63,594 bases of DNA, taken from contig CANRLR010000016.1 in assembly GCA_947631505.1 (NCBI GenBank), positions 1 through 63,594 of the forward strand. The letters are read 5' to 3'. The notes beneath the pieces are model-generated. The model was not told the origin of the DNA. It did not search any database and saw only the letters and a program-made list of their open reading frames with translations. Origin of the DNA: an uncultured Lachnospiraceae bacterium (GTDB taxonomy: Bacteria; Bacillota; Clostridia; Lachnospirales; Lachnospiraceae). Positions 1 through 63,594 of this stretch are shown here, one piece after another. The first letter of the stretch is position 1. Every line of letters begins with the position of its first letter. The translations under genes and the position numbers were made by a program.

Positions 1-105
1 GACCAAAAGATAGCAGCTACGATTGAACAGTTCAGACCGGATACACTGGAGACTGTGAAACGGCTGCTGGATATTGTGTATGAACTGGCAAAATTTGACT
101 TTTAG
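1..105 (+). CDS. C-terminal tail of an XRE-family regulator (partial)
   Basis: This is an open frame from the first base to a TAG at 103-105, giving 34 residues of a protein that begins outside the window. The tail closely resembles the C-terminus of the XRE regulator at 2113-2445: both read I-A-x-T-I-x-x-F-x-P-x-T-L followed by a leucine-rich helix ending Y-E-(L/I)-A. It is therefore probably the end of a related helix-turn-helix repressor, although the DNA-binding domain cannot be seen. A strong terminator hairpin follows at 124-195. Identity as an XRE protein is inferred from that similarity alone. Confidence 0.6.
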   Translation, partial: DQKIAATIEQFRPDTLETVKRLLDIVYELAKFDF

Positions 106-123
106 GAACTGACATAAGAAAGA

Positions 124-195
124 AGAAATTATAAATAGAGTGAAACAGTTTTCTTGTAGAAAAACTTGTTTTGACTGTTTATAATTTCTTTTTTT
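124..195 (+). terminator. Rho-independent terminator after the partial regulator
   Basis: A perfect 12-bp stem (124-135 with 178-189) encloses a second imperfect stem, and six T residues follow at 190-195. It closes the transcription unit of the partial XRE gene. The rest of 106-313 shows no gene. Confidence 0.75.
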
Positions 196-313
196 AATGT
201 ACGAAACATACCAAAAACCGTAAAAGATGAAGTAATGCTTGCATTTGGTTTTGTAATGTGATATGACAGAGATAAGATATATGTATGAATTCTTAATTAT
301 GGGAGGAATATAT

Positions 314-1273
314 ATGAGTAAAAAAATGAGACGGATACTTATTTTGACGTCTGCAGTTATAATGCTATTTGGAACTTCGCGTGAGATTATGGCGGCTGCC
401 TACCATGAGAGCAGATTATCTTTATATGCAATGAATAATGGGGCAGGGAGAGAAGTGAGTCTAAATGTAAATACAAAAGGGAAATTACAAGTGACGATAA
501 GAAATGGCTTAGATAAAAAAGGGAAAAAGTATGATGCCAAAATTCTGTATAAAAAAAACGGAAAGAAAGAGAGCATCACAAAATGTAGGAAAGGTTCCAA
601 AAAAATATTTGTAGATGGTTATACTACAATTTCCAAAGGGAAAAAGATTTACAAGATTCAGATAAAGGGGAGTAAAGCTCTTCTTACAATATATAACAAA
701 AAAGGGAAGAAAACAAAGACACAGAAATTTGATTGTTCCAAGGCAAAGATTAAATATAAGAAAATGAAAGTGACACAGATGTTTTTTGTATCGGAAAAGA
801 AACTCTGTATTTTGTATGGAAATACCGATAATAATGGAGTTTCTTATGGTGGAGGAAGTGTCATTTTGAATCTTTCTACCGGAAAGGCAAAAAAGGATGC
901 AGAGTTTTCTTTTATGCCACAAGGTCACAGCAAGGGAAAAGTATATGCAGTTCAGGGAAACAGTATTTTCGTGGCAAAAGTGAAAAACGGAAAGAATGTG
1001 GCACATTTTCAATTGCCGTCGGGAGATTCAGTTGCTGACTACAATGCAGTTTCTTACCGAAACGGTACAGTATTATTTGTGAATAAAAATGGGGCATATA
1101 TGGCGAAGGATACCGATAAAAAACTTAAATTAGTTCATTCTTTTTCGGGGAGTAAGATAAAAACAAAGTTTGTTTGTTGTGCTGCTATTGAATCGAAAAA
1201 AAGTTTCTATGTCGGATTTGGTTCATCGGAAGGAGAAGAACCAAATTATATCGTAAAGTATTCAGCTGGTTAA
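314..1273 (+). CDS. Lysine-rich secreted protein of unknown function
   Basis: This 319-residue protein is not recognised. The start at 314 is chosen because GGGAGG lies just upstream (301-306) and the protein then opens with a classic signal peptide: basic MSKKMRR, a hydrophobic stretch and a likely cleavage after I-M-A-A near residue 28. Upstream in-frame codons have no ribosome site. The mature part is rich in Lys, Gly, Ser and aromatic residues. Its repeated short strands (K-K-G-K-K, Y-K-K-N-G-K-K) suggest a beta-rich extracellular protein, perhaps beta-propeller-like in the C-terminal half (VSYGGGSVILNLSTGK and similar blade-like stretches). It has no sortase motif. The base composition is more AT-rich than in the downstream operons, which would fit an accessory gene. 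Secretion is well supported; the function is unknown. Confidence 0.6.
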   Translation: MSKKMRRILILTSAVIMLFGTSREIMAAAYHESRLSLYAMNNGAGREVSLNVNTKGKLQVTIRNGLDKKGKKYDAKILYKKNGKKESITKCRKGSKKIFVDGYTTISKGKKIYKIQIKGSKALLTIYNKKGKKTKTQKFDCSKAKIKYKKMKVTQMFFVSEKKLCILYGNTDNNGVSYGGGSVILNLSTGKAKKDAEFSFMPQGHSKGKVYAVQGNSIFVAKVKNGKNVAHFQLPSGDSVADYNAVSYRNGTVLFVNKNGAYMAKDTDKKLKLVHSFSGSKIKTKFVCCAAIESKKSFYVGFGSSEGEEPNYIVKYSAG

Positions 1274-1278
1274 TTGGA

Positions 1279-1307
1279 TTGAAGTAATCGATAAAAACTG
1301 CTATAAT
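1279..1307 (+). promoter_or_regulatory. Sigma-A-type promoter for the Fic gene
   Basis: TTGAAG (1279-1284) and TATAAT (1302-1307) are separated by 17 bp. The -10 box covers the in-frame ATG at 1306, which argues against that ATG as the start and for the one at 1378. Confidence 0.7.
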
Positions 1308-1377
1308 GGGACTAAATGTAATGGGAGTTACATGGATTCTTGGAGGTATTTATGCGATTGAAAAATGGAGGGCAAGA

Positions 1378-1983
1378 ATGGCTTTGGAAAATAAATTAGG
1401 GTTGAATGATTCAGCAGAACTTGCAAGAACAGAAGAAAAAATAAGTAAAATAAAAGCAGTTGAATTATACGAGAGTAAGATTATTGAAGAATTTGAGGTT
1501 GGGAAATTTTCAGGACTTGTAAAAATTCATAAGTTTTTATTTGATGAGATATATGACTTTGCCGGAAAAGTAAGGACCGTAAATATAGCAAAAGGTAATT
1601 TTAGATTTGCTCCGGTAATATATTTAGAAGCCGCACTAAAACATATTGATGAAATGCCTCAATCAACCTTTGATGAGATTATTGAAAAATATGTGGAAAT
1701 GAATGTCGCTCATCCTTTTCGGGAGGGAAATGGAAGGAGTACACGAATCTGGCTTGATTTGATTCTGAAAAAGGAATTAAAATTGGTTGTAAATTGGAAT
1801 GAGGTCGATAAAGAAGATTATTTACTTGCTATGGAGAGAAGTCCAATTAAGGATGTGGAAATTAAGGTTTTACTTAAAAACGCATTAACAGATCAGATAA
1901 ACGATCGAGAAGTATACATGAAAGGTATCGATGCAAGTTATCATTATGAAGGATATCATACCTTTAAGACAGAAGAACTGTAG
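1378..1983 (+). CDS. Fic-domain protein adenylyltransferase, class III-like
   Basis: This 201-residue Fic protein would transfer AMP from ATP to a hydroxyl side chain of a target protein. The Fic motif H-P-F-R-E-G-N-G-R starts at about residue 112, with the catalytic His intact. The C-terminus carries S-Y-H-Y-E-G (about 187-192), which matches the S-x-x-x-E-(G/N) autoinhibitory helix of class III Fic proteins such as Neisseria NmFic; the whole sequence resembles that protein. The start at 1378 is chosen because GGAGGG ends five bases upstream and the promoter -10 box overlaps the earlier ATG at 1306. Known class III relatives control themselves by oligomerisation and modify DNA gyrase or topoisomerase subunits; the target here is unknown. 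It sits alone between an unknown secreted protein and an XRE regulator, and no separate antitoxin is evident. Confidence 0.9.
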
Positions 1984-2112
1984 AAATTTTATAACTAATT
2001 GTTATGAAAATGTGAAATGTAGTTCGTTTAACGAGTCTCCCAAAATGGTTATAATGAGGGGTACAAGGAGTGATTGTGCTGCCTTTACTAACGTTTTAGA
2101 ATGAGGAGAACT

Positions 2113-2445
2113 ATGGATAAATTGATACATAATAAAGACATTGGAAGCCGTATAATGGAGTTGCGAAAGGACAAAGGATATTCAAGGGAGCAGTTATCTG
2201 AGATTGCTGGTATATCAGCAAAATTTTTATATGATATTGAAGTTAAAAAGGTTGGATTTTCTGCAGATACGCTAAAAGGCTTATCGCATGGCTTGGAAGT
2301 ATCGACAGATTATATTCTCTTTGGTAGAAGTGGATTTAGTTATGAAGCAGAAATTGCGGATACCATTGGGAAATTTGAACCTTGTACGTTAAAGAAGGTA
2401 CGGGAACTGCTTCAGATTGCTTACGAAATAGCACATAATAATTGA
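2113..2445 (+). CDS. XRE-family helix-turn-helix transcriptional regulator
   Basis: This is a 110-residue repressor-type protein. Residues about 8-70 form an HTH_3 domain (I-G-S-R-I-M-E-L-R-K-D-K-G-Y-S-R-E-Q-L-S, then the recognition helix region A-G-I-S-A-K-F-L-Y-D-I-E). A short C-terminal helical region resembles the partial protein at 1-105. The start at 2113 has AGGAG at 2104-2108; the ATG at 2101 overlaps that site and is less likely. A TATAAT at 2050-2055 may be the -10 box, with a poor -35. A strong terminator follows at 2499-2551, so the gene is probably monocistronic. Its targets cannot be read from the sequence; the adjacent Fic gene is a candidate. Confidence 0.85.
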   Translation: MDKLIHNKDIGSRIMELRKDKGYSREQLSEIAGISAKFLYDIEVKKVGFSADTLKGLSHGLEVSTDYILFGRSGFSYEAEIADTIGKFEPCTLKKVRELLQIAYEIAHNN

Positions 2446-2498
2446 AAAGGTGCTTGGTATGCAGAACAAGGTATGTATATGAAAAAATTTGAGAGTGC

Positions 2499-2551
2499 CG
2501 GTTCTGATATGCCCTGTCAAATAGGCAAGGCATATCGGAACCGTTTTTTTT
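2499..2551 (+). terminator. Rho-independent terminator after the XRE gene
   Basis: A 15-bp stem (2499-2513 with 2529-2543, one G-T wobble) is followed by eight T residues at 2544-2551. Confidence 0.9.
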
Positions 2552-2586
2552 GTATCCAGTAAAGTAGGCATATCTGTAATTGCACA

Positions 2587-2727
2587 GTATTTCACGCAGA
2601 AACAAAACAATGAGAACAGTATTTCAATTGCGTCACTAAGAGGTGCGCGTGGTCGGCGCACCCTTAGTGCTACGTAATTGATTAAGCGGGAGCGGCTGTT
2701 CGAGTGTTTTGTTTCTGCGTGAAATAC
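2587..2727. repeat. 141-nt imperfect hairpin bounded by 22-bp perfect inverted repeats
   Basis: The arms at 2587-2608 and 2706-2727 are perfect reverse complements. Inside them further segments pair in register: 2614-2619 with 2696-2701, 2625-2633 with 2672-2680 (one wobble), 2634-2640 with 2663-2669 and 2642-2648 with 2656-2662, leaving a 7-nt loop. That is about 51 base pairs in one long stem. No open frame, T-run or clear target-site duplication accompanies it. It could be a MITE-like element or a structured RNA. It fills most of the 406-bp gap 2446-2851, which holds no gene. Confidence 0.75.
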
Positions 2728-2782
2728 GGGGAATTAGAAAAGTGCCAATATTTACTAGACACAAACTTGCTGAAATAAAATA

Positions 2783-2812
2783 TTGTGAACCGTTGTGCAA
2801 GTGTGATATAAT
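2783..2812 (+). promoter_or_regulatory. Promoter of the cdaA-cdaR operon
   Basis: TTGTGA (2783-2788) lies 18 bp from TATAAT (2807-2812). A TG at 2804-2805 makes an extended -10. It precedes the ribosome site GAGGAGGGG of the first gene. Confidence 0.65.
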
Positions 2813-2851
2813 TACCATGATAGAGTTGGGGAAGTTATAGAGGAGGGGCAT

Positions 2852-3262
2852 ATGCTTAGCGAGGAAAAAATAAAAAAAATGATTCGCCTGTCTGATTATG
2901 AGAAAGGACAAGGGGCAATTGATTTGAAAAGAGTGTGCTACAGCAAAATGGATTATGTGCGTTTTCAGATTATCAAGACCATTTTGGCGGCTTTTGTGGC
3001 TACTGTGCTTATCCTTATGCTTTTTGTCGTCTCTCGTCTGGATTTTCTGCTGCAGAATGCACTGACGATTTCTTTTGGTAAAATTGGAGTGTATAGCGGT
3101 ATTGGCTTTCTGGCTCTCAGTCTTGCAGGCATATTGGTAACCATCAGACGTGCTTCACAGGAATATGCCGAATCTGCGGTTCGGGCAAAGGAATACTATA
3201 GGACACTGAAGGAACTGATTGATTTGTATGAACAGGAAGAACAGGAGGCTAACCGGATATGA
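2852..3262 (+). CDS. Small membrane protein of unknown function upstream of cdaA
   Basis: This 136-residue protein is not recognised. It has a charged N-terminal segment of about 40 residues, two hydrophobic segments (about 43-63 and 76-98) and a charged, probably helical C-terminal tail rich in Glu, Arg and Tyr. Both ends are likely cytoplasmic. A strong GGAGGGG ribosome site precedes the ATG. The stop overlaps the next start by four bases (ATGA), so translation is probably coupled to the following membrane protein. Its place at the head of a cdaA-cdaR operon suggests work at the membrane with c-di-AMP signalling or envelope homeostasis, but that is inference from position only. Confidence 0.75.
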   Translation: MLSEEKIKKMIRLSDYEKGQGAIDLKRVCYSKMDYVRFQIIKTILAAFVATVLILMLFVVSRLDFLLQNALTISFGKIGVYSGIGFLALSLAGILVTIRRASQEYAESAVRAKEYYRTLKELIDLYEQEEQEANRI

Positions 3263-4275
3263 TGATGACATTGCTTATCCTAAAAAGCAGGATCAAGAAT
3301 CTGTATGAAAAACATTATCATATTCTCCGGGGCATTCTGAAAACTTTGATAATGTTTGGAATTCTTGTAATTATAACAGAACAGCTCAATTACAATGATT
3401 TTTTCGGACAATATTTTGTGCTGGCGGTGTTGGCAGTGCTCTGTGGCATTACGCCGGATGTTGTTTCAACAGTCATTACGGTATTGGTGGCAGCAACAGA
3501 AATTGCCTCTGTTTCTCTGCTTATGTCAGCTGTCATACTTGTTGTTTTAATTATTTATTTACTTTTATTTGGCAGATTAGAGAAAAGGCAGTGCGAAATT
3601 ATACTTTTGATTCCGCTGTTGTCAGCAATTCATATCGGCTATACGGTACCGGTAGTTGCGGCATTGTTCCTTTCGCCGGTTATGATACCGGCTATCATAA
3701 TGGGAGTAGTAATGCAGTATTTTGTAGCCGGAGTGATGAATTATAGTACCGCGGGAGCGGCATCGGTGCCAGAGGGAAATGCATGGAATGCACTGCAGTA
3801 TTTGTCTGATTCCGTTCTGCAGAATAAAATGCTGCTTGTAACAGTAATTGCCTATTGCTTTGGTTTTTTATGTATTTATTTTATACGTCGCGGGAAAATA
3901 CGGCATGGCTCCCAGATTGGTATTTTGGTAGGGGCGATTGTAATTATGGCAATTGAACTTTTGAGTAATATTTTGTGGGATTTGAATTTGAATCTTATTT
4001 TCCTTACCCTGCAGGTCGTGCTGTCTATGGCAATTGCTTATGTGGTGCAGTTTTTCAGGCTCACTTTAGATTATCGTGGAACGAGAAAACTGCAATTTGA
4101 GGATGATGAATACTATTACTATGTTACGGCAATTCCTAAATTTAAAGTGGCGGTCATAGACAAGACGGTTACGAGAATTGTACCGAAAGAAGAGGATTCC
4201 TTTGATTTGAAGGAGGAATTGGAAAAGGTGCTGGAAGAAGAGGCAAAGGAAAAGAAAGCAGAGTTTCGCGAATAG
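3259..4275 (+). CDS. Polytopic membrane protein of unknown function upstream of cdaA
   Basis: This 338-residue protein has about eight or nine hydrophobic segments between residues 28 and 270. A soluble C-terminal region of about 65 residues follows, with a Y-Y-Y-Y run and an acidic, lysine-containing helical end (EELEKVLEEEAKEKK). No known family was recognised. Three in-frame ATG codons occur at 3259, 3262 and 3265 behind AGGAGG at 3243-3248, so the exact start is uncertain by two codons. It overlaps the upstream gene by four bases and lies 39 bp before cdaA, so the four genes 2852-6460 appear to be one operon. A transporter or a membrane scaffold for CdaA is possible; neither is shown. Confidence 0.75.
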   Translation: MMMTLLILKSRIKNLYEKHYHILRGILKTLIMFGILVIITEQLNYNDFFGQYFVLAVLAVLCGITPDVVSTVITVLVAATEIASVSLLMSAVILVVLIIYLLLFGRLEKRQCEIILLIPLLSAIHIGYTVPVVAALFLSPVMIPAIIMGVVMQYFVAGVMNYSTAGAASVPEGNAWNALQYLSDSVLQNKMLLVTVIAYCFGFLCIYFIRRGKIRHGSQIGILVGAIVIMAIELLSNILWDLNLNLIFLTLQVVLSMAIAYVVQFFRLTLDYRGTRKLQFEDDEYYYYVTAIPKFKVAVIDKTVTRIVPKEEDSFDLKEELEKVLEEEAKEKKAEFRE

Positions 4276-4314
4276 CGAATTAATGATAGAAAGAAAAAAA
4301 GGTGGCAAAAGGGT

Positions 4315-5184
4315 ATGGACGCAATAATCAGTTTTTTTAAAAATTATGTGGTATGGCTGACAATTCCTGAATTCACGATTACAGATATTTTGGAAATTGT
4401 CATTATAGCGTATGCATTTTATCACATTATTTTGTGGATTAAAGACACAAGAGCATGGATGCTGCTGAAGGGCATGATTGTCCTTGGAATCATTTTTTTG
4501 GTGGCAGTTGTGCTGGAGATGAATGTCGTTCTTTGGGTGTTCAGGAATGCGATGGTCGTGGGAATCATGGCATTGATCGTTATTTTTCAGCCGGAGCTTC
4601 GCAATGCATTGGAGCAGCTGGGACGAAAAAATATTTTGGGAAGCTTTTCCTTTGATAATCAGAGAGGGAAGAATGAAAGGTATTCGGAGAAGAGTATTCA
4701 GGCGATTGTGAAAGCAGTCTATGATATGGCAAAAGTAAAGACAGGGGCCTTGATCGTAGTAGAAAAAGAGATTCAGTGCAGGGAGTATGAGAGGACAGGA
4801 ATTCCTATTGATGCAGAGATCAGCAGTCAGCTGATTGTGAATATTTTTGAACATAATACACCTCTCCATGATGGAGCGGTGCTTGTACGGGACAACCGAA
4901 TTGTAGCTGCGACCTGTTATTTACCGCTGTCCAACAATTTAGAAGTGAGTAAAGAGCTGGGGACCCGGCATAGAGCGGGACTTGGAATCAGCGAGGTATC
5001 CGATTCACTGACCATTATTGTTTCAGAAGAGACCGGGTTCGTGTCATTGGCCTGTGACGGAAAGCTGTACCGGAAAATAGATGCCGATACCCTGCAGTTA
5101 AAATTGGCAGAGACAGCAAAGCGTAATCCGGAAGAAAAGAAAATTATGTGGTGGAAGGGAGGCAGAAAGAAAGATGAAAAATAA
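4315..5184 (+). CDS. cdaA: Membrane diadenylate cyclase CdaA
   Basis: CdaA joins two ATP molecules into the second messenger c-di-AMP, which in Firmicutes controls potassium and osmolyte uptake and cell-wall balance. This 289-residue protein has the family layout: three N-terminal membrane segments (about residues 24-85), then a cytoplasmic DAC domain. Catalytic motifs are intact: D-G-A at 186-188 (in H-D-G-A-V) and R-H-R-A at 218-221. A ribosome site AGGTGG lies nine bases before the ATG. The 3' end overlaps cdaR by 11 bases, as expected for this conserved pair; glmM, often third, is not next here. The upstream membrane genes are unusual partners. Confidence 0.96.
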   Translation: MDAIISFFKNYVVWLTIPEFTITDILEIVIIAYAFYHIILWIKDTRAWMLLKGMIVLGIIFLVAVVLEMNVVLWVFRNAMVVGIMALIVIFQPELRNALEQLGRKNILGSFSFDNQRGKNERYSEKSIQAIVKAVYDMAKVKTGALIVVEKEIQCREYERTGIPIDAEISSQLIVNIFEHNTPLHDGAVLVRDNRIVAATCYLPLSNNLEVSKELGTRHRAGLGISEVSDSLTIIVSEETGFVSLACDGKLYRKIDADTLQLKLAETAKRNPEEKKIMWWKGGRKKDEK

Positions 5185-6460
5185 AATTATGCGTAATTTG
5201 TGGCTGAAGATTCTTTCTATTGTAGTTGCTATTCTGTTTTGGCTTGTTATTGTAAACATTACAGATCCTACTACCTCAAGAACCTTTTACAACATTCCGG
5301 TTCAGGTACTGAATGAAAATGTAATCACTTCTGTGAATCAGGTATATGAGATCGTATCAGGGGATAAGGTACAGGTAACAGTAAAAGGAAAAAGGAGTTT
5401 TGTTGAAACGCTGTCCCCCAGCGACTTTGAAGCTTCGGCAGATCTGAGCGAATTATCCAAGGTGAATGCAGTCAGTATTTCCGTAAAATTGAAACGCGTC
5501 CCATCCTCCAGTGTGGATGTCGATTGGGGAAATGCCGTGCTGAAAGTGAAATTAGAAAAACGTGTTTCCCGAAAGTTCAAGGTGCAGATCGAGCATCAGG
5601 GTGAATTGAGTGAAGATTATGAGCTGGGAGAAATGGTCGCGAAACCAAATATTATCGAAGTATCCTGCGGACAGTCCAAATTTAAGAAAATAGACCACGT
5701 CGGTGTTGTTGTGACCTTGAACGGTGAGAGTGAAGATTTTGAGCGGAAATACAGTCCGATTCTCTATGATGAGGATGGTGACATATTAGATAATACCAAT
5801 GTAACTTTTAGCAATGATACGGTTGTGGTATCCACAAAGGTTTTACAGACAAAGGAAATCCCGGTTTATGTGAATACAATAGGTGCACCGGCAGCCGGAT
5901 ATCAGCTGGTGCAGACAGATTACCAGCCACAGACCATTCGGATTTCGGGTAAATCAGATGATTTGAAAAAGAATATTTCCGTCAAGATTCCGATTAATAT
6001 TGATAATGCGAAAAAAACGGTCGAAAAAGAAGTGGTATTGAGTGATTATCTTACCCCAGAGGTGTCGATTGTAGGGGATGTAACAACAGTATCCGTTCGT
6101 TGTGATATTGAGAAAAACGGGAGACGAAGCTTTGTTCTGACGTCAGCAGACATTGCCGTGAAGAATCTGCCAAAGAATTGTACCATGGATTTCACGGAAC
6201 CGGATATGAAGTACAAAATTACTGTGTCGGGCGATGAAGAAGCATTAAGAGATCTGACATTGAATGATCTGGGAGCGTATGTTGATTTATTTGGATTGTC
6301 GACCGGACTTCATTTGCTGGAAGTCCGATACCGATTACCGAGGGGAGTTACGGTAAAAAATAAGGTAAAGGTAAAAGTGACGCTGATAAGTCAGTCCGGT
6401 GCAAAGGAAACGATGTTACCGACGGTGACCCCGGAACCAACAAGCGAACCGGAAGAATAG
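5174..6460 (+). CDS. cdaR: CdaR (YbbR-domain) regulator of CdaA
   Basis: CdaR is the membrane-anchored extracytoplasmic partner that modulates CdaA activity. This 428-residue protein starts with a short cytoplasmic segment and one hydrophobic anchor (about residues 10-28, I-L-S-I-V-V-A-I-L-F-W-L-V-I). About four YbbR-type beta repeats follow, each with strands such as P-V-Q-V and V-x-V-x-G. The end is a Pro/Thr/Glu-rich tail (TPEPTSEPEE). It overlaps cdaA by 11 bases with GGGAGG upstream, so the two are translationally coupled. A long hairpin immediately after the stop ends the operon. Confidence 0.93.
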   Translation: MKNKIMRNLWLKILSIVVAILFWLVIVNITDPTTSRTFYNIPVQVLNENVITSVNQVYEIVSGDKVQVTVKGKRSFVETLSPSDFEASADLSELSKVNAVSISVKLKRVPSSSVDVDWGNAVLKVKLEKRVSRKFKVQIEHQGELSEDYELGEMVAKPNIIEVSCGQSKFKKIDHVGVVVTLNGESEDFERKYSPILYDEDGDILDNTNVTFSNDTVVVSTKVLQTKEIPVYVNTIGAPAAGYQLVQTDYQPQTIRISGKSDDLKKNISVKIPINIDNAKKTVEKEVVLSDYLTPEVSIVGDVTTVSVRCDIEKNGRRSFVLTSADIAVKNLPKNCTMDFTEPDMKYKITVSGDEEALRDLTLNDLGAYVDLFGLSTGLHLLEVRYRLPRGVTVKNKVKVKVTLISQSGAKETMLPTVTPEPTSEPEE

Positions 6461-6461
6461 A

Positions 6462-6494
6462 AAGACCCCCAGCCAATGATTGGCTGGGGGTCTT
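6462..6494. terminator. Bidirectional terminator between cdaR and the carboxyltransferase gene
   Basis: A perfect 15-bp GC-rich stem (6462-6476 with 6480-6494) has a TGA loop. It lies exactly between two convergent genes. The minus-strand side has the more T-rich tail, so it probably serves both genes. Confidence 0.85.
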
Positions 6495-6497
6495 GGA

Positions 6498-8006
6498 TTA
6501 CAGTGGTATATTGCCATGTTTTTTCTTGACGCTGTCAAGGGAACGCTTTTCAGAGAGTATCATAATGTCACCATAAATTCGTTCTCTTGTTGCCTCTGGT
6601 TTGATGATTTCATCGACATAACCATGCATGGCTGCAATACTCGGATTCATGAATTTTTCATTATATTCGTCAATTTTCTCTTGTCGGTAAGCTGCTTTCT
6701 CAGCAGGTGCCATATCTTTCATTTTCTTGCCATAGAGAATATCAGCGGCACCATCTGCACCCATTACAGCAATTTCTGCGGTAGGCCATGCATAGACAAA
6801 ATCTGCACGAAGATGCTTACTGCTCATGGCAATGTACGCCCCGCCGTATGCCTTACGGAGAATAATATTAATTTTAATTGTTGTTGCTTCGCTATAAGCA
6901 TATAACAGTTTGGCACCGTGACGAATAATTCCCTTGTATTCCTGCTCTTTGCCCGGAAGGAATCCCGGCACATCTGTTAATGTTATGATCGGAATGTTGA
7001 AAGCATCGCAATAGCGTATGAACCGGGCGGCTTTGTCGGAAGAATCACAGTCAAGACAGCCTGCCATAAATTTAGGCTGGTCGGCAATAATACCGATTGC
7101 AATTCCTTTCATGCGACCAAATCCGACAACTACATTGCGGGCAAATTCCTCCTGTATTTCAATAAAAGAGTTTTCATCTACAATACCATCAATAACGTCG
7201 TGAATATCATAACTCATATTACTTTGCTCTGGAATGATATTTGCCAGTTTATCATTGAAAGAAACACTGGAATTATATTTCGGGATAGATGGTGTATTGT
7301 AGTGAAGATATCCTTCCTCGTAGCAAGGTGGAATGATACCGATCAGATCCCGTACCTGACGGAAACATTCTTTTTCATCCGGCATATGGAAATGAGCAAC
7401 GCCGCTTTTAGAAGCATGAACATTAGCTCCGCCCAGAGCATCGGCTGTAATATCTTCGTTTGTAACACTCTTAATAACTTTAGGACCGGTAACAAACATC
7501 TGGCTGATATTGTCAATTACAAAAATAAAGTCGGTGATTCCCGGTGAATAGACCGCACCGCCGGCACAGTTTCCGGCAATAATTGAAATCTGTGGAATGT
7601 AACCGGATGCCATTGTGTTGTAATAGAAAATCTCACCATATCCGGCAAGGGCATTCACACCCTCCTGAATTCTGGCACCGCCGGAATCATTGATACCGAT
7701 TACCGGGCAGCGGCTTTCGATAGCAAGCTTAATGGCATTGGCAATTTTGAAACCATGCTGTTTGCCCAAAGTTCCGCCGATTACGGTAAAGTCCTCAGAG
7801 TAAATAACCACTTTCTGTCCGCCGATCGTTCCATAACCGGTAATTACACCATCATATGGAAACTGACCTTTTTTAATATTGAAGGCATCTTCGAGGTTCG
7901 TAATATTAGAACCGATTTCACGGAAAGAGTCTTCGTCAAGGAGCATACAAATACGCTCTAAGGCATGAAGTTTTCCGAGTTTATGCTGTTTTTCCATGTT
8001 ATACAT
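6498..8006 (-). CDS. Acyl-CoA carboxylase carboxyltransferase subunit (PccB/MmdA-like)
   Basis: This 502-residue protein belongs to the biotin-dependent carboxyltransferase family, which moves CO2 between carboxybiotin and an acyl-CoA such as propionyl-CoA or methylmalonyl-CoA. Both crotonase-like halves are present. The N-terminal half has the acyl-CoA-binding region G-G-A-R-I-Q-E-G and the oxyanion-type G-N-C-A-G-G-A-V. The C-terminal half has D-x-P-G-F-L-P-G and K-A-Y-G-G-A-Y. The length matches the family. The start has GGAGGA ten bases upstream on the minus strand and a promoter at 8059-8086. No biotin carboxylase, biotin carrier or decarboxylase membrane subunit is nearby, so partners must be encoded elsewhere. 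Substrate cannot be settled from the sequence: propionyl-CoA carboxylase or methylmalonyl-CoA decarboxylase alpha are both possible. Confidence 0.9.
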   Translation of the reverse strand: MYNMEKQHKLGKLHALERICMLLDEDSFREIGSNITNLEDAFNIKKGQFPYDGVITGYGTIGGQKVVIYSEDFTVIGGTLGKQHGFKIANAIKLAIESRCPVIGINDSGGARIQEGVNALAGYGEIFYYNTMASGYIPQISIIAGNCAGGAVYSPGITDFIFVIDNISQMFVTGPKVIKSVTNEDITADALGGANVHASKSGVAHFHMPDEKECFRQVRDLIGIIPPCYEEGYLHYNTPSIPKYNSSVSFNDKLANIIPEQSNMSYDIHDVIDGIVDENSFIEIQEEFARNVVVGFGRMKGIAIGIIADQPKFMAGCLDCDSSDKAARFIRYCDAFNIPIITLTDVPGFLPGKEQEYKGIIRHGAKLLYAYSEATTIKINIILRKAYGGAYIAMSSKHLRADFVYAWPTAEIAVMGADGAADILYGKKMKDMAPAEKAAYRQEKIDEYNEKFMNPSIAAMHGYVDEIIKPEATRERIYGDIMILSEKRSLDSVKKKHGNIPL

Positions 8007-8058
8007 AAGTTGTAATTCCTCCGTTACAATGTTATTCGTGCATAAATATTCAACAATA

Positions 8059-8086
8059 ATGATACCATAAATAGGAAATATGTCAA
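8059..8086 (-). promoter_or_regulatory. Promoter of the carboxyltransferase gene
   Basis: On the minus strand TTGACA (plus 8081-8086) and TATCAT (plus 8059-8064) are 16 bp apart, about 50 bases before the start codon. Confidence 0.65.
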
Positions 8087-8123
8087 TGTGGTCTTTGGGG
8101 AGAAAGCGGAAGAATAGAAAAAC

Positions 8124-8152
8124 TTGTCAGAAATGGGCAAACGTGGTACAAT
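8124..8152 (+). promoter_or_regulatory. Promoter of the surface-polymer export operon
   Basis: TTGTCA (8124-8129) and TACAAT (8147-8152) are 17 bp apart, 33 bases before the ABC permease start. It is divergent from the carboxyltransferase promoter. Confidence 0.65.
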
Positions 8153-8185
8153 GACAACGATACCAAGAAAAGGACGGTTTAGAGA

Positions 8186-8998
8186 ATGATTCAATTTGTA
8201 AATAATTTCCGTAAATATTTCTATTTGCTGGGACAGCTTGTAAAAAAGAATATTAAACTTCGTTACCGGCGTTCTTATCTGGGAATGCTGTGGACATTGA
8301 TTGAGCCATTGCTGACAATGATTGTGCTGTCTGTTGTATTTGGCAGTATGCTGGGGCGAAATAGTACGGATTCTGCTTTTGACGGAGTACCCTTTCCGAT
8401 TTATGTACTGACCGGACGTCTGTTGTATTCCTTTTTTTCTTCTGCAACGAACAGTGCGATGAGAGCCATTCGCAACAATGGTGCTATGATTAAAAAGGTA
8501 TATGTGCCGAAGTATATATATCCATTTTCGGGTATTTTGTCGAATTTTGTGATTTTTTTGATTTCCCTGATTGTACTTGTTGGTGTAATGATATTTTTTG
8601 TGGCAACAGGAAGTTACAAGGCACCTCTTAATGGGTATATGTTCCTATCCATTGTGCCGCTGATCAATCTGTTTGTACTGGCAATGGGAATCGGAATGAT
8701 TTTATCTACGCTGTGCGTATTTTTCCGGGATATTGAATATCTTTGGAGTGTTATGCTGATGCTGATTATGTATTGTAGTGCTATTTTCTATTTTGTAGAC
8801 CGTATGTCGCAGAACACACAGATGTTAGTAAAGGCGAATCCATTATTCTGCGTGATCAATAATTTCAGACGGACCTTGTTCGGACAACCATTGGATATGA
8901 CGTTACTGGCATATTCTTCGATATTTGCAGTTGTTACGCTGGCAGTGGGAATGTTTGTATTTTATAAGAAACAGGATTCCTTTATTTTGAGCATTTAG
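8186..8998 (+). CDS. Polysaccharide/teichoic acid ABC exporter permease (TagG/TarG-like)
   Basis: This 270-residue ABC-2-type permease has a short amphipathic N-terminus (F-R-K-Y-F-Y-L-L-G-Q-L-V-K-K-N-I-K-L-R-Y-R-R-S) and the family signature S-Y-L-G-M-L-W-T-L-I-E-P. About six membrane segments follow. Length and order match TagG/TarG and Wzm proteins, which flip polyprenyl-linked wall polymers across the membrane. The ATPase partner starts 19 bases downstream. Neighbours for CDP-glycerol synthesis and glycerophosphate transfer favour a teichoic-acid-type polymer as cargo. TarG and Wzm cannot be told apart by sequence alone here. Confidence 0.92.
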   Translation: MIQFVNNFRKYFYLLGQLVKKNIKLRYRRSYLGMLWTLIEPLLTMIVLSVVFGSMLGRNSTDSAFDGVPFPIYVLTGRLLYSFFSSATNSAMRAIRNNGAMIKKVYVPKYIYPFSGILSNFVIFLISLIVLVGVMIFFVATGSYKAPLNGYMFLSIVPLINLFVLAMGIGMILSTLCVFFRDIEYLWSVMLMLIMYCSAIFYFVDRMSQNTQMLVKANPLFCVINNFRRTLFGQPLDMTLLAYSSIFAVVTLAVGMFVFYKKQDSFILSI

Positions 8999-9017
8999 GA
9001 TTAAGGAGGATTTGGAT

Positions 9018-9776
9018 ATGGCGAAAAGACCTTTGGCAATGAAGGTAGACCATGTGAGCATGAAGTTCAACTTGAGTTCGGAAAAAGTAGACAATATAAA
9101 AGAATATGTCATAAAAATGATTAAGAAGGAATTAATGTATCAGGAGTTCTGGGCACTTCGGGATATTAATTTTGAGGTGCGCAAGGGAGACCGGCTCGGC
9201 ATTTTGGGCTTAAATGGTGCCGGAAAGAGTACACTGCTGAAAATTGTTTCCGGTGTTTTGAAAGCGACAGAGGGAACGGTGACAACAAATGGAAAAATTG
9301 CACCGCTGCTGGAATTAGGGGCAGGTTTTGACAAGCAGTATACAGGAAGTGAAAACATTTTTCTGTATGGAGCAATGCTGGGCTACAGCAAAGAGTTTCT
9401 GCAGGAAAAATATGATGAAATCGTAGAGTTCTCAGAGCTGGGGGATTTTATTAACGTACCAGTAAAAAACTATTCTTCCGGAATGAGGTCGAGACTTGGG
9501 TTTTCCGTGGCAACGATTGTAGAACCGGAGATTTTGATATTGGACGAGGTTCTGAGTGTAGGAGATGCAAAATTCCGGAAAAAGTGTGAAAACCGGATTC
9601 AGAGCATGTTTGATAAGGGAGTGACAGTGTTATTTGTATCACATTCCACTCCACAGGTATTAAGAATGTGTAATAAGGGAATTCTATTGGAACATGGTAA
9701 ACTGATTGCTCAGGGAAGTGCAGAGGATGTGGTAAGCTTCTACGAGGCAAAAATGGAAGAGAGTGAAAAAAAATAA
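9018..9776 (+). CDS. Polysaccharide/teichoic acid ABC exporter ATPase (TagH/Wzt-like)
   Basis: This 252-residue ATPase powers the permease encoded just upstream. Walker A is G-L-N-G-A-G-K-S-T at about 64-72, the signature is Y-S-S-G-M-R-S-R-L and Walker B is I-L-I-L-D-E-V-L-S-V-G-D. The start at ATG 9018 is preferred over TTG 9012 because AGGAGG (9004-9009) is then eight bases away instead of two. It lacks the long C-terminal extension of Bacillus TagH and the carbohydrate-binding domain of long Wzt proteins, so it is the short form. The next gene, tagD, begins 44 bases after its stop. Confidence 0.93.
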   Translation: MAKRPLAMKVDHVSMKFNLSSEKVDNIKEYVIKMIKKELMYQEFWALRDINFEVRKGDRLGILGLNGAGKSTLLKIVSGVLKATEGTVTTNGKIAPLLELGAGFDKQYTGSENIFLYGAMLGYSKEFLQEKYDEIVEFSELGDFINVPVKNYSSGMRSRLGFSVATIVEPEILILDEVLSVGDAKFRKKCENRIQSMFDKGVTVLFVSHSTPQVLRMCNKGILLEHGKLIAQGSAEDVVSFYEAKMEESEKK

Positions 9777-9819
9777 GAAAACAAAAGATACAGACGACAA
9801 AACAAGGAGGATTAAAAGA

Positions 9820-10209
9820 ATGAAAAAGGTAATTACTTATGGAACTTATGATTTGCTGCATGTAGGGCACATTAATCTGCTTCGCCGTGCAAAAGAACTG
9901 GGAGATTATTTGATTGTTGTCGTGTCTTCCGATGAGTTCAATGCGGGAAAGGGAAAAAAGGCGTATCATTCCTTTGAAGACCGGAAAACAATATTGGAAG
10001 CAATTAAATATGTGGATGAAGTGCTGCCGGAATATACATGGGAGCAGAAAATCGATGATGTAAAGAATAATAATGTAGATGTTTTTGTGATGGGAGATGA
10101 CTGGGAAGGCAAATTCGACTTTTTGAAAGAGTATTGTGAGGTTGTTTATCTTCCAAGAACAGAAGGGATTTCAACAACAAAAATTAAGAATGATCTGAAT
10201 ATGAAATAA
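9820..10209 (+). CDS. tagD: Glycerol-3-phosphate cytidylyltransferase
   Basis: TagD makes CDP-glycerol from CTP and sn-glycerol 3-phosphate, the activated donor for glycerol-phosphate polymers. The protein is 129 residues, the same length as Bacillus TagD. It has the nucleotidyltransferase motif H-V-G-H at 14-17 and the CTP-binding R-T-E-G-I-S-T-T-K beginning at Arg113. The start at 9820 has AGGAGG at 9805-9810; a longer in-frame reading from 9763 would overlap the ATPase gene and adds only charged residues. The glycerophosphotransferase that could use its product begins four bases after its stop. Confidence 0.96.
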   Translation: MKKVITYGTYDLLHVGHINLLRRAKELGDYLIVVVSSDEFNAGKGKKAYHSFEDRKTILEAIKYVDEVLPEYTWEQKIDDVKNNNVDVFVMGDDWEGKFDFLKEYCEVVYLPRTEGISTTKIKNDLNMK

Positions 10210-10213
10210 AATT

Positions 10214-11326
10214 ATGATGAAGCGATTAGGATATTATATATTTGCCGTTTTTTTCTGCTTTTTCCGTTTATTTCCTTTACAGAGGAATAAAATTTTTATG
10301 ATTGCGACCCATGATGACAGTGCGGAGGGCAATATCGGGCTGGCGGCAGAAAAAATCCGGGCGTATAAGCCGGACTGTAAAATTGTATATTTGACAAAGA
10401 GGGACGGTATCCGCCGTCCACTCTCTTTTTTCTTTGGAAAAGCATATCATATGGCAACAGCGGGAACGATATGTATGGATAATGTGTTTATGCCGATGGC
10501 ATATACGCCGATATCGAAGAAGGCGAAAGTGATTCAGCTGTGGCATGGAACCGGAACGATAAAGAAATTTGGTCAGGATTCGGATGTGGGAGAGGTGGCA
10601 GAAATTTCAGAAAAAGGTGACAGACGCATTACCCATCTCATTGTCAATTCAGAAAAGACAAAGAGACAATACGCAGGAGCATTCGGACTTCCGCAGGAAA
10701 AGGTGCATATTCTTGGCCTTCCCCGGACGGATCTGATTCTTGATGAAAAACGGCTGGAAGAAAAACGTGAGGCATTTTATCAGGAATTTCCGGGCCTGCA
10801 GGGAAAAAAAATTACGTTGTATGCACCGACTTTCCGGGATAATGAGGTGGATGAGCCGAGAGTGAGGCTGGATTTTGGCTCGCTCATGAAAGTAATGAAA
10901 GAGGATGAGGTACTGCTTTTGCGCCTGCATCCTTTTGTGGCAGAGCGGATATCAGAGGACGAATTTTTGAAATACGGTGGAAAGATTCAAAATATGTCCG
11001 GCTATTCCGGTGTAACGACCCTGCTTGCGGTGGCAGATTGCCTGATTACGGATTATTCATCCATTATCTTTGAATATTGCCTGCTCCGCAGACCGATGAT
11101 TTTTTATGCATATGATCTAGCGGAATTTCAGCAGGAGGGAAGAAATTTTTATGAGGATTATGAAAGCCTTGTTCCGGGACCGGTAGTGAAGAGCCAGAAG
11201 GAATTAGAACAGATCTGGCAGAGGAAAATGGATTTAGGGCAAGAAATCCCACGTTTTATTGATGAAAATTTCGCTTTTTTGGATAAGAATGCAGGGAATC
11301 GACTTTTGGAATTGATTTTTGAATAA
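10214..11326 (+). CDS. CDP-glycerol glycerophosphotransferase family protein (TagB/TagF-like)
   Basis: This 370-residue enzyme would transfer glycerol phosphate from CDP-glycerol to a lipid-linked acceptor on the inner membrane face. Family motifs are clear: L-W-H-G-T-G-T-I-K-K-F-G at about 112-123 with the catalytic-type His, A-P-T-F-R-D-N, R-L-H-P and I-T-D-Y-S-S-I-I-F-E-Y. A hydrophobic N-terminal segment (about 5-20) may anchor it. Its length fits a single-domain primase (TagB-like) rather than a long polymerase, but the two cannot be separated by motif. It follows tagD by four bases. Two other proteins with this fold are in the locus (17954-20791, and a degenerate one at 20781-21812). 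Confidence 0.92.
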   Translation: MMKRLGYYIFAVFFCFFRLFPLQRNKIFMIATHDDSAEGNIGLAAEKIRAYKPDCKIVYLTKRDGIRRPLSFFFGKAYHMATAGTICMDNVFMPMAYTPISKKAKVIQLWHGTGTIKKFGQDSDVGEVAEISEKGDRRITHLIVNSEKTKRQYAGAFGLPQEKVHILGLPRTDLILDEKRLEEKREAFYQEFPGLQGKKITLYAPTFRDNEVDEPRVRLDFGSLMKVMKEDEVLLLRLHPFVAERISEDEFLKYGGKIQNMSGYSGVTTLLAVADCLITDYSSIIFEYCLLRRPMIFYAYDLAEFQQEGRNFYEDYESLVPGPVVKSQKELEQIWQRKMDLGQEIPRFIDENFAFLDKNAGNRLLELIFE

Positions 11327-11340
11327 AATTATTATATAAT
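11312..11340 (+). promoter_or_regulatory. Promoter for the LCP gene
   Basis: TTGATT (11312-11317) and TATAAT (11335-11340) are 17 bp apart. The -35 lies inside the end of the preceding gene. Confidence 0.6.
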
Positions 11341-11394
11341 TATCTATAAGCGTCTTATAGGGGCTAATACAGATTGAAAATACGGAGGTTTATT

Positions 11395-12936
11395 GTGAAA
11401 ACACTATTGAAAAGAAAATTAAGTTTTGTCTTTCTTATTGTTCAGTTCCTGATATCTGTTCTATTGTGCGGACTTGCGGTTTATGTAGGGTTCATCCCAC
11501 AAAAATACGTGATTGCATTAATTGTAGTGTGCACACTTTTGATGGTCTATCAGGTATTTACCCAAATGACCAATTCCAGTTACGTGATGGGAAGGGTATT
11601 GTGTGTGTTCTTCTGTGGTTTCTTTATTGGAGGGAGTTATTACATGCTTACGACTCATGCTGCCATGGATGAAATTGGTGGTGCAGAGGTGAAAACAGAT
11701 ATTATTACCTATTATGTATTAAAAGATGATCCGGCAAAGAGCCTTGCCGATGCCAAGAAATATCAATTTGGCATTTTGGCTCAGCAGGACCGTGAAAATA
11801 CAGATAAAGCACTGGCGAAGGCAAAAGAAATTGTTGGTGAGGATTTAAAGATTACGGAATATGATGATACAGCTACTATGGTCGATGCACTGTATACCAA
11901 GGAAGTGCAGTCAATTGTATTCAACAAAGCATTTCTTGCTTCTATTAAAGACCAGTTCAGCACTTTCAAAAAGGATACGAGAGAGCTGGAGCAGACTTCG
12001 ATTGAGACGGAGGTCGTTCATGAGGTGGAAGATACCGATGTGACAACAAAGCCGTTTACCGTGTATATAAGTGGAATTGATGTGTATGGTGATATTTCAC
12101 AGACCAGCCGCAGTGATGTAAATATTATTGCAACGGTCAACCCGGTGACAAAGAAGATCCTGCTGACTTCAACTCCACGTGATTACTATGTGCCTCTTTA
12201 TGGGGAAAAAGGAAAATCCGTTTCCGGTGGTATCCCGGACAAACTTACCCATGCTGGTATTTATGGTGTGGACTGCTCCATTGGAACACTGGAAAAATTG
12301 TATGATATTAAAATTGATTACTATGTACGGGTAAACTTTACCAGTCTGAAAAAGATTGTAGATTTATTAGGTGGCGTGGAAGTATATTCCGACTATGATT
12401 TTATTTCTGACTGGGGGCCGAACGGAGCAGGAACCCATTACAAATTTAAAAAGGGCTACAATAAAGTAAATGGTAAGAAGGCATTGGCATTCTGTCGTGA
12501 ACGTCATCATTTTGCAAATGGTGATTATCAGCGCGGACGTGACCATCAGCATATGATTGAGGCAATACTCAATAAGGCAATGTCTCCGGCTATTCTTCAG
12601 AATTTCCCGAAATTACTCAAGGAATCAAAGAAGATGTTCCAGACCAGTATGTCTACGAAGAAGATAACTTCGATTTGTAATATGCAGTTAAATGATATGG
12701 CAAAATGGAAAATATCTTATGCAAATGCAGAGGGAACAGGTGCGAAGAAAACGACGTATTCGATTCGCTCGACTCGTTTGTATGTATGTGAACCGAATTA
12801 TGCATCCATTGATAAAATTACAAAGAAAATAAAGAAAGTAATGAATGAAACTGAGGAAGATGTAAAAGAGGAAGAGACAAAAAAGGATTCTGGCAAAAAG
12901 ACAGATGAGAGTGCTCAGCCAACGTTAAAACCGTGA
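11395..12936 (+). CDS. LytR-CpsA-Psr (LCP) family wall-polymer ligase
   Basis: LCP enzymes move finished polymers from polyprenyl diphosphate to peptidoglycan. This 513-residue protein has about three N-terminal membrane segments, an accessory extracellular region (about 100-215) and then the LCP domain. LCP features visible are T-S-T-P-R-D-Y-Y-V, D-K-L-T-H-A-G, the strand pair V-D-L-L-G-G-V-E-V, and F-C-R-E-R-H-x-F near the end of the core. The tail is rich in Lys and Glu. The GTG at 11395 is taken as start because GGAGG (11384-11388) is six bases upstream; the in-frame TTG at 11374 has none. It has its own promoter but directly follows the teichoic-type genes, which suggests it attaches the product of this locus. 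Confidence 0.94.
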   Translation: MKTLLKRKLSFVFLIVQFLISVLLCGLAVYVGFIPQKYVIALIVVCTLLMVYQVFTQMTNSSYVMGRVLCVFFCGFFIGGSYYMLTTHAAMDEIGGAEVKTDIITYYVLKDDPAKSLADAKKYQFGILAQQDRENTDKALAKAKEIVGEDLKITEYDDTATMVDALYTKEVQSIVFNKAFLASIKDQFSTFKKDTRELEQTSIETEVVHEVEDTDVTTKPFTVYISGIDVYGDISQTSRSDVNIIATVNPVTKKILLTSTPRDYYVPLYGEKGKSVSGGIPDKLTHAGIYGVDCSIGTLEKLYDIKIDYYVRVNFTSLKKIVDLLGGVEVYSDYDFISDWGPNGAGTHYKFKKGYNKVNGKKALAFCRERHHFANGDYQRGRDHQHMIEAILNKAMSPAILQNFPKLLKESKKMFQTSMSTKKITSICNMQLNDMAKWKISYANAEGTGAKKTTYSIRSTRLYVCEPNYASIDKITKKIKKVMNETEEDVKEEETKKDSGKKTDESAQPTLKP

Positions 12937-12945
12937 TAGAAATAA

Positions 12946-12971
12946 GCGATGACCGCGTAAGCGGTCGTTGC
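12946..12971 (+). terminator. Possible weak terminator after the LCP gene
   Basis: An 11-bp imperfect stem (12946-12956 with 12961-12971, GTAA loop) is followed by a short T-rich run. Readthrough into the aminotransferase gene is likely, because no separate promoter is obvious there. Confidence 0.4.
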
Positions 12972-12997
12972 TACTTTTATGAGAAGGGGAGAAGATT

Positions 12998-14215
12998 ATG
13001 AGAAAAATACCTTTTTCACCACCAGATATAACGGAAGAAGAAATTTGTGAGGTGGCAGATACCCTGCGTTCCGGCTGGGTTACAACAGGGCCAAGGACAA
13101 AGGAATTTGAAAAGGAAATTGCATCTTATTGTCATACGAACCGTGCAGTATGCTTAAATTCTGCTACTGCCTGTATGGAAATGACCTTGCGGCTTTTTGG
13201 TATTGGTGAAGGGGATGAGGTGATTACAACCGCATACACCTATACAGCGACTGCCAGTGTAGTCTGCCATACAGGAGCAAAGCTGGTTCTTGTAGATGTA
13301 GGGGAAACTGGCTATGAAATGGATTATGAGGCGGTCATAAATGCAATTACACCTGCGACGAAGGCAATTATGCCGGTAGATCTGGCAGGTGTAATGTGTG
13401 ATTACGAAAAGCTGTTTGCAATTGTCCGGGATAAACAGGAAATATTCTGCCCATCGGATAATAAGTACCAGAAAGCCTTGGGAAGAATCCTTATTTTAGC
13501 AGATTCTGCCCACGGCTTTGGTGCTATGAGAAACGGCAGGAGAAGCGGGGAGGTAGCGGATTTTACTTCGTTCTCTTTTCATGCGGTAAAGAATTTAACG
13601 ACAGCAGAGGGCGGAGCCGTGACATGGAGAGGGCTTCCGGGTGTGGATGATGAGGAAATTTACAGAGATTTGATGCTCCTTTCCCTGCATGGACAGTCCA
13701 AAGATGCACTGGCAAAGACAAAAGCAGGAGCGTGGGAATATGATATTTTATCGCCTGCTTATAAATGCAATATGACAGATATTATGGCAGCAATGGGAAG
13801 AGTGCAGTTGAAGCGTTATGATGCCCTGCTGGCCCGTCGAAAAGAAATCATTTCCATGTATGATGAGGGAATCCGTAAAATCAATGAGCAGCTTTCGGAT
13901 TATCAGTTGGTGAGCCTGCGCCATTATGATGAGACCATTACCTCCAGTGGACATTTGTACCTTATGAGAGTATTGGGGGCTGGACAGGAGCAGCGGAATG
14001 TATGGATTCAGAAAATGTCAGAGATGGGAGTGGCAACGAATGTGCATTACAAGCCATTGCCGATGCTGACAGCCTATAAAAATCTAGGTTTTGATATGAA
14101 AAATTACCCTCATGCATATCATTTATTTGAAAACGAAATTAGCCTGCCTTTACATACGAAGCTGAGTGATGAAGATGTGGAATATGTATTGGCTTGTTTG
14201 GAAAGATGTCTATGA
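12998..14215 (+). CDS. DegT/DnrJ/EryC1/StrS sugar aminotransferase (PglE-like)
   Basis: This 405-residue PLP-dependent enzyme converts a nucleotide-linked keto sugar into an amino sugar. Family features: N-terminal F-S-P-P-D-I, the G-W-V-T-T-G-P segment, S-A-T-A-C-M-E-M-T-L, and the PLP lysine in S-F-H-A-V-K-N-L-T at Lys198, followed by A-E-G-G. It overlaps the phosphoglycosyltransferase gene by four bases (ATGA). With the PglF/CapD-like 4,6-dehydratase at 43847-45838 it could make UDP-2-acetamido-4-amino-trideoxyhexose, the substrate for that phosphoglycosyltransferase. The substrate is inferred from these partners; no PglD-type acetyltransferase is present. Confidence 0.9.
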   Translation: MRKIPFSPPDITEEEICEVADTLRSGWVTTGPRTKEFEKEIASYCHTNRAVCLNSATACMEMTLRLFGIGEGDEVITTAYTYTATASVVCHTGAKLVLVDVGETGYEMDYEAVINAITPATKAIMPVDLAGVMCDYEKLFAIVRDKQEIFCPSDNKYQKALGRILILADSAHGFGAMRNGRRSGEVADFTSFSFHAVKNLTTAEGGAVTWRGLPGVDDEEIYRDLMLLSLHGQSKDALAKTKAGAWEYDILSPAYKCNMTDIMAAMGRVQLKRYDALLARRKEIISMYDEGIRKINEQLSDYQLVSLRHYDETITSSGHLYLMRVLGAGQEQRNVWIQKMSEMGVATNVHYKPLPMLTAYKNLGFDMKNYPHAYHLFENEISLPLHTKLSDEDVEYVLACLERCL

Positions 14216-14895
14216 GAAAATGGGATGATTTACCGGATAATATGCGGACAGAAGCGGTGAGACCATACTATGAGAACTTATATCAGCACCGTGCCGGAAT
14301 TGCTATGAAACGGGTGGCAGATATTATTTTGGCACTGTTTTTGTTTTGCGTATTATTTGTTTTTATGCTGATAATCGGAATTATTGTAGGGATTACATCA
14401 CCGGGAGGAGTATTCTTTTGTCAGGAGCGGGTTACTGCTTACGGAAGAAGATTTAAGATTATCAAATTCCGTACGATGGTTTCCGATGCGGAAAAGCTGG
14501 GCAGTCAGGTCACGACAAATGGAGACAGCCGTGTTACAGCAATCGGCAGATTTTTGCGCAAGGTGCGTCTGGATGAGCTGCCGCAGTTAATCAATATTAT
14601 CAAAGGGGATATGTCGATCGTAGGAACAAGACCGGAAGTTCCCCGTTATGTTGAACAATATACACCGGAGATGATGGCGACATTGCTCTTGCCGGCAGGA
14701 GTGACATCGACGGCAAGTATTGAGTATAAGGATGAAGAAAGACTTCTGTCAGAAACAGAAGATGTAGATAGAACTTATGTCGAAAATGTTCTGCCGGAGA
14801 AAATGAAATACAATCTTCTGTATTTGAAAAATTTTTCTTTTGGCAGGGATTTTGTCATTATGATTCAAACAGTGTTTGCAGTTTGCAAAGGCTGA
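14212..14895 (+). CDS. Polyprenyl-phosphate sugar-1-phosphate transferase (monotopic PGT)
   Basis: This 227-residue bacterial sugar transferase starts a lipid-linked glycan by moving sugar-1-phosphate from a UDP-sugar to undecaprenyl phosphate. It has one hydrophobic segment (about residues 33-60), then the PGT core: F-K-I-I-K-F-R-T-M, the catalytic Asp-Glu pair in R-L-D-E-L-P-Q-L and M-S-I-V-G-T-R-P-E. The small size matches PglC-like enzymes without the extra WbaP/CpsE membrane domain. The ATG at 14212 forms an ATGA overlap with the aminotransferase; 14194 is an alternative. Coupling to an aminotransferase suggests the first sugar is an amino-trideoxy sugar, as in diNAcBac- or AATGal-initiated glycans. 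Confidence 0.93.
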   Translation: MRKWDDLPDNMRTEAVRPYYENLYQHRAGIAMKRVADIILALFLFCVLFVFMLIIGIIVGITSPGGVFFCQERVTAYGRRFKIIKFRTMVSDAEKLGSQVTTNGDSRVTAIGRFLRKVRLDELPQLINIIKGDMSIVGTRPEVPRYVEQYTPEMMATLLLPAGVTSTASIEYKDEERLLSETEDVDRTYVENVLPEKMKYNLLYLKNFSFGRDFVIMIQTVFAVCKG

Positions 14896-14935
14896 TGTGA
14901 ATAGAGTGGAAATTGTCTTTGATAAGGAGTAGAAT

Positions 14936-16429
14936 GTGATTGATCAGTTGCAGGATTTATTTATCCGATTACTAAGTCCATGGATTCCGATTGTGGGAAA
15001 ACTGAGTGATACAATAAAATACCGGATCATAACCGGTTGTTTTATTGCGGATCTGATTCTCTTTTGCATTGTGCGTTATGGTCTGCATAAAGAGAGTTAT
15101 TTTTACAATACTGCATGCGGTATTGTTTTAATGATTATGATTGCCATTTTTTCTTTGGACCGTTCGCTTGTTCGCATCCACTGGCGGCGTTCTATGTGGA
15201 TTGCGTGGTTCGGTATGTGTATCGCATTTACGGTGTCGGATATTCTTGTGCCGAAAAAAGTATGTGGCTTAGGGATTATATTAGCTCTTGTATTTACAGG
15301 AGTATTTTTTGTGTGGCAGAATCATACCCGGAAGGATTTGCTGTGGAAATGTTTTAAGGATGCGGTAAAAATTTCCTTTTGGCTCATGGCAATAATATCC
15401 TTTTTGTTCCGCCCTATGTATGAAGGGGGACGTTATGCGGGGATTTTTACGAATCCGAATACGTTTGCCCTATATTTATACATTATTTTTGCAGTGTATA
15501 TGTCAGACCTTGACTGGATTGTGGATACGGGGAAAAACTGGTACAAAAGTTTTGAGACTTATCTCAGTCTGGCACTGGTAATTTTTTATCTTGCTATGTC
15601 GCAGGCAAGAACATCCGTGATTGCGGTGTGCTGCATTGTTTTGACATGGATAGGATTTCGGATTTATTTTAGTAAAAGAACGCATGCATGGAAATCTTTT
15701 TTGAAACATTCGCTTTTTCTTGTTGTGTGCTCCGTTCTGTGCTATCCGGTCTTTTATGCCGGTGTCCGGTACATACCGAAGTGGGTAGGACATCCGATTA
15801 TGTTTGCCGGAGAAACATTGTACCTTGCAGATGGGAGTAAAATCGAAGATTTTGGTGAAACGGTGGTAGCGGAGCATGAAGGTCTGGAGGCAGCACATGT
15901 AAATCCGCCGGGCCTGTCGGCAAAGAATGATTCTCCCAAGGAAGAAAATCCATCCAATGCGGTGGAACGGTTCCTGTATGTAATCGAAAATACAAAAGGG
16001 CTCAATGCTATTACCAGCGGACGGATCGACATTTACAAGGGATATGCGATGAAACTGAATTATAAAGGGCATAAAAATGTATCATTGGTAATAAATGGCA
16101 GAAAAAAGGCTCATGCCCACAATAATTGGTTGCAGTTTGGGTATACTTATGGTATAATAGGCATGCTGTTTTATGGTATTATTACGGTTCTAGCAATTGG
16201 ATTTTCATTTAAATTTTATATTCGTGACCGTAGAAAAAATGCTACTTATGCTTTTTTGATTCCGGCTGTTATGGTCGGATTTGTGGTAGCAACGCTGGCA
16301 GAATGCTTGTTTCTGCCATTTGAGGTGTTCCCGGCATTTGCCTTTTGGTTCGCCTTTGGAGATTTATTTGTAAAGAAAGTACCGAAGAATAAATTTTTGC
16401 AAGAGTTGGAGGAGAGAGAAACGGTATGA
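14936..16429 (+). CDS. O-antigen ligase/polymerase-like membrane protein (Wzy/WaaL type)
   Basis: This 497-residue protein has about eleven hydrophobic segments and one long extracytoplasmic loop (about residues 280-385). Inside the loop end is the Wzy_C-type motif H-A-H-N-N-W-L-Q followed by G-x-x-G. Such proteins polymerise or ligate lipid-linked oligosaccharides outside the membrane. The start is GTG at 14936 with AAGGAG six bases upstream. It follows the initiating transferase by 40 bases and overlaps the next glycosyltransferase by four. A second protein of this family lies at 40875-42296, so the locus encodes two polymerase/ligase activities. Confidence 0.85.
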   Translation: MIDQLQDLFIRLLSPWIPIVGKLSDTIKYRIITGCFIADLILFCIVRYGLHKESYFYNTACGIVLMIMIAIFSLDRSLVRIHWRRSMWIAWFGMCIAFTVSDILVPKKVCGLGIILALVFTGVFFVWQNHTRKDLLWKCFKDAVKISFWLMAIISFLFRPMYEGGRYAGIFTNPNTFALYLYIIFAVYMSDLDWIVDTGKNWYKSFETYLSLALVIFYLAMSQARTSVIAVCCIVLTWIGFRIYFSKRTHAWKSFLKHSLFLVVCSVLCYPVFYAGVRYIPKWVGHPIMFAGETLYLADGSKIEDFGETVVAEHEGLEAAHVNPPGLSAKNDSPKEENPSNAVERFLYVIENTKGLNAITSGRIDIYKGYAMKLNYKGHKNVSLVINGRKKAHAHNNWLQFGYTYGIIGMLFYGIITVLAIGFSFKFYIRDRRKNATYAFLIPAVMVGFVVATLAECLFLPFEVFPAFAFWFAFGDLFVKKVPKNKFLQELEERETV

Positions 16430-17820
16430 TAGCACTTATAATGCCTGTCTATAATACAGAAAAATATTTGGAAGAGGCGATAGAGAGCATTATCAACCAG
16501 ACACTTTCATTTAAAGAGAATATTCTTTTGTATCTAATGGATGATGCCAGTCAAGATGGCTCTTTTGCGATTTGTGAGAAGTACCGGGAGCAGTATCCCG
16601 ATAATGTTTTTGTGACGCATTTTGAGGAAAATCACGGAGCGTCCCATGCAAGAAATGAAGCAATCCGCCTTTGCAGGGAGCGGGATAAAAGTATGATAAT
16701 CGGTTTTGTAGATTCCGATGACCGGTTAGAATGTCATGCACTGGAAGAAATGATAAAATTTTTTCAGAAATATCCGGAAATAAATATTGCAGTGGCCAGA
16801 TTTATGTATTTTGAGGCGAGAGAGGGAGACCATAAATTAAATTGGCGGTTCAATGAGAGAGAAGTAGTCAATATACGGAGGGATTACAACTATCCGCAGT
16901 ATTATATCGGCGGCTGTTTTTTTAGGGGAAAAGCATTTGATCATCTTTCCTTTGATGAGAATATGATTTTTTGGGAAGATGCTATGGCGGTCAACAAGAT
17001 GATTTTACAGGAAGAGAAATATGGTCTTGTCAAAGACGCGGTCTATGAGTATCGAAAAAGAGCAGACGAGTCTTCCATGGTAGATGTTTCATGGCGGGGA
17101 AAAGAGAGATATACAACGACTTATTTAGATCAGGGTTATCTGGCACTGATGAAATATTGCAAAAAGACAAAGCATCGTAATCTTTTGTATGTGCAGTATC
17201 TTGTGGCGTATCATATGAGGCTGATCATGATGAAATCCCGTGATGCCCAGATAAGCGAGCTGTTTACGGAAGAAGAATTGGCAGAATTAAGGAAGTATGT
17301 AGGTAAGATTCTGAGAAAAATTAAAGTAAAGGTTATTTTGCAGATTCCGACTTCCCTTCCGATTATTGAGGCAATGCTGTCTATGCGTGCAGGGAAACCG
17401 GTTCGGACAAGGCGTATCTATACAGGAGATGACTGTATTATGGTATACAGGGGGGTGGAGCTGGCACGGCTTTCAGAGCGGAAAGTCAAATTGTTCCACA
17501 TCGTAGAAGACCCGGAATCGGAATACAATGGTATGTGGAGAGGAAGGTTCTGTACACCGGCCTACTCCATGAGAGCGAATGATTATATTTTTGCTGTACA
17601 TGATGGTCAGAGAATTGAGGCGATCAGGCATCCGTGTCACATCAAAGTATTTGTTCTGGGAGACCGGATCCGTAATTATTATCATGCCGGATTTGCAATT
17701 TCGATACCGGAGGATTGGAAGAGTGCCCGGTTCGGTATTCACATTGCGGAGGCAGATCAGGATATTTTGTTAAATGAAATTGTATTTGACGAGGTAGAAA
17801 GAGTTTATTTTGAATCTTGA
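16426..17820 (+). CDS. Family 2 glycosyltransferase with unknown C-terminal domain
   Basis: This is a 464-residue protein. Residues about 1-230 form a GT-A domain: L-I-M-P-V-Y-N-T-E-K-Y-L, D-D-A-S-Q-D-G-S and the metal-binding D-S-D-D at about 100-103. The remaining 200 residues are not a known transferase domain; the last 130 (from about I-Y-T-G-D-D) look beta-rich. It starts in an ATGA overlap with the Wzy-like gene. The donor sugar and acceptor are unknown, but the position suggests a cytoplasmic step in building the repeat unit begun by the phosphoglycosyltransferase. Confidence 0.85.
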   Translation: MIALIMPVYNTEKYLEEAIESIINQTLSFKENILLYLMDDASQDGSFAICEKYREQYPDNVFVTHFEENHGASHARNEAIRLCRERDKSMIIGFVDSDDRLECHALEEMIKFFQKYPEINIAVARFMYFEAREGDHKLNWRFNEREVVNIRRDYNYPQYYIGGCFFRGKAFDHLSFDENMIFWEDAMAVNKMILQEEKYGLVKDAVYEYRKRADESSMVDVSWRGKERYTTTYLDQGYLALMKYCKKTKHRNLLYVQYLVAYHMRLIMMKSRDAQISELFTEEELAELRKYVGKILRKIKVKVILQIPTSLPIIEAMLSMRAGKPVRTRRIYTGDDCIMVYRGVELARLSERKVKLFHIVEDPESEYNGMWRGRFCTPAYSMRANDYIFAVHDGQRIEAIRHPCHIKVFVLGDRIRNYYHAGFAISIPEDWKSARFGIHIAEADQDILLNEIVFDEVERVYFES

Positions 17821-17868
17821 GCGGGTTCGGAATAAACTTTTTCCATTTTAAATGAATGCATAAAATGT

Positions 17869-17897
17869 TTGCTAAGAAATGGGAACAATGATACAAT
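17869..17897 (+). promoter_or_regulatory. Promoter of the GT2-TagF fusion operon
   Basis: TTGCTA (17869-17874) and TACAAT (17892-17897) are 17 bp apart in the 133-bp gap before the fusion gene. Confidence 0.55.
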
Positions 17898-17953
17898 ATA
17901 GTAGGGAGAATAGGAATTTATTGGAAAAAGTATATTAAGATAGGAGTAGTGTT

Positions 17954-20791
17954 ATGATGAAGGTTTCTGCTATTATTGCGGCATATAATGCGGAAAAATA
18001 TTTAGTAGATACATTGGAAAGCATTGTAAATCAGACGATTGACAGTTATGAAATCATTGCTGTAAACGATGGTTCGACGGATTCTACTTTGGAAATTTTA
18101 CAATCGTATCAGGAGAATTATCCTCATCTTCATATTATTACAAAAGAAAATGGAGGACCGTCTGCTGCAAGAAATGCGGCTCTCGAACAGGCAACGGGAG
18201 AATTTGTTTATTTTTTGGATGCGGATGATATTGTTGAGGTTAATGCACTTGAGATTATGTATGAGGCGGCGAAGTCTGAAAAAGCAGATCTAGTGATTGC
18301 CAAATACGATATTTTTAACCAGTTCAAAACAATACAGGTAAAAGATTTAGATGAAATGCTTGCTTTAAAGCAAATAGAAAAGTACGATTCAAATATATTA
18401 TGGACATTCTCTTTGTGGAATAAATTATTTAAGAGGGATATTATAGAAAAATATAATTTACGTTTTCCACCGATTTCTTATTCGGAAGATGGTGTGTTTA
18501 CGATGAGTTTCGTGTTTCTTACGAATCGGATTACCGGATTAGATGAGGTGGTCCTGCACTACCGGAGAATGCTGGACGGAGAAGATTCTTCTATTACAGC
18601 AACGATTTCAAAAAGTAAGGTCTCAGATTATATTGAGGCACATCACCGGATTTATGAAGCAACAGAGCATAGCATGCTCATTGATTATCCGCAGTACGGA
18701 AGTATTGAGGAGTTGAAAAGAGAAAATCAGGAGTTACATGAATATATTCAAACGATTCACCGCAAGGAGCTTCACATTTTGCTGGACCATTTCTATTCTA
18801 AATTCTGGTCATTGGAAGAAGCTACGGTGCAGATGATAGTTGATGAGTTGAATCAGGAGTTCCAGCAACTGAATGGGAAGGATTATGCACTGCTTATGGA
18901 TTCCCATCCGGAATACAGTCTTTCGAATCTGCATGTGAAGCAGTCAGAGGTTTTTGAGCATGCCTTTACAAGCTTTGTTCTATACGGCACTGAGGAGAAA
19001 AAGGATGCTTTCCTAAAGGTTCTTCAAAGTGTTCTTGTACAAAATTTAATTTCCGTGCAGGTCTATCTTCCGGCACACATGAAAGCAGTCGTGGAACAGG
19101 CTCAAATGCGGCAGGGAAATATCGTCTTTGAGGAAGCGGATTCGGAAGATGAGCTTTTCTATCAGGTGCTGGACAAGACGTCAACAACTTATATTATATT
19201 TGGAAATACGAAAATTGCTTATGCATCAAATGCATTTAAGTATTCCTTTAAGCGTTTTATTAAATCACCGGCAGATTTTATGATTGAGCTGGTTTATCAT
19301 AAGAATTATGGGGATATTCAGGCAGTTCTACTGGATAATATTGCATTGAATTCCCAAAAGGGCGGCTATGAATACAATGAATTTATGTCCATGGATTATT
19401 TGCTGGCGAATAAGTTCTTTAAAACGGATTTTTTAAGGAAAATGAAGCTGGACCACAATGAACCAATGCTGTCCCATCTGCCGATGCTTTCCCAAAAGGG
19501 GCATTATGTATTTATGAATGATGCAGTAGTGTTCTATGAAGATGCGGAGAGCACTTACAAAAATTTTGTGGGAACAGAGAAAAGTCTGTTATTTATTGAG
19601 GATTATTTGACAGATAAAGATGCACACTTAAATAGTGAAGAACTTCTTCCGGCACCGGAAGAAGTAATGTCAAAGATGATGCGTTTTCCATCGGATACGA
19701 TTTTTCAGATTCTCTATCGCAAGACCGTTTCCTTTATTCGGAGGAGCAAACTAAAAAATCAGGTTCTCTTCTTTACTATTCGGAAAAATGGGGAGTTAGA
19801 GGGAAATGCTAAGGCTCTGTATCCTTATATTAAGGGGAAAAAAATTATTCGTGCTAAAATGCTGCCTCATAACATGTTTCAGGAGCTGCGAATGTACCGG
19901 GCTATTTCAACAAGCAAAGTAATTGTTACGGATGATTATGTCAGATATCTCAGATATTTTCCGCTGAAGAAGGAGCAGCGCGTGGTGCAGTTATGGCATG
20001 CGTGTGGAGCGTTCAAAAAATTTGGACGGCGGGGAACGAATTTGGCCATTTATACGGATACGGCGACCCATGCACAATATAATATGGTTTCGGTCAGTGG
20101 AGATTATATTCGTTCCATTTATGCCGATGCCTTTGATATAGATCCGAACCGGGTCAAGGCAATGGGAGTACCGAGAACCGATGATTTTTTTGATCCGCAA
20201 TTAATTGAAAGGACAAAACAGAGAGTTTATGAAAAATATCCGGAATTTCAGGATAAGTCCATTATAATTTATGCACCGACGTTTCGGGATATAAACAATA
20301 ACCGGCAGGAATTTCATCCGGAGCTGGATTTTGAACAGTTATCAAAGGACCTGCTGCCAGATCAGATGTTTTTGGTATGCCCTCATCCGGTCATGCAGAA
20401 CGCGATCGTTGAGAAAAAATATGATAATATTCGTGTGATTCGGGATTTTTCCACGAATGACTTAATGTTTATTTCGGATATGCTGATAACGGATTATTCG
20501 TCTGTTATATTTGAATATGCACTGCTGAAAAAACCGATTGCCTTTTTCTGTTATGATTTATCGACCTATGACCGGGGATTTTATTTGAATTATCCAAAGG
20601 ACCTGCCGGGGGATGTGTATGTAAATCAACAGGAATTAACAGAGTTTTTGCGGGATGCGGACAAGCAGGTGATAACGGACAAATATAATCTGTTTGTGGA
20701 GCGTTATATGTCAGCATGTGACGGACACAGTGCAGAGCGTATTGCGGAACTGATTAATTCTTATATGGAGGAAAGCGAACATGAACAATAA
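17954..20791 (+). CDS. Fusion of GT2 glycosyltransferase and CDP-glycerol glycerophosphotransferase
   Basis: This 945-residue protein joins two transferases. Residues about 1-330 are a GT-A domain (I-I-A-A-Y-N-A-E-K-Y-L, N-D-G-S-T-D-S-T, metal motif D-A-D-D at about 92-95). After a middle region of about 280 residues without a clear motif, residues about 620-935 carry the TagF-type domain: L-W-H-A-C-G-A-F-K-K-F-G, G-V-P-R-T-D, Y-A-P-T-F-R-D and I-T-D-Y-S-S-V-I-F-E-Y. It could add a sugar and a polyol phosphate to the same growing chain. The start has TAGGAG upstream; ATG 17957 is an alternative. It overlaps the next gene by 11 bases. The polyol could be glycerol or, given tarIJ two genes downstream, ribitol. 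Confidence 0.92.
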   Translation: MMKVSAIIAAYNAEKYLVDTLESIVNQTIDSYEIIAVNDGSTDSTLEILQSYQENYPHLHIITKENGGPSAARNAALEQATGEFVYFLDADDIVEVNALEIMYEAAKSEKADLVIAKYDIFNQFKTIQVKDLDEMLALKQIEKYDSNILWTFSLWNKLFKRDIIEKYNLRFPPISYSEDGVFTMSFVFLTNRITGLDEVVLHYRRMLDGEDSSITATISKSKVSDYIEAHHRIYEATEHSMLIDYPQYGSIEELKRENQELHEYIQTIHRKELHILLDHFYSKFWSLEEATVQMIVDELNQEFQQLNGKDYALLMDSHPEYSLSNLHVKQSEVFEHAFTSFVLYGTEEKKDAFLKVLQSVLVQNLISVQVYLPAHMKAVVEQAQMRQGNIVFEEADSEDELFYQVLDKTSTTYIIFGNTKIAYASNAFKYSFKRFIKSPADFMIELVYHKNYGDIQAVLLDNIALNSQKGGYEYNEFMSMDYLLANKFFKTDFLRKMKLDHNEPMLSHLPMLSQKGHYVFMNDAVVFYEDAESTYKNFVGTEKSLLFIEDYLTDKDAHLNSEELLPAPEEVMSKMMRFPSDTIFQILYRKTVSFIRRSKLKNQVLFFTIRKNGELEGNAKALYPYIKGKKIIRAKMLPHNMFQELRMYRAISTSKVIVTDDYVRYLRYFPLKKEQRVVQLWHACGAFKKFGRRGTNLAIYTDTATHAQYNMVSVSGDYIRSIYADAFDIDPNRVKAMGVPRTDDFFDPQLIERTKQRVYEKYPEFQDKSIIIYAPTFRDINNNRQEFHPELDFEQLSKDLLPDQMFLVCPHPVMQNAIVEKKYDNIRVIRDFSTNDLMFISDMLITDYSSVIFEYALLKKPIAFFCYDLSTYDRGFYLNYPKDLPGDVYVNQQELTEFLRDADKQVITDKYNLFVERYMSACDGHSAERIAELINSYMEESEHEQ

Positions 20792-21812
20792 GACAATTAC
20801 GTTCCTGAGCAGCCGGGGAAGAGGGATTAATGCGGATTTATCGCTGCTGCATCGGTTTCTTTCCGAGCATGAAGAATGGAAAGAGTATTCCTATCGCTTT
20901 TTTTCAAAGAGTGAAAGAACAAAAAATCCGGTGGTAAATGCAGGTGCTCTGAAAGCACGGAAAGCATTTAGTGAGAAAGCAACCGATATCATTTGTGTCG
21001 ATAATTCTTTGACCGGAAAGACAGAGGAGGATGAAGGAATCCGAATGCTGTTTTCTGTACCGTATGATTATCAATTCAAGAATTATCTCGCAGTAAAGGA
21101 AAAGAAAAAGAATTGTAATTTTAGGACATTTCAATCTTTTACACATATTATTCCGGGCAGTCCTTTTTCTGAAGAACTGTTGGAAAAGGCCTATGAAACG
21201 GAGGGAAAGAAGCTCTTGACCGGAATTGCCCATCCATTGGCCTGGGATATCTGTCAGGAATTTTCCCGGGAGGAAGCGAGAAAGAAACTGGAATTCTATT
21301 TCCCGGAAATCGGGAAGAAAAAAGTGTTATCCCTCATTATAAGTGGGGATGAAAAGGAACAGGAACGCTTTTTTAAAAATTTTTCGCTCCATGAACTGAT
21401 GGAAAAGCTTGGACCGGAATGGATTGTGCTGACAACGAGTGAAGAAATGAGGAATCGTTCGTTTTCTTTTGTTGGGGAGAAGTTTTCTTTTGGATATATT
21501 GACCACATTGTTTCCCCATCTGTTCTGGCATATGTGGCAGATGTTCTGATTACGAATGAGGGACGTTTTGCAACAGCCTATGCAGGGAAAGGAAGACCAA
21601 TTTATTGTCCGAGAATAAAAAAGAATTATTTTGAGAAATTTATGGATACTTATTATGCGGATCTGGTTCTGAAAAGGGCAGACCAAATGCTGGAGATTGA
21701 TTATAATGCGAAGGAACTGGGCAGAGCACAGAAGAAGTTCTGTCAGCAATTTTGGTATCCAGATGCTAAAGAACCATATCAGATCTTACGGATTTTATTA
21801 GGAATGGAATGA
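20781..21812 (+). CDS. Degenerate TagF-like (GT-B) protein, function unknown
   Basis: This 343-residue protein is not a confident member of any family. Its C-terminal third, L-A-Y-V-A-D-V-L-I-T-N-E-G-R-F-A-T, lines up with the TagF segment that reads M-F-I-S-D-M-L-I-T-D-Y-S-S-V-I-F in the upstream fusion. The canonical T-D-Y-S-S is thus changed to T-N-E-G-R. The His-rich N-terminal motif of TagF is not seen. It overlaps the fusion gene by 11 bases and is followed after 19 bases by tarI, so it is co-expressed with ribitol activation. It might be a ribitol-phosphate transferase, an accessory subunit or a different GT-B enzyme. The gene itself is certain; its role is not. Confidence 0.7.
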   Translation: MNNKTITFLSSRGRGINADLSLLHRFLSEHEEWKEYSYRFFSKSERTKNPVVNAGALKARKAFSEKATDIICVDNSLTGKTEEDEGIRMLFSVPYDYQFKNYLAVKEKKKNCNFRTFQSFTHIIPGSPFSEELLEKAYETEGKKLLTGIAHPLAWDICQEFSREEARKKLEFYFPEIGKKKVLSLIISGDEKEQERFFKNFSLHELMEKLGPEWIVLTTSEEMRNRSFSFVGEKFSFGYIDHIVSPSVLAYVADVLITNEGRFATAYAGKGRPIYCPRIKKNYFEKFMDTYYADLVLKRADQMLEIDYNAKELGRAQKKFCQQFWYPDAKEPYQILRILLGME

Positions 21813-21831
21813 ATACAAAAGGAGGTTTATT

Positions 21832-22539
21832 ATGATTTTTGGAGTTGTTTTAGCCGGAGGAATTGGAAGCCGCATGGGGAATGTGGACAAGCCGAAACAG
21901 TATTTATTAGTGGGGGACAAGCCGATTCTTATTCATACGTTGGAAAGATTTTATATTGAGAGTGAATTTGAGAAGATTATTGTGCTGTGTCCGGCAGAAT
22001 GGGTAAGCCATACAAAAAATCTGATTCGGAAGTATATGGTGGACAGCAGCAGAGTTGTTGTCCTGCAGGGTGGCGAAACGAGAAATGAAACGATTATGAA
22101 TTCGATTCGTTATATTGAAGAAAATTACGGCTTGACGGATGATACGATTGTGGTAACTCATGATTCGGTGCGGCCATTTGTAACCCAGAGAATTATTGAG
22201 GAAAATATTAAATACGCCAAAAAATACGGTGCCTGCGATACGGCAGTGAAGGCTACGGATACGATTGTCTGCAGTGAGGATAATAGAATTATAAGTGAAA
22301 TTCCGGAGAGAAGTAAGATGTATCAGGGACAGACACCACAGTCCTTTAATGCACGGAAATTAAAGAATTTATATGAATCTTTGACAGCAGAGGAAAAAGA
22401 TTTACTGACTGATGCTGCGAAAATCTTTGTGATGAAAGGGGAAAAAGTCCATATCGTAGATGGCGAAGTTTTTAATATTAAGATTACCTATCCGTATGAC
22501 CTGCGTGTGGCAGAGGCCCTTTTGAGAGGTGAAGAGTAA
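21832..22539 (+). CDS. tarI: D-ribitol-5-phosphate cytidylyltransferase
   Basis: TarI couples ribitol 5-phosphate to CTP to give CDP-ribitol, donor for ribitol teichoic acids. This 235-residue protein is of the IspD/TarI family: L-A-G-G-I-G-S-R-M at about 7-15, K-P-K-Q-Y at 21-25, T-H-D-S-V-R-P-F and Q-T-P-Q-S-F. IspD is the alternative, but the next gene is a TarJ-type reductase sharing one base with its stop. That pairing is specific to ribitol phosphate synthesis. AAGGAGG lies just upstream of the ATG. Confidence 0.9.
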   Translation: MIFGVVLAGGIGSRMGNVDKPKQYLLVGDKPILIHTLERFYIESEFEKIIVLCPAEWVSHTKNLIRKYMVDSSRVVVLQGGETRNETIMNSIRYIEENYGLTDDTIVVTHDSVRPFVTQRIIEENIKYAKKYGACDTAVKATDTIVCSEDNRIISEIPERSKMYQGQTPQSFNARKLKNLYESLTAEEKDLLTDAAKIFVMKGEKVHIVDGEVFNIKITYPYDLRVAEALLRGEE

Positions 22540-23564
22540 TGCTGAATACCGTATATCGTCTGGTAGCGCCCGGGCGAATTGAAGTGGAGTTTTCTAATAT
22601 TGACCTTCGGAAGGAAGAGGTGCTGGTAAGACCGACTCATTTGTCGATCTGTCATGCAGACCAAAGATATTATCAAGGGCTTCGTGCAACAGAGATATTA
22701 AAAGAAAAACTTCCAATGGCATTGATTCATGAGGCGATCGGAGAAGTGATCTGGGATAGAAGAGGAGAATACAAGCCCGGAGAACGGGTGGTAATGATTC
22801 CGAATACTCCTTGTGAAGAGGATGCTATTATTGCGGAAAATTATTTGCGCAGTTCCAAATTCCGTGCCAGTGGTTTTGACGGCTTTATGCAGGATGTTGT
22901 GAATATAAAAGCGGACAGGCTTGTTCGGCTTCCCGGCGGAATCAATCTCCACGTGGCAGCATTTACCGAATTAGTATCCGTCAGTGTCCATGCCCTGCGA
23001 AGATACAATGAGATAGCACACAGCAGAAGAAATGCAGTGGGAATATGGGGAGACGGAAATCTGGGATATATTACGGCGACTTTGTTCAAAGCGATGTATC
23101 CGGAAACGAAGCTGTATATATTCGGACTTGACAAAAGTAAGCTTTCGGATTTTACTTTTGCCGATGATACTTTTTCTATTATGAATATCCCGGCAGATTT
23201 GCGGGTGGACCATGCCTTTGAGTGTGTTGGCGGTGAGGGTTCCCCCAAAGCAATTAACCAGATTATTGATTATATTAATCCGGAGGGGACAATTTCCATT
23301 CTTGGAGTATCCGAGAATCCGGTGGCAATAAATACAAGAATGATATTGGAAAAGGGACTGCGTGTGTTCGGAAGCAGCCGCAGCGGAAGAGCAGATTTTG
23401 AAAAAACGGTGGAACTGTATCAGACAAATCCAGAGCTCGTGGAGTATCTGCAAAATATTATTGGTGCTACGATTCTGGTAAAGACGGTTGATGATATGAA
23501 AAAGGCCTTTGAACTGGATAGACAAAATGCGTTCGGCAAAACTATTATGATATGGGAGAAGTAA
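22539..23564 (+). CDS. tarJ: Ribulose-5-phosphate reductase
   Basis: TarJ reduces D-ribulose 5-phosphate to D-ribitol 5-phosphate with NADPH, feeding TarI. The 341-residue protein is of the alcohol-dehydrogenase type: an N-terminal GroES-like domain with C-H-A-D-Q-R-Y-Y and H-E-A-I-G, then a nucleotide-binding fold with G-D-G-N-L-G-Y (about 170-176). Family members form a complex with TarI. It starts within the tarI stop codon (one-base overlap). Strong promoter elements just after it (23590-23619) mark the end of this transcription unit, although no terminator hairpin is obvious. Confidence 0.9.
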   Translation: MLNTVYRLVAPGRIEVEFSNIDLRKEEVLVRPTHLSICHADQRYYQGLRATEILKEKLPMALIHEAIGEVIWDRRGEYKPGERVVMIPNTPCEEDAIIAENYLRSSKFRASGFDGFMQDVVNIKADRLVRLPGGINLHVAAFTELVSVSVHALRRYNEIAHSRRNAVGIWGDGNLGYITATLFKAMYPETKLYIFGLDKSKLSDFTFADDTFSIMNIPADLRVDHAFECVGGEGSPKAINQIIDYINPEGTISILGVSENPVAINTRMILEKGLRVFGSSRSGRADFEKTVELYQTNPELVEYLQNIIGATILVKTVDDMKKAFELDRQNAFGKTIMIWEK

Positions 23565-23589
23565 GAGGTCTCTTGATAGACAGTAAGCA

Positions 23590-23619
23590 TTGACATCAGA
23601 AGAATGTGTGCGGTATAAT
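23590..23619 (+). promoter_or_regulatory. Strong promoter of the amino-sugar decoration module
   Basis: A perfect TTGACA (23590-23595) and perfect TATAAT (23614-23619) are 18 bp apart. This is among the strongest consensus promoters in the window and opens the run of genes 23652-34839. Confidence 0.8.
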
Positions 23620-23651
23620 AGTAAAATATTGGAAGATAAAGGAGAATGATG

Positions 23652-24779
23652 ATGATTTGCTTTAATGTACCACCTTATGTAGGAACAGAAATGAATTATA
23701 TTGAGGAAGCTATAAAAAATCATAAAATATGCGGTGATGGAGCATTTACCAAGAAATGCAATCAGTGGCTGGAGGAAAAGACAGGAGTGCCGTCTGCCCT
23801 TTTAACAACTTCATGTACCCATGCGACGGAAATGGCGGCGATTCTTTTGGATATTAAGCCGGGGGATGAGGTCATTATGCCATCCTACACATTTGTTTCT
23901 ACAGCGGATGCTTTTGTTCTGCGTGGTGCGAAAGCGGTATTTGTTGACATTAATCCGAAAACGATGAATATAGATGAAAATTTAATTGAGGATGCCATTA
24001 CGGACAAGACCAGAGCAATTGTTCCGGTCCACTATGCGGGAGTATCGTGTGAGATGGACAAGATTCTTGAACTTGCTGAAAAATATAATCTGGCAGTTGT
24101 AGAGGATGCTGCACAGGGAATTATGTGCACCTACAAAGGAAAACCGCTCGGCTCCATGGGAGATTATGGCTGTTATAGTTTTCATGAAACGAAGAACTAT
24201 AGCATGGGCGAGGGCGGTGCTTTGCTTATCCGCGACGAAAAAAACACGGAACTTGCGGAGATCGTCCGTGAAAAGGGAACGAACCGCAGCAAATTTTTTC
24301 GGGGACAGATTGATAAATATACATGGGTAGAGGCAGGAAGCTCTTATCTGCCAAGTGATATGAATGCTGCTTATCTGTGGGCACAGCTGGAAAAAGCAGA
24401 TGAAATCAACCAGAATCGTCTGGCGAACTGGAATCGTTATTATGAAGGCTTAAAGGGCTTGGAGGAGCAGGGCAGGATTGAACTGCCGTATATTCCAGAG
24501 TATTGTGAGCATAATGCACATATGTTCTATATAAAAACAAAAGATCTGAAGGAGAGAACAGCACTCATTTCTTATTTGAAGGAACATGACATATTAGCAG
24601 TATTCCACTATATTCCGCTTCATAATGCGCCGGCAGGCAAAAAATATGGAAGATTCCATGGAGAGGACAAGTATACGACAAAGGAAAGTGAACGTCTTGT
24701 CAGACTTCCGATGTATTATAATTTGAAAGCGGATGAGTGTGATTATATTATTCAGACAATTAGGGAATTTTACAAATAA
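23652..24779 (+). CDS. wecE: dTDP-4-amino-4,6-dideoxygalactose transaminase (WecE/RffA type)
   Basis: This 375-residue PLP enzyme converts dTDP-4-keto-6-deoxyglucose to dTDP-4-amino-4,6-dideoxygalactose (Fuc4N) in its Enterobacteria homologue. The resemblance to E. coli WecE runs over the whole length as I recall that protein: F-N-x-P-P-x-V-G-T-E, C-G-D-G-x-F-T, P-S-Y-T-F-V-S-T-A, S-F-H-E-T-K-N-Y with the PLP lysine at about 181, R-E-K-G-T-N-R-S and F-H-Y-I-P-L-H. The start at 23652 puts AAAGGAG seven bases away and matches the M-I-x-F-N start of WecE; ATGs at 23646 and 23649 are too close. The glucose-thymidylyl and 4,6-dehydratase genes (rmlA, rmlB) are not in this window. Confidence 0.93.
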   Translation: MICFNVPPYVGTEMNYIEEAIKNHKICGDGAFTKKCNQWLEEKTGVPSALLTTSCTHATEMAAILLDIKPGDEVIMPSYTFVSTADAFVLRGAKAVFVDINPKTMNIDENLIEDAITDKTRAIVPVHYAGVSCEMDKILELAEKYNLAVVEDAAQGIMCTYKGKPLGSMGDYGCYSFHETKNYSMGEGGALLIRDEKNTELAEIVREKGTNRSKFFRGQIDKYTWVEAGSSYLPSDMNAAYLWAQLEKADEINQNRLANWNRYYEGLKGLEEQGRIELPYIPEYCEHNAHMFYIKTKDLKERTALISYLKEHDILAVFHYIPLHNAPAGKKYGRFHGEDKYTTKESERLVRLPMYYNLKADECDYIIQTIREFYK

Positions 24780-24816
24780 GTGTGATCAAGGAAAATGCGA
24801 ATAAGGAGAAGTCAAT

Positions 24817-25233
24817 ATGGCAAAAAATAAGATAGAAAATTTGGAAGTCGGTCAGTATTACGAGCAGGAGTTTGTTGTAACAGAGGAAATGGGAGAAGAA
24901 TTTGCCAAAATATCCAAGGACTTTAATCCGATTCATTTGGATGAAAAGGCGGCGGCTCAAACTCGTTTTAAGAAGAAAATCGTTCATGGAATGCTGATGG
25001 CAAGTTACATTTCTGGAATAATCGGAAACGAGTTTCCTGGCGAGGGCTCCGTATATATGGGGCAGAATCTCTCCTTTCGGGGACCGGTATATTACAATAA
25101 CAAAGTAATTGTCCGGGTCGAAGTGACAGAGATTAATCTAGAGAAGAAACGTTTGAAACTGAGCACAACATGCAGAAATGAGAATGAAGAACTGCTTATA
25201 CTCGGAGACGCATTGGTCATGCTGGATAACTAG
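24817..25233 (+). CDS. MaoC-like (R)-specific enoyl-CoA hydratase
   Basis: This 138-residue hot-dog protein carries the hydratase-2 motif D-F-N-P-I-H-x-D, in which the Asp and His are catalytic, followed by the family's F-x-x-x-I-V-H-G-M-L segment. Relatives such as PhaJ hydrate crotonyl-CoA to (R)-3-hydroxybutyryl-CoA. It lies between the WecE transaminase and a GNAT acyltransferase, 37 and 9 bases from them. That is a strange place for a fatty-acid enzyme. The simplest reading is that it supplies a 3-hydroxyacyl-CoA for N-acylation of the amino sugar. Catalytic residues appear intact; substrate and role are inference. Confidence 0.88.
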   Translation: MAKNKIENLEVGQYYEQEFVVTEEMGEEFAKISKDFNPIHLDEKAAAQTRFKKKIVHGMLMASYISGIIGNEFPGEGSVYMGQNLSFRGPVYYNNKVIVRVEVTEINLEKKRLKLSTTCRNENEELLILGDALVMLDN

Positions 25234-25242
25234 GAGGTAATT

Positions 25243-26166
25243 ATGGCAAGGATTTCTTTTGAAGATAATAATGACAGATATGTGAAATGCTATGTGGAAA
25301 GAGATTATTCTTTCTTGACGGATACAATTATGGGAGACAAAGAAAATCTTACGTACTATGTGGAAGAGGATGGTGTTCTGTATGGATACAAAATTGCCAG
25401 AAATATACCAGTTTCTGATTTGTATGAAGATGACTTTTATTCCGTTCGTTTCTATTTTGTCAATGTGGATACTCTGCACAGTGAAAAACAGGAGAAAAAC
25501 ATGATTCGGATCATGGAACAGCTGAATCAGGAAATTGAAAAGAATAACGGGTACTATAATTTGCGGATACCGACCCATATTGTAGATTTGATAAGAGCTT
25601 ATAATCAGGTGATAGCAAGCTCCATTTTTTGTGGCGGTACGGTGGAAGAATATATTTTTAACAAAAAAGTACCGGACAATAATAAGAACGGGTTAAAGAT
25701 CTTTTTGGCGGATAATGATTATATTAATCTCCATAAGGACAGATTACTTGAGATGACCTACCAGTCCTTTGAAACCTATCAGGGACAATATCATATTTCC
25801 AACATTACCGATTATCAGGCCGGTAAAATTTATGAGAACTGGATTGAGACGAGCCTTGGCGGCAACAGCCATGATCTGATCGTGATGGCAGAGCATGATG
25901 GAGAACCGATTGGTTTTGTTACATTGGGAGAGGCTGCTCATTCGGTAGAGGGCATATTATCTGCTGTTTCGCAGCAGCATCGGCAGTATGGTGCATATAA
26001 AGCAATGATAGCATATGCAATTAATTATGCGTATCGTGAGAATAAGAGCTTTGTGACCAGTACGCAGTTTGACAATTTTATTGTGCAGGGGGCATGGGCT
26101 GCTCTGGGATTGAAACCATTTTATTCCATTTATAATTTTCATGTAGATAGGCGGATAAAAAAATGA
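25243..26166 (+). CDS. GNAT-family acyltransferase, probably acting on the amino sugar
   Basis: This 307-residue protein has a GNAT fold in its C-terminal half: an acceptor region, V-M-A-E-H-D-G-E-P-I-G-F-V-T-L, then the acyl-CoA pyrophosphate-binding motif Q-H-R-Q-Y-G-A-Y at about 245-252 and L-G-L-K-P near the end. The N-terminal half of about 145 residues is not a known domain. WecD, the partner of WecE in enterobacterial common antigen, is also a GNAT protein that acetylates dTDP-Fuc4N, so the same step is likely here. The overlap with the next gene (ATGA) and the MaoC hydratase just before it suggest the acyl group may not be acetyl. Confidence 0.8.
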   Translation: MARISFEDNNDRYVKCYVERDYSFLTDTIMGDKENLTYYVEEDGVLYGYKIARNIPVSDLYEDDFYSVRFYFVNVDTLHSEKQEKNMIRIMEQLNQEIEKNNGYYNLRIPTHIVDLIRAYNQVIASSIFCGGTVEEYIFNKKVPDNNKNGLKIFLADNDYINLHKDRLLEMTYQSFETYQGQYHISNITDYQAGKIYENWIETSLGGNSHDLIVMAEHDGEPIGFVTLGEAAHSVEGILSAVSQQHRQYGAYKAMIAYAINYAYRENKSFVTSTQFDNFIVQGAWAALGLKPFYSIYNFHVDRRIKK

Positions 26167-27086
26167 AGATATCAGTAGTAATTCCCTGTTATGGGTCTGA
26201 GAGAACAATAGAGAATGTCGTAAATGAAGTTATGACGACAATGAAGCAACGGGATGTTGACTATGAAATCATTCTGGTAAATGATTCATCTCCAGACAAT
26301 GTCTGGGAGGTTATCAGCAGACTGGCAGAGGAACATGATAAAATTACCGGAATTAATTTTGCCAAGAATTTTGGACAGCATTCTGCCCTGATGGCAGGAT
26401 ACCGGGCATGTACCGGGGAATTTGTATTGTCTTTGGATGATGATGGGCAGACACCGGCAGATGAATTGTTTTCCTTAGTGGACAAACTGGAGGAAGGCTA
26501 TGATGTTGTTTATGCAACTTATGATAATAAGAAGCATAGTGGATTCCGCAATTTAGGCAGTAAAGTAAATGATTTCATGTGTGAGAAGCTGTTGGGAAAA
26601 CCGAAAGGACTAATGGTCTCCAGTTATTTTATTGCCAGAAAGTTTATTATTGATGAAGTCTGCAGATACAAAAATCCATATTGCTATGTTCTGGGACTGG
26701 TATTGCGGACAACGAATAATATTGGCGGTGTACCGGTAAATCACAGAGCAAGGGAAATCGGACATTCCGGTTATACGATAAAAAAACTGCTCGGTTTGTG
26801 GATGAATGGTTTTACTGCATTTTCGATTAAACCACTGCGGCTTGCCACGATGCTCGGTGTTGTTTTTGCTATGCTTGGATTTTTCTATACGATTTATATT
26901 GTAATTAATCATTTTTGCAATCCATTGACACCAATTGGATGGAGTTCTACGATTGCGGCAATTATGGTCGTTGGCGGATTGATTCTTTGTGTGCTGGGAA
27001 TGATTGGAGAGTATCTGGGAAGAGTATATATCTCTATTAATGACGCTCCTCAGTATGTGATAAAAGAGTTGAAAAAAAAGGAGTAA
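26163..27086 (+). CDS. ArnC-like polyprenyl-phosphate glycosyltransferase
   Basis: This 307-residue enzyme should place a sugar on undecaprenyl phosphate at the cytoplasmic membrane face. The GT-A domain (about 1-225) has V-V-I-P-C-Y-G-S-E, N-D-S-S-P-D-N, N-F-G-Q-H-S-A-L-M-A-G and the metal motif D-D-D-G-Q. The N-F-G-Q-H motif is typical of ArnC, the aminoarabinose transferase. Two C-terminal membrane segments (about 233-255 and 265-290) follow. It overlaps the GNAT gene by four bases, which ties it to the N-acylated amino sugar as donor. GtrB/DPM1-type function is the broader family label. Confidence 0.9.
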   Translation: MKISVVIPCYGSERTIENVVNEVMTTMKQRDVDYEIILVNDSSPDNVWEVISRLAEEHDKITGINFAKNFGQHSALMAGYRACTGEFVLSLDDDGQTPADELFSLVDKLEEGYDVVYATYDNKKHSGFRNLGSKVNDFMCEKLLGKPKGLMVSSYFIARKFIIDEVCRYKNPYCYVLGLVLRTTNNIGGVPVNHRAREIGHSGYTIKKLLGLWMNGFTAFSIKPLRLATMLGVVFAMLGFFYTIYIVINHFCNPLTPIGWSSTIAAIMVVGGLILCVLGMIGEYLGRVYISINDAPQYVIKELKKKE

Positions 27087-27095
27087 GAGGAAATT

Positions 27096-28622
27096 TTGTT
27101 AGAGAATGTGAGAAATCGTAGAGATGATATAAGAAAAGCTGTGTATGCTCTGATTGCTATTGCTCTGCCATTCATTTTTCTGCTTATTCTGTATTCACTA
27201 ACTGGAAATGGTTTTGACCTGACAAAACTGTTTCCTACATATAGCGATGAAATCGGATGGTATTCTCAGATTCGCTCCTATGTAGAATGTGGAGAGATTT
27301 ACGGAAACTATGGTTATAATGGCAGCAGTGCACCAATGATGGGAACCGGAGCATGGGGATTTATTATTTTAATCCCTTATATATTGATTGGAAAGATAAT
27401 AGGAATGACGCCATTTACTATGATAGCTGCTAATATTATTTTCATTTCTATTGCTATTCTGATTTTTGTTTCTTTAGTGAAGCCTACGAAAAAACAGTAT
27501 TTTGCATTATATGTATCGGAGGTTTCGCTTTATTTATTGATGATGTATATGAGCATATCTATGTCGGAGAGCCTGCGATATGCAATGAGTATATTTATCA
27601 TAGCGTTCCTTATTAAACTTTATCGTGGGGAAGGTAATTCGTTATACCGTTATGTCACGGTACCTTTGGTATTACTGCTTTGTTCCATGATTTTTATGAT
27701 AAATGTTATTTGGTTTCCGGTATATTTCTTTTATATAATCCGATTCCGGTATCCATTCATTAATATTGCTGTTAACTTGTTTGCAACGGCAATAATTGCC
27801 GCTTTGGTAAATTGGGTGATCGGTCTTACCAGCTGTCAATATTTACAGCCTTCTACGATGCAACAGATTTTGAGTGCTTTCAAAGAGGGACTGGGAAACG
27901 GAATCGTGACGTTTACGAATCATTTTTTTACCAATATTCATACGGTTGATTTGTTCCAGATAGCATCTGATGCAAAAGAGAACTATGGTGTTACTTCTTG
28001 GTTTTTTGTTTTGTATCTTGTTGTGACGGCAGGATTTATGATATATGCATATAAAAGTTTCCGAAAAAATAATTGGCAATGGATATTAGGTGCCTATATC
28101 ATGTTAGCATTCCTTTTTGCTTTCTGCGGACTGTATACAGGAGTTCGGTGGACGTTGGCAAGAGGAATTTGTGTTGGTTTTGTGGCAGCTATGTTTTTGT
28201 TGAGTATATGCGAAAAAAATAAACTATATTATGTGGTATCCGCATTGATTTTATTGAGTTTTCCCTCCTTTTACCGGTATTCATCCCAGTCCTTTACGGA
28301 GCGGAAACCGTCATATGAAGTACGAAGTCAGATAGAGAATGAACGGCAGGAATTGAAAGAGGTAATGAAACTGGAAAAAGGCGGAGGCCGTTGGGATAAC
28401 ACGATTGCGTATTATGGACAGATGGATAATTCCATCCTTGCTTTTCCGGAAGGATACGGCTTAAATTTTATGTTGAATAAAAATATGGTCTGTAAGGCAA
28501 AATGGGCTTGTGTCGGGAAAGAGTATGATCGGGAAGCAACGGAGAGGCTGGTTTCTTTGATAAAGGACAATGGATACAAAATGTTTTATGAAAGTGAAAG
28601 CTTTTATATATATCAGAGATAA
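27096..28622 (+). CDS. Large polytopic membrane protein, possible GT-C glycosyltransferase
   Basis: This 508-residue protein has about ten or eleven hydrophobic segments and a soluble C-terminal end of about 110 residues. A loop after the first segment contains Y-S-D-E-I-G-W-Y, an acidic pair placed as in GT-C enzymes that use polyprenyl-phosphate sugars. No named family was recognised. A TTG start is used with a short GAGG-type site upstream; a GTG lies four codons further on. It begins nine bases after the ArnC-like gene and shares one base with the next. It is a good candidate for the enzyme that transfers the flipped sugar to a wall polymer outside the cell. Confidence 0.7.
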   Translation: MLENVRNRRDDIRKAVYALIAIALPFIFLLILYSLTGNGFDLTKLFPTYSDEIGWYSQIRSYVECGEIYGNYGYNGSSAPMMGTGAWGFIILIPYILIGKIIGMTPFTMIAANIIFISIAILIFVSLVKPTKKQYFALYVSEVSLYLLMMYMSISMSESLRYAMSIFIIAFLIKLYRGEGNSLYRYVTVPLVLLLCSMIFMINVIWFPVYFFYIIRFRYPFINIAVNLFATAIIAALVNWVIGLTSCQYLQPSTMQQILSAFKEGLGNGIVTFTNHFFTNIHTVDLFQIASDAKENYGVTSWFFVLYLVVTAGFMIYAYKSFRKNNWQWILGAYIMLAFLFAFCGLYTGVRWTLARGICVGFVAAMFLLSICEKNKLYYVVSALILLSFPSFYRYSSQSFTERKPSYEVRSQIENERQELKEVMKLEKGGGRWDNTIAYYGQMDNSILAFPEGYGLNFMLNKNMVCKAKWACVGKEYDREATERLVSLIKDNGYKMFYESESFYIYQR

Positions 28623-29839
28623 TGAAAGGATTGGCAAGTGTGAAAATGAATGAGTCCGGTCAAAAAATTGAAATAGGAAAAATACTTTTTGGTTTTCTGT
28701 GGATTGGCTATTTGTTTGTAACATTACTATTATTTTACAATCAGGCTGCTTCTACACAGGGGAAGCTGGGGACCTTCCACACCGATATGGTGGATTATCT
28801 GCAGTTCCTTTTTGGTGAGCAGAGACTTCCTTATACGTATGCTTACCCGATTGTTTTTAATTTAATTGTTTTTTTCAGTAAATTTACGACGCACGCGGCA
28901 GCGGCAGCATTTGCAGTTACTCTGATCAATAGTTTTACTCCGGTTATTATTAAATACTATTTGGATAAATTTATTGGAAAAGACAAGGAAATATGGAATA
29001 GTATTTTAACTTTTGTTCTTTTATTTGTTACCCCCATTTTTTTGGGAATTATAAATCATAATATGTATTTAGGTGTCTGCAGTCCCAATACTTGGCATAA
29101 TGCTCCGATTTTGGCAACAAAAGGAATTTCCATTATTGCCTTCTTTTCTTTCTTTTCTTTATTGGAAACATATAAGACAAAAATAGATGGAAAAGAATTT
29201 GCCCTTTTTTCAATCAGTATGATTGTGTCGGTTCTGGCAAAGCCGACTTTTGCCTTTGTGTTTTTTCCGACAGTGGGATTATATTTATTGTATGAGCTCG
29301 TGGCAAGCAGATTTAAAATCATAAAACGAAGCCTGTTGTTTTTTATTGCGTTTATTCCATCTTTTGCTGCGTTGATTTATCAATACTGTATTTTGTTTGA
29401 CGAAAGTGAAAGCAGTAAAATAATTTTTGGCTTTGGAACGGTGTGGCATCTGCTTGTGAATAATTTGCCATTTGCCTTGCTCTGTGGTTTAGCGTTTCCT
29501 CTCTTTGTTGCTATATTTAATTATAGATATTTTATAACGAGCAAGATTTACCGCATAACGGCATTCTTTGTCATAGTCAGCATATGTGAGGGCTATTTTT
29601 TACAGGAGGACGGCAGAAGAATGCTGCATGGAAATTTTATATGGGGATATTGTCATGGATTGTTTTTTGCATTTCTTATTTCCGTGATATTGTTTGCCAA
29701 GACGTTCAAACAGAGGAATATGTTCTATCGCATTGGCGGGATTGCGTTGATCATTGCTCATCTGATCAGTGGAGTTATTTGGTTTATTTATCAGTTTTTA
29801 GGGTGTCCTTATAACAATGTTGTGCTCTCATTGTTTTAA
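28622..29839 (+). CDS. Polytopic membrane protein, possible second GT-C enzyme
   Basis: This protein of up to 405 residues has about ten hydrophobic segments. The first external loop contains H-T-D-M-V-D-Y-L, again an early acidic loop of GT-C type, followed by L-P-Y-T-Y-A-Y-P. No family was recognised. The ATG at 28622 overlaps the previous stop; a GTG at 28640 has AAAGGA nine bases upstream and may be the true start, giving 399 residues. It is embedded in the same operon as the ArnC-like transferase. It could form a pair with the preceding membrane protein or act on a different acceptor. Confidence 0.65.
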   Translation: MKGLASVKMNESGQKIEIGKILFGFLWIGYLFVTLLLFYNQAASTQGKLGTFHTDMVDYLQFLFGEQRLPYTYAYPIVFNLIVFFSKFTTHAAAAAFAVTLINSFTPVIIKYYLDKFIGKDKEIWNSILTFVLLFVTPIFLGIINHNMYLGVCSPNTWHNAPILATKGISIIAFFSFFSLLETYKTKIDGKEFALFSISMIVSVLAKPTFAFVFFPTVGLYLLYELVASRFKIIKRSLLFFIAFIPSFAALIYQYCILFDESESSKIIFGFGTVWHLLVNNLPFALLCGLAFPLFVAIFNYRYFITSKIYRITAFFVIVSICEGYFLQEDGRRMLHGNFIWGYCHGLFFAFLISVILFAKTFKQRNMFYRIGGIALIIAHLISGVIWFIYQFLGCPYNNVVLSLF

Positions 29840-29860
29840 TCGTATTGGGAGGGAATGGAT

Positions 29861-32680
29861 ATGTCTTATTTAGAGAAGATAAAAAAAGGAAATCACAAAA
29901 CGGTAATCCATTATACTGTTTTGTTTGCTGTAATCAGTTTTATTTCTTTTAGTTTTTTTCTGATTTTTAATAAAAGTCTCATTTATGAGGCAGATGGTGT
30001 ACTTCAGCATTATGTGAACTTAGTGAATCTGCGACATATGATAAGTGATCTGCTTCACGGGAATGGTTTTTCTTTTTGGAGCGATGAGGTTGCCATGGGC
30101 GGTGATACAATTGGCAATTTAAGTATGCTGACGCTGTGTGATCCCTTTGCTTATATTGCGGCAATTTTTCCGGTCCGGTATATGGATATCGGATATGGGG
30201 CTGCCATTGTATTGCGGTTATATTGTGCCGGACTGGCCATGCTTGGTTTTATTCGATATCGTGGTTTTAGCAGTGAAAAATGTGTTCTGGCAGGAATCAG
30301 TTATGCTTTTTGCTATTGGGCGATGGGTGTAATTCGCCATGGTACTTTTTTATTACCGTTGCTATTGTTCCCGCTTGTAATATGGGGAATTGAAAAGGTG
30401 CTGCAAAAAGAAAGCCCCTGGCTGCTTATTTTTAGTGTAGGTTTTTCCTTTTTGTCATCGGTGTATTTTTCTTACATGACAGGTATTATAGCATTTCTTT
30501 ATGTGATGGTACGTTACTTTTCTTCCGGGGAGAGTAAAACCGTTAAAAGTTTTTTGCAAATGATTTTCCGGTTTGTCGGATATATATTGATTTCCTGCTG
30601 TTTGGCGGCACCTGTGCTTATTGTAGCAGTTTTTGCTCTGTTAAACTGCAGTACGAGCAGCGGTATTGACATTGATATTTTTCTGACGTTGAAACAGCTC
30701 TTATTGTATATACCGAGCCTGACAACGAAAACAGAAGTAATCAGCTATTTCTCTTTTACGGGTGTCAATGCTTTCTTTACCTTATTAATTCCTTTTGCGG
30801 TTTTCGGCATAAGGAACAGAGAAAAGAAAGTTCCCTGCATTATGTTTCTTTTTTCCCTGTTAATGGTTGCTTTTCCATTGTGGGGAAGTTTTATGAACGC
30901 ATTCAGTTATGCGTCAGGACGCTGGTGCTACGCACTTGCTTTCTTCTTTGTCTGGATGGGAACGGAACAGCTGGAACAATTTCAGACAATGAATGAAAGG
31001 GAGCGGAAAATCTGTGCTTCATGGATAGGAATTTTACTGGCTGCTACCTTGATATCCAGTATGATATTTGGAGTGCTGTCGAGTGAAGATATGGCATTTT
31101 CCTTTTTTGAAATTGGATTTATGGCATTCTTTTTCCTAAGAAATAAAATGGAGGTCCAGAGGATTCTTCTTGTTCTGGTTTTAAATATTGGAATCGGATA
31201 TTGTATTCAGTATTCTCCTTTTGGTGATGATAATATGAATGCTATTTCTGAGTTTGCCGGAATAGGGGAAACCTATGCAAGATATGAGGATTCTGTTTTG
31301 CGGGGGACCAGTGCGATCAAGGATAAGGATTTTTACCGGGTGGATTACGCGGAGCATATAGCCACATCAGATGATAAATATCTGTTATCCTGTATGCCGG
31401 CAAACGAAAGTGTATACTGGGATGCCAGAACGGTCTGCGGTTATTATTCTACCATTGAGAATAACGTATTTGAGTATAATAAGCAGGTTCTGAATAGTCA
31501 GAATTATTGCAGAAGGACCAGCGTGTTCAATAATGACAGCCGCAGCCGGCTGAATTTCCTGCAGGGGGTAAAATACTATTTACAGGAGAAAGAAAACTTA
31601 AATGAACTGATTGACACGAAGAATTATTCAGGATATGGTTATACTTCTTATAAAACAGAAAAAGGCGTAAAGATTAAGCAATCAAAATACAATGCCGGTC
31701 TAGGATATGTGATGCCGAAGGTCATTTCATCGGAAGAGTATTCACAGCAGAGTCCGCTCAAAAGTGAACAAACGATGATGCAGGCAGCCGTTCTGGATGA
31801 AGAGGATATGAAAGCCAGTAAGGTGGAGAATTTGTCGGTCAGCCAGTCCGAATTGCAATATGAAGATAGTGAGGTCGCTTATGAACGGAGTAATAAGACT
31901 TCCGTGGACTGGAAAGGGGAAAATGCCTTTGACGTTTCAGCGGAAAAAAATATGATTTTTCTTTCTGTTCCGAAACTGGAAAAAGTAGAATTGTATGTAG
32001 AATTTAAAAATTTGCGGCGTGTTCCGTTTACGACAGAAGAACAGGCGGAAAAAGCAGAGGAAAATAATATGGATGAAATGTCCATTTATGAGAAACGTCT
32101 GGGTAAACTGGATTCTTTGCTGCGTGGTGAGGCAACGGATGAATTTAGCTTTTATGCCTGTGTGGGAGATGTGAAGAAGCTTGTTACGTATATTAGCAAT
32201 ATGCCGCAGGGAATTGCTCCCCAGTCTGATTTTATGACTCATATCGGATATTTTAATAAGGTGTCTGATGTTATAAATCTGACATTTTTAGGTCAGGGAC
32301 ACTATACCTATGACAGCTTAAAGGTATATGCGGTGAAACAAAATAATTTTGATGCACAGGCTGCCCAGTTAAGCAATAACCGTTTTACGGCAACACAAGT
32401 ACAGGATGATTGTATTCAGGGAAAGGTAAATAGTTCTTATGATGGCTGGCTCTATTTGAATCTTGTATATAACCCGGGCTGGAAAGCTTATGTAGATGGT
32501 GTGGAAACAGATCTGGTCTGCACCAATACATGTTTTTCCGGGCTGCCGGTGAGCAGCGGGGAACATGAAATTGTGCTGGAATATTATCCCTATGGTCTGA
32601 ATTATGGTCTGGCTGCCTTTGTTCTTGGAGTATCTGCATGCATGATTATTCTGTTCGTTAGAAAAAGAAGGACGAAATAG
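29861..32680 (+). CDS. YfhO-family membrane glycosyltransferase
   Basis: YfhO proteins are GT-C-type enzymes that add sugars to lipoteichoic or wall teichoic acid from a polyprenyl-phosphate donor. This 939-residue protein has about 12-13 membrane segments in its N-terminal half, a large extracytoplasmic domain (about 450-900) and a last membrane segment just before a K-R-R-R-T-K end. The first loop has the acidic pair in E-A-D-G-V-L-Q-H-Y, and the outer domain ends with the characteristic G-W-x-A-Y-V-D-G-V-E and Y-Y-P-Y-G. GGGAGGG lies seven bases before ATG 29861; ATG 29855 is too close. In known systems YfhO works with a CsbB/GtlA-type transferase, here probably the one at 33425. Confidence 0.88.
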   Translation: MSYLEKIKKGNHKTVIHYTVLFAVISFISFSFFLIFNKSLIYEADGVLQHYVNLVNLRHMISDLLHGNGFSFWSDEVAMGGDTIGNLSMLTLCDPFAYIAAIFPVRYMDIGYGAAIVLRLYCAGLAMLGFIRYRGFSSEKCVLAGISYAFCYWAMGVIRHGTFLLPLLLFPLVIWGIEKVLQKESPWLLIFSVGFSFLSSVYFSYMTGIIAFLYVMVRYFSSGESKTVKSFLQMIFRFVGYILISCCLAAPVLIVAVFALLNCSTSSGIDIDIFLTLKQLLLYIPSLTTKTEVISYFSFTGVNAFFTLLIPFAVFGIRNREKKVPCIMFLFSLLMVAFPLWGSFMNAFSYASGRWCYALAFFFVWMGTEQLEQFQTMNERERKICASWIGILLAATLISSMIFGVLSSEDMAFSFFEIGFMAFFFLRNKMEVQRILLVLVLNIGIGYCIQYSPFGDDNMNAISEFAGIGETYARYEDSVLRGTSAIKDKDFYRVDYAEHIATSDDKYLLSCMPANESVYWDARTVCGYYSTIENNVFEYNKQVLNSQNYCRRTSVFNNDSRSRLNFLQGVKYYLQEKENLNELIDTKNYSGYGYTSYKTEKGVKIKQSKYNAGLGYVMPKVISSEEYSQQSPLKSEQTMMQAAVLDEEDMKASKVENLSVSQSELQYEDSEVAYERSNKTSVDWKGENAFDVSAEKNMIFLSVPKLEKVELYVEFKNLRRVPFTTEEQAEKAEENNMDEMSIYEKRLGKLDSLLRGEATDEFSFYACVGDVKKLVTYISNMPQGIAPQSDFMTHIGYFNKVSDVINLTFLGQGHYTYDSLKVYAVKQNNFDAQAAQLSNNRFTATQVQDDCIQGKVNSSYDGWLYLNLVYNPGWKAYVDGVETDLVCTNTCFSGLPVSSGEHEIVLEYYPYGLNYGLAAFVLGVSACMIILFVRKRRTK

Positions 32681-32699
32681 CCTTGAAAGGAAGGAAAAA

Positions 32700-33065
32700 A
32701 TGGATAAGACAAAAGTAAAAACACTGTTTGGACTGCACTTGTTGTTAATGGTGTATTCGATGAGCAGTATATGCAGTAAAATGGCAGCAGGAAGTGAATT
32801 TTTAAGTTTCCGGTTCTGTCTGTTCTATGCAATTATTATTGCCCTGCTGGGACTTTATGCCATTGGATGGCAGCAGGTGATCAAACGTCTGCCTCTGACG
32901 GTTGCCTTTGCGAACAAATCGGTAACGGTTGTCTGGGGAATCATATGGGGATTTGTATTTTTTCAGGAAAAGATAACCATTGGCAAGATTGTAGGAGCAC
33001 TTTTTGTAATTGCAGGTGTCATTTTGTATGTCCGTGACGGTGCAGGAGAGGAGGAAACACCATGA
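32700..33065 (+). CDS. Small multidrug-resistance-fold transporter subunit (ArnE-like)
   Basis: This 121-residue protein has four membrane segments and the EamA/SMR features K-M-A-A, P-L-T-V-A-F-A-N-K-S and F-F-Q-E-K. It overlaps the next gene, which encodes a second four-segment protein of similar size, by four bases. The pair resembles ArnE/ArnF, which flip aminoarabinosyl-phosphoundecaprenol. In this operon it probably forms the heterodimeric flippase for the polyprenyl-phosphate sugar. Drug efflux is the alternative but fits the context poorly. Confidence 0.82.
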   Translation: MDKTKVKTLFGLHLLLMVYSMSSICSKMAAGSEFLSFRFCLFYAIIIALLGLYAIGWQQVIKRLPLTVAFANKSVTVVWGIIWGFVFFQEKITIGKIVGALFVIAGVILYVRDGAGEEETP

Positions 33066-33403
33066 TATTGTATGCTTGTGTTCTGTTGGCTGGTGTTTTC
33101 GTCAGTGCTGTTTCGCAAGTTATGTTAAAAAAGGCAGCACAGAAAACCTATGATTCCAAAATAAAAGAGTATTTGAATCCGCTCGTTATTTTTGCCTATA
33201 TTCTTTTTGTGGGAACTACATTTATTTCTATCGTTGCCTATAAGGGGATTCCTCTTTCGATGGGGCCGATTTTAGAGTCGACCAGTTATTTGTATGTGAC
33301 AATTTTTGGTGTGACAATATTTAAAGAAAAGCTAAATAAGAACCGTATTATTGCATTGATTTTTATTTTGTGCGGAATCGCAATCTATTCCCTTTGGGGA
33401 TAA
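33062..33403 (+). CDS. Small multidrug-resistance-fold transporter subunit (ArnF-like)
   Basis: This 113-residue protein has four membrane segments, with S-Q-V-M-L-K-K-A-A in the first and I-F-K-E-K-L-N-K-N-R before the last, as in SMR/ArnF proteins. It is translationally coupled to the ArnE-like gene (ATGA overlap). A GtrB/CsbB-like transferase follows after 21 bases. Together the two proteins equal one eight-segment flippase. Confidence 0.82.
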   Translation: MILYACVLLAGVFVSAVSQVMLKKAAQKTYDSKIKEYLNPLVIFAYILFVGTTFISIVAYKGIPLSMGPILESTSYLYVTIFGVTIFKEKLNKNRIIALIFILCGIAIYSLWG

Positions 33404-33424
33404 CGGAAAAAAGAGAGGTAGAAT

Positions 33425-34378
33425 ATGAAATTGTATATGGTAGTTCCATGCTACAATGAGGAAGAGGTCTTAGGAGAGACAACAAAACAGCTCGAGAAGA
33501 AATATACGAATCTGATTCGTCAGGGGAAGATATCAGATGACAGCCGTATTCTGTATGTCAACGATGGCTCAAAGGATAGTACATGGCAGCTGATTGAAAA
33601 ACTTCACAGAGAAAATACACATGTCAGCGGCTTGAACCTATCCCGCAACAGAGGCCATCAGAACGCTGTTCTGGCAGGATTAATGTACGCCAAAGACTAT
33701 TGTGATGCTGCCATTTCCATGGATGCGGATTTACAGGATGATCTGAATGCGATTGATGAAATGGTGGATAAATTTGCAGAGGGAAAGGATGTCGTTTATG
33801 GTGTCAGGAGCAGCCGGAAGAAAGACAGTTTTTTTAAGAAATTTACCGCAGAAGCCTTTTATAAGCTAATGCTCTGGATGGGAGTGGATATTGTATTTAA
33901 TCATGCGGATTACCGGCTGATGAGCAAAAGGGTGCTGGAACAGCTGGAAAACTATAAAGAGGTAAATCTGTTTTTGCGGGGTATCATTCCGTTGATCGGT
34001 TATCCATCGACGAACGTGTATTATGAGCGGAATGAGCGGTTTGCCGGAGAAAGTAAATATCCGTTGAAAAAGATGCTGTCTTTTGCTTTTGATGGTATTA
34101 CGTCATTTAGTATCAAACCGATCCGGTTTATTCTGAGCCTCGGTCTGATTATTTTTTTAGTTAGTGTCGGAATCCTTATTTATTCTTTGATCCGCCATTT
34201 TATCGGTGCTACGGTGATGGGGTGGAGCAGTCTGATGGTTTCGATCTGGGCGCTGGGAGGATTACAGCTTTTGGCAATTGGCATCATTGGTGAGTACATC
34301 GGAAAGATGTATTTGGAAACAAAAGAGCGTCCTAGATTTGCGATTCAGGATATTTTAGATGATACAGAGGATAAATAG
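33425..34378 (+). CDS. GtrB/CsbB-like polyprenyl-phosphate glycosyltransferase
   Basis: This 317-residue enzyme has a GT-A domain (V-V-P-C-Y-N-E-E-E, N-D-G-S-K-D-S-T, N-R-G-H-Q-N-A-V-L-A-G, metal motif D-A-D-L-Q-D at about 101-106) and two C-terminal membrane segments (about 238-260 and 272-295). The R-F-A-G-E-S-K-Y-P motif before them is typical of GtrB/CsbB/YkoT enzymes that charge undecaprenyl phosphate with glucose or GlcNAc. Such enzymes pair with YfhO, which lies three genes upstream. It is the second enzyme of this type in the operon, so two different lipid-linked sugars may be made. Confidence 0.9.
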   Translation: MKLYMVVPCYNEEEVLGETTKQLEKKYTNLIRQGKISDDSRILYVNDGSKDSTWQLIEKLHRENTHVSGLNLSRNRGHQNAVLAGLMYAKDYCDAAISMDADLQDDLNAIDEMVDKFAEGKDVVYGVRSSRKKDSFFKKFTAEAFYKLMLWMGVDIVFNHADYRLMSKRVLEQLENYKEVNLFLRGIIPLIGYPSTNVYYERNERFAGESKYPLKKMLSFAFDGITSFSIKPIRFILSLGLIIFLVSVGILIYSLIRHFIGATVMGWSSLMVSIWALGGLQLLAIGIIGEYIGKMYLETKERPRFAIQDILDDTEDK

Positions 34379-34419
34379 CGGCAAAGGGAAACAGAGAAAG
34401 AGACAGGAGGACGGTTGTT

Positions 34420-34839
34420 ATGACTATTGCCCCTTACGAACATAAGGTTCAATATTACGAAACAGATAAAATGGGAATCGTTCACCATTCTAATTACATA
34501 CGTTGGTTCGAAGAGGCCAGAGTAGACTTTTTGGAGCAGGTGAATATGCCTTATGAGGATTTGGAAGCAAGAGGGATTATTTGTCCGGTTGTTTCTGTGC
34601 AATGTAAGTATGTAGGGATGACACACTTTGGAGACATTGTCTGTATCTCTCTGAAGGTAGAGGAGTTCAATGGAATCCGTCTTATTCTATCTTATGAAGT
34701 TAAGGATAAAAGAACAGGGGAGCTTCGGTGTACGGGAAGGAGTTCTCATTGTTATTTAGATGAAAAGGGGAAATTTGTCAGTCTGAAACAGGTGTGCCCG
34801 GAATATTATGAGGTGTATAAACAGGTAGAAGAACAGTAG
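34420..34839 (+). CDS. Acyl-CoA thioesterase (YbgC/FadM-type hot-dog protein)
   Basis: This 139-residue protein has the 4-hydroxybenzoyl-CoA thioesterase signature: Y-E-T-D-K-M-G-I-V-H-H-S-N-Y-I-R-W-F-E-E-A-R, with the catalytic-type Asp in place. It hydrolyses an acyl-CoA; the chain length cannot be read. It lies 41 bases after the GtrB-like gene and before a bidirectional terminator, so it is the last gene of the module opened by wecE. It is the second hot-dog enzyme in that module. It may recycle or edit the acyl-CoA pool used for sugar acylation, or be a housekeeping passenger. Confidence 0.88.
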   Translation: MTIAPYEHKVQYYETDKMGIVHHSNYIRWFEEARVDFLEQVNMPYEDLEARGIICPVVSVQCKYVGMTHFGDIVCISLKVEEFNGIRLILSYEVKDKRTGELRCTGRSSHCYLDEKGKFVSLKQVCPEYYEVYKQVEEQ

Positions 34840-34841
34840 AT

Positions 34842-34868
34842 AGCGCGGTTTTTAACCGCGCTCTTTTT
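34842..34868. terminator. Bidirectional terminator between thioesterase and GT2-GtrA genes
   Basis: A 9-bp stem (34842-34850 with 34854-34862) has a TTT loop and is followed by a T-rich tail on the plus strand. It overlaps the last codons of the minus-strand gene ending at 34852. Confidence 0.85.
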
Positions 34869-35961
34869 TCTTAAATACCCATTCTCTTTGAATCTGAAAG
34901 CTTACGACAAAGAGCAGAGTGTCAATAATACATTTACGAATGGTCCGGTAGGTAATGAATCCGAGCATATGGTCAACTAACAGCCAGGAAAGAATTAATT
35001 GAATGATGCACAGCACATAGTATTTTGCGAGGATGGAGGGTGACTTGGAATCATTGTGAAATACTTGGTTCTTGTTCATAAAAAAGTTATAGAGTGAACT
35101 GATCAGACGGGAGATTACCGTCCGAAGCAGTGTCAATAATGCACCGCCGAAAACAAATCCCTCGAATACCATAACATTTTCTGAAATGAATGGCCGCAGC
35201 AGAATACCGAGTAAGTAAAAGAGCCCGATGTCAATGACAAAACTGGATAGAGAACTCAGCATAAATTTTAGGAATACTTTATAAATCCGTATCGAGTCCA
35301 GAAAAGGATTAAAATGTGAACTTTCGTTATTTTCCAAATAAATTGTTTCAATTGAAAATTCTTCTACGGGAATCATGTGTTCTCTGGCGGCAATCAGCAT
35401 ATTCATTTCGTATTCAAAACGTTCCCCTTTTGTATTCGCAAAATAATCCCGGATCAACGGGGTCGATAGACCACGCAGTCCCGTCTGGGTATCGGATACA
35501 TGGATTCCGCAAAGAAGTCGGATGACACGGCGCGTCATCTGGTTTCCAAAGCGGCTCCGCCATGGAATACTGGCATCGTCAAAACGACGGCAGCCGAGAA
35601 TTAATTTATCAGGATTTTCCGCTGTCAGCTTGGCACATGTTGTGATATCTTTTAAGACGTGCTGTCCGTCGCAGTCGACGGTAACAGCCCCGGCAATATC
35701 CGGCCGTGATTCCAATATATAATTAAAAGCAGATTTTAAGGCAATCCCTTTGCCGAAATTTACAACATGACGTATAATCCGGCATCCGAAGGACTCCTTA
35801 CATGTCTTAAAATATTTCCGGTTCTTAATCATACTGCCGTCATCCACCAGTATGATATTTTCATAACCAAAGTTATGGAGTTCTTCTACCAGTTTGACCA
35901 TTCGCTCATCCGGATCAAGTGCCGGAATGATAATGGCGATGCTCTGTCTGTAATCACCCAC
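34852..35961 (-). CDS. Fusion of GT2 glycosyltransferase and GtrA-like membrane domain
   Basis: This 369-residue protein joins a DPM1-like GT-A domain (about 1-220: I-I-I-P-A-L-D-P-D, D-D-G-S, N-F-G-K-G-I-A-L-K, metal motif D-C-D-G-Q-H) to a GtrA-type domain of four membrane segments (about 235-365). GtrA proteins are proposed flippases for polyprenyl-phosphate sugars, so the fusion could charge and flip the same lipid sugar. The start is GTG at 35961 with GGGGAG eight bases upstream on the minus strand and a promoter at 35995-36023. It is the only gene of the 39-kb locus on the minus strand and separates modules C and D. Confidence 0.9.
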   Translation of the reverse strand: MGDYRQSIAIIIPALDPDERMVKLVEELHNFGYENIILVDDGSMIKNRKYFKTCKESFGCRIIRHVVNFGKGIALKSAFNYILESRPDIAGAVTVDCDGQHVLKDITTCAKLTAENPDKLILGCRRFDDASIPWRSRFGNQMTRRVIRLLCGIHVSDTQTGLRGLSTPLIRDYFANTKGERFEYEMNMLIAAREHMIPVEEFSIETIYLENNESSHFNPFLDSIRIYKVFLKFMLSSLSSFVIDIGLFYLLGILLRPFISENVMVFEGFVFGGALLTLLRTVISRLISSLYNFFMNKNQVFHNDSKSPSILAKYYVLCIIQLILSWLLVDHMLGFITYRTIRKCIIDTLLFVVSFQIQREWVFKKKERG

Positions 35962-35994
35962 GTTCTCTTCTCCCCTACATCATTTATATAGCTT

Positions 35995-36023
35995 AGTATA
36001 ATCTTTTTCCGGCGGTTATTCAA
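35995..36023 (-). promoter_or_regulatory. Promoter of the GT2-GtrA gene
   Basis: On the minus strand TTGAAT (plus 36018-36023) and TATACT (plus 35995-36000) are 17 bp apart. Confidence 0.65.
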
Positions 36024-36032
36024 GTGTTTTTC

Positions 36033-36061
36033 TTGCGTCTGTTTTGCAGATAGAGTATAAT
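36033..36061 (+). promoter_or_regulatory. Promoter of the LicD/GT2 operon
   Basis: TTGCGT (36033-36038) and TATAAT (36056-36061) are 17 bp apart. It is arranged back to back with the minus-strand promoter at 35995-36023. Confidence 0.65.
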
Positions 36062-36122
36062 AGCATCATAGTATGTGCTGGAGTGCCATAAACAGGAAAG
36101 GCACTTCGGATTGGAGGATGTT

Positions 36123-37199
36123 ATGAAAGTGTCGCTTGCGGTAGTGGCATATAATGAAGAAAAATATTTGCCGTCGCTGTTACAGGATATTTTGGAGCAG
36201 ACTTATCCCCATGAGAAAACAGAAGTCGTTTTCGTTGACAGCATGTCAGAAGATGCAACCGCAAAATGGATGAGGGAATTTCAGGAAATGAATAAGGAAG
36301 ATTATCTGGGAATTCAGATGATTCAGAATCCGGGCAGAATCCAGAGCTGCGGCTGGAACGAAGCAATCCTGCATTTTACAACGGATGTACTGATCCGGGT
36401 GGATGCCCATAGTCATATACCGGCAGATTTTATTGAGAAAAATGTAGAGAATCTGAAAAGCGGGGAAATGGTTTCGGGAGGTGTGCGTCCTGCAAGGACA
36501 GAGGGGGATGGTGCATGGCAGAAAACGCTCCTTCTGGCAGAGGAATCCATGTTTGGCAGCAGTGTTTCTTCTGTTCGGAGAAAGGGAGAGCGTGCTTATG
36601 TAAAATCTTTTTTTCATGGAGCATATCGCAGAGAAGTATTAGAAGAGGTGGGAGGTTTTCGGGAGGATTTAGGAAGAACGGAGGACAATGAATTTCATTA
36701 CCGGATTCGGAAACATGGTTTCCGGCTCTGTATGTCACCGGATATAATCTCGTATCAGTACATTCGTCCCACACTGAGAAGAATGTGCAGGCAGAAGGCA
36801 GGAAATGGGTACTGGATTGGCTTGACACTTGGTGTGTGTCCAGAGTGCTTGTCTTTCTATCATCTGATACCGGGGGCATTTCTTTTCGGCATTTTATTTA
36901 CCACAATTCTGTCGATGCTTCATGTTCCCGTTCTTGCTGTTCTGATGTGGAGTGCCTATGCTTTTTTGGCAGTGGTGATGGCAGTTCTGTCAATTATCTC
37001 TGAATGGAAAAAGCCGGAGGGAACATTTTATTTTTCCTATCTATTACTGCCTTTCTTGTTTTTGATCCTGCATGTGAGTTATGGAGCCGGAACATGGGGA
37101 GGGCTGGTTCGTATGCCGTTCTGGCGCAGAAAGCATAGAACAGGGGAATCGGTAGAGAGAATAAAGGAGCAGATGCGTAATGGAAGAACAACAGTATAA
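36123..37199 (+). CDS. Family 2 glycosyltransferase with C-terminal membrane segments
   Basis: This 358-residue enzyme has a GT-A domain (V-A-Y-N-E-E-K-Y-L, V-D-S-M-S-E-D-A-T, R-V-D-A-H-S as the metal region at about 96-101, R-T-E-D-N-E-F further on) and about three membrane segments after residue 240. It looks like the ExoA/succinoglycan type of membrane glycosyltransferase. ATG 36123 is chosen because GGAGG lies five bases upstream; an ATG at 36075 lacks one. It overlaps the first licD gene by 20 bases. The sugar donor is unknown. Confidence 0.88.
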   Translation: MKVSLAVVAYNEEKYLPSLLQDILEQTYPHEKTEVVFVDSMSEDATAKWMREFQEMNKEDYLGIQMIQNPGRIQSCGWNEAILHFTTDVLIRVDAHSHIPADFIEKNVENLKSGEMVSGGVRPARTEGDGAWQKTLLLAEESMFGSSVSSVRRKGERAYVKSFFHGAYRREVLEEVGGFREDLGRTEDNEFHYRIRKHGFRLCMSPDIISYQYIRPTLRRMCRQKAGNGYWIGLTLGVCPECLSFYHLIPGAFLFGILFTTILSMLHVPVLAVLMWSAYAFLAVVMAVLSIISEWKKPEGTFYFSYLLLPFLFLILHVSYGAGTWGGLVRMPFWRRKHRTGESVERIKEQMRNGRTTV

Positions 37200-38058
37200 C
37201 TATACAGAGGAGCAGTTAAAGGGGATGCAGCGTGTCAATCTGGAAATGGCAACCGTTTTTTTTGACTTTTGTAAAGAGAATCACCTCACTGCTTATTTTT
37301 GCGGCGGAGGCTGTATTGGTTCAATCCGCCATAAAGGATTTATTCCGTGGGATGATGATCTGGATTTTTTTATGCCGCGGAATGATTACGAAGAATTTGT
37401 AAATAAGTGGAATTCCTATGAACCGGGAAAGGATCTGGCGTTATCGGTTCAGACGAGGGATTCGATTGACAGGAATTTGTTCGCTACGCTGCGGCATCGG
37501 AAAACTACTTATATTAAACCTTATCAGAAAGATCTGGATATTGTTCATGGAGTTCAGCTGGATGTGATACCGTTAGACGGGTATCCGGATTCCAAATGGA
37601 AGCGGAAAAAACAGATGATCTGGGCTATGATATATTCTCTATTCTGTGCCCAGACAATACCGGAAAAACATGGCGGGCTTTTCGCACTGGGGAGCAGGAT
37701 CTTACTTGGCATTTTCCGCGGGAGAAATATCCGCTACCGGATATGGTCAAAGGCAAAGAAAAAGATGACGCAATATCCGATTTCGGAATGCAGCGGAATT
37801 ACGGAACTTTGCTCTGGGCCGGGATATATGAAAAACTGGTATGATAAAGCGTGGTTTGAGAAATATATTGAAGTTCCTTTTGAGGACCGTGTCATGCCGA
37901 TACCGGCAGGGTATGATGGCTATCTCCGCACTGCGTTCGGAGATTATAGGCAGCTGCCACCGCCAGAGGCGAGAGTGGCACATCACGATTGTGTTTTTCT
38001 GGATTTAGAAAAGCCATATACCGAGTATAAAGGAATTTATTATATGACGGAAAAGTGA
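37180..38058 (+). CDS. LicD-family phosphotransferase, first of a tandem pair
   Basis: LicD-type proteins transfer phosphocholine, or in related fukutin enzymes ribitol phosphate, from a CDP donor to a glycan. This 292-residue protein has the core motif C-G-G-G-C-I-G-S-I-R-H-K-G-F-I-P-W-D-D-D-L-D at about 41-62, with the metal-binding acidic run intact, and Q-L-D-V-I-P-L-D-G. A ribosome site AAAGGAG precedes the ATG. It is followed at once by a second, clearly homologous licD. No choline kinase, choline transporter or CTP:phosphocholine cytidylyltransferase is in the window, while CDP-glycerol and CDP-ribitol synthesis are. Confidence 0.92.
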   Translation: MEEQQYNYTEEQLKGMQRVNLEMATVFFDFCKENHLTAYFCGGGCIGSIRHKGFIPWDDDLDFFMPRNDYEEFVNKWNSYEPGKDLALSVQTRDSIDRNLFATLRHRKTTYIKPYQKDLDIVHGVQLDVIPLDGYPDSKWKRKKQMIWAMIYSLFCAQTIPEKHGGLFALGSRILLGIFRGRNIRYRIWSKAKKKMTQYPISECSGITELCSGPGYMKNWYDKAWFEKYIEVPFEDRVMPIPAGYDGYLRTAFGDYRQLPPPEARVAHHDCVFLDLEKPYTEYKGIYYMTEK

Positions 38059-38066
38059 GGATAACG

Positions 38067-38942
38067 ATGGAACAAAAAATCGATTTAAAGGCACTTCAGG
38101 CAAAGTGTCTGGAAATTACATTGGTGTTTCAGGAATTTTGTGAAAGACATGGACTTTTATTTTATCTCTGCGGCGGAGGCTGTATTGGGGCAGTCCGCCA
38201 CAAGGGATTTATACCGTGGGATGATGATCTGGATGTTTTTATGCCAAGAGAGGATTATGAAAGAATGTGTAAGCTCTGGACGGAAGAAATGGACCAGAAC
38301 AAGTACCGGCTGAGCCGAACCGATGAGAATCATTTTGAGCGTTCCCAGCTGACAGCAATTACCGATGAAGACACTACTTTCATCAAGGAGAGGCAGATGG
38401 ATCTGGAAGTGGCACATGGTGTCCGTCTTGAGGTCCTTCCCTTAGATGGTTGTCCTTCCGGGAAATGGAAACGGAAAATGCAGCTTTTTTGGGGACTGGT
38501 CTATCAGATCTACATCAATCAGGAAGCACCGACCAGTAAAGGGAAGTTCTTAGAGCTTGTTGGCAGGATGATGCTTGCGGCTGCACCCGGCTGGAAACGG
38601 CGTTATAAAATGGCAATGCTGGCGGAACGTCATATGACAAAGTATCCGATTTCAGAGTGTGACTATATCACAGAATTATGTGTCCGTTACAATTATATGG
38701 TCAATGAGTATCCTAAAGATATTTTTGCTTCTGCGGTCTACAAGGAGTTTGAGGGGAAGATGCTGCCGGTTCCGGTTGGCTATGAAAAATATCTGGAGAT
38801 GGCATTTGGAAATTATATGGAATTGCCGCCCGAGGAGGCGCAGGTGCCGTCCCATGATGGAATCTGTGTCGATCTGGAACGTCCTTATACGGATTACAGG
38901 GGAATTTATTATCCGAAAGAAAGAACGGGCGAATCAAAATGA
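38067..38942 (+). CDS. LicD-family phosphotransferase, second of a tandem pair
   Basis: This 291-residue protein is a paralogue of the preceding LicD and shares C-G-G-G-C-I-G-A-V-R-H-K-G-F-I-P-W-D-D-D-L-D, L-D-G-x-P-x-x-K-W-K-R-K and K-Y-P-I-S-E-C. The pair evidently arose by tandem duplication and has since diverged. The start at ATG 38067 has GAGG six bases away; the in-frame GTG at 38055 overlaps the previous gene and is less likely. Two different acceptors, or two sites on one repeat unit, would explain keeping both. The transferred group is not known. Confidence 0.91.
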   Translation: MEQKIDLKALQAKCLEITLVFQEFCERHGLLFYLCGGGCIGAVRHKGFIPWDDDLDVFMPREDYERMCKLWTEEMDQNKYRLSRTDENHFERSQLTAITDEDTTFIKERQMDLEVAHGVRLEVLPLDGCPSGKWKRKMQLFWGLVYQIYINQEAPTSKGKFLELVGRMMLAAAPGWKRRYKMAMLAERHMTKYPISECDYITELCVRYNYMVNEYPKDIFASAVYKEFEGKMLPVPVGYEKYLEMAFGNYMELPPEEAQVPSHDGICVDLERPYTDYRGIYYPKERTGESK

Positions 38943-39793
38943 AGCAATGGGATAAGGGAAAGGTCTCTATTATTATTCCGGCTTATCAGTCGGAGACCTA
39001 CTTGGAACAGTGTCTTACCTCTGTTGTTAAGCAGAGTTATCGTCCGATTGAAGTGATTATCTGTGACGGGAATTCTTCGGACAGGACTTGGGAGATCGCC
39101 GGACAGTTTACAGAGAGATATGATTTTGTGAAGCGGATGAGACAGACCGGAACAGGGGTATCCAATGCGAGAAATGAGGGGATGAAGGCGGCGGCAGGAG
39201 AGTATATTCAGTTTGTAGACAGCGATGATTTTTTACTGCCAGCGGCCACGGAGCAAATGGTACATGCCTTAGAAGCAGAGGATGCAGATATTGTGCTGGC
39301 AGGGTTTCGGATGCGCAAGTCAGGAGCCGAGCGGACACCAAGGGCAGGAAGCTATACCGATGCCGCCGAATTCGTAAAGGAAAGATTTCCGGAGGCATAT
39401 GGATACCGCACAAATTTTCTCAATACTCCATGGAACAAATTATACCGCAGAAGGAATCTGACTGCTGTTTTTCCAGAGGACTTATCCTTAGGAGAAGATT
39501 TACTTTTTAATTTGGAAGTATTAAAAGAAGCCAAGGGAATTGTCGTAATTCCCCATGTGGTCTATGAGTATAACAACGTAAATGAAAATTCCCTTATGCA
39601 CCGCTTTTGGAGCAATGGTTTTGCCATTGAAACGAGAATTCATAAAGCGGTAAAGAATTTTGTAAAGCATTCTTTAAAAAAAGGCAGGTCTAAGAGAAAT
39701 CATGAGATAACTGCTGTGCTTTACAGGAATTATTTTCATGGATTGAGGGGAAAACTATATGATTATAAAACGCATATTTTTCACCGGTCATGA
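38939..39793 (+). CDS. Family 2 glycosyltransferase
   Basis: This 284-residue enzyme has the standard GT-A layout: I-I-I-P-A-Y-Q-S-E-T-Y-L, C-D-G-N-S-S-D-R-T, N-A-R-N-E-G, metal motif D-S-D-D at about 96-99, and T-P-W-N-K-L-Y-R. It overlaps the second licD gene by four bases. The closest relatives by pattern are the capsule glycosyltransferases that add hexoses or HexNAc to a lipid-linked repeat unit; the sugar is not predictable. The stop is followed by a strong promoter for the next gene. Confidence 0.88.
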   Translation: MKQWDKGKVSIIIPAYQSETYLEQCLTSVVKQSYRPIEVIICDGNSSDRTWEIAGQFTERYDFVKRMRQTGTGVSNARNEGMKAAAGEYIQFVDSDDFLLPAATEQMVHALEAEDADIVLAGFRMRKSGAERTPRAGSYTDAAEFVKERFPEAYGYRTNFLNTPWNKLYRRRNLTAVFPEDLSLGEDLLFNLEVLKEAKGIVVIPHVVYEYNNVNENSLMHRFWSNGFAIETRIHKAVKNFVKHSLKKGRSKRNHEITAVLYRNYFHGLRGKLYDYKTHIFHRS

Positions 39794-39800
39794 TTCAGAC

Positions 39801-39829
39801 TTGCATAGAATGGCAAACTTCGGTATAAT
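39801..39829 (+). promoter_or_regulatory. Promoter for the GT2-Wzy-Wzx-PglF run
   Basis: TTGCAT (39801-39806) and TATAAT (39824-39829) are 17 bp apart, 30 bases before the next gene. Confidence 0.7.
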
Positions 39830-39858
39830 AAGAAGTTAGATTTAGAGAAAGGTATGGA

Positions 39859-40857
39859 ATGGATAAGGAGAGCAGTGTTTTGACGGAGGGAAAGTTATCG
39901 GTCATTGTACCAGTTTACAATGCAGAGAAGTTTTTGGATAAATGTATACAGTCCATCCGTGGACAGACTTATTCCAATATGGAAATTATTTTGGTCGAGG
40001 ATGGTTCGACGGACGGAAGTCTGGCTATCTGCCGCAGGCATGAGTCGGAAGATGAGAGAATACGGGTGATTGCCAAACAGAATGAAGGAGTTTCTGCAGC
40101 GAGAAATACGGGACTGGATGAGGCAGCAGGGGAATATATCGGTTTTGTGGACAGTGACGACTATATAGAAGCCGATATGTATGAAACACTCCTTTCTGAT
40201 CTGGTGGAAGGCGATGCAGAGCTTGCCATATGCGGAATTGCACAGGTATATGATAACCGTGTGATTAAAGATGATATTGCATTTAAAAAAGTAGTAAGCC
40301 GGGAGGAAGCGGTCTTCATGGTATTAGAATCCCGCTATATATCAGTTAATCCGGTAAATCGTGTGTTTAAAAGGGAATTATTTGACGGACTTCGTTTTCC
40401 TGTGGGAATGACGAGTGAGGATGCCTACTTAATTTTGGATATACTGGCGAAAACAAGGCGGGTTTCCGTAGACTTGACACCAAAGTATTATTATGTCCAT
40501 CGGACAAATAGTATTACGACTTCCCATTATAAAAAGACAGACCGGTGCGTCATTACTGCTTACGAGAAGAATAAGAAAATAGTGGAGGAATACTACCCGC
40601 AATATAAGGATGTAGCAGAGTTCCGTTTGTTTTGGTCTTATTACTATGTGCTGGATAAGATGCTTTTGTCGGAGGGGGGAGTTCCCAGAGACGAAAAAAA
40701 GGAAATTGTTTCATTTCTGAAAAAGAACTGGCTCGTCATTATAAAAAATCCCTATGTTGGCAGGGGACGGAAAATTGCAACAGTTTCCTTGCGGCTTGGT
40801 GTTCCTTTTTATAAAATATTTTTATTACAATATCGAAGAGGAAGAAAGAGAATATAG
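39859..40857 (+). CDS. Family 2 glycosyltransferase
   Basis: This 332-residue enzyme has V-I-V-P-V-Y-N-A-E-K-F-L, E-D-G-S-T-D-G-S, A-A-R-N-T-G and metal motif D-S-D-D at about 96-99, all diagnostic of GT-A family 2. The C-terminal 100 residues are basic and may lie against the membrane. It heads a transcription unit with Wzy, Wzx and the PglF-like dehydratase, the classical order of a Wzx/Wzy-dependent polysaccharide. The sugar specificity is unknown. Confidence 0.88.
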   Translation: MDKESSVLTEGKLSVIVPVYNAEKFLDKCIQSIRGQTYSNMEIILVEDGSTDGSLAICRRHESEDERIRVIAKQNEGVSAARNTGLDEAAGEYIGFVDSDDYIEADMYETLLSDLVEGDAELAICGIAQVYDNRVIKDDIAFKKVVSREEAVFMVLESRYISVNPVNRVFKRELFDGLRFPVGMTSEDAYLILDILAKTRRVSVDLTPKYYYVHRTNSITTSHYKKTDRCVITAYEKNKKIVEEYYPQYKDVAEFRLFWSYYYVLDKMLLSEGGVPRDEKKEIVSFLKKNWLVIIKNPYVGRGRKIATVSLRLGVPFYKIFLLQYRRGRKRI

Positions 40858-40874
40858 CGAAGGAGAAAACGAAA

Positions 40875-42296
40875 GTGGAAACGATAAGAAAATATGAGGA
40901 TGTAATAGATAAGATAAAAGGCTGGTATCTTGTGGTATTTGCTACATTTTTACTGCTGTCCAGAATGGTATGTTTTGTGGAACTGGTGACGAACCGGGTG
41001 AACGGGCTCTGTTATCTTGCCGGAGCTGCGATCGGAGGAATACTCTGTGTGGCAGAACTGCTTCTCCACTATAAACGGTATTTGAAAACGGAATATTATT
41101 TACTGGTATTTTTTGTCCTTGTATGTATGGTTTCTACTTTTATGTTCCGGGAATATGGTTTTGCCGAAAATGTTAAGACGTTAATGTGGACGGTTCTACA
41201 ATTATTTTTATTTACTTCGGTTCTGCCCTTTGGCAGAGAAGAGGACAGCAACAGCGTTGTCTGTGGACAAATCGCTATGAAACGGCTGATGAACAGTTTG
41301 ATCGCAGTACATTTTGCTGCTGTGGTAATTTCTGTGGGACAGTTTTTTTTACAGTCCCATTATATTGTGCCGGATTATAATGGAACTTATGACCGTCGTC
41401 AGGGATTTTATGATGAGCGGCTTTTTGGTGTATTTACAGATCCGAACTATGCAGCAATTGCCAGCCTTTTAATGATTGTGTTCGCACTGGCCCTGCTGCA
41501 GATGAATGGCAGAAAGAGGGGGATAAAAGTCTGGTATGTGGCAACGATTGTTATGAATGCGTTTTATATTGTGCTTTCAGGCTCCCGTACTGCCATAGTA
41601 GCCTCTGTAGTCGTATTACCGTTATTCAGTTATTTCCATTGGAGAAATAGGCAGATACGAAAAAGAAAGAAATGGCATCTCAGCGGAGTGCTGTTGGCAG
41701 CAGGTGTATTTGCCGGAAGCCTTTTGTATTTTGCTTTTTCAAATACGGCTTTTTCTGCCGCAGCGGATGTGACAGTGAATCTTCGTCCTTATATCGGATT
41801 GTGTCCATATGAAGAAGAACAGAAAGTCAGTCTGGAGCGTCAGGATACGAAAGAGGATATTTCAAATAACAGAACGGCAATATGGAGTGGAGCCGTTACG
41901 CTTTGGAAGGACCATCCGGTCATAGGACTTTCTCCTAAGAACATGGTGGCATATGCTTTGAAAAATCATCCGGATTCTTATATTGCGAAGACGGGTTATC
42001 AGGCACATAATGGTTATGTAGCACTATTAGTAGGAAGCGGCCTGCTCGGCGTATTACCGATTTTCATTCTGTTCGTCCTGCTTGTTAAAAATGTTTTTGT
42101 GTATATGAAAAGAAACAAAGGAAGGGAAATGGGAGAAGAGCTCTTGCTTTGCTTTGCTGTGATGATGACGGTTGGAATTTCTGCGGTGTTCTTACTTGAA
42201 ATTTTCTTTACCGTTACGATAACAATTACCGGCATGCTGTTCTGGTTCTTTACCGGCATTGCATATTGGTATTTGAGTGCGGTCAATGGGAAGTGA
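40875..42296 (+). CDS. Wzy/O-antigen ligase-family polysaccharide polymerase
   Basis: This 473-residue protein has about eleven membrane segments and a large outer loop (about 290-385). The Wzy_C features are S-G-S-R-T-A-I before the loop, then N-R-T-A-I-W, H-P-V-I-G-L-S-P-K-N and A-H-N-G-Y-V-A-L-L-V-G-S-G-L-L-G. It would join repeat units outside the membrane. The start is GTG 40875 with AGGAG upstream. It overlaps the reading frame before wzx only slightly. It shares family but little obvious sequence with the protein at 14936-16429. Confidence 0.88.
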   Translation: METIRKYEDVIDKIKGWYLVVFATFLLLSRMVCFVELVTNRVNGLCYLAGAAIGGILCVAELLLHYKRYLKTEYYLLVFFVLVCMVSTFMFREYGFAENVKTLMWTVLQLFLFTSVLPFGREEDSNSVVCGQIAMKRLMNSLIAVHFAAVVISVGQFFLQSHYIVPDYNGTYDRRQGFYDERLFGVFTDPNYAAIASLLMIVFALALLQMNGRKRGIKVWYVATIVMNAFYIVLSGSRTAIVASVVVLPLFSYFHWRNRQIRKRKKWHLSGVLLAAGVFAGSLLYFAFSNTAFSAAADVTVNLRPYIGLCPYEEEQKVSLERQDTKEDISNNRTAIWSGAVTLWKDHPVIGLSPKNMVAYALKNHPDSYIAKTGYQAHNGYVALLVGSGLLGVLPIFILFVLLVKNVFVYMKRNKGREMGEELLLCFAVMMTVGISAVFLLEIFFTVTITITGMLFWFFTGIAYWYLSAVNGK

Positions 42297-42321
42297 GAAC
42301 GAATTGAGAAAGGAGAATGAA

Positions 42322-43836
42322 ATGAATCAGCGTAAAGCCGGTGCGATTCTGTCCTATGTATATTTGGGAATTACCTTTGCGATTGGTATTATTTATACCC
42401 CCCTTCTCATTCGCTTTTTGGGGGAAAGTGAATACGGTGTTTATTCAGTGGCAAGTTCTGCCATTGCTTTTTTGGCCATTTTAGATTTGGGATTTAATCA
42501 GACAATGATTCGCTATACGGCACGCTTCAAGGCGCTGAAGGACAAGGACGGGGAGGAACGGCTGAATGGTATGTTCCTTCTTCTGTATACAGGGATTGCC
42601 GTATTGGCATTGATTGCCGGAGTGATCGTGTATTGTAATATTGGCATGATATTCCACCGGGGATTTACGGAGACAGAAGCAGAGCATTTAAGCAAAATCT
42701 TTGTGATCCTGTTAATAAATCTGGTCGTGTCATTCCCTCTTGGAATTTATAATTCCATTATTAGTGCCAATGAGGGATTTTTCTATTTGAAGCTGGTTAA
42801 TATTATCTCTAGTATTCTGACTCATGCCGGCATTTTAGCTGCCTTGTTTATGGGATACCAGACGGTGGCAATGGCATTGATTACTACAATCGTATCAATC
42901 GGCTTAAAAATTGTTACTATATTTTACGGGAGAAGAAAATATGAAATCCGTTTCCAGTTTCATCATTTTGACCGGGAATTATTAAAAGAGGTATTCGGTT
43001 TTTCCTTTTTCATTTTTTTAAATATTGTGATCGACCAGTTGTATGCGAATACAGACAAAGTAATTCTTGGAGCGTTGTGCAGCAGTGCAGCAGTTACGAC
43101 GTATACGGTAGGTGTTCAGTTCTACTCCTATTTTGAACAATTTTCTACCTCCATCAGTGGTGTTTTCCTGCCAAAGATCACAAAACTCATTACGCTGAAT
43201 GATTCCTTAGATGAAGTATCCGCATTATTTGTGCGAATCGGAAGAGTACAGTTTATTCTGCTTGGTTTCTTAATGTGCGGCTTTGTTGTATTAGGCAGGC
43301 AGTTTATCGCTCTTTGGGTGGGAAACGGACAGAATATGGCATATTATATAGCGTTGGTCGTTATTGTGCCGGCTCTGATTCCGTTGTCGCAGAATATTGG
43401 AATATCGGTGCTTCGTGCGATGAATAAACATAAATTCCGCTCTGTTATTTATTTTTTTATTGCACTTGTCAATGTCGTGTTCAGTATTCCGCTGGCAATG
43501 AAATTTGGCGGGCTCGGCTCTGCATGTGCCACCGGATTTGCTACCTGTGCAGGACAGATTCTGACAATGAACTGGTTCTATTATAAAAAAATCGGTTTGG
43601 ATATACCGGGGTATTGGCGGCAGATTGCTCCCATTGTTCTGAAAATGATTGCCATTGGCCTGATCGGATATTTTGCGACCTGTTATATTCCGGGCAGCGG
43701 ATGGATGAACCTGATTGTAAAAGGAATTGTGTACGCTGTGATTTTCTTTGTTCTGGCATGGCTTTTTGTGCTGAACGGGTATGAGAAATCATTGGTGACA
43801 GATTTGCTTATTAAATTTCGTTTGAAAAGACGTTAA
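42322..43836 (+). CDS. Wzx-type polysaccharide repeat-unit flippase
   Basis: This 504-residue protein of the MOP superfamily has 12-14 membrane segments and opens with the typical G-A-I-L-S-Y-V-Y-L-G-I-T-F, followed by E-Y-G-V-Y-S-V-A-S-S. It would flip undecaprenyl-diphosphate-linked repeat units to the outer face for the Wzy polymerase encoded just upstream. ATG 42322 has AGGAGA nearby; the in-frame start at 42277 lies within the wzy gene and is unlikely. With the ABC exporter at 8186-9776 the locus encodes two export routes. Confidence 0.92.
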   Translation: MNQRKAGAILSYVYLGITFAIGIIYTPLLIRFLGESEYGVYSVASSAIAFLAILDLGFNQTMIRYTARFKALKDKDGEERLNGMFLLLYTGIAVLALIAGVIVYCNIGMIFHRGFTETEAEHLSKIFVILLINLVVSFPLGIYNSIISANEGFFYLKLVNIISSILTHAGILAALFMGYQTVAMALITTIVSIGLKIVTIFYGRRKYEIRFQFHHFDRELLKEVFGFSFFIFLNIVIDQLYANTDKVILGALCSSAAVTTYTVGVQFYSYFEQFSTSISGVFLPKITKLITLNDSLDEVSALFVRIGRVQFILLGFLMCGFVVLGRQFIALWVGNGQNMAYYIALVVIVPALIPLSQNIGISVLRAMNKHKFRSVIYFFIALVNVVFSIPLAMKFGGLGSACATGFATCAGQILTMNWFYYKKIGLDIPGYWRQIAPIVLKMIAIGLIGYFATCYIPGSGWMNLIVKGIVYAVIFFVLAWLFVLNGYEKSLVTDLLIKFRLKRR

Positions 43837-43846
43837 GGAGGTATTT

Positions 43847-45838
43847 ATGAATCGGGAAAAGAAGGTAAAGGAATATATTGAAAATGGACGTATGTCAATG
43901 GTATACCGCGGGCTGCTGGTTCTTTGGGATGCTGTTTGCATTAATGCCTGTTCATTTCTTGCTCTTTTTATGAGATATGATTTGAATGTGGACCGGTTTC
44001 TAAAAAGTGGAATCACAGAAGATTACACGATGGGTTATGTGGCAACCCTGCAGCAGATGGTTGTATTTAATACGTTAGTGACGCTGATTGTTTTTGCCCT
44101 GTTCCATCTGTATACCAGTCTGTGGCGGTTTGCCGGTCTTGGTGAGGTGATTAATATTGCATTGGCAAGTGGTGTGTCCGGAATCATACATTTCCTTACG
44201 ATTTTTGGAACTTACCATAGAATGCCCCGGTCTTATTTTGTGATTTATGTGTTATTATTGTTTGTCACTACTCTTGTAGTCCGGTTTTCCTACCGGATCG
44301 TGCGGACGATTTATAAGTCGAACAGCCATGGTAAGGGAATGCGCACAACATTAATTATCGGAGCGGGAGAAGCTTGTAATAACGTAATCCGTGAATTGAA
44401 AATGAGTGATAATCTGGATAGTCATATCTGCGGAATCATTGATGATGATAAGGCAAAACACGGAACGTATATTCAGGGAATTAAGGTACTTGGCGGAAGA
44501 GAGGAGATTGTGCCGGCTGCTGAGCGGTACGGTGTCAATGAAATTATTGTGGCAATGCCGAGTGCACCTAAGAAGCAGGTGAGCAAGCTACTTGAAATCT
44601 GTCAGCAGACAGACAGTGAGTTAAAAATTCTGCCGGGGATGTATCAGTTCGTAAATGGTGAGGCAGCAGTGGAGAAAATCCGTCCGGTTCAGATCGAGGA
44701 TCTGCTGGGAAGAGAACCGGTGAATATTAATTTGGATACGATTATTAACTATGTGCGAAATAAGGTTGTTCTTGTAACGGGGGGAGGTGGCTCCATCGGC
44801 AGTGAGCTGTGCCGGCAGATTGCAGCAAATCATCCAAAGACATTGATTATTTTTGATATTTATGAAAACAATGCTTACGATATCCAGCAGGAGCTGCGTA
44901 GAAAATATCCGCATCTGCATCTGGAGGTATTGATCGGCTCGGTCAGAAATACAAGCCGTATCGACAAAGTATTTCATGATTACCGTCCCGATATCGTGTA
45001 CCATGCAGCGGCACATAAGCATGTTCCATTAATGGAGGACAGTCCGAATGAAGCAATTAAAAATAATGTTTTCGGAACTTATAAAACGGCTCTGGCAGCG
45101 GATAAATATGGAACAAAGAAGTTTGTTCTTATTTCTACCGACAAGGCGGTTAATCCGGTTAATATAATGGGTGCTTCCAAACGTGTCTGTGAGATGATTG
45201 TACAGGAGCTGAATAATCGTTCTTCTACAGATTTTGTTGCCGTCCGGTTCGGCAATGTTCTGGGAAGCAACGGAAGTGTGATTCCGCTTTTTAAAAAGCA
45301 GATTGAGGCCGGAGGCCCGGTTACTGTGACAGATAAAAGAATTATCCGTTATTTCATGACAATACCGGAGGCGGTATCCCTTGTTATTCAGGCAGGAGCC
45401 TTGGCGAAGGGAGGGGAAATTTTTGTTCTGGATATGGGTGATCCGGTTAAAATCGATGATCTGGCAAGAAAACTGATCAAGCTGTCGGGTTATGTTCCGG
45501 ATAAAGATATTAAAATTGAATATTCCGGTCTTCGTCCGGGAGAAAAATTGTATGAAGAGATGCTGATGGATGAGGAGGGATTGAAGGAAACGGAAAATTC
45601 TTTAATTCATATCGGAAAACCATTGGAATTTGATGGAGAAGCTTTTCTGGAACGGCTGAATCATTTATATGATGAAGCATATGCGGAAACAGATAATATG
45701 AAAGAGCTGATTGCCGATCTTGTTCCGACATACCAGATCAAAGAAGAAGATAAGGCAAGAGACCGGAAAAAGATTGATGATAAGTATCATCAGATATTCA
45801 ATACTCCGAAAGAGGGATTAGGTGGTACTCGTGAATAA
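43847..45838 (+). CDS. UDP-sugar 4,6-dehydratase, membrane-bound (PglF/CapD-like)
   Basis: This 663-residue protein has about four N-terminal membrane segments (to about residue 150), a nucleotide-binding region with G-A-G-E-A-C at about 172, and a catalytic SDR domain with T-G-G-G-G-S-I-G-S-E at about 311. The active site reads S-T-D-K-A-V-N-P-V-N-I-M-G-A-S-K near residue 430; Met in place of the usual Tyr is a hallmark of PglF-type dehydratases. These make UDP-4-keto-6-deoxy-GlcNAc, the substrate of PglE-type aminotransferases such as the one at 12998. AAGGAGG precedes the ATG. Epimerase function of CapD type is the alternative. Confidence 0.92.
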   Translation: MNREKKVKEYIENGRMSMVYRGLLVLWDAVCINACSFLALFMRYDLNVDRFLKSGITEDYTMGYVATLQQMVVFNTLVTLIVFALFHLYTSLWRFAGLGEVINIALASGVSGIIHFLTIFGTYHRMPRSYFVIYVLLLFVTTLVVRFSYRIVRTIYKSNSHGKGMRTTLIIGAGEACNNVIRELKMSDNLDSHICGIIDDDKAKHGTYIQGIKVLGGREEIVPAAERYGVNEIIVAMPSAPKKQVSKLLEICQQTDSELKILPGMYQFVNGEAAVEKIRPVQIEDLLGREPVNINLDTIINYVRNKVVLVTGGGGSIGSELCRQIAANHPKTLIIFDIYENNAYDIQQELRRKYPHLHLEVLIGSVRNTSRIDKVFHDYRPDIVYHAAAHKHVPLMEDSPNEAIKNNVFGTYKTALAADKYGTKKFVLISTDKAVNPVNIMGASKRVCEMIVQELNNRSSTDFVAVRFGNVLGSNGSVIPLFKKQIEAGGPVTVTDKRIIRYFMTIPEAVSLVIQAGALAKGGEIFVLDMGDPVKIDDLARKLIKLSGYVPDKDIKIEYSGLRPGEKLYEEMLMDEEGLKETENSLIHIGKPLEFDGEAFLERLNHLYDEAYAETDNMKELIADLVPTYQIKEEDKARDRKKIDDKYHQIFNTPKEGLGGTRE

Positions 45839-46814
45839 GTGGTTGTCAAAAGAAAATACGACGTCTGTGAACGGATTGTTCTTGCTGATTGTTTTTTTTA
45901 GTCATATACAGTCTTATATAACATTACCGCATCCGATTTCCATGGTGACAAAAGCCTTTGGCCAGTTGATGGTAGCAATGTTCTTGTTCCATTCCGGTTA
46001 TGGTGTGATGGAGTCCATTCAAAAAAAGGGAATGGATTATGTGAGAAAGATTCCGAAAAACCGGGTGCTCAGAGTATGGCTTTCCTTTGCACTTTCTGTG
46101 TGTTTGTTTGGAATTATGAATCTCTGTATGGGTATCCCGTTTTCGGCTTCCCGGTTTTTCCTTTCTCTTTTTGGCTGGAAAGAGATTGGAAACAGTAACT
46201 GGTATATTTTTGTTATTCTCTGTCTGTACTTATTGACATGGGCTTGCTTTTCGGTGGCAGGACACTGGATTGCGGATGAAAAGAAAAGGAACCGTTTTGG
46301 CCTTCTTATCTTAGTGATTTCTATTATGGGATTCTTTGTATTCCTGCATGAAACAAAAGAGCCGTGGTGGTATAATACCCTGACCGCTTATCCTTTTGGA
46401 ATTTTAATTTCTATGGAAAAAGAAAGAATAGAGAAGTGGCTGGAGCGTCCACTGCACTGGTGGGGGACAGTGAGCCTGTCCCTTATTGTTACAATTCTGT
46501 TCCGGCAGTTTTCTTCTCATGCGTCTGTATTTCTTATGATGACCATTTGCTTTTGTACATTTGTTATTGTTTTTACCAAAAAAGTGCCATTGTATCATAT
46601 GGCACTGGAATGGGTAGGAGTTCATTTGTTTGAATGTTATATATTGATGCGGATTCCGATGATTGTACTGCGACGGTCTATCTTAGTGGAATCGGCAGGA
46701 ATTTATACGGTGGTCTGTTTTGTCGTTATGCTTCTCATGGCAGCTTTTTATCACAAAATATTGGAATGCCTTTCCCGTATCGTAAATTTTTCTTCCAGCC
46801 GCAGCGGACGGTAG
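45831..46814 (+). CDS. Acyltransferase-3 family membrane protein
   Basis: This 327-residue protein has about ten membrane segments. Near the N-terminus it has the family-type region N-G-L-F-L-L-I-V-F-F-S-H followed by F-L-F-H-S-G-Y-G-V. Acyltransferase-3 proteins O-acylate surface glycans at the membrane. GTG 45831 is preferred (AGGTGG upstream), overlapping the dehydratase stop by eight bases; GTG 45822 is an alternative. It is the last plus-strand gene of the locus. Its 3' end overlaps the convergent DUF2156-type gene by 64 bases. Confidence 0.8.
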   Translation: MNKWLSKENTTSVNGLFLLIVFFSHIQSYITLPHPISMVTKAFGQLMVAMFLFHSGYGVMESIQKKGMDYVRKIPKNRVLRVWLSFALSVCLFGIMNLCMGIPFSASRFFLSLFGWKEIGNSNWYIFVILCLYLLTWACFSVAGHWIADEKKRNRFGLLILVISIMGFFVFLHETKEPWWYNTLTAYPFGILISMEKERIEKWLERPLHWWGTVSLSLIVTILFRQFSSHASVFLMMTICFCTFVIVFTKKVPLYHMALEWVGVHLFECYILMRIPMIVLRRSILVESAGIYTVVCFVVMLLMAAFYHKILECLSRIVNFSSSRSGR

Positions 46815-47674
46815 GAAAGTTTGGCCTGCCGTAAATTATCCTGTCCCAGATCATCCTCCCGGTTCACGAGCAGGGCATCGGGAAATTCGTTCAAAATAAA
46901 TTGCTGGTTAATATAATTGTATAATCCGGTATAATTTACATCTGCCTTTTCAATATGAATCATAGCACATTGAATGTCAGGAATATAAGAGCCGATGGTA
47001 TAGGCCTTTATTTTTCCGTCGATCCGCACTCCGCCCATCTTACAAGGAAGAGAGTCATAGTGTTCAAAAAGCCGGTAAATTCCCTCTTCTTCGTCATCAA
47101 TACAGCCATATCGGTCATATATTCTTCTTTCATCCAGCCATTTTTGGTGAAAATGTTTGATTTCACCAATATTGTCCGGTCCAAGTGTTTCATACTGAAA
47201 ATGTCCTTCATATTCCTTTAAAAATTTATTCAGCAGATTCTTTTTCTTGTGCATAATTTTTCCACTGAGCGTCCGAAGTCTGTCGGCATCATAAATATAG
47301 TCGAAGCAGTCCCTTTCCTCGGTAACGGTATGCTTTTCTGTAAGCAGACCGGTCTCTTTTAAAATTGTGATCAGCCGCTTGTCCGCCAAATAAATTCGGA
47401 GCGGAGTATGCAGTGTTTGATGAGAATAAGCCTCCATACGGCGGAATACCTCTGGTATATCACATTCTTTGCATAGAGGGGCAAAAAAACCCGGTTTATT
47501 CTGATTATCGATGAGAAGATAGAGTGCCAGCTCATCCGTTGCGAAGCGGGTATGATAATAATCTTCCCATATAAATTGATTTAGAAAATGTCCTTCACTC
47601 ATGTAAATGGGACGAAGGGATTCATATTTTTCAAAAATTCCCTGTGCAGAGGGAGTAATGGGATTAAAATTCAT
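46751..47674 (-). CDS. DUF2156-type protein (GNAT-like, phosphatidylglycerol lysyltransferase C-domain)
   Basis: This 307-residue protein resembles the DUF2156/LPG-synthase C-terminal family: two tandem GNAT-like halves, with K-K-N-L-L-N-K-F in the first half, then Y-T-I-G-S-Y-I-P, I-H-I-E-K-A-D and N-R-E-D-D-L-G-Q-D-N-L-R-Q-A-K near the end. Members of the wider fold transfer aminoacyl or acyl groups, some from tRNA. It has no membrane segments, so it is not a full MprF. It begins 12 bases after typA in the same direction and probably shares its promoter. The stop lies inside the convergent acyltransferase gene. The substrate is unknown. Confidence 0.8.
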   Translation of the reverse strand: MNFNPITPSAQGIFEKYESLRPIYMSEGHFLNQFIWEDYYHTRFATDELALYLLIDNQNKPGFFAPLCKECDIPEVFRRMEAYSHQTLHTPLRIYLADKRLITILKETGLLTEKHTVTEERDCFDYIYDADRLRTLSGKIMHKKKNLLNKFLKEYEGHFQYETLGPDNIGEIKHFHQKWLDERRIYDRYGCIDDEEEGIYRLFEHYDSLPCKMGGVRIDGKIKAYTIGSYIPDIQCAMIHIEKADVNYTGLYNYINQQFILNEFPDALLVNREDDLGQDNLRQAKLSYRPLRLEEKFTIRERHSNIL

Positions 47675-47686
47675 AATTTCCTCTTT

Positions 47687-49540
47687 CTATTGCTGACTTT
47701 TTTCTGCATTTGCGGCATTTCTTTTGGCACGGTAGCGTTCGGTTCCATCTAGAATTTTCTTGCGGATGCGAAGATTTTCCGGTGTTACTTCCAGTAATTC
47801 GTCCGTGTCAATATAATCTAAAGCCTGTTCCAGACTCAGCTCTCTTGCAGGAGTCAGGCGAAGTGCTTCATCTGCTCCTGAAGAGCGGGTATTGGTAAGA
47901 TTTTTCTTTTTACAGACATTGACTTCAATATCATCGGATTTTGCATGTTCACCGACAATCATGCCGCCATACACTTTTTCTCCCGGACCGACAAAGAGGG
48001 TTCCGCGCTCCTGTGCGTTAAATAATCCATAGGTAATGGTCTCGCCGGATTCAAATGCAATCAGGGAGCCCTGTTTGCGGTAAGGAATTTCTCCTTTAAA
48101 AGGACCGTAGCCGGCAAATTCTGTATTGATAACACCGTTTCCTTTCGTATCGGTCATAAATTCGCCGCGGTAACCGATGAGTCCCCGGGACGGAATTATA
48201 AATTCCAACCGTGTTGTTCCGGCATTGAGGGGAGTCATTCCCTGTAATTCACCCTTCCGCTGACTCAGGCGGTCAATGACATTACCGGTAAATTCATCGG
48301 GAACATCGACGATTGCACGTTCCATTGGCTCCAGCTTTTTGCCATTTTCATCCTCCTTATAGAGAACCTCTGCCTTGCTTACGGCAAATTCATATCCCTC
48401 ACGGCGCATATTCTCAATGAGGACAGACAAATGAAGTTCTCCACGTCCGGACACCTTGTATGCTTCTGTTGTTTCTGTATCCTCCACACGAAGAGATACG
48501 TCAGTATTCAGCATACGGTACAGACGGTCGCGGAGATGGCGGGACGTAACGTATTTTCCCTCCTGTCCGGCAAGCGGACTGTCATTTACCATAAAGTGCA
48601 TGGCAATCGTTGGCTCCGAAATTTTCTGGAACGGAATTGCCTGTGGATTTTCGGGACTACAAAGAGTATCTCCAATATGAATATCCGTAATACCGGAAAT
48701 AGCAACAATAGAACCGATACTCGCTTCTTCGACCTCCACACGGTTCAATCCCTCAAATTCATACAGCTTGGAAATTTTTACCTTTTCACATTGTTCCGGA
48801 TTATGATGATTCACAATCACTGCGTCCTGATTGATTTTTATTTTACCGTTATCGACTTTACCGATACCAATACGGCCCACGTATTCATTATAGTCAATGG
48901 TACTGATCAAGACCTGTGTATCCGCCTCCGGGTCTCCCTCCGGTGCCGGAATATAATCAATAATGGCATCAAAAAGCGGTTTCATATCCGTTCCCTCGTC
49001 TGCCATATCCAGTTTGGCAATTCCCTCTTTGGCGGACGCAAAGATAAACGGACAGTCTAACTGTTCTTCATCGGCATCAAGGTCAATAAATAACTCTAAA
49101 ATCTCATCGACCACTTCCTCCGGTCTTGCCTCTGGACGGTCAATTTTATTGACACATACCACAACGGGAAGTGAAAGTTCCAGTGCTTTTTTTAGTACGA
49201 ATTTTGTCTGGGGCATCGCACCTTCAAAAGCATCTACTACAAGAATAACACCATTTACCATTTTTAGAACACGTTCTACTTCACCACCGAAATCGGCATG
49301 TCCGGGGGTGTCTATAATATTAATTTTAATACCGTTATATGTGATTGCCGTATTTTTGGACAAAATGGTAATGCCGCGTTCCCTCTCAATATCATTGGAA
49401 TCCATAATACGTTCCTGCACTTCCTGACCGGCACGGAATACACCGCTCTGTTTGAGTAATTCATCGACAAGGGTTGTCTTGCCGTGGTCTACATGGGCAA
49501 TAATAGCGATATTACGAATATCTTCTCGTCTTGTTTTCAT
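47687..49540 (-). CDS. typA: Ribosome-associated GTPase TypA/BipA
   Basis: TypA is a translational GTPase that binds ribosomes and helps assembly and stress responses. The 617-residue protein has all G motifs near the N-terminus: A-H-V-D-H-G-K-T-T (G1, about 15-23), R-E-R-G-I-T (G2 region), D-T-P-G-H-A-D-F and N-K-I-D. The TypA-specific C-terminal domain follows with R-G-L-I-G-Y-R-G-E-F and the K-K-K-N-L-T-N-T-R-S-S-G end motif. Length matches the family. A promoter is at 49608-49636 on the minus strand. The ribosome site is GGAAGGA. Confidence 0.97.
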   Translation of the reverse strand: MKTRREDIRNIAIIAHVDHGKTTLVDELLKQSGVFRAGQEVQERIMDSNDIERERGITILSKNTAITYNGIKINIIDTPGHADFGGEVERVLKMVNGVILVVDAFEGAMPQTKFVLKKALELSLPVVVCVNKIDRPEARPEEVVDEILELFIDLDADEEQLDCPFIFASAKEGIAKLDMADEGTDMKPLFDAIIDYIPAPEGDPEADTQVLISTIDYNEYVGRIGIGKVDNGKIKINQDAVIVNHHNPEQCEKVKISKLYEFEGLNRVEVEEASIGSIVAISGITDIHIGDTLCSPENPQAIPFQKISEPTIAMHFMVNDSPLAGQEGKYVTSRHLRDRLYRMLNTDVSLRVEDTETTEAYKVSGRGELHLSVLIENMRREGYEFAVSKAEVLYKEDENGKKLEPMERAIVDVPDEFTGNVIDRLSQRKGELQGMTPLNAGTTRLEFIIPSRGLIGYRGEFMTDTKGNGVINTEFAGYGPFKGEIPYRKQGSLIAFESGETITYGLFNAQERGTLFVGPGEKVYGGMIVGEHAKSDDIEVNVCKKKNLTNTRSSGADEALRLTPARELSLEQALDYIDTDELLEVTPENLRIRKKILDGTERYRAKRNAANAEKSQQ

Positions 49541-49607
49541 AAAATAATCATCCTTCCAAAAGGCTTTTGCCTACATATTTAATGTAATTTCTTTTGCACA
49601 AGTTGAT

Positions 49608-49636
49608 ATTGTATCATAAAAGACGTTGACTTGCAA
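49608..49636 (-). promoter_or_regulatory. Promoter of typA
   Basis: On the minus strand TTGCAA (plus 49631-49636) and TACAAT (plus 49608-49613) are 17 bp apart. The other half of this divergent gap (49541-49777) has a TTGACA at 49681-49686 that may serve the Ig-repeat gene, but no good -10 is spaced from it. Confidence 0.65.
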
Positions 49637-49777
49637 CTGTGGATAGGTTAAACTTAAAACAGTTTTAAATTACCATTCATTTGACAAATAATTGTCTTAA
49701 TATAAAAGAGAAAAATGCCGATATACATTACGGATTATTGCCGTCTTTTTTTCGGCACGGGAAGGGAAGGAATGTGA

Positions 49778-52700
49778 ATGAAACAATTTATACATAGAAA
49801 CAAAAATAGAAAACAGAGTAATAGAAAAAAGCACTTGATTTTCTGTCTTGCTTTTGTGGCAGCACTGATTGCCGGAGGTGCTTTTTTGTGGAATGATTAT
49901 TCACATGCGGCAGATGAAGAGCGTGCGATGTGGATTGAGTATAAGGGGGAGGCGTTAGACCCGAGTCAAACGTATACGATGAATACCAGCAGTATGCAGC
50001 TGATGCTCCGTACCTCGAAATCTGCACCGGCCTATGATACCGATGATTATATTGTAGAGTGGTCGATACCGGATTCAGCGGCAGATGGTGTTATTGCCTC
50101 AATTGAGCAGGATCCGGAAAATAAAATGATCAGTATTGTCCATGCCATTTCTCCCGGTAATGTGACCGTGACCGTAACGGTAAAGGACCATATGAATGGT
50201 GCTCTGTTAGATGCGACGACCTGTAACATCAATGTTATTTTTGCGATTGATACATCGACGAATGATAATATTTATAAATTTGTAAACAGTACCGATACAG
50301 AACGTTCCCTTGTTCTGTATGCAGATGATGCTCCTGTTCAATTGGGACTGAACTTTGGTAAATCGGAAAATGCCCAGTGGACCAGTTCCAATGAAGAGGT
50401 TGTAAAGGTAGATAGGAATACAGGAGTCCTGACACCGGTAGGAGCGGGCCGGACGCAGGTGACGGCAACCTACAATCCGGACAGCGGAACGACCTATACG
50501 GCAATCTTAAATGTGTACATTAAACCAAAAGTGTCTTTGACCAATGGTTCGGGATATTCGAATTCCCTTTCCCATTTAAAATTGCCTTCTGGTACTTATC
50601 TTTATACGGATACAGTATTTACCAATAACACGCAGGCAATCAGAAATAAAATAACATGGGTAGTAAAAAAGGATGATGGAAAAGGAAATCCAAAGGTAAT
50701 CGCGAATTCTTTGGGCATGGAATCGGATCTGATTCGTGTGACGCCATCCGGAATGTACAGTAATGATTTAAAAATTGAAGGTGTCGCTGGAGATTACGTC
50801 ATGGAGTTTTATACGAACGGAACCTATACCGATGAGAGTGAGGAAGGGCACACGGCTGCCTATGATCCGACAACGGTAACGTTTACCCTTACGGCTAAAA
50901 TCGGCGATAAGGAAGAGACTTTGGGCTCAGGAGATTCTTATGATCTGGCAGCAGCATTTGGTATGACGACCGAGGATTTTGTAAAATGCTTTAATTCCAA
51001 TCAGTGGACAAAAGACGGAGGTTCTATTTACAATTATGCAACCTATGATAATAGTAAGGGAATCTTGACGATTAAAAATAATGTTTCAGAGGGGATTCTT
51101 CTTGATACCGTAGATGTCCGCCCATCCCAGAAGGCTTATGTTGCTTCCCTTCTTGGTCTGGATCCGAATAATGAGGACGATTTGAACGGCATGCCGATGA
51201 GTTTTCGTGTGACGATCAATCTGAAAGACCAGCTTCGTCTGAGTTCTACGGCATTGACTCTGTCTGAGAAAGCAACTTATCAGTTGTCGGCAACATACAA
51301 CGGAACATATGAGGAGCCGGTCAAATGGACCAGTTCAGATCCTAAGTATGTTACGGTAGACGAGAATGGTTTACTGACAGCAGTAAAAAATACAACGGGA
51401 GATGTAATTATTACCGCATCTCTTACGAATACAGCAGGTAAAACAATTACGGCAACCTGTCTTGTCGTTGTAGAACCAGCGTTAAGCACCTTTACTCTGG
51501 ATCCGAACGTGAAAGAAATGAGTATGTTCGTGGGCGAAAGTACAACGATTAAGGCGGTCATCAAACAGGCAATTACAAATGCACCTCTTTCATGGACCTG
51601 TTCTACTGCCAACAGTAATATTTTTTCAGTTGTAACGGCCTCCGATGGAAAGAGTGCTGTTGTGACGGCGACGGAAACGGGTGTTGCAGACTTGATTGTA
51701 CAGAATACAGTGAGCGGTGACAAAAAGACGATTCGTATTACCGTCCGCTCTTCCATTGAGAGTATTTCGCTGAAGAATACAGAAATGTCCATAGCACGCT
51801 ACAAAGACGGATATAATATGGGAAAAAATGATGTTTCATGGAATCCGACCAATGCTACCGATACCGATTTGCTTTGGAGCAGTTCAGATACATCCATTGC
51901 AACGGTAGATGAAGATGGATACATTAGTTTTGTCAATGCCGGCGTAACATTGATCACGGTACGGCCGGTGAATAATCCAAATGGGGTCATGGCCTCTTGT
52001 TTGGTGACCATTATCGGTTCGGCTGAAAAAGTGAAGTTCAGTGAGAATGATATTACTATGGAAGTGGGGGACGATTACAGTATTTCTGTAGATTATGAGC
52101 CGATAAATACAGTGGCTGATTTAACTTGGACACCGACAGGAATGGATGCCAAGTGCGTTACGATCAGCTATGATGAGGAACGAAATATAGCAACGTTTTC
52201 CGGTAAAGCACCGGGAGTTACTTATGTGAACATTACTTCTCCGCAGACAGGAACCGATACGATTAAAGTCACGGTGAAACAGCCATCGACTGCGATTTCG
52301 TTATCTCCTAAGGAAGTAACTGTACGGACAGGGGGTACGACTACAATCGAAGCAACGCTGACACCGAATACTTCTACAGATACGGTTCATTGGAGCACGC
52401 TGGATGCCAGAGTGGCAACGGTGGATTCCGAGGGAAATGTAACCGGAGTGAAAGCAGGAACTACCTTTATTAAGGCACAGGCATTCAACGGAAAAACAGC
52501 AGGTCCGGTGGAAATTATTCAGGTAATTGTCCGGGATGGTGTTAAGGGAATCGTGTTAGATTCGTTGGAGAAAAGTGTAACGGTTGGCAGCTCAATTTCT
52601 CTTGTGCCGATTTTTACACCGGAGTCTGCTTTTGATAAGGGAATGACGTGGACTTCTTCCAATTCATCGGTTGCCAAAGTAGAGCTGGATGGTATAACAA

Positions 52701-53776
52701 ATGGAAAGGTAACTGGTGTCAATCCGGGTATCGCATTGATTACCGGTATATCAAGAGATGGTAATTTTACCGTAGCCTGTCTGGTGACGGTTAAGGCAAA
52801 GGTTGTTGCCAATGATACGAAAGTAACTGTAAAGCCGACGACGAAATATTTGAAGCTTGGCAAGAGCTTTTATGTAAAGGCTACTGTAACAGGAACTTCA
52901 AATAAGAAGGTCAAATGGTCGACCAGTAAAAAATCCGTAGCAACAGTTACAAAAGGTGGAAAAGTAAAGGGAAAGAAAATCGGAACTGCCTATATAAAAG
53001 CTACGGCAAAGGATGGAAGCGGTGCGTATGCACGCTGTAAAGTCCGGGTTGTCCGCATGGCAAAAAAAGTGAAATTAAATAAGTATACAGCAAAGGTGCT
53101 TGTAGGAAGCACGTTGAAATTAAAAGCAACGGTTACCCCGAAAAAAACTACGATTAAAAAGGTAAAATGGACCAGCAGCAATAAAAAGATTGCTACGGTA
53201 AGTTCATCGGGACGTGTTCTTGGTGTAGCACCGGGAATTGTAAAAATCAAGGCAAAGGCAACGGATGGTTCCGGTAAGTCAGCGACCTGTATTTTGACGG
53301 TTCAGGAACCGGTGGAAGCAACAGGTGTAACCGTGAAAAATAGTGAGCTGACGGTGGCTAAGGGAAAATCCGTTCAGTCCGGAATTGTAGCAGCTCCGGC
53401 AAATACGACAACAAAGATTAAATATTATTCCGACAATAAAAAAGTGGCAACGGTAGATAAACGTGGTAAAATCCGTACGAAGCGTGCCGGTCAGGCGACG
53501 ATTTATGGAGAAACTGCGAATGGAAAAATCGGATATGTCGATCTGCTGGTAGTTGACCTGAACCGCAAGGGATTAGTAATGCGGCAGTATGATACTGAGC
53601 AGCTTCGTGTCAATGAAATCAGTACCGGTGTAACATGGTATTCAAAGAATATTAATATCGCAACAGTAGACTCTACAGGAAAGGTAATAGGGCGAAGGAA
53701 AGGAACGACAACGATTTACGCAATTGTAAATGGTGTAAAATTGGGATGCCGTGTGACGATAAAGAAGATAAAATAG
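49778..53776 (+). CDS. Large secreted protein with about eleven bacterial Ig-like (Big_2) repeats
   Basis: This 1332-residue protein starts with a strongly basic segment and a hydrophobic stretch (about 22-40), so it is exported or anchored at the N-terminus. About eleven copies of the Big_2 pattern W-(T/S)-S-S-x-x-x-(I/V)-A-T-V-x-x-x-G-x-V-x-x-x-x-x-G follow; the clearest are in the last 700 residues. The repeats from about residue 1010 onward are very rich in Lys (for example K-V-K-W-S-T-S-K-K-S-V). There is no LPxTG sortase motif or wall-binding module at the C-terminus. Such proteins act as adhesins or wall-associated scaffolds. It lies between typA and recN, 16 bases before recN. Confidence 0.9.
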   Translation: MKQFIHRNKNRKQSNRKKHLIFCLAFVAALIAGGAFLWNDYSHAADEERAMWIEYKGEALDPSQTYTMNTSSMQLMLRTSKSAPAYDTDDYIVEWSIPDSAADGVIASIEQDPENKMISIVHAISPGNVTVTVTVKDHMNGALLDATTCNINVIFAIDTSTNDNIYKFVNSTDTERSLVLYADDAPVQLGLNFGKSENAQWTSSNEEVVKVDRNTGVLTPVGAGRTQVTATYNPDSGTTYTAILNVYIKPKVSLTNGSGYSNSLSHLKLPSGTYLYTDTVFTNNTQAIRNKITWVVKKDDGKGNPKVIANSLGMESDLIRVTPSGMYSNDLKIEGVAGDYVMEFYTNGTYTDESEEGHTAAYDPTTVTFTLTAKIGDKEETLGSGDSYDLAAAFGMTTEDFVKCFNSNQWTKDGGSIYNYATYDNSKGILTIKNNVSEGILLDTVDVRPSQKAYVASLLGLDPNNEDDLNGMPMSFRVTINLKDQLRLSSTALTLSEKATYQLSATYNGTYEEPVKWTSSDPKYVTVDENGLLTAVKNTTGDVIITASLTNTAGKTITATCLVVVEPALSTFTLDPNVKEMSMFVGESTTIKAVIKQAITNAPLSWTCSTANSNIFSVVTASDGKSAVVTATETGVADLIVQNTVSGDKKTIRITVRSSIESISLKNTEMSIARYKDGYNMGKNDVSWNPTNATDTDLLWSSSDTSIATVDEDGYISFVNAGVTLITVRPVNNPNGVMASCLVTIIGSAEKVKFSENDITMEVGDDYSISVDYEPINTVADLTWTPTGMDAKCVTISYDEERNIATFSGKAPGVTYVNITSPQTGTDTIKVTVKQPSTAISLSPKEVTVRTGGTTTIEATLTPNTSTDTVHWSTLDARVATVDSEGNVTGVKAGTTFIKAQAFNGKTAGPVEIIQVIVRDGVKGIVLDSLEKSVTVGSSISLVPIFTPESAFDKGMTWTSSNSSVAKVELDGITNGKVTGVNPGIALITGISRDGNFTVACLVTVKAKVVANDTKVTVKPTTKYLKLGKSFYVKATVTGTSNKKVKWSTSKKSVATVTKGGKVKGKKIGTAYIKATAKDGSGAYARCKVRVVRMAKKVKLNKYTAKVLVGSTLKLKATVTPKKTTIKKVKWTSSNKKIATVSSSGRVLGVAPGIVKIKAKATDGSGKSATCILTVQEPVEATGVTVKNSELTVAKGKSVQSGIVAAPANTTTKIKYYSDNKKVATVDKRGKIRTKRAGQATIYGETANGKIGYVDLLVVDLNRKGLVMRQYDTEQLRVNEISTGVTWYSKNINIATVDSTGKVIGRRKGTTTIYAIVNGVKLGCRVTIKKIK

Positions 53777-53792
53777 GGGGAACATAAACAGA

Positions 53793-55469
53793 TTGCTAAC
53801 AAATTTACACGTTAAAAATTTTGCTTTAATTGATGAAATTGATATTGATTTTGGCAGCCGTTTGAACATATTGACGGGAGAAACCGGAGCGGGTAAATCA
53901 ATTTTAATAGGTTCTATCAGCATTGCATTAGGAGCAAGGGTTTCTCCGGACATCATTGGACGAAACGGCGAATATGCCATGGTTCAGATTGTGTTTCAGA
54001 TTGACAATGAAGAAACGTTAGAACAGATTCGGGAGCTGGATGTAGAACCGGAGGACGGTCAGATTGTTATTTCCCGCAAAATAACCGGGAATCGAAGTAT
54101 TAATAAGATAAATGGTGAAAGTGTACCCGTTAGTATCATTCGCAAGGTAGCTGCACGATGTATTGATATTCATGGTCAGCATGAGCATCAGTCATTGTTG
54201 AATTGCGACAGGCATAAGGAGATTGTAGATGAGTACGGTGGTGAAAAAACGCTTTCTATGAAAACAGAGATTGCATCTTTGTATAAAAAATATATCTCTT
54301 TGAAAAAGGAGATAGATGCAGAATCCGTTTCAGAAGAGGAGCGGGCCAGACAGATTGGTTTTTTGCAATATGAACAGGAAGAAATAACCAAGGCGGCTTT
54401 AAAGCCGGAAGAAATGGATTCTTTGGAAGAGGAATTCACCCGTGCTTCCCATGCCGGAACAATTGTGGAAAAATTGGGAGAGGTCTATTCCCTTAGTACG
54501 GAAACAGCGTTGAGTGCTGTGAGTCATGGATTGCGGCGTTTAAGTGAGATTCAGTCGTTGGATGCCCGTCTTTCTGATTTCACCGAACAATTTATGCAGA
54601 TCGAAGGTCTATTGGGGGATTTTAACCGGGAAGTATCCTCATATATGGAAGATTTTACTTTCGATGAAAATGAACTGATTCAAATGCAGAACCGCTTGGA
54701 TTTGATACATTCACTTCAATCCAAATACGGAGAAAGCTATGATGATATTATGGCACATCTTCGGACGGTGGAAGAAAAGCTGGAGCAATATGCCGATTTT
54801 GAGAATTACCGTCAGAGACAGCAGGAGAAATTAACGGAACTGGAAAGTGCTCTGACAAAACAATGTGAGAAATTATCTGCATATCGGAAGAAAACTGCGG
54901 ACAAATTACAAAAAGAAATTACTCAGGCATTAGAGGATCTGAATTTTGCCCATGTTGATTTTGAAATTCAGATTACGTCTAAGGATGGATTTGCTGCAGA
55001 TGGCAAAGATAATGTGGAATTTATGATTGCGACCAATCCGGGTGAACAAAGAAGAAGTCTTGGAAAAGTGGCATCCGGTGGTGAATTGTCACGTATTATG
55101 CTGGCTATTAAATCGGTGTTTGCTGACAGTGACCAGATCGAAACATTGATTTTTGATGAGATTGACACGGGAATAAGTGGCCGGACTGCACAAAAGGTAT
55201 CTGAAAAGATGGGATTGCTGGGAATGAAACATCAGGTCATATGCATTACCCACTTGGCACAGATTGCTGCAATGGCAGACTGCCACTATGTAATTGAGAA
55301 AAAAGTAAATGAGAAAAGTTCTGCTACAACGATCCGGTCTTTAGATGCAGAGGAAATGGAAGAAGAATTAGCGCGGATTCTCGGAGGGGTTGAAATTACC
55401 GATGCGGTAAAACAAAATGCCCATGAGATGAAGAAAATGGCAGAAGAATTAAAACAAAGCCGTAAGTAA
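53793..55469 (+). CDS. recN: DNA repair protein RecN
   Basis: RecN is an SMC-like ATPase that acts early at DNA double-strand breaks. The 558-residue protein has Walker A G-E-T-G-A-G-K-S at 29-36, a central coiled-coil region (about 150-370), the signature S-G-G-E-L-S-R-I-M-L-A and Walker B L-I-F-D-E-I-D-T-G-I-S-G. A TTG at 53793 is accepted as start because the protein then begins M-L-x-x-L-x-V-K-N-F-A-L-I-D, the usual RecN N-terminus; the G-rich site is 12 bases away, a long spacing. A hairpin terminator follows at 55504-55539. The order recN-spoIVB-spo0A is conserved in spore-forming Firmicutes. Confidence 0.96.
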   Translation: MLTNLHVKNFALIDEIDIDFGSRLNILTGETGAGKSILIGSISIALGARVSPDIIGRNGEYAMVQIVFQIDNEETLEQIRELDVEPEDGQIVISRKITGNRSINKINGESVPVSIIRKVAARCIDIHGQHEHQSLLNCDRHKEIVDEYGGEKTLSMKTEIASLYKKYISLKKEIDAESVSEEERARQIGFLQYEQEEITKAALKPEEMDSLEEEFTRASHAGTIVEKLGEVYSLSTETALSAVSHGLRRLSEIQSLDARLSDFTEQFMQIEGLLGDFNREVSSYMEDFTFDENELIQMQNRLDLIHSLQSKYGESYDDIMAHLRTVEEKLEQYADFENYRQRQQEKLTELESALTKQCEKLSAYRKKTADKLQKEITQALEDLNFAHVDFEIQITSKDGFAADGKDNVEFMIATNPGEQRRSLGKVASGGELSRIMLAIKSVFADSDQIETLIFDEIDTGISGRTAQKVSEKMGLLGMKHQVICITHLAQIAAMADCHYVIEKKVNEKSSATTIRSLDAEEMEEELARILGGVEITDAVKQNAHEMKKMAEELKQSRK

Positions 55470-55503
55470 AAGTTTATAAAACAGTCAGGATGGACATACT
55501 ATA

Positions 55504-55539
55504 CAGGAATCAAAGAAAATTCTTTGATTCCTGTTTTTT
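55504..55539 (+). terminator. Rho-independent terminator after recN
   Basis: A perfect 13-14-bp stem (55504-55517 with 55520-55533) is followed by six T residues (55534-55539). Confidence 0.9.
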
Positions 55540-55602
55540 GATGTTTCGGGAAAATTTGTGCAGAAAACAGGAACATATTCATTAATTTTGGGAGGTTTCC
55601 GG

Positions 55603-56829
55603 ATGAAAAAAAAGTTGCGCATGCTATATATTTTTCTGCTGATTATCGATGTGACGGTTCTGGGAGTAATGACCGTCAGATATTTTGATGAGGGGATACC
55701 AGATTCTTTACTTGCGGTTGTCGGAGAGATGGAAACGGTAGAGCTTCCCTTTGGCATTGAGTTAGAGGAATCAAAAGCAGTTCTAAAAGTGAGTAATGAG
55801 AGCAGCGGATTTTCTATGGTGTCTGATAAAACGGGAAGTTATCATATTCCGGTGAAATTATTCGGTGTTTTTCATGTAAAAGATATGGATGTAAAGGTAA
55901 TACAGAAAATGAAGCTGGCACCCAGCGGGGAACCGATTGGGATCTACGTGGAAACCAATGGCTTATTGGTATTGGATACAGCAGAAATCGAAGGGAAGGA
56001 TGGACTGATTTATGCACCGGGAAAAAACTTATTAAAGAGCGGAGATTACATTTTAAAATGGAATAATACAGTGGTTCCTACCATTCAGAAATTAAATCAG
56101 GAGATACAAAAGAGCGGGGACAAAAAAGTTCCCGTTATCATACGCCGTGGGAAAGAGCGGATCAAACTGGCAATACGCCCGGTGCTTGCGTCAGACGGAA
56201 TTTATAAAATCGGCACTTGGGTAAGGGAAGATACACAGGGAATCGGAACACTGACTTATGTTACAGAGGATGGAAAATTCGGAACATTGGGGCATGGTAT
56301 TACAGATGTGGACACCGGTACATTGTTAAATTTGAATGGTGGGGAATTGTACCGTACGAAGATTATGGGAATTACAAAGGGACTTAGCGGAGAACCGGGA
56401 GAATTACAGGGCTATATGAATATGGTGGCGGACAATCAAATCGGAGAGGTGTATAAAAATACAACATTGGGTGTATTTGGTACAATGAATAAAGAACAGG
56501 TAAAAGAATATGGAAAGAACTTTCTTCCCGTGGGAAGAAAACAAGAAATCAAAAAAGGAAAGGCCTATATCTATACAAATTTGGGAAATGGAGTGGGAAC
56601 ATACGAAATTGAGATAGAAAAAATCATATTAAATAGCAAGGATAATAAAAGCATGGAAATCTGTGTGACCGATCAACAATTATTGAAACAATCAGGAGGA
56701 ATCGTTCAGGGAATGAGCGGGAGCCCGATTATTCAGAACGGGAAAATAATCGGAGCAATCACCCATGTGCTGGTCGATGATCCAACAAGAGGGTACGGAA
56801 TATTTATTGAGAACATGCTTTCCCAGTGA
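55603..56829 (+). CDS. spoIVB: Stage IV sporulation serine protease SpoIVB
   Basis: SpoIVB is made in the forespore and secreted into the space between forespore and mother cell, where it starts activation of pro-sigma-K. The 408-residue protein has an N-terminal membrane segment (about 6-26), a PDZ region (about 115-200) and an S55 peptidase domain. The catalytic His is in G-T-L-G-H-G at about 231 and the Ser is in G-M-S-G-S-P at about 371-375. ATG 55603 is chosen because GGGAGG lies seven bases upstream; the in-frame ATG at 55558 lies in front of that site. It is strong evidence that the organism forms endospores. Confidence 0.95.
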   Translation: MKKKLRMLYIFLLIIDVTVLGVMTVRYFDEGIPDSLLAVVGEMETVELPFGIELEESKAVLKVSNESSGFSMVSDKTGSYHIPVKLFGVFHVKDMDVKVIQKMKLAPSGEPIGIYVETNGLLVLDTAEIEGKDGLIYAPGKNLLKSGDYILKWNNTVVPTIQKLNQEIQKSGDKKVPVIIRRGKERIKLAIRPVLASDGIYKIGTWVREDTQGIGTLTYVTEDGKFGTLGHGITDVDTGTLLNLNGGELYRTKIMGITKGLSGEPGELQGYMNMVADNQIGEVYKNTTLGVFGTMNKEQVKEYGKNFLPVGRKQEIKKGKAYIYTNLGNGVGTYEIEIEKIILNSKDNKSMEICVTDQQLLKQSGGIVQGMSGSPIIQNGKIIGAITHVLVDDPTRGYGIFIENMLSQ

Positions 56830-56936
56830 GCAGTGCGGGTCTGTCGATATTTGCGGAAAAGATTGTTTCTTTTTGTAGATAAATGTCAAAAAATAAAATA
56901 TTTATAAATAAAATTAAATAAATATAAAAATACTAC

Positions 56937-56963
56937 TTGAATTATGGAAAGAAATGGTATAAA
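56937..56963 (+). promoter_or_regulatory. Possible vegetative promoter of spo0A
   Basis: TTGAAT (56937-56942) and TATAAA (56958-56963) are only 15 bp apart, which is short. No convincing sigma-H promoter or complete 0A box was found in 56830-57018; a partial TGTCGA occurs near 56842. Confidence 0.35.
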
Positions 56964-57018
56964 CTCTATGTATCACAAAGTTTATAAAAATTTTATAATT
57001 TGACAGGAGGTTACATTT

Positions 57019-57813
57019 GTGAACAAGTTGAAAGTGTTAATTGCTGATGATAATCCACGAATTGCGTCTACAATAGAATCTATTTTGATGGAAGATGACG
57101 ATATCGAAATTGTGGGAAAGGCGGAGGATGGTGCCGAAACAATGGGAATGATTGAAGAGACAGAACCGGATGTGTTACTGTTAGACTTGATTATGCCCAA
57201 GCTCGATGGCCTTGGTGTATTAGAGAAGCTTCACAAGAAAAAGGGAAGCTGTAAATTGCCGGAGGTAATTGTGATATCCTCTATTTCACAGGAACGGGTG
57301 ACAGAAAATGCGTTGGATCTAGGGGCTGCCTATTATGTTTTGAAACCTTTTGATAAAGAGGCGGTTCTTTCACGGGTGCAGCAATTTAAACCGGGTGTTC
57401 GGACAAGATTCATTTCTCTGCCGGAGGAGCGAAGGCATTCTGAGGAGATAAGCCGTTATAATCTGGAATCCAATGTGACAAATATTATACATGAAATCGG
57501 AGTGCCGGCACATATTAAAGGGTATCAGTATTTGAGAGATGCCATCATGATGTCAGTGGATGACAGTGAGATGTTGAATTCTATTACAAAAATTCTGTAT
57601 CCGTCCATAGCGAAGCAGCATGGTACAACACCGAGCAGAGTGGAGCGTGCAATCCGCCATGCCATTGAGGTGGCATGGAGCCGGGGAAAAGTAGATACGA
57701 TTGACGAATTATTTGGATACACCGTCAACAATGGAAAAGGAAAGCCGACAAACTCAGAATTTGTCGCATTAATTGCCGACAAAATCCGCTTGGAACAGAA
57801 GATGAAAATATAG
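57019..57813 (+). CDS. spo0A: Sporulation master regulator Spo0A
   Basis: Spo0A is the response regulator that commits the cell to sporulation. The 264-residue protein has a receiver domain (about 4-125) with acidic residues D-D-N near the start, the phospho-acceptor Asp56 in L-L-D-L-I-M-P, and the K-P-F end motif. A C-terminal DNA-binding domain carries the helix [17 protein letters not shown]. It starts with GTG behind AGGAGG (57005-57010, eight bases away). It follows spoIVB by 189 bases in the usual order. A hairpin terminator lies after the stop. Confidence 0.98.
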
Positions 57814-57839
57814 TAGTATACAGAGGCTAGTGTGAAAAA

Positions 57840-57861
57840 TAAGCTCGATAGCTTAATTTTT
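57840..57861. terminator. Terminator after spo0A
   Basis: The stem 57840-57845 with 57850-57855 (CGAT loop) is followed by ATTTTT. An A-rich stretch before it can pair with the tail, lengthening the stem. Confidence 0.7.
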
Positions 57862-57872
57862 ACATTTTGCAC

Positions 57873-57901
57873 TTTTCAGTTGTGTCATTTTAGTGTATAA
57901 T
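57873..57901 (+). promoter_or_regulatory. Promoter of glgA
   Basis: TTTTCA (57873-57878) and TATAAT (57896-57901) are 17 bp apart. The -35 is weak. Confidence 0.5.
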
Positions 57902-57940
57902 GAGTTTAACTATAGAATAAACCGAAAGGGGAGAAGTGCA

Positions 57941-59377
57941 TTGAAGAAAATTTTATTTGTTGCTTCTGAATGTGTACCGTTTATTAAAACTGGCGGACTG
58001 GCAGATGTAGTAGGTTCATTACCAAAATATTTTGATAAAAAGCAATTTGATGTACGTGTTATGATTCCAAAATATACTTCAATTCCGGAAGAATATAAAA
58101 ATCAAATGGAGTACATTACACATTTTTATCTGGAACTTGCATGGAGAAAGCAGTATGTAGGTGTTTTCAAAATGGAAAGGGAAGGTGTGACATTCTATTT
58201 TCTGGATAATGAGTTTTACTTTAGCGGGGAAAAACCTTATGGTGAAATTTATCAGGATATAGAGAAATTTGCGTTTTTTGACAAAGCAGCTCTTTCTACC
58301 CTTCCGTTAATTGATTTCCGTCCGGATATTATTCACTGCCATGACTGGCAGACGGGATTGATTCCGGTCTATCTGCAGGATTCTTTCCAGCAGGGTGAAT
58401 TTTACCGCGGAATTAAAACGATTATGACGATTCATAATTTGAAATTCCAGGGAGTATGGGATAAAAAGACAGTTATGGATACCGCAGGTTTAGATGCTTA
58501 TTACTTTACGGCAGATAAGCTGGAAGCATATGGAGATGCCAACTATTTAAAAGGCGGTCTGGTATATGCAGACCAAATCACAACGGTAAGTGATACATAT
58601 GCGGAAGAAATTAAGACACCGTTTTACGGAGAAAAACTGGATGGACTCATTAATGCCAAATCCGGCTGCCTGACTGGAATTGTGAATGGTCTGGACTATG
58701 ATGAATATAATCCATCGACAGATCCGATGATTGATTTTCATTATGATGCAAGAACATTCCGCAAAGAAAAAATTAAAAATAAACGTGCTCTTCAGAAAGA
58801 GCTTGGGCTGGCACAGGATGACAGGAAGTTCATGATTGGTATTGTATCCCGTCTGACGGACCAAAAGGGATTTGATCTAATTGACTATGTCATTGAAGAA
58901 ATCTGTGCTGAGGATACGCAGCTTGTTGTTCTCGGAACAGGAGAAGAAAAGTATGAGCACTTGTTCCGGCATTTTGCATGGAAGTATCCGGACAGAGTAT
59001 CGGCAAATATATTCTATTCCAATGAGCGTTCTCATAAGATTTATGCTTCCTGTGATGCTTTCTTGATGCCGTCACTTTTTGAACCGTGCGGATTGAGCCA
59101 GTTAATGAGCCTCCGTTACGGAACAGTACCGATTGTTCGTGAGACCGGAGGACTTCGTGATACGGTAGAACCATACAATGAGTATGAAAGTAAAGGAACC
59201 GGATTTTCTTTTAGCAACTACAATGCTCACGAAATGTTAAACACCATCCGTTATGCAAAAGATGTGTATTATAATAGAAAAAGAGAGTGGAATAAAATTA
59301 TCGACCGGGGAATGGCCATGGACTTCTCCTGGAATAATTCTGCCCGCAAATATGAGGATCTGTATAACCGGATGTAG
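57941..59377 (+). CDS. glgA: Glycogen synthase (ADP-glucose type)
   Basis: GlgA extends alpha-1,4-glucan from ADP-glucose. The 478-residue GT5 protein opens with K-K-I-L-F-V-A-S-E and the ADP-glucose-binding K-T-G-G-L-A-D-V-V-G-S-L-P (about 15-27). It also has H-D-W-Q-T-G-L and the catalytic C-terminal E-P-C-G-L-S-Q-L followed by G-G-L-R-D-T-V. The TTG at 57941 is taken as start because GGGGAG lies seven bases upstream and the family N-terminus begins there; an in-frame ATG at 57893 overlaps the promoter -10. It stands alone, without the other glg genes. A glycogen store next to spo0A would fit a sporulating fermenter. Confidence 0.95.
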   Translation: MKKILFVASECVPFIKTGGLADVVGSLPKYFDKKQFDVRVMIPKYTSIPEEYKNQMEYITHFYLELAWRKQYVGVFKMEREGVTFYFLDNEFYFSGEKPYGEIYQDIEKFAFFDKAALSTLPLIDFRPDIIHCHDWQTGLIPVYLQDSFQQGEFYRGIKTIMTIHNLKFQGVWDKKTVMDTAGLDAYYFTADKLEAYGDANYLKGGLVYADQITTVSDTYAEEIKTPFYGEKLDGLINAKSGCLTGIVNGLDYDEYNPSTDPMIDFHYDARTFRKEKIKNKRALQKELGLAQDDRKFMIGIVSRLTDQKGFDLIDYVIEEICAEDTQLVVLGTGEEKYEHLFRHFAWKYPDRVSANIFYSNERSHKIYASCDAFLMPSLFEPCGLSQLMSLRYGTVPIVRETGGLRDTVEPYNEYESKGTGFSFSNYNAHEMLNTIRYAKDVYYNRKREWNKIIDRGMAMDFSWNNSARKYEDLYNRM

Positions 59378-59420
59378 ACAGTGGTCATAAAAATAGTGTT
59401 TTTTGTAAAAAATTAAAATA

Positions 59421-59470
59421 AATCCTATTATCTACTTGAATTTTTTGGAAGAATTGGGTAGAATAGGATT
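59421..59470. promoter_or_regulatory. 9-bp inverted repeat flanking the gap promoter
   Basis: AATCCTATT (59421-59429) and AATAGGATT (59462-59470) are perfect inverted repeats 32 bp apart. Similarity extends inward (TCTAC against GTAG). The right arm overlaps the -10 box. The arrangement looks like a two-site operator for a looping or cooperative repressor. Confidence 0.55.
59436..59464 (+). promoter_or_regulatory. Promoter of gap
   Basis: TTGAAT (59436-59441) and TAGAAT (59459-59464) are 17 bp apart, 66 bases before the gap start codon. Confidence 0.75.
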
Positions 59471-59477
59471 TAGAAAA

Positions 59478-59499
59478 GTTTGTGTAAATTTTAACAAAC
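59478..59499. promoter_or_regulatory. Rex-like operator in the gap leader
   Basis: The 18-bp core 59480-59497 reads TTGTGTA-AATT-TTAACAA. The right half fits the Rex consensus TTGTTAA-N4-TTAACAA perfectly and the left half matches at 5 of 7 positions. The symmetry extends two bases further on each side. It lies just downstream of the -10 box, where a bound repressor would block transcription. Rex senses the NADH/NAD ratio, and GapA makes NADH. Confidence 0.6.
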
Positions 59500-59530
59500 T
59501 AATATTTAACTTTTTTTAGGAGGAAATATC

Positions 59531-60547
59531 ATGTCAGTAAAAGTAGCGATTAATGGTTTCGGACGTATTGGACGTCTTGCATTCAGACAGATGTTTGGTG
59601 CAGAAGGTTATGAAGTAGTAGCAATCAACGACTTGACAAGCCCTAAAATGCTTGCTCATCTGTTAAAGTATGATTCTTCTCAGGGTAAATATGAGAAGGC
59701 TGATACGGTAACAGCAAGTGATGATTCTATTACTGTTGATGGTAAAGAAATTAAAATTTATGCTTTCCCGGATGCAAACAACTGTCCATGGGGTGAGCTT
59801 GGCGTAGATGTAGTTCTTGAGTGTTCTGGATTCTATACATCCAAAGAGAAGGCTCAGGCACACATCAATGCAGGTGCTCGTAAAGTAGTTATTTCTGCTC
59901 CAGCAGGAAATGACCTTCCTACTATTGTTTATAACACAAACCATAACACATTGAAAGCAGACGACACAATCATCTCCGCAGCTTCTTGTACAACAAACTG
60001 TCTTGCACCAATGGCAGATGCGTTGAATAAGTATGCAGAGGTTCAGTCTGGTATCATGGTAACAATCCATGCTTACACAGGTGACCAGATGACTTTGGAT
60101 GGTCCGCAGAGAAAAGGTGATTTGAGAAGATCCCGTGCAGCTGCAGTAAACATCGTTCCTAACAGCACAGGAGCTGCAAAGGCTATCGGTCTTGTAATTC
60201 CTGAACTGAATGGTAAATTGATTGGTTCTGCACAGCGTGTACCTACACCTACAGGTTCTACCACTATCTTGACAGCAGTTGTTAAAGGCAGTGATGTAAC
60301 AGTTGAGGGAATCAATGCCGCTATGAAAGCAGCAGCAAATGAGTCTTTCGGATACAATGAGGATGAGATTGTTTCTTCTGATATTGTAGGTATGAGATTT
60401 GGTTCTTTGTTTGATGCAACTCAGACAATGGTATCTAAGGTATCGGATGATTTGTATGAGGTACAGGTTGTATCCTGGTATGATAACGAGAACTCTTACA
60501 CAAGCCAGATGGTTCGTACAATCAAATACTTCAGCGAGCTGGCTTAA
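59531..60547 (+). CDS. gap: Glyceraldehyde-3-phosphate dehydrogenase
   Basis: This 338-residue enzyme oxidises glyceraldehyde 3-phosphate to 1,3-bisphosphoglycerate with NAD+. The N-terminal Rossmann motif I-N-G-F-G-R-I-G-R is at about 7-15. The catalytic Cys153 is in S-A-A-S-C-T-T-N-C, and S-W-Y-D-N-E is near the end. The ribosome site AGGAGG lies close to the ATG. Its codon use looks more biased than its neighbours, as expected for a highly expressed gene. It opens the run gap-pgk-tpiA, is preceded by a strong promoter with two possible operators, and is followed by a terminator or attenuator hairpin. Confidence 0.98.
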
Positions 60548-60586
60548 TTCCAGTTTGATTTGATGTGAGATTTTAATGATCCTAAA

Positions 60587-60619
60587 AGGGTCCGGTCGGT
60601 TGGGCCGGACTCTTTATTT
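60587..60619 (+). terminator. Terminator or attenuator between gap and pgk
   Basis: The stem 60587-60595 with 60605-60613 (one G-T pair) is followed by the T-rich TTTATTTGTT. No promoter is obvious between it and pgk, so partial readthrough is likely. Confidence 0.65.
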
Positions 60620-60637
60620 GTTGGAAAGTTCTATGTA

Positions 60638-60670
60638 TGAAAAGCATCATTTATTGTTTCATGCTTTTCA
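60638..60670 (+). promoter_or_regulatory. Hairpin in the pgk leader
   Basis: A perfect 10-bp inverted repeat (60638-60647 with 60661-60670) has a 13-nt loop. It ends 13 bases before the GGAGG of pgk and lacks a T-run, so it may be an mRNA processing or stability element. Confidence 0.5.
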
Positions 60671-60695
60671 AAACAAGAAAAATGGAGGTTATATT

Positions 60696-61892
60696 ATGTT
60701 AAATAAAAAATCCGTAGATGATATTAATGTTAAAGGACAGAAAGTTTTGGTTCGTTGTGATTTTAACGTTCCTTTGCAGGATGGAAAAATAACAGATGAG
60801 AACCGTCTTGTGGCAGCACTTCCTACCATTAAGAAATTAATTGCAGATGGCGGGAAAATTATTCTTTGTTCTCATCTTGGTAAGCCGAAGGGAGAGCCGA
60901 AACCAGAGCTTTCTCTGGCACCGGTAGCAACTCGTCTTTCTGAACTTTTAGGACAAGAAGTAAAATTTGCAGCAGATGCAAATGTTGTAGGTGAAAATGC
61001 GAAAGCAGCAGTCGCAGCGATGAATGACGGAGATGTAGTTCTTCTTGAAAATACCCGTTATCGGGCAGAGGAGACCAAAAATGAAGATGCATTTTCTAAA
61101 GATCTGGCTTCTCTCTGTGATGTGTTCGTAAATGATGCTTTTGGTACTGCACATAGAGCACACTGCTCTAATGTAGGTGTAACGAAGTATGTGGATACTG
61201 CTGTTGTAGGATATTTGATGCAGAAGGAAATTGATTTCCTTGGAAATGCGGTAAATAATCCAGAAAGACCTTTTGTTGCGATTCTTGGTGGAGCAAAAGT
61301 TTCCTCCAAAATTCCGGTAATTGAGAATTTGCTTGACAAGGTAGATACTTTGATTATTGGCGGTGGAATGGCATATACATTTATGGCTGCCCATGGTGAA
61401 CCGGTTGGTAACTCCCTTTTGGAAGAGGATTACAAACAGTATGCATTGGATATGGAGAAAAAGGCAGAGGAGAAAGGCGTTAAGCTGTTAATCCCAATTG
61501 ATACGGTAGTAGCTGACGATTTCTCAAATGATGCTAATTTCAGAACGGTAGGACGCGGTGAGATTCCAGATGATATGGAGGGACTCGATATCGGACCGGA
61601 AACTTCCAAGCTCTTCGCAGATGCAATTAAAGGTGCTAAAACTGTAGTATGGAACGGACCAATGGGCTGTTTTGAAATGCCGAATTTTGCAAAGGGAACT
61701 GTCGCTGTAGCACAGGCAATGGCGGATCTGGAAGGTGCAACAACGATTATCGGCGGCGGTGACAGTGCATCTGCATGTAATAATCTTGGCTTTGGTGATA
61801 AGATGACACACATTTCCACCGGTGGTGGAGCATCCCTTGAGTTCTTGGAAGGAAAAGAGCTCCCAGGTGTTGCCGCGGCTAATGATAAGTAA
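60696..61892 (+). CDS. pgk: Phosphoglycerate kinase
   Basis: This 398-residue enzyme makes ATP from 1,3-bisphosphoglycerate. Diagnostic parts are [11 protein letters not shown] (about 18-28), N-D-A-F-G-T-A-H-R, and the nucleotide-binding end G-G-G-D-S-A-S-A followed by [14 protein letters not shown]. The start at 60696 has GGAGG (60684-60688) seven bases upstream; the longer in-frame reading from 60576 begins inside the terminator hairpin. The last codons, A-A-N-D-K-stop, are partly repeated three times in the downstream gap. Confidence 0.98.
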
Positions 61893-61950
61893 ATAAATTT
61901 GTGGAAAAGCAGCGGCAACACCTTTGTCGCACGCAGCCAATGATAAATAA
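61881..61950 (+). repeat. Direct repeat copy 1, overlapping the 3' end of pgk
   Basis: Bases 61881-61919 are identical to 62172-62210 (39 bp), and similarity continues to about 61950. The repeat starts within the last codons of pgk (A-A-N-D-K-stop), and a near copy of those codons recurs at its end (61935-61950). Confidence 0.85.
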
Positions 61951-61962
61951 ACTGATGTCCAC

Positions 61963-61996
61963 GGATTGCTCCATTGCTTCGCAATTCCCGCAATCC
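61963..61996. repeat. Nested hairpin 1 in the pgk-tpiA gap
   Basis: The outer stem GGATTGC/GCAATCC (61963-61969 with 61990-61996) encloses an inner stem ATTGC/GCAAT (61973-61977 with 61981-61985). Confidence 0.65.
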
Positions 61997-62017
61997 TGCA
62001 AACATTCGAAATCCGCG

Positions 62018-62034
62018 CGTTTCCGTAGGAAACG
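62018..62034. repeat. Hairpin 2 in the pgk-tpiA gap
   Basis: CGTTTCC (62018-62024) pairs with GGAAACG (62028-62034) around a GTA loop. Confidence 0.6.
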
Positions 62035-62054
62035 GCTACTTTCTCATGTTTGGC

Positions 62055-62114
62055 GGGTCAATAAGGTCAAACATTGCTTTCGTGCAAGCACGTGCAATGT
62101 TGACCTTTTGACCC
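62055..62114. repeat. Long nested hairpin 3 in the pgk-tpiA gap
   Basis: Four stems stack in register: 62055-62061 with 62108-62114, 62065-62070 with 62100-62105, 62072-62077 with 62094-62099, and 62081-62085 with 62088-62092. That is 24 base pairs in 60 nt, with no T-run after it. Confidence 0.75.
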
Positions 62115-62144
62115 TGACATCAAATAATGGTGAAAGAGTAAAAT

Positions 62145-62184
62145 GCGGCGACGCCTTTGTCGCACGCAGCCAATGATAAGTAAA
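62145..62184 (+). repeat. Partial repeat copy 2 with hairpin
   Basis: It resembles 61912-61950. GCG-GCGAC (62145-62152) pairs with GTCGC and CGC (62159-62167), leaving one bulged A. It ends with another near copy of the pgk A-A-N-D-K-stop codons. Confidence 0.75.
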
Positions 62185-62240
62185 TAAATTTGTGGAAAAG
62201 CAGCGGCAACGCCTTTGTTGCCCGCAGCAACGATAAATAA
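62172..62240 (+). repeat. Direct repeat copy 3, before tpiA
   Basis: It contains the 39-bp identity with copy 1. Its hairpin has GCG-GCAAC (62203-62210) against GTTGC and CGC (62217-62225). Compared with copy 2, a G-C pair is replaced by an A-T pair, which is a compensatory change. The stretch 61893-62255 otherwise holds no gene. Confidence 0.8.
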
Positions 62241-62255
62241 AAGGAGAGTTTTACA

Positions 62256-63002
62256 ATGGCAAGAAAAAGAATTATTGCTGGTAACTGGAAGATGAATAAA
62301 ACTCCTACGGAGGCAGTTGCTTTAATCAATGAATTACTTCCTTTGGTAAAAAATGAAGATGTGGACGTAGTTTTCTGCGTTCCTGCCATCGACATTATTC
62401 CTGCTGTTGAGGCAGTCAAAGACAGTAATGTAAAAATTGGTGCGGAGAATCTTTACTTTGAAGAGAGTGGTGCCTATACAGGAGAAATTGCTCCTAATAT
62501 GCTGACAGATGCCGGTGTACAATATGTTATTATTGGTCATTCGGAAAGAAGGGAATATTTTGCGGAAACAGACGAAACCGTAAATAAGAAAGTGTTGAAA
62601 GCCTTTGAACACGATTTGACACCGATTATTTGTTGTGGTGAATCCCTTACCCAAAGAAAACAGGGAATTTATGTAGACTGGATCCGTATGCAGATTAAGA
62701 TTGCATTCCAGAATGTTACAGCAGAGCAGGCGAAGAAAGCAGTGATTGCTTACGAGCCGATTTGGGCAATTGGAACCGGAGAGACAGCAACGGCAGAACA
62801 GGCAGAAGAGGTATGTGCTGCGATTCGTCAGGTAATCGGTGAGATTTATGATGAAGCAACAGCGGATGCGATCCGTATTCAGTATGGTGGTTCTATGAAT
62901 GCGGGAAATGCAGCAGAGCTTTTGGCGAAGCCAAATATTGATGGTGGTCTGATCGGCGGTGCTTCTTTGAAACCGGATTTTGCTCAGATTGTCAATGCTT
63001 AA
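62256..63002 (+). CDS. tpiA: Triose-phosphate isomerase
   Basis: This 248-residue TIM-barrel enzyme interconverts dihydroxyacetone phosphate and glyceraldehyde 3-phosphate. Motifs: A-G-N-W-K-M-N-K-T with the catalytic Lys, catalytic His95 in I-G-H-S-E-R-R, catalytic Glu167 in [11 protein letters not shown], and Y-G-G-S-M-N. AAGGAG precedes the ATG. It follows pgk after a 363-bp repeat-filled gap, which is unusual for this operon. A strong terminator ends the gene run. Confidence 0.98.
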
Positions 63003-63055
63003 TAGATGAATTGCTAAATTACTGATATGTTAAATTGAAAATAGGTTATCAAAAA

Positions 63056-63086
63056 AGAGAAGCCATAAGAAGGTTTCTCTTTTTTT
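63056..63086. terminator. Terminator after tpiA
   Basis: The stem 63056-63064 with 63072-63080 (one G-T pair) is followed by six T residues and preceded by an A-run, so it can work in both directions. Confidence 0.9.
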
Positions 63087-63121
63087 GATATAGGCAGCAG
63101 ACAAATTTTTTAAAAAAATTA

Positions 63122-63150
63122 TTGACTTTATAACTCTTCTGTGGTAACAT
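63122..63150 (+). promoter_or_regulatory. Promoter of the tRNA-Gly gene
   Basis: TTGACT (63122-63127) and TAACAT (63145-63150) are 17 bp apart, 30 bases before the tRNA. Confidence 0.7.
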
Positions 63151-63179
63151 ATCAATTGTGTTCAGGAGAACAACATATT

Positions 63180-63252
63180 GCGCGAGTGGCTCAGTTGGTA
63201 GAGCACAACCTTGCCAAGGTTGGGGCCGCGGGTTCGAGTCCCGTCTCGCGCT
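63180..63252 (+). tRNA. tRNA-Gly, anticodon GCC
   Basis: A full 73-nt cloverleaf is visible: acceptor GCGCGAG/CTCGCGC (63180-63186 with 63245-63251), D-arm GCTC/GAGC, anticodon arm CAACC-TTGCCAA-GGTTG with anticodon GCC, and T-arm GCGGG-TTCGAGT-CCCGT with a G-T pair. The discriminator is T, and CCA is not encoded. It reads GGC and GGU codons. Confidence 0.96.
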
Positions 63253-63258
63253 TCGTAA

Positions 63259-63290
63259 AGAAAATCGTAGAGAGTACGGTTTTCTTTTTT
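63259..63290 (+). terminator. Terminator after the tRNA
   Basis: The stem 63259-63269 with 63275-63285 (one G-T pair) is followed by T residues. It is seven bases after the tRNA. Confidence 0.85.
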
Positions 63291-63322
63291 TATTGTATAG
63301 GAAAGTCCGGCATTTGCGGAGC

Positions 63323-63345
63323 GAAGTTTGCCACAGGCAAACTTC
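63323..63345. repeat. Perfect 10-bp hairpin downstream of the tRNA
   Basis: GAAGTTTGCC (63323-63332) pairs with GGCAAACTTC (63336-63345) around ACA. It sits three bases before a second terminator. Confidence 0.6.
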
Positions 63346-63348
63346 AAG

Positions 63349-63376
63349 AGCGTCGGTTTTTCACGACGCTTTTTTT
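63349..63376 (+). terminator. Second terminator downstream of the tRNA
   Basis: AGCGTCG (63349-63355) pairs with CGACGCT (63364-63370), followed by six T residues. From here to 63524 no gene or signal is seen. Confidence 0.75.
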
Positions 63377-63524
63377 GTTTTGAGGAAGCAGGGTGTGCCT
63401 TAGATTTGAAGCATGGCTGTTGAGATACAATTATGATACAAAGTTAAATTATAGTAAGAAAGAATAATTTTGTGAAGAGCTGTGGGAAGGGAATGTGGGA
63501 AACGCAAAATAAAAGAGATAGGTA

Positions 63525-63554
63525 ATTGCGAAACTCGCTCAGCTCGTTCGCAAT
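63525..63554. repeat. Palindromic element at the window end (possibly truncated)
   Basis: ATTGCGAA (63525-63532) pairs with TTCGCAAT (63547-63554). A further ATTCGCG...CACGAAT repeat reaches the last base, so the element may continue outside the window. No gene is seen in the final 340 bases other than the features listed. Confidence 0.55.
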
Positions 63555-63594
63555 CTTGAATGAAAACAAAGAAGCATTCGCGACAAGCACGAAT

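Follow-up and report, generated by a model that had tools for sequence, protein, structure and literature searches.

The window analysed here, a 63,594-nucleotide stretch from the genome of a gut-type Lachnospiraceae bacterium, contains eleven genes on the + strand which, together with a promoter and a terminator, all lie within positions 23590-34862 and are spaced by -4 to +41 bp. The sigma-70 promoter (TTGACA-18-TATAAT, 23590-23619, + strand) agrees with the consensus at 12 of 12 positions and is the sole exact match in the window on either strand with spacers of 16-18, at 0.04 matches expected per strand in simulated sequence. Weaker promoter-like matches in 20500-38000 (50, with 48.8 expected by chance) and terminator-like matches in the same region (12, with 12.0 expected) stay at chance level, and the weight therefore rests on the perfect promoter. 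The intrinsic terminator (34842-34862, + strand), a 9-pair stem followed by a T-run, has the longest stem among these terminator-like matches. The eleven genes look like a predicted operon built behind one promoter, and the arrangement is more than chance because its gene order recurs in other genomes. A preliminary description had named these genes and placed them behind a single strong promoter, and the promoter and all eleven genes are present as it had stated.

The first gene (23646-24779) encodes a WecE-type dTDP-4-amino-4,6-dideoxyhexose transaminase that passes both curated WecE cut-offs (NF008687, 655.7 bits, cut-off 375; TIGR02379, 651 bits, cut-off 434.85), shares 66% identity with E. 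coli WecE versus 31% with ArnB, and reaches 203 bits against the cut-off of 631 for ArnB-type UDP-sugar transaminases. It is the only gene in this genome above the NF008687 cut-off, which one of 14 control genomes passes; family membership is thus clear, and formation of dTDP-Fuc4N is its predicted activity. RmlA and RmlB are encoded elsewhere in the genome, outside the operon, with the RmlB gene (495.9 bits, cut-off 365.1) adjoined by that of an RmlA-like protein (64% to RffH). The second gene (24817-25233) encodes a MaoC-fold, PhaJ-like (R)-specific enoyl-CoA hydratase (PF01575, 80.2 bits), which matches PDB 1iq6 (E 1.5e-28) with DFNPIHLD aligned against DFNPLHLD, a motif whose D and H are presumably catalytic. 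A 3HCDH_N gene and an acyl-CoA dehydrogenase gene, about 1 kb apart in the genome, fit a supply of crotonyl-CoA. The third product (25243-26166) belongs to a rare 307-aa GNAT subfamily (PF00583, 29.7 bits, residues 198-289) and is the candidate N-acyltransferase of the amino sugar. Its local similarity to WecD is weak, and a profile comparison (7.7%) does not uphold it as a WecD relative. From these families, the acyl group is probably (R)-3-hydroxybutyryl. The last gene (34420-34839) encodes a YbgC/FadM-family acyl-CoA thioesterase (TIGR00051, 85.6 bits, cut-off 68.7), relatives of which were not found by tblastn at E 1e-4 in 26 related pieces.

The fourth gene (26163-27086) encodes an ArnC-like glycosyltransferase (PF00535, 99.6 bits) whose closest PDB relatives are ArnC (E 2.5e-46). 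At 180 bits it falls short of the 529 required of an ArnC equivalog, yet is still clearly homologous (31%), and its profile match to E. coli ArnC over the full length and its C-terminal TM pair mark it, by sequence, as a polyprenyl-phosphate GT-A enzyme. Two small membrane proteins of the SMR/EamA type, ArnE/F-like subunit 1 (32700-33065, predicted N-in) and subunit 2 (33062-33403, predicted N-out), are both assigned to EamA by Pfam (31.4 and 29.5 bits, cut-off 28.2) and match ArnE in local profile comparisons at 94.8% and 93.7%, respectively, with 23.7-25.8 bits against the ArnE and ArnF equivalog cut-offs of 92-99. The K/R bias is positive for subunit 1 in 11 of 11 sequences and negative for subunit 2 in 11 of 11. 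GtrA is found in the window as a GT2-GtrA fusion past the terminator (34852-35961).

Between the ArnC-like gene and the SMR pair lie three genes for candidate transferases. The 508-aa protein (27096-28622, 8 hydrophobic segments, invariant D51-E52) and its 405-aa partner (28622-29839, 10 hydrophobic segments, invariant D55) are called GT-C-like on the basis of their topology and the invariant acidic residues close to the N-terminus, which suggest a GT-C fold. Neither gave a Pfam match at E 0.001 or a credible PDB profile match, profile comparisons of both families with ArnT stayed below 1%, and one relative of the 508-aa family matches GtrII weakly (E 9e-4, under the cut-off). The third protein (29855-32680) is a YfhO-family GT-C transferase of the kind used by multi-component systems (PF09586, 318.9 bits, cut-off 28.5) and the single PF09586 match found in the genome. 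Downstream of the SMR pair, a PgfS/CsbB-like polyprenyl-phosphate glycosyltransferase (33425-34378) would be the second lipid-loading GT2 enzyme of the operon, and together with YfhO it may constitute a second system.

Teichoic-acid-type genes flank the operon, which bears out its earlier placement in a surface-polymer locus. At 8186-12936 (+ strand), Pfam identifies an ABC exporter pair (ABC2 membrane protein and ATPase), a cytidylyltransferase, a glycerophosphotransferase and an LCP ligase, gene types that come right after the core in a related locus (L002). At 17954-23564 (+ strand) follow a GT2 fused to a TarL-like polymerase domain, an ORF without Pfam match, a TarI-type ribitol-5-P cytidylyltransferase (NF001183, 375.4 bits, cut-off 166) and a zinc-type alcohol dehydrogenase that is a candidate TarJ by position and family. 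The window further contains Wzx, Wzy, phosphoglycosyltransferase and several GT2 genes.

The order WecE-MaoC-GNAT-ArnC-like-SMR-SMR is found in 6 of 13 related loci and is therefore not unique to this strain, so the ordered co-occurrence that had been anticipated holds for these six genes, whereas the complete set of eleven was not found in other genomes, where a smaller core with swappable modules recurs. MaoC adjoins the 307-aa GNAT in 10 of the 13 loci; in L003 it lies 9 kb off, and on the L004 piece it is absent. Among 348 Lachnospiraceae genomes, an ArnC-like gene occurs in 109, an SMR gene in 90 and both in 70 (odds ratio 19.7; raw counts that ignore kinship), with the two at most 4 kb apart in 33 of the 70 and not found so close in 37. 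The 20 pieces fetched as same-strand close pairs of ArnC-like and SMR genes all carry both SMR subunits, and 15 have, within 6.5 kb, a WecE that reaches 60% identity (five do not), separated from the nearest core gene by less than 0.1 kb in seven and less than 1.2 kb in ten. Thirteen of the 15 WecE pieces carry an ATP-grasp protein or another GNAT instead of MaoC and GNAT; across all 20, ATP-grasp occurs in 16 and a PseH-like GNAT in two. The 508-aa family was found in 12 genomes, all of which also have the 405-aa family, and in six (G000, G223, G198, G135, G022 and G116) its gene stands beside the ArnC-like gene, directly or via the 405-aa gene; WecE and the SMR pair occur together in one (L071) of eight fetched loci of these families. 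The GNAT family also occurs apart from WecE: on the pieces of five of its loci (L005, L013, L031, L032 and L033) no WecE reaches 60%, and two of these, L031 and L032, lack ArnC-like and SMR genes as well. G108, the single genome of the same genus in the sample, carries the ArnC-like gene with no GNAT or SMR match, and the piece with an Acetoanaerobium WecE (71%) has no ArnC-like or SMR genes. Thus, the core of WecE, ArnC-like enzyme and SMR pair often recurs in Lachnospiraceae while the acyl-adding module is swapped between MaoC plus GNAT, PseH-like GNAT and ATP-grasp of the amino-acid-ligase type. We read this as a modular system with a constant 4-amino-4,6-dideoxyhexose, an exchangeable N-acyl group, an ArnC-like loader, an SMR pair and a GT-C-like transferase.

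We propose with moderate confidence that the eleven genes make up a multi-component transmembrane system for extracytoplasmic glycosylation with an N-acylated 4-amino-4,6-dideoxyhexose, most likely D-Fuc4N. RmlA and RmlB would provide dTDP-4-keto-6-deoxyglucose, which WecE would aminate to dTDP-Fuc4N; the PhaJ-like MaoC protein would convert crotonyl-CoA into (R)-3-hydroxybutyryl-CoA, of putative chain length, and the GNAT would use it to acylate N-4. The ArnC-like enzyme, judged by its family, would then load the acylated sugar onto undecaprenyl phosphate, the two SMR proteins, predicted to face opposite ways in the membrane, would flip the lipid, and the 508/405-aa pair and/or YfhO would pass the sugar on to a polymer of the cell surface. 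As acceptor we favour wall teichoic acid, most likely the ABC-exported ribitol/glycerol-phosphate polymer suggested by the genes around the operon, for which the PgfS-like enzyme and YfhO may form a second donor line.

The main rival, a real possibility that we place somewhat short of probable, is that two systems share one transcript, the WecE-MaoC-GNAT-ArnC-like genes with the SMR pair forming one, and an independent PgfS-YfhO pair adding another sugar, perhaps with the GT2-GtrA fusion as flippase. That a single operon has two GT2 loaders besides three candidate transferases fits this reading, as does the fusion directly beyond the terminator; moreover, L001, L002 and L009-L011 have the core and no PgfS-like gene on their pieces, and in L031 and L032 a PgfS-like gene (58 and 61%) accompanies the GNAT while an ArnC-like gene is absent, so that pairings differ. 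However, L134 groups YfhO (429 bits), a PgfS-like gene (54%), WecE, the SMR pair and an ArnC-like gene, and in L009 the SMR pair is followed at once by a YfhO-family gene with no PgfS present, suggesting that YfhO may act on the amino sugar. We consider it doubtful that the sugar bears an acyl group other than 3-hydroxyacyl, with MaoC and the thioesterase serving other acyl-CoA metabolism and the GNAT being an acetyltransferase. Sequence cannot reveal the specificity of the GNAT, no thioesterase relative turned up in the 26 related pieces, and L008 has an extra GNAT (PF13302) beside MaoC and the 307-aa GNAT; against this stands the adjacency of MaoC and GNAT in most loci, including L005 with distant DegT relatives only, and the lack of MaoC on both pieces with the PseH-like GNAT, by name an acetyltransferase type (L131 and L134). 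A protein acceptor for the same donor line, with the PgfS-like GT2 and YfhO performing Pgf-type surface-protein glycosylation and the amino sugar as a cap, seems unlikely: PgfS is the best NCBIfam name of the second GT2 and YfhO weakly matches PgfM1 and PgfM2, but all these matches fall under their cut-offs (239.9 vs 500, 62.4 vs 1400 and 56.9 vs 1500 bits, respectively), and the ABC export, glycerophosphotransferase and LCP genes in the window and after the L002 core point elsewhere. That ordinary GT2s build the acylated dTDP sugar into a repeat unit in the cytoplasm for Wzx or ABC export, leaving the SMR pair another role, is highly improbable, for despite the Wzx, Wzy, phosphoglycosyltransferase and GT2 genes in the window, the match of the ArnC-like enzyme to polyprenyl-phosphate glycosyltransferases spans the whole protein, and it co-occurs with SMR genes far beyond independence, kinship ignored.

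The proposed glycosylation system works like the Gram-negative Arn modification of lipid A but is not Arn. Compared with the E. coli K-12 ArnBCADTEF genes, it shares the logic of a 4-amino sugar, an ArnC-like loader and paired ArnE/F-like proteins; thus the 4-amino-4,6-dideoxyhexose route of the preliminary description is upheld by a true WecE, the loader and the pair, and its parallel to Arn stands as one of logic. The operon differs in using WecE instead of ArnB, a hexose from a dTDP sugar and no lipid A. Among its proteins, no significant BLASTP match to ArnA or ArnD and no ArnT counterpart was found, and it is for this reason and the different sugar that we set it apart. In the Arn route the formyl group is not kept, whereas the N-acyl group of the operon's sugar probably is. 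With the Fuc4NAc branch of enterobacterial common antigen (rffG, rffH, rffC/wecD, wecE) the operon would share WecE-made dTDP-Fuc4N and N-acylation in the cytosol; there, by annotation, WecD acetylates and WecF builds the sugar into the repeat unit, whereas the operon has a different GNAT with MaoC and a proposed lipid-monophosphate route. The Bacillus anthrose operon likewise combines a hydratase, an aminotransferase, an acyltransferase and a glycosyltransferase into a 3-hydroxyacylamido-dideoxysugar, with a hydratase of the crotonase type and an exosporium oligosaccharide as product.

The Gram-positive multi-component systems (CsbB/GtcA/YfhO), as far as covered by the parts of PMC8035078 used here, share the polyprenyl-phosphate GT-A, a small-membrane flippase (a predicted one in the operon), the YfhO/GT-C transferase and the wall polymer context. 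In its Table 1 the flippases belong to the GtrA or Wzx type or are unknown, and the sugars are Gal, Glc or GlcNAc apart from two unknown ones; the operon instead has an SMR pair and a predicted pathway dedicated to an acylamino-dideoxyhexose. The undecaprenyl-phosphate pentofuranose three-component systems, in the portions of PMC11127046 considered, have an ArnE/EmrE-similar small flippase with a GT-C enzyme, with candidates noted in Gram-positives too, and differ by pentofuranose donors and no amino sugar. The peptidylamido-Fuc3N glycan of Clostridioides difficile type B flagellin, in which amino acids are amide-linked to an amino-dideoxyhexose and for which a D-alanine-ligase-type gene is predicted, is similar to the ATP-grasp variants of the Lachnospiraceae core, but is a 3-amino sugar on flagellin, and the sections of PMC5207245 drawn on here mention no ArnC-like or SMR genes.

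Should our reading hold, the Arn logic would have a Gram-positive counterpart that is common in a large family, given both marker genes in 70 of the 348 sampled genomes, and Gram-positive wall glycosylation would extend from GtrA or Wzx flippases with Gal, Glc or GlcNAc to SMR flippases with N-acylated amino sugars. Fuc4N-type sugars would be predicted beyond the Gammaproteobacteria, to which Fuc4NAc was confined among the genomes surveyed in the part of PMC7725333 consulted. We tentatively suggest a form of glycan barcoding in Lachnospiraceae, in which a constant undecaprenyl-phosphate 4-amino-4,6-dideoxyhexose is flipped by an SMR heterodimer while the amide cassette is swapped among 3-hydroxyacyl, acetyl and amino-acyl/peptidyl groups, so that the surfaces of related strains would differ chemically. 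The system, if our reading holds, would also provide a genetic handle on surface variation that could matter for phages, immunity and host glycan sensing.

The region 23590-34862 appears to form a complete transcription unit, with a 12/12 promoter, eleven same-strand genes at intergenic gaps of -4 to 41 bp and then a terminator, in a Lachnospiraceae genome of 2.74 Mb and 99.74% completeness; general promoter and terminator scans, whose matches stayed at chance level, were dropped as evidence. Family scans of this region confirmed the gene identities named in the preliminary description, in the order WecE, MaoC, a 307-aa GNAT, an ArnC-like protein, a 508-aa and a 405-aa protein, YfhO, two SMR proteins, a PgfS-like protein and a thioesterase. 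The Arn-like reading proposed there did not carry over to a class assignment, as an Arn pathway was rejected with several defining Arn features not applying, and the transaminase is not ArnB, showing 66% identity to E. coli WecE versus 31% to ArnB. Plasmid searches with the operon DNA, the GNAT and the ArnC-like protein (the latter at E 1e-60) gave no lead.

The transaminase exceeds both WecE cut-offs of the curated family models and is the sole gene in its genome above the NF008687 cut-off, which one of 14 control genomes passes. RmlB (495.9 bits) and an RmlA-like protein (64% to RffH) are encoded next to each other on another contig of the same genome, thus the sugar precursor is available. 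WecE alone is not diagnostic, because a fetched piece from Acetoanaerobium encodes a 71% WecE without loader and SMR genes. Among surveyed genomes, Fuc4NAc is reported in Gammaproteobacteria only, according to the available text of the survey (PMC7725333).

Regarding the acyl group, the nearest solved structure to the MaoC protein is 1iq6, an (R)-specific enoyl-CoA hydratase whose DFNPxHLD motif is retained. Since 3HCDH_N and acyl-CoA dehydrogenase genes lie about 1 kb apart in the genome, a supply of crotonyl-CoA is plausible, and our best guess for the acyl group, which is not a result, is (R)-3-hydroxybutyryl. The GNAT is only weakly similar to WecD, and its N-terminal half gave sub-threshold matches alone against Pfam at E 1. 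It belongs to a rare subfamily, with 13 loci confirmed in the genome collection, matches in 9 of 397 family genomes at E 1e-3 (five full length at E <1e-98, including its own genome) and its own genome alone among 398 genomes searched phylum-wide at E 1e-15; the subfamily counts take in near relatives (L003/L004; L009-L011). MaoC adjoins the GNAT in 10 of the 13 loci (L001, L002, L005-L012); in L003 it lies 9 kb away on the opposite strand, and the pieces L004 and L013 showed no MaoC. A further three loci with the GNAT (L031-L033) have no WecE of at least 60% identity on their pieces, with a MaoC neighbour in L031 alone. One of them, L032 (genome G080), carries two tandem 307-aa GNAT-family copies at 8994-10861 together with a PgfS-like gene; no WecE, ArnC-like or SMR gene was found beside them on that piece.

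The order WecE-MaoC-GNAT-ArnC-SMR-SMR is kept in six of the 13 GNAT loci (L001, L002, L006, L009, L010, L011), which are not all independent, some being closely related. In L008 the same six genes are present with other genes interspersed, L003 and L004 show the order WecE-SMR-SMR-ArnC-GNAT, L012 lacks the SMR pair and has WecE-MaoC-GNAT-ArnC, and L005, L007 and L013 are without an ArnC-like gene.

Matches of the ArnC-like protein to ArnC structures and to E. coli ArnC span the whole protein, but its score falls far under the ArnC equivalog cut-off. In profile comparisons a part of each of the two small SMR proteins matches ArnE, at 94-95%, and the first matches ArnF at 21%; a phmmer search with one of them gave no lead. 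In 11 of 11 pairs, including that of the window, one subunit has a positive and the other a negative K/R charge bias, the pattern expected if the two formed an antiparallel heterodimer. In the available text of a review of the SMR family, lipid-type SMRs occur mainly in Proteobacteria and, within the genomes that it covered, solely as single genes, though functional pairs are known (PMC9574504). A 2021 review of Gram-positive systems, in its available part, names only GtrA or Wzx as flippases and only Gal, Glc or GlcNAc as sugars (PMC8035078). An ArnE-related flippase as such is less novel, because the accessible text on pentofuranose systems describes an ArnE-similar flippase and notes Gram-positive candidates (PMC11127046). 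For the operon gene set, searches of an open-licence library showed no description. As side observations, a GT2-GtrA fusion lies just beyond the terminator (34852-35961, minus strand) and is a possible flippase for the second loader, the PgfS-like protein, and a 42% SMR homologue is encoded at 603-941 of a 4.4-kb unverified faecal phage scaffold (L147, MT839273.1), which could be bacterial contamination.

For the transfer step, YfhO is a clear family match and the single one in the genome. The 508- and 405-aa proteins occur as a pair: the 508-aa family occurs in 12 of 250 family genomes, all 12 of which also have the 405-aa family, itself found in 16. In six of the 12 (the genome of the window, G223, G198, G135, G022 and G116), the 508-aa gene or the 508/405 pair is immediately adjacent to an ArnC-like gene. 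The eight loci fetched for the two families (L071-L078) include an ArnC-like gene in four, and WecE with the SMR pair in L071 (G223) alone, where WecE stands upstream of a block in the order 508-405-ArnC-like-SMR-SMR. Both families have invariant acidic residues close to the N-terminus and were unrecognised by the libraries searched; PDB profile searches gave two implausible matches for the 508-aa family and none for the 405-aa family, and Pfam at E 1 gave sub-threshold matches alone, one relative reaching GtrII at that level. Both proteins are therefore taken as no more than GT-C candidates. In L071 (147-12887), WecE, SDR, transketolase halves, AMP-binding, LuxE and LuxC genes precede the 508-405-ArnC-like-SMR-SMR block, perhaps a variant for a branched or otherwise modified sugar.

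Wall teichoic acid is favoured as acceptor, because ABC exporter genes, a cytidylyltransferase, glycerophosphotransferases, an LCP ligase and TarI/TarJ-type genes flank the operon, and because in L002 the core (WecE, ArnC-like loader and SMR pair) is directly followed by an ABC pair and cytidylyltransferase, glycerophosphotransferase and LCP genes; a protein or another polymer is a possible alternative. The window also encodes a PseC-like DegT aminotransferase (12998-14215), a phosphoglycosyltransferase (14194-14895) and a PseB-like 4,6-dehydratase with a sugar-transferase-type N-terminus (43847-45838), which suggests a second amino-sugar route with a different lipid-linked initiating sugar. 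Two adjacent LicD-family genes (37180-38942) suggest decoration with phosphocholine or a similar group, and a 343-aa ORF between a TarL-like gene and TarI (20781-21812) has no Pfam match.

Profile searches of 348 family genomes found SMR proteins in 90, ArnC-like proteins in 109 and both in 70 (Fisher odds ratio 19.7, kinship of genomes ignored), within 4 kb of each other in 33 genomes and within 1 kb in 20; in the genome of the window they are 6 kb apart. At the ArnC-like cut-off of 1e-70 this genome gives one match, the ArnC-like and not the PgfS-like gene. We fetched pieces from 20 of the 26 same-strand genomes with both genes within 4 kb, chosen regardless of WecE; seven opposite-strand genomes, five same-strand ones and G223, already covered by L071, were excluded. 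Both SMR subunits are present in 20/20 pieces and, by tblastn, 15 of these have a WecE with 60% identity or more, separated from the closest gene of the core by 19 to 6480 bases; the SMR subunits in L123, L130 and L133 and WecE in L129 were seen by tblastn and missed by ORF calling. Thirteen pieces encode a protein of 450 aa or more that has seven or more hydrophobic segments, and five encode a YfhO-like protein.

The 307-aa GNAT was found in 0/20 of these pieces, a PseH-like GNAT in two and an ATP-grasp protein together with the ArnC-like/SMR core in 16 (L121, L122, L124-L128, L130, L132, L133, L135-L140), five called by family scans and the others by BLASTP to these, weakly for some (L128, L130). 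The 15 WecE-bearing pieces divide into 11 with ATP-grasp, two with the PseH-like GNAT and two with neither, and in L133 a MaoC-like gene (36%) adjoins the ATP-grasp gene. The ATP-grasp variants are predicted from their gene content to make amino-acyl sugars, for which a chemical precedent is the flagellin glycan of C. difficile, in which an amino-dideoxyhexose carries amino acids according to the available text (PMC5207245). Trees of 37 ArnC-like and 28 WecE proteins, built by a quick method that left 13 of 34 inner branches open in the first and 13 of 25 in the second, and with long branches meeting, require at least six and at least eight changes of acyl module, respectively, which fits module swapping and is given little weight. 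Taken together, we read the core loci of this family as a single system in which the amide-forming module can be exchanged.
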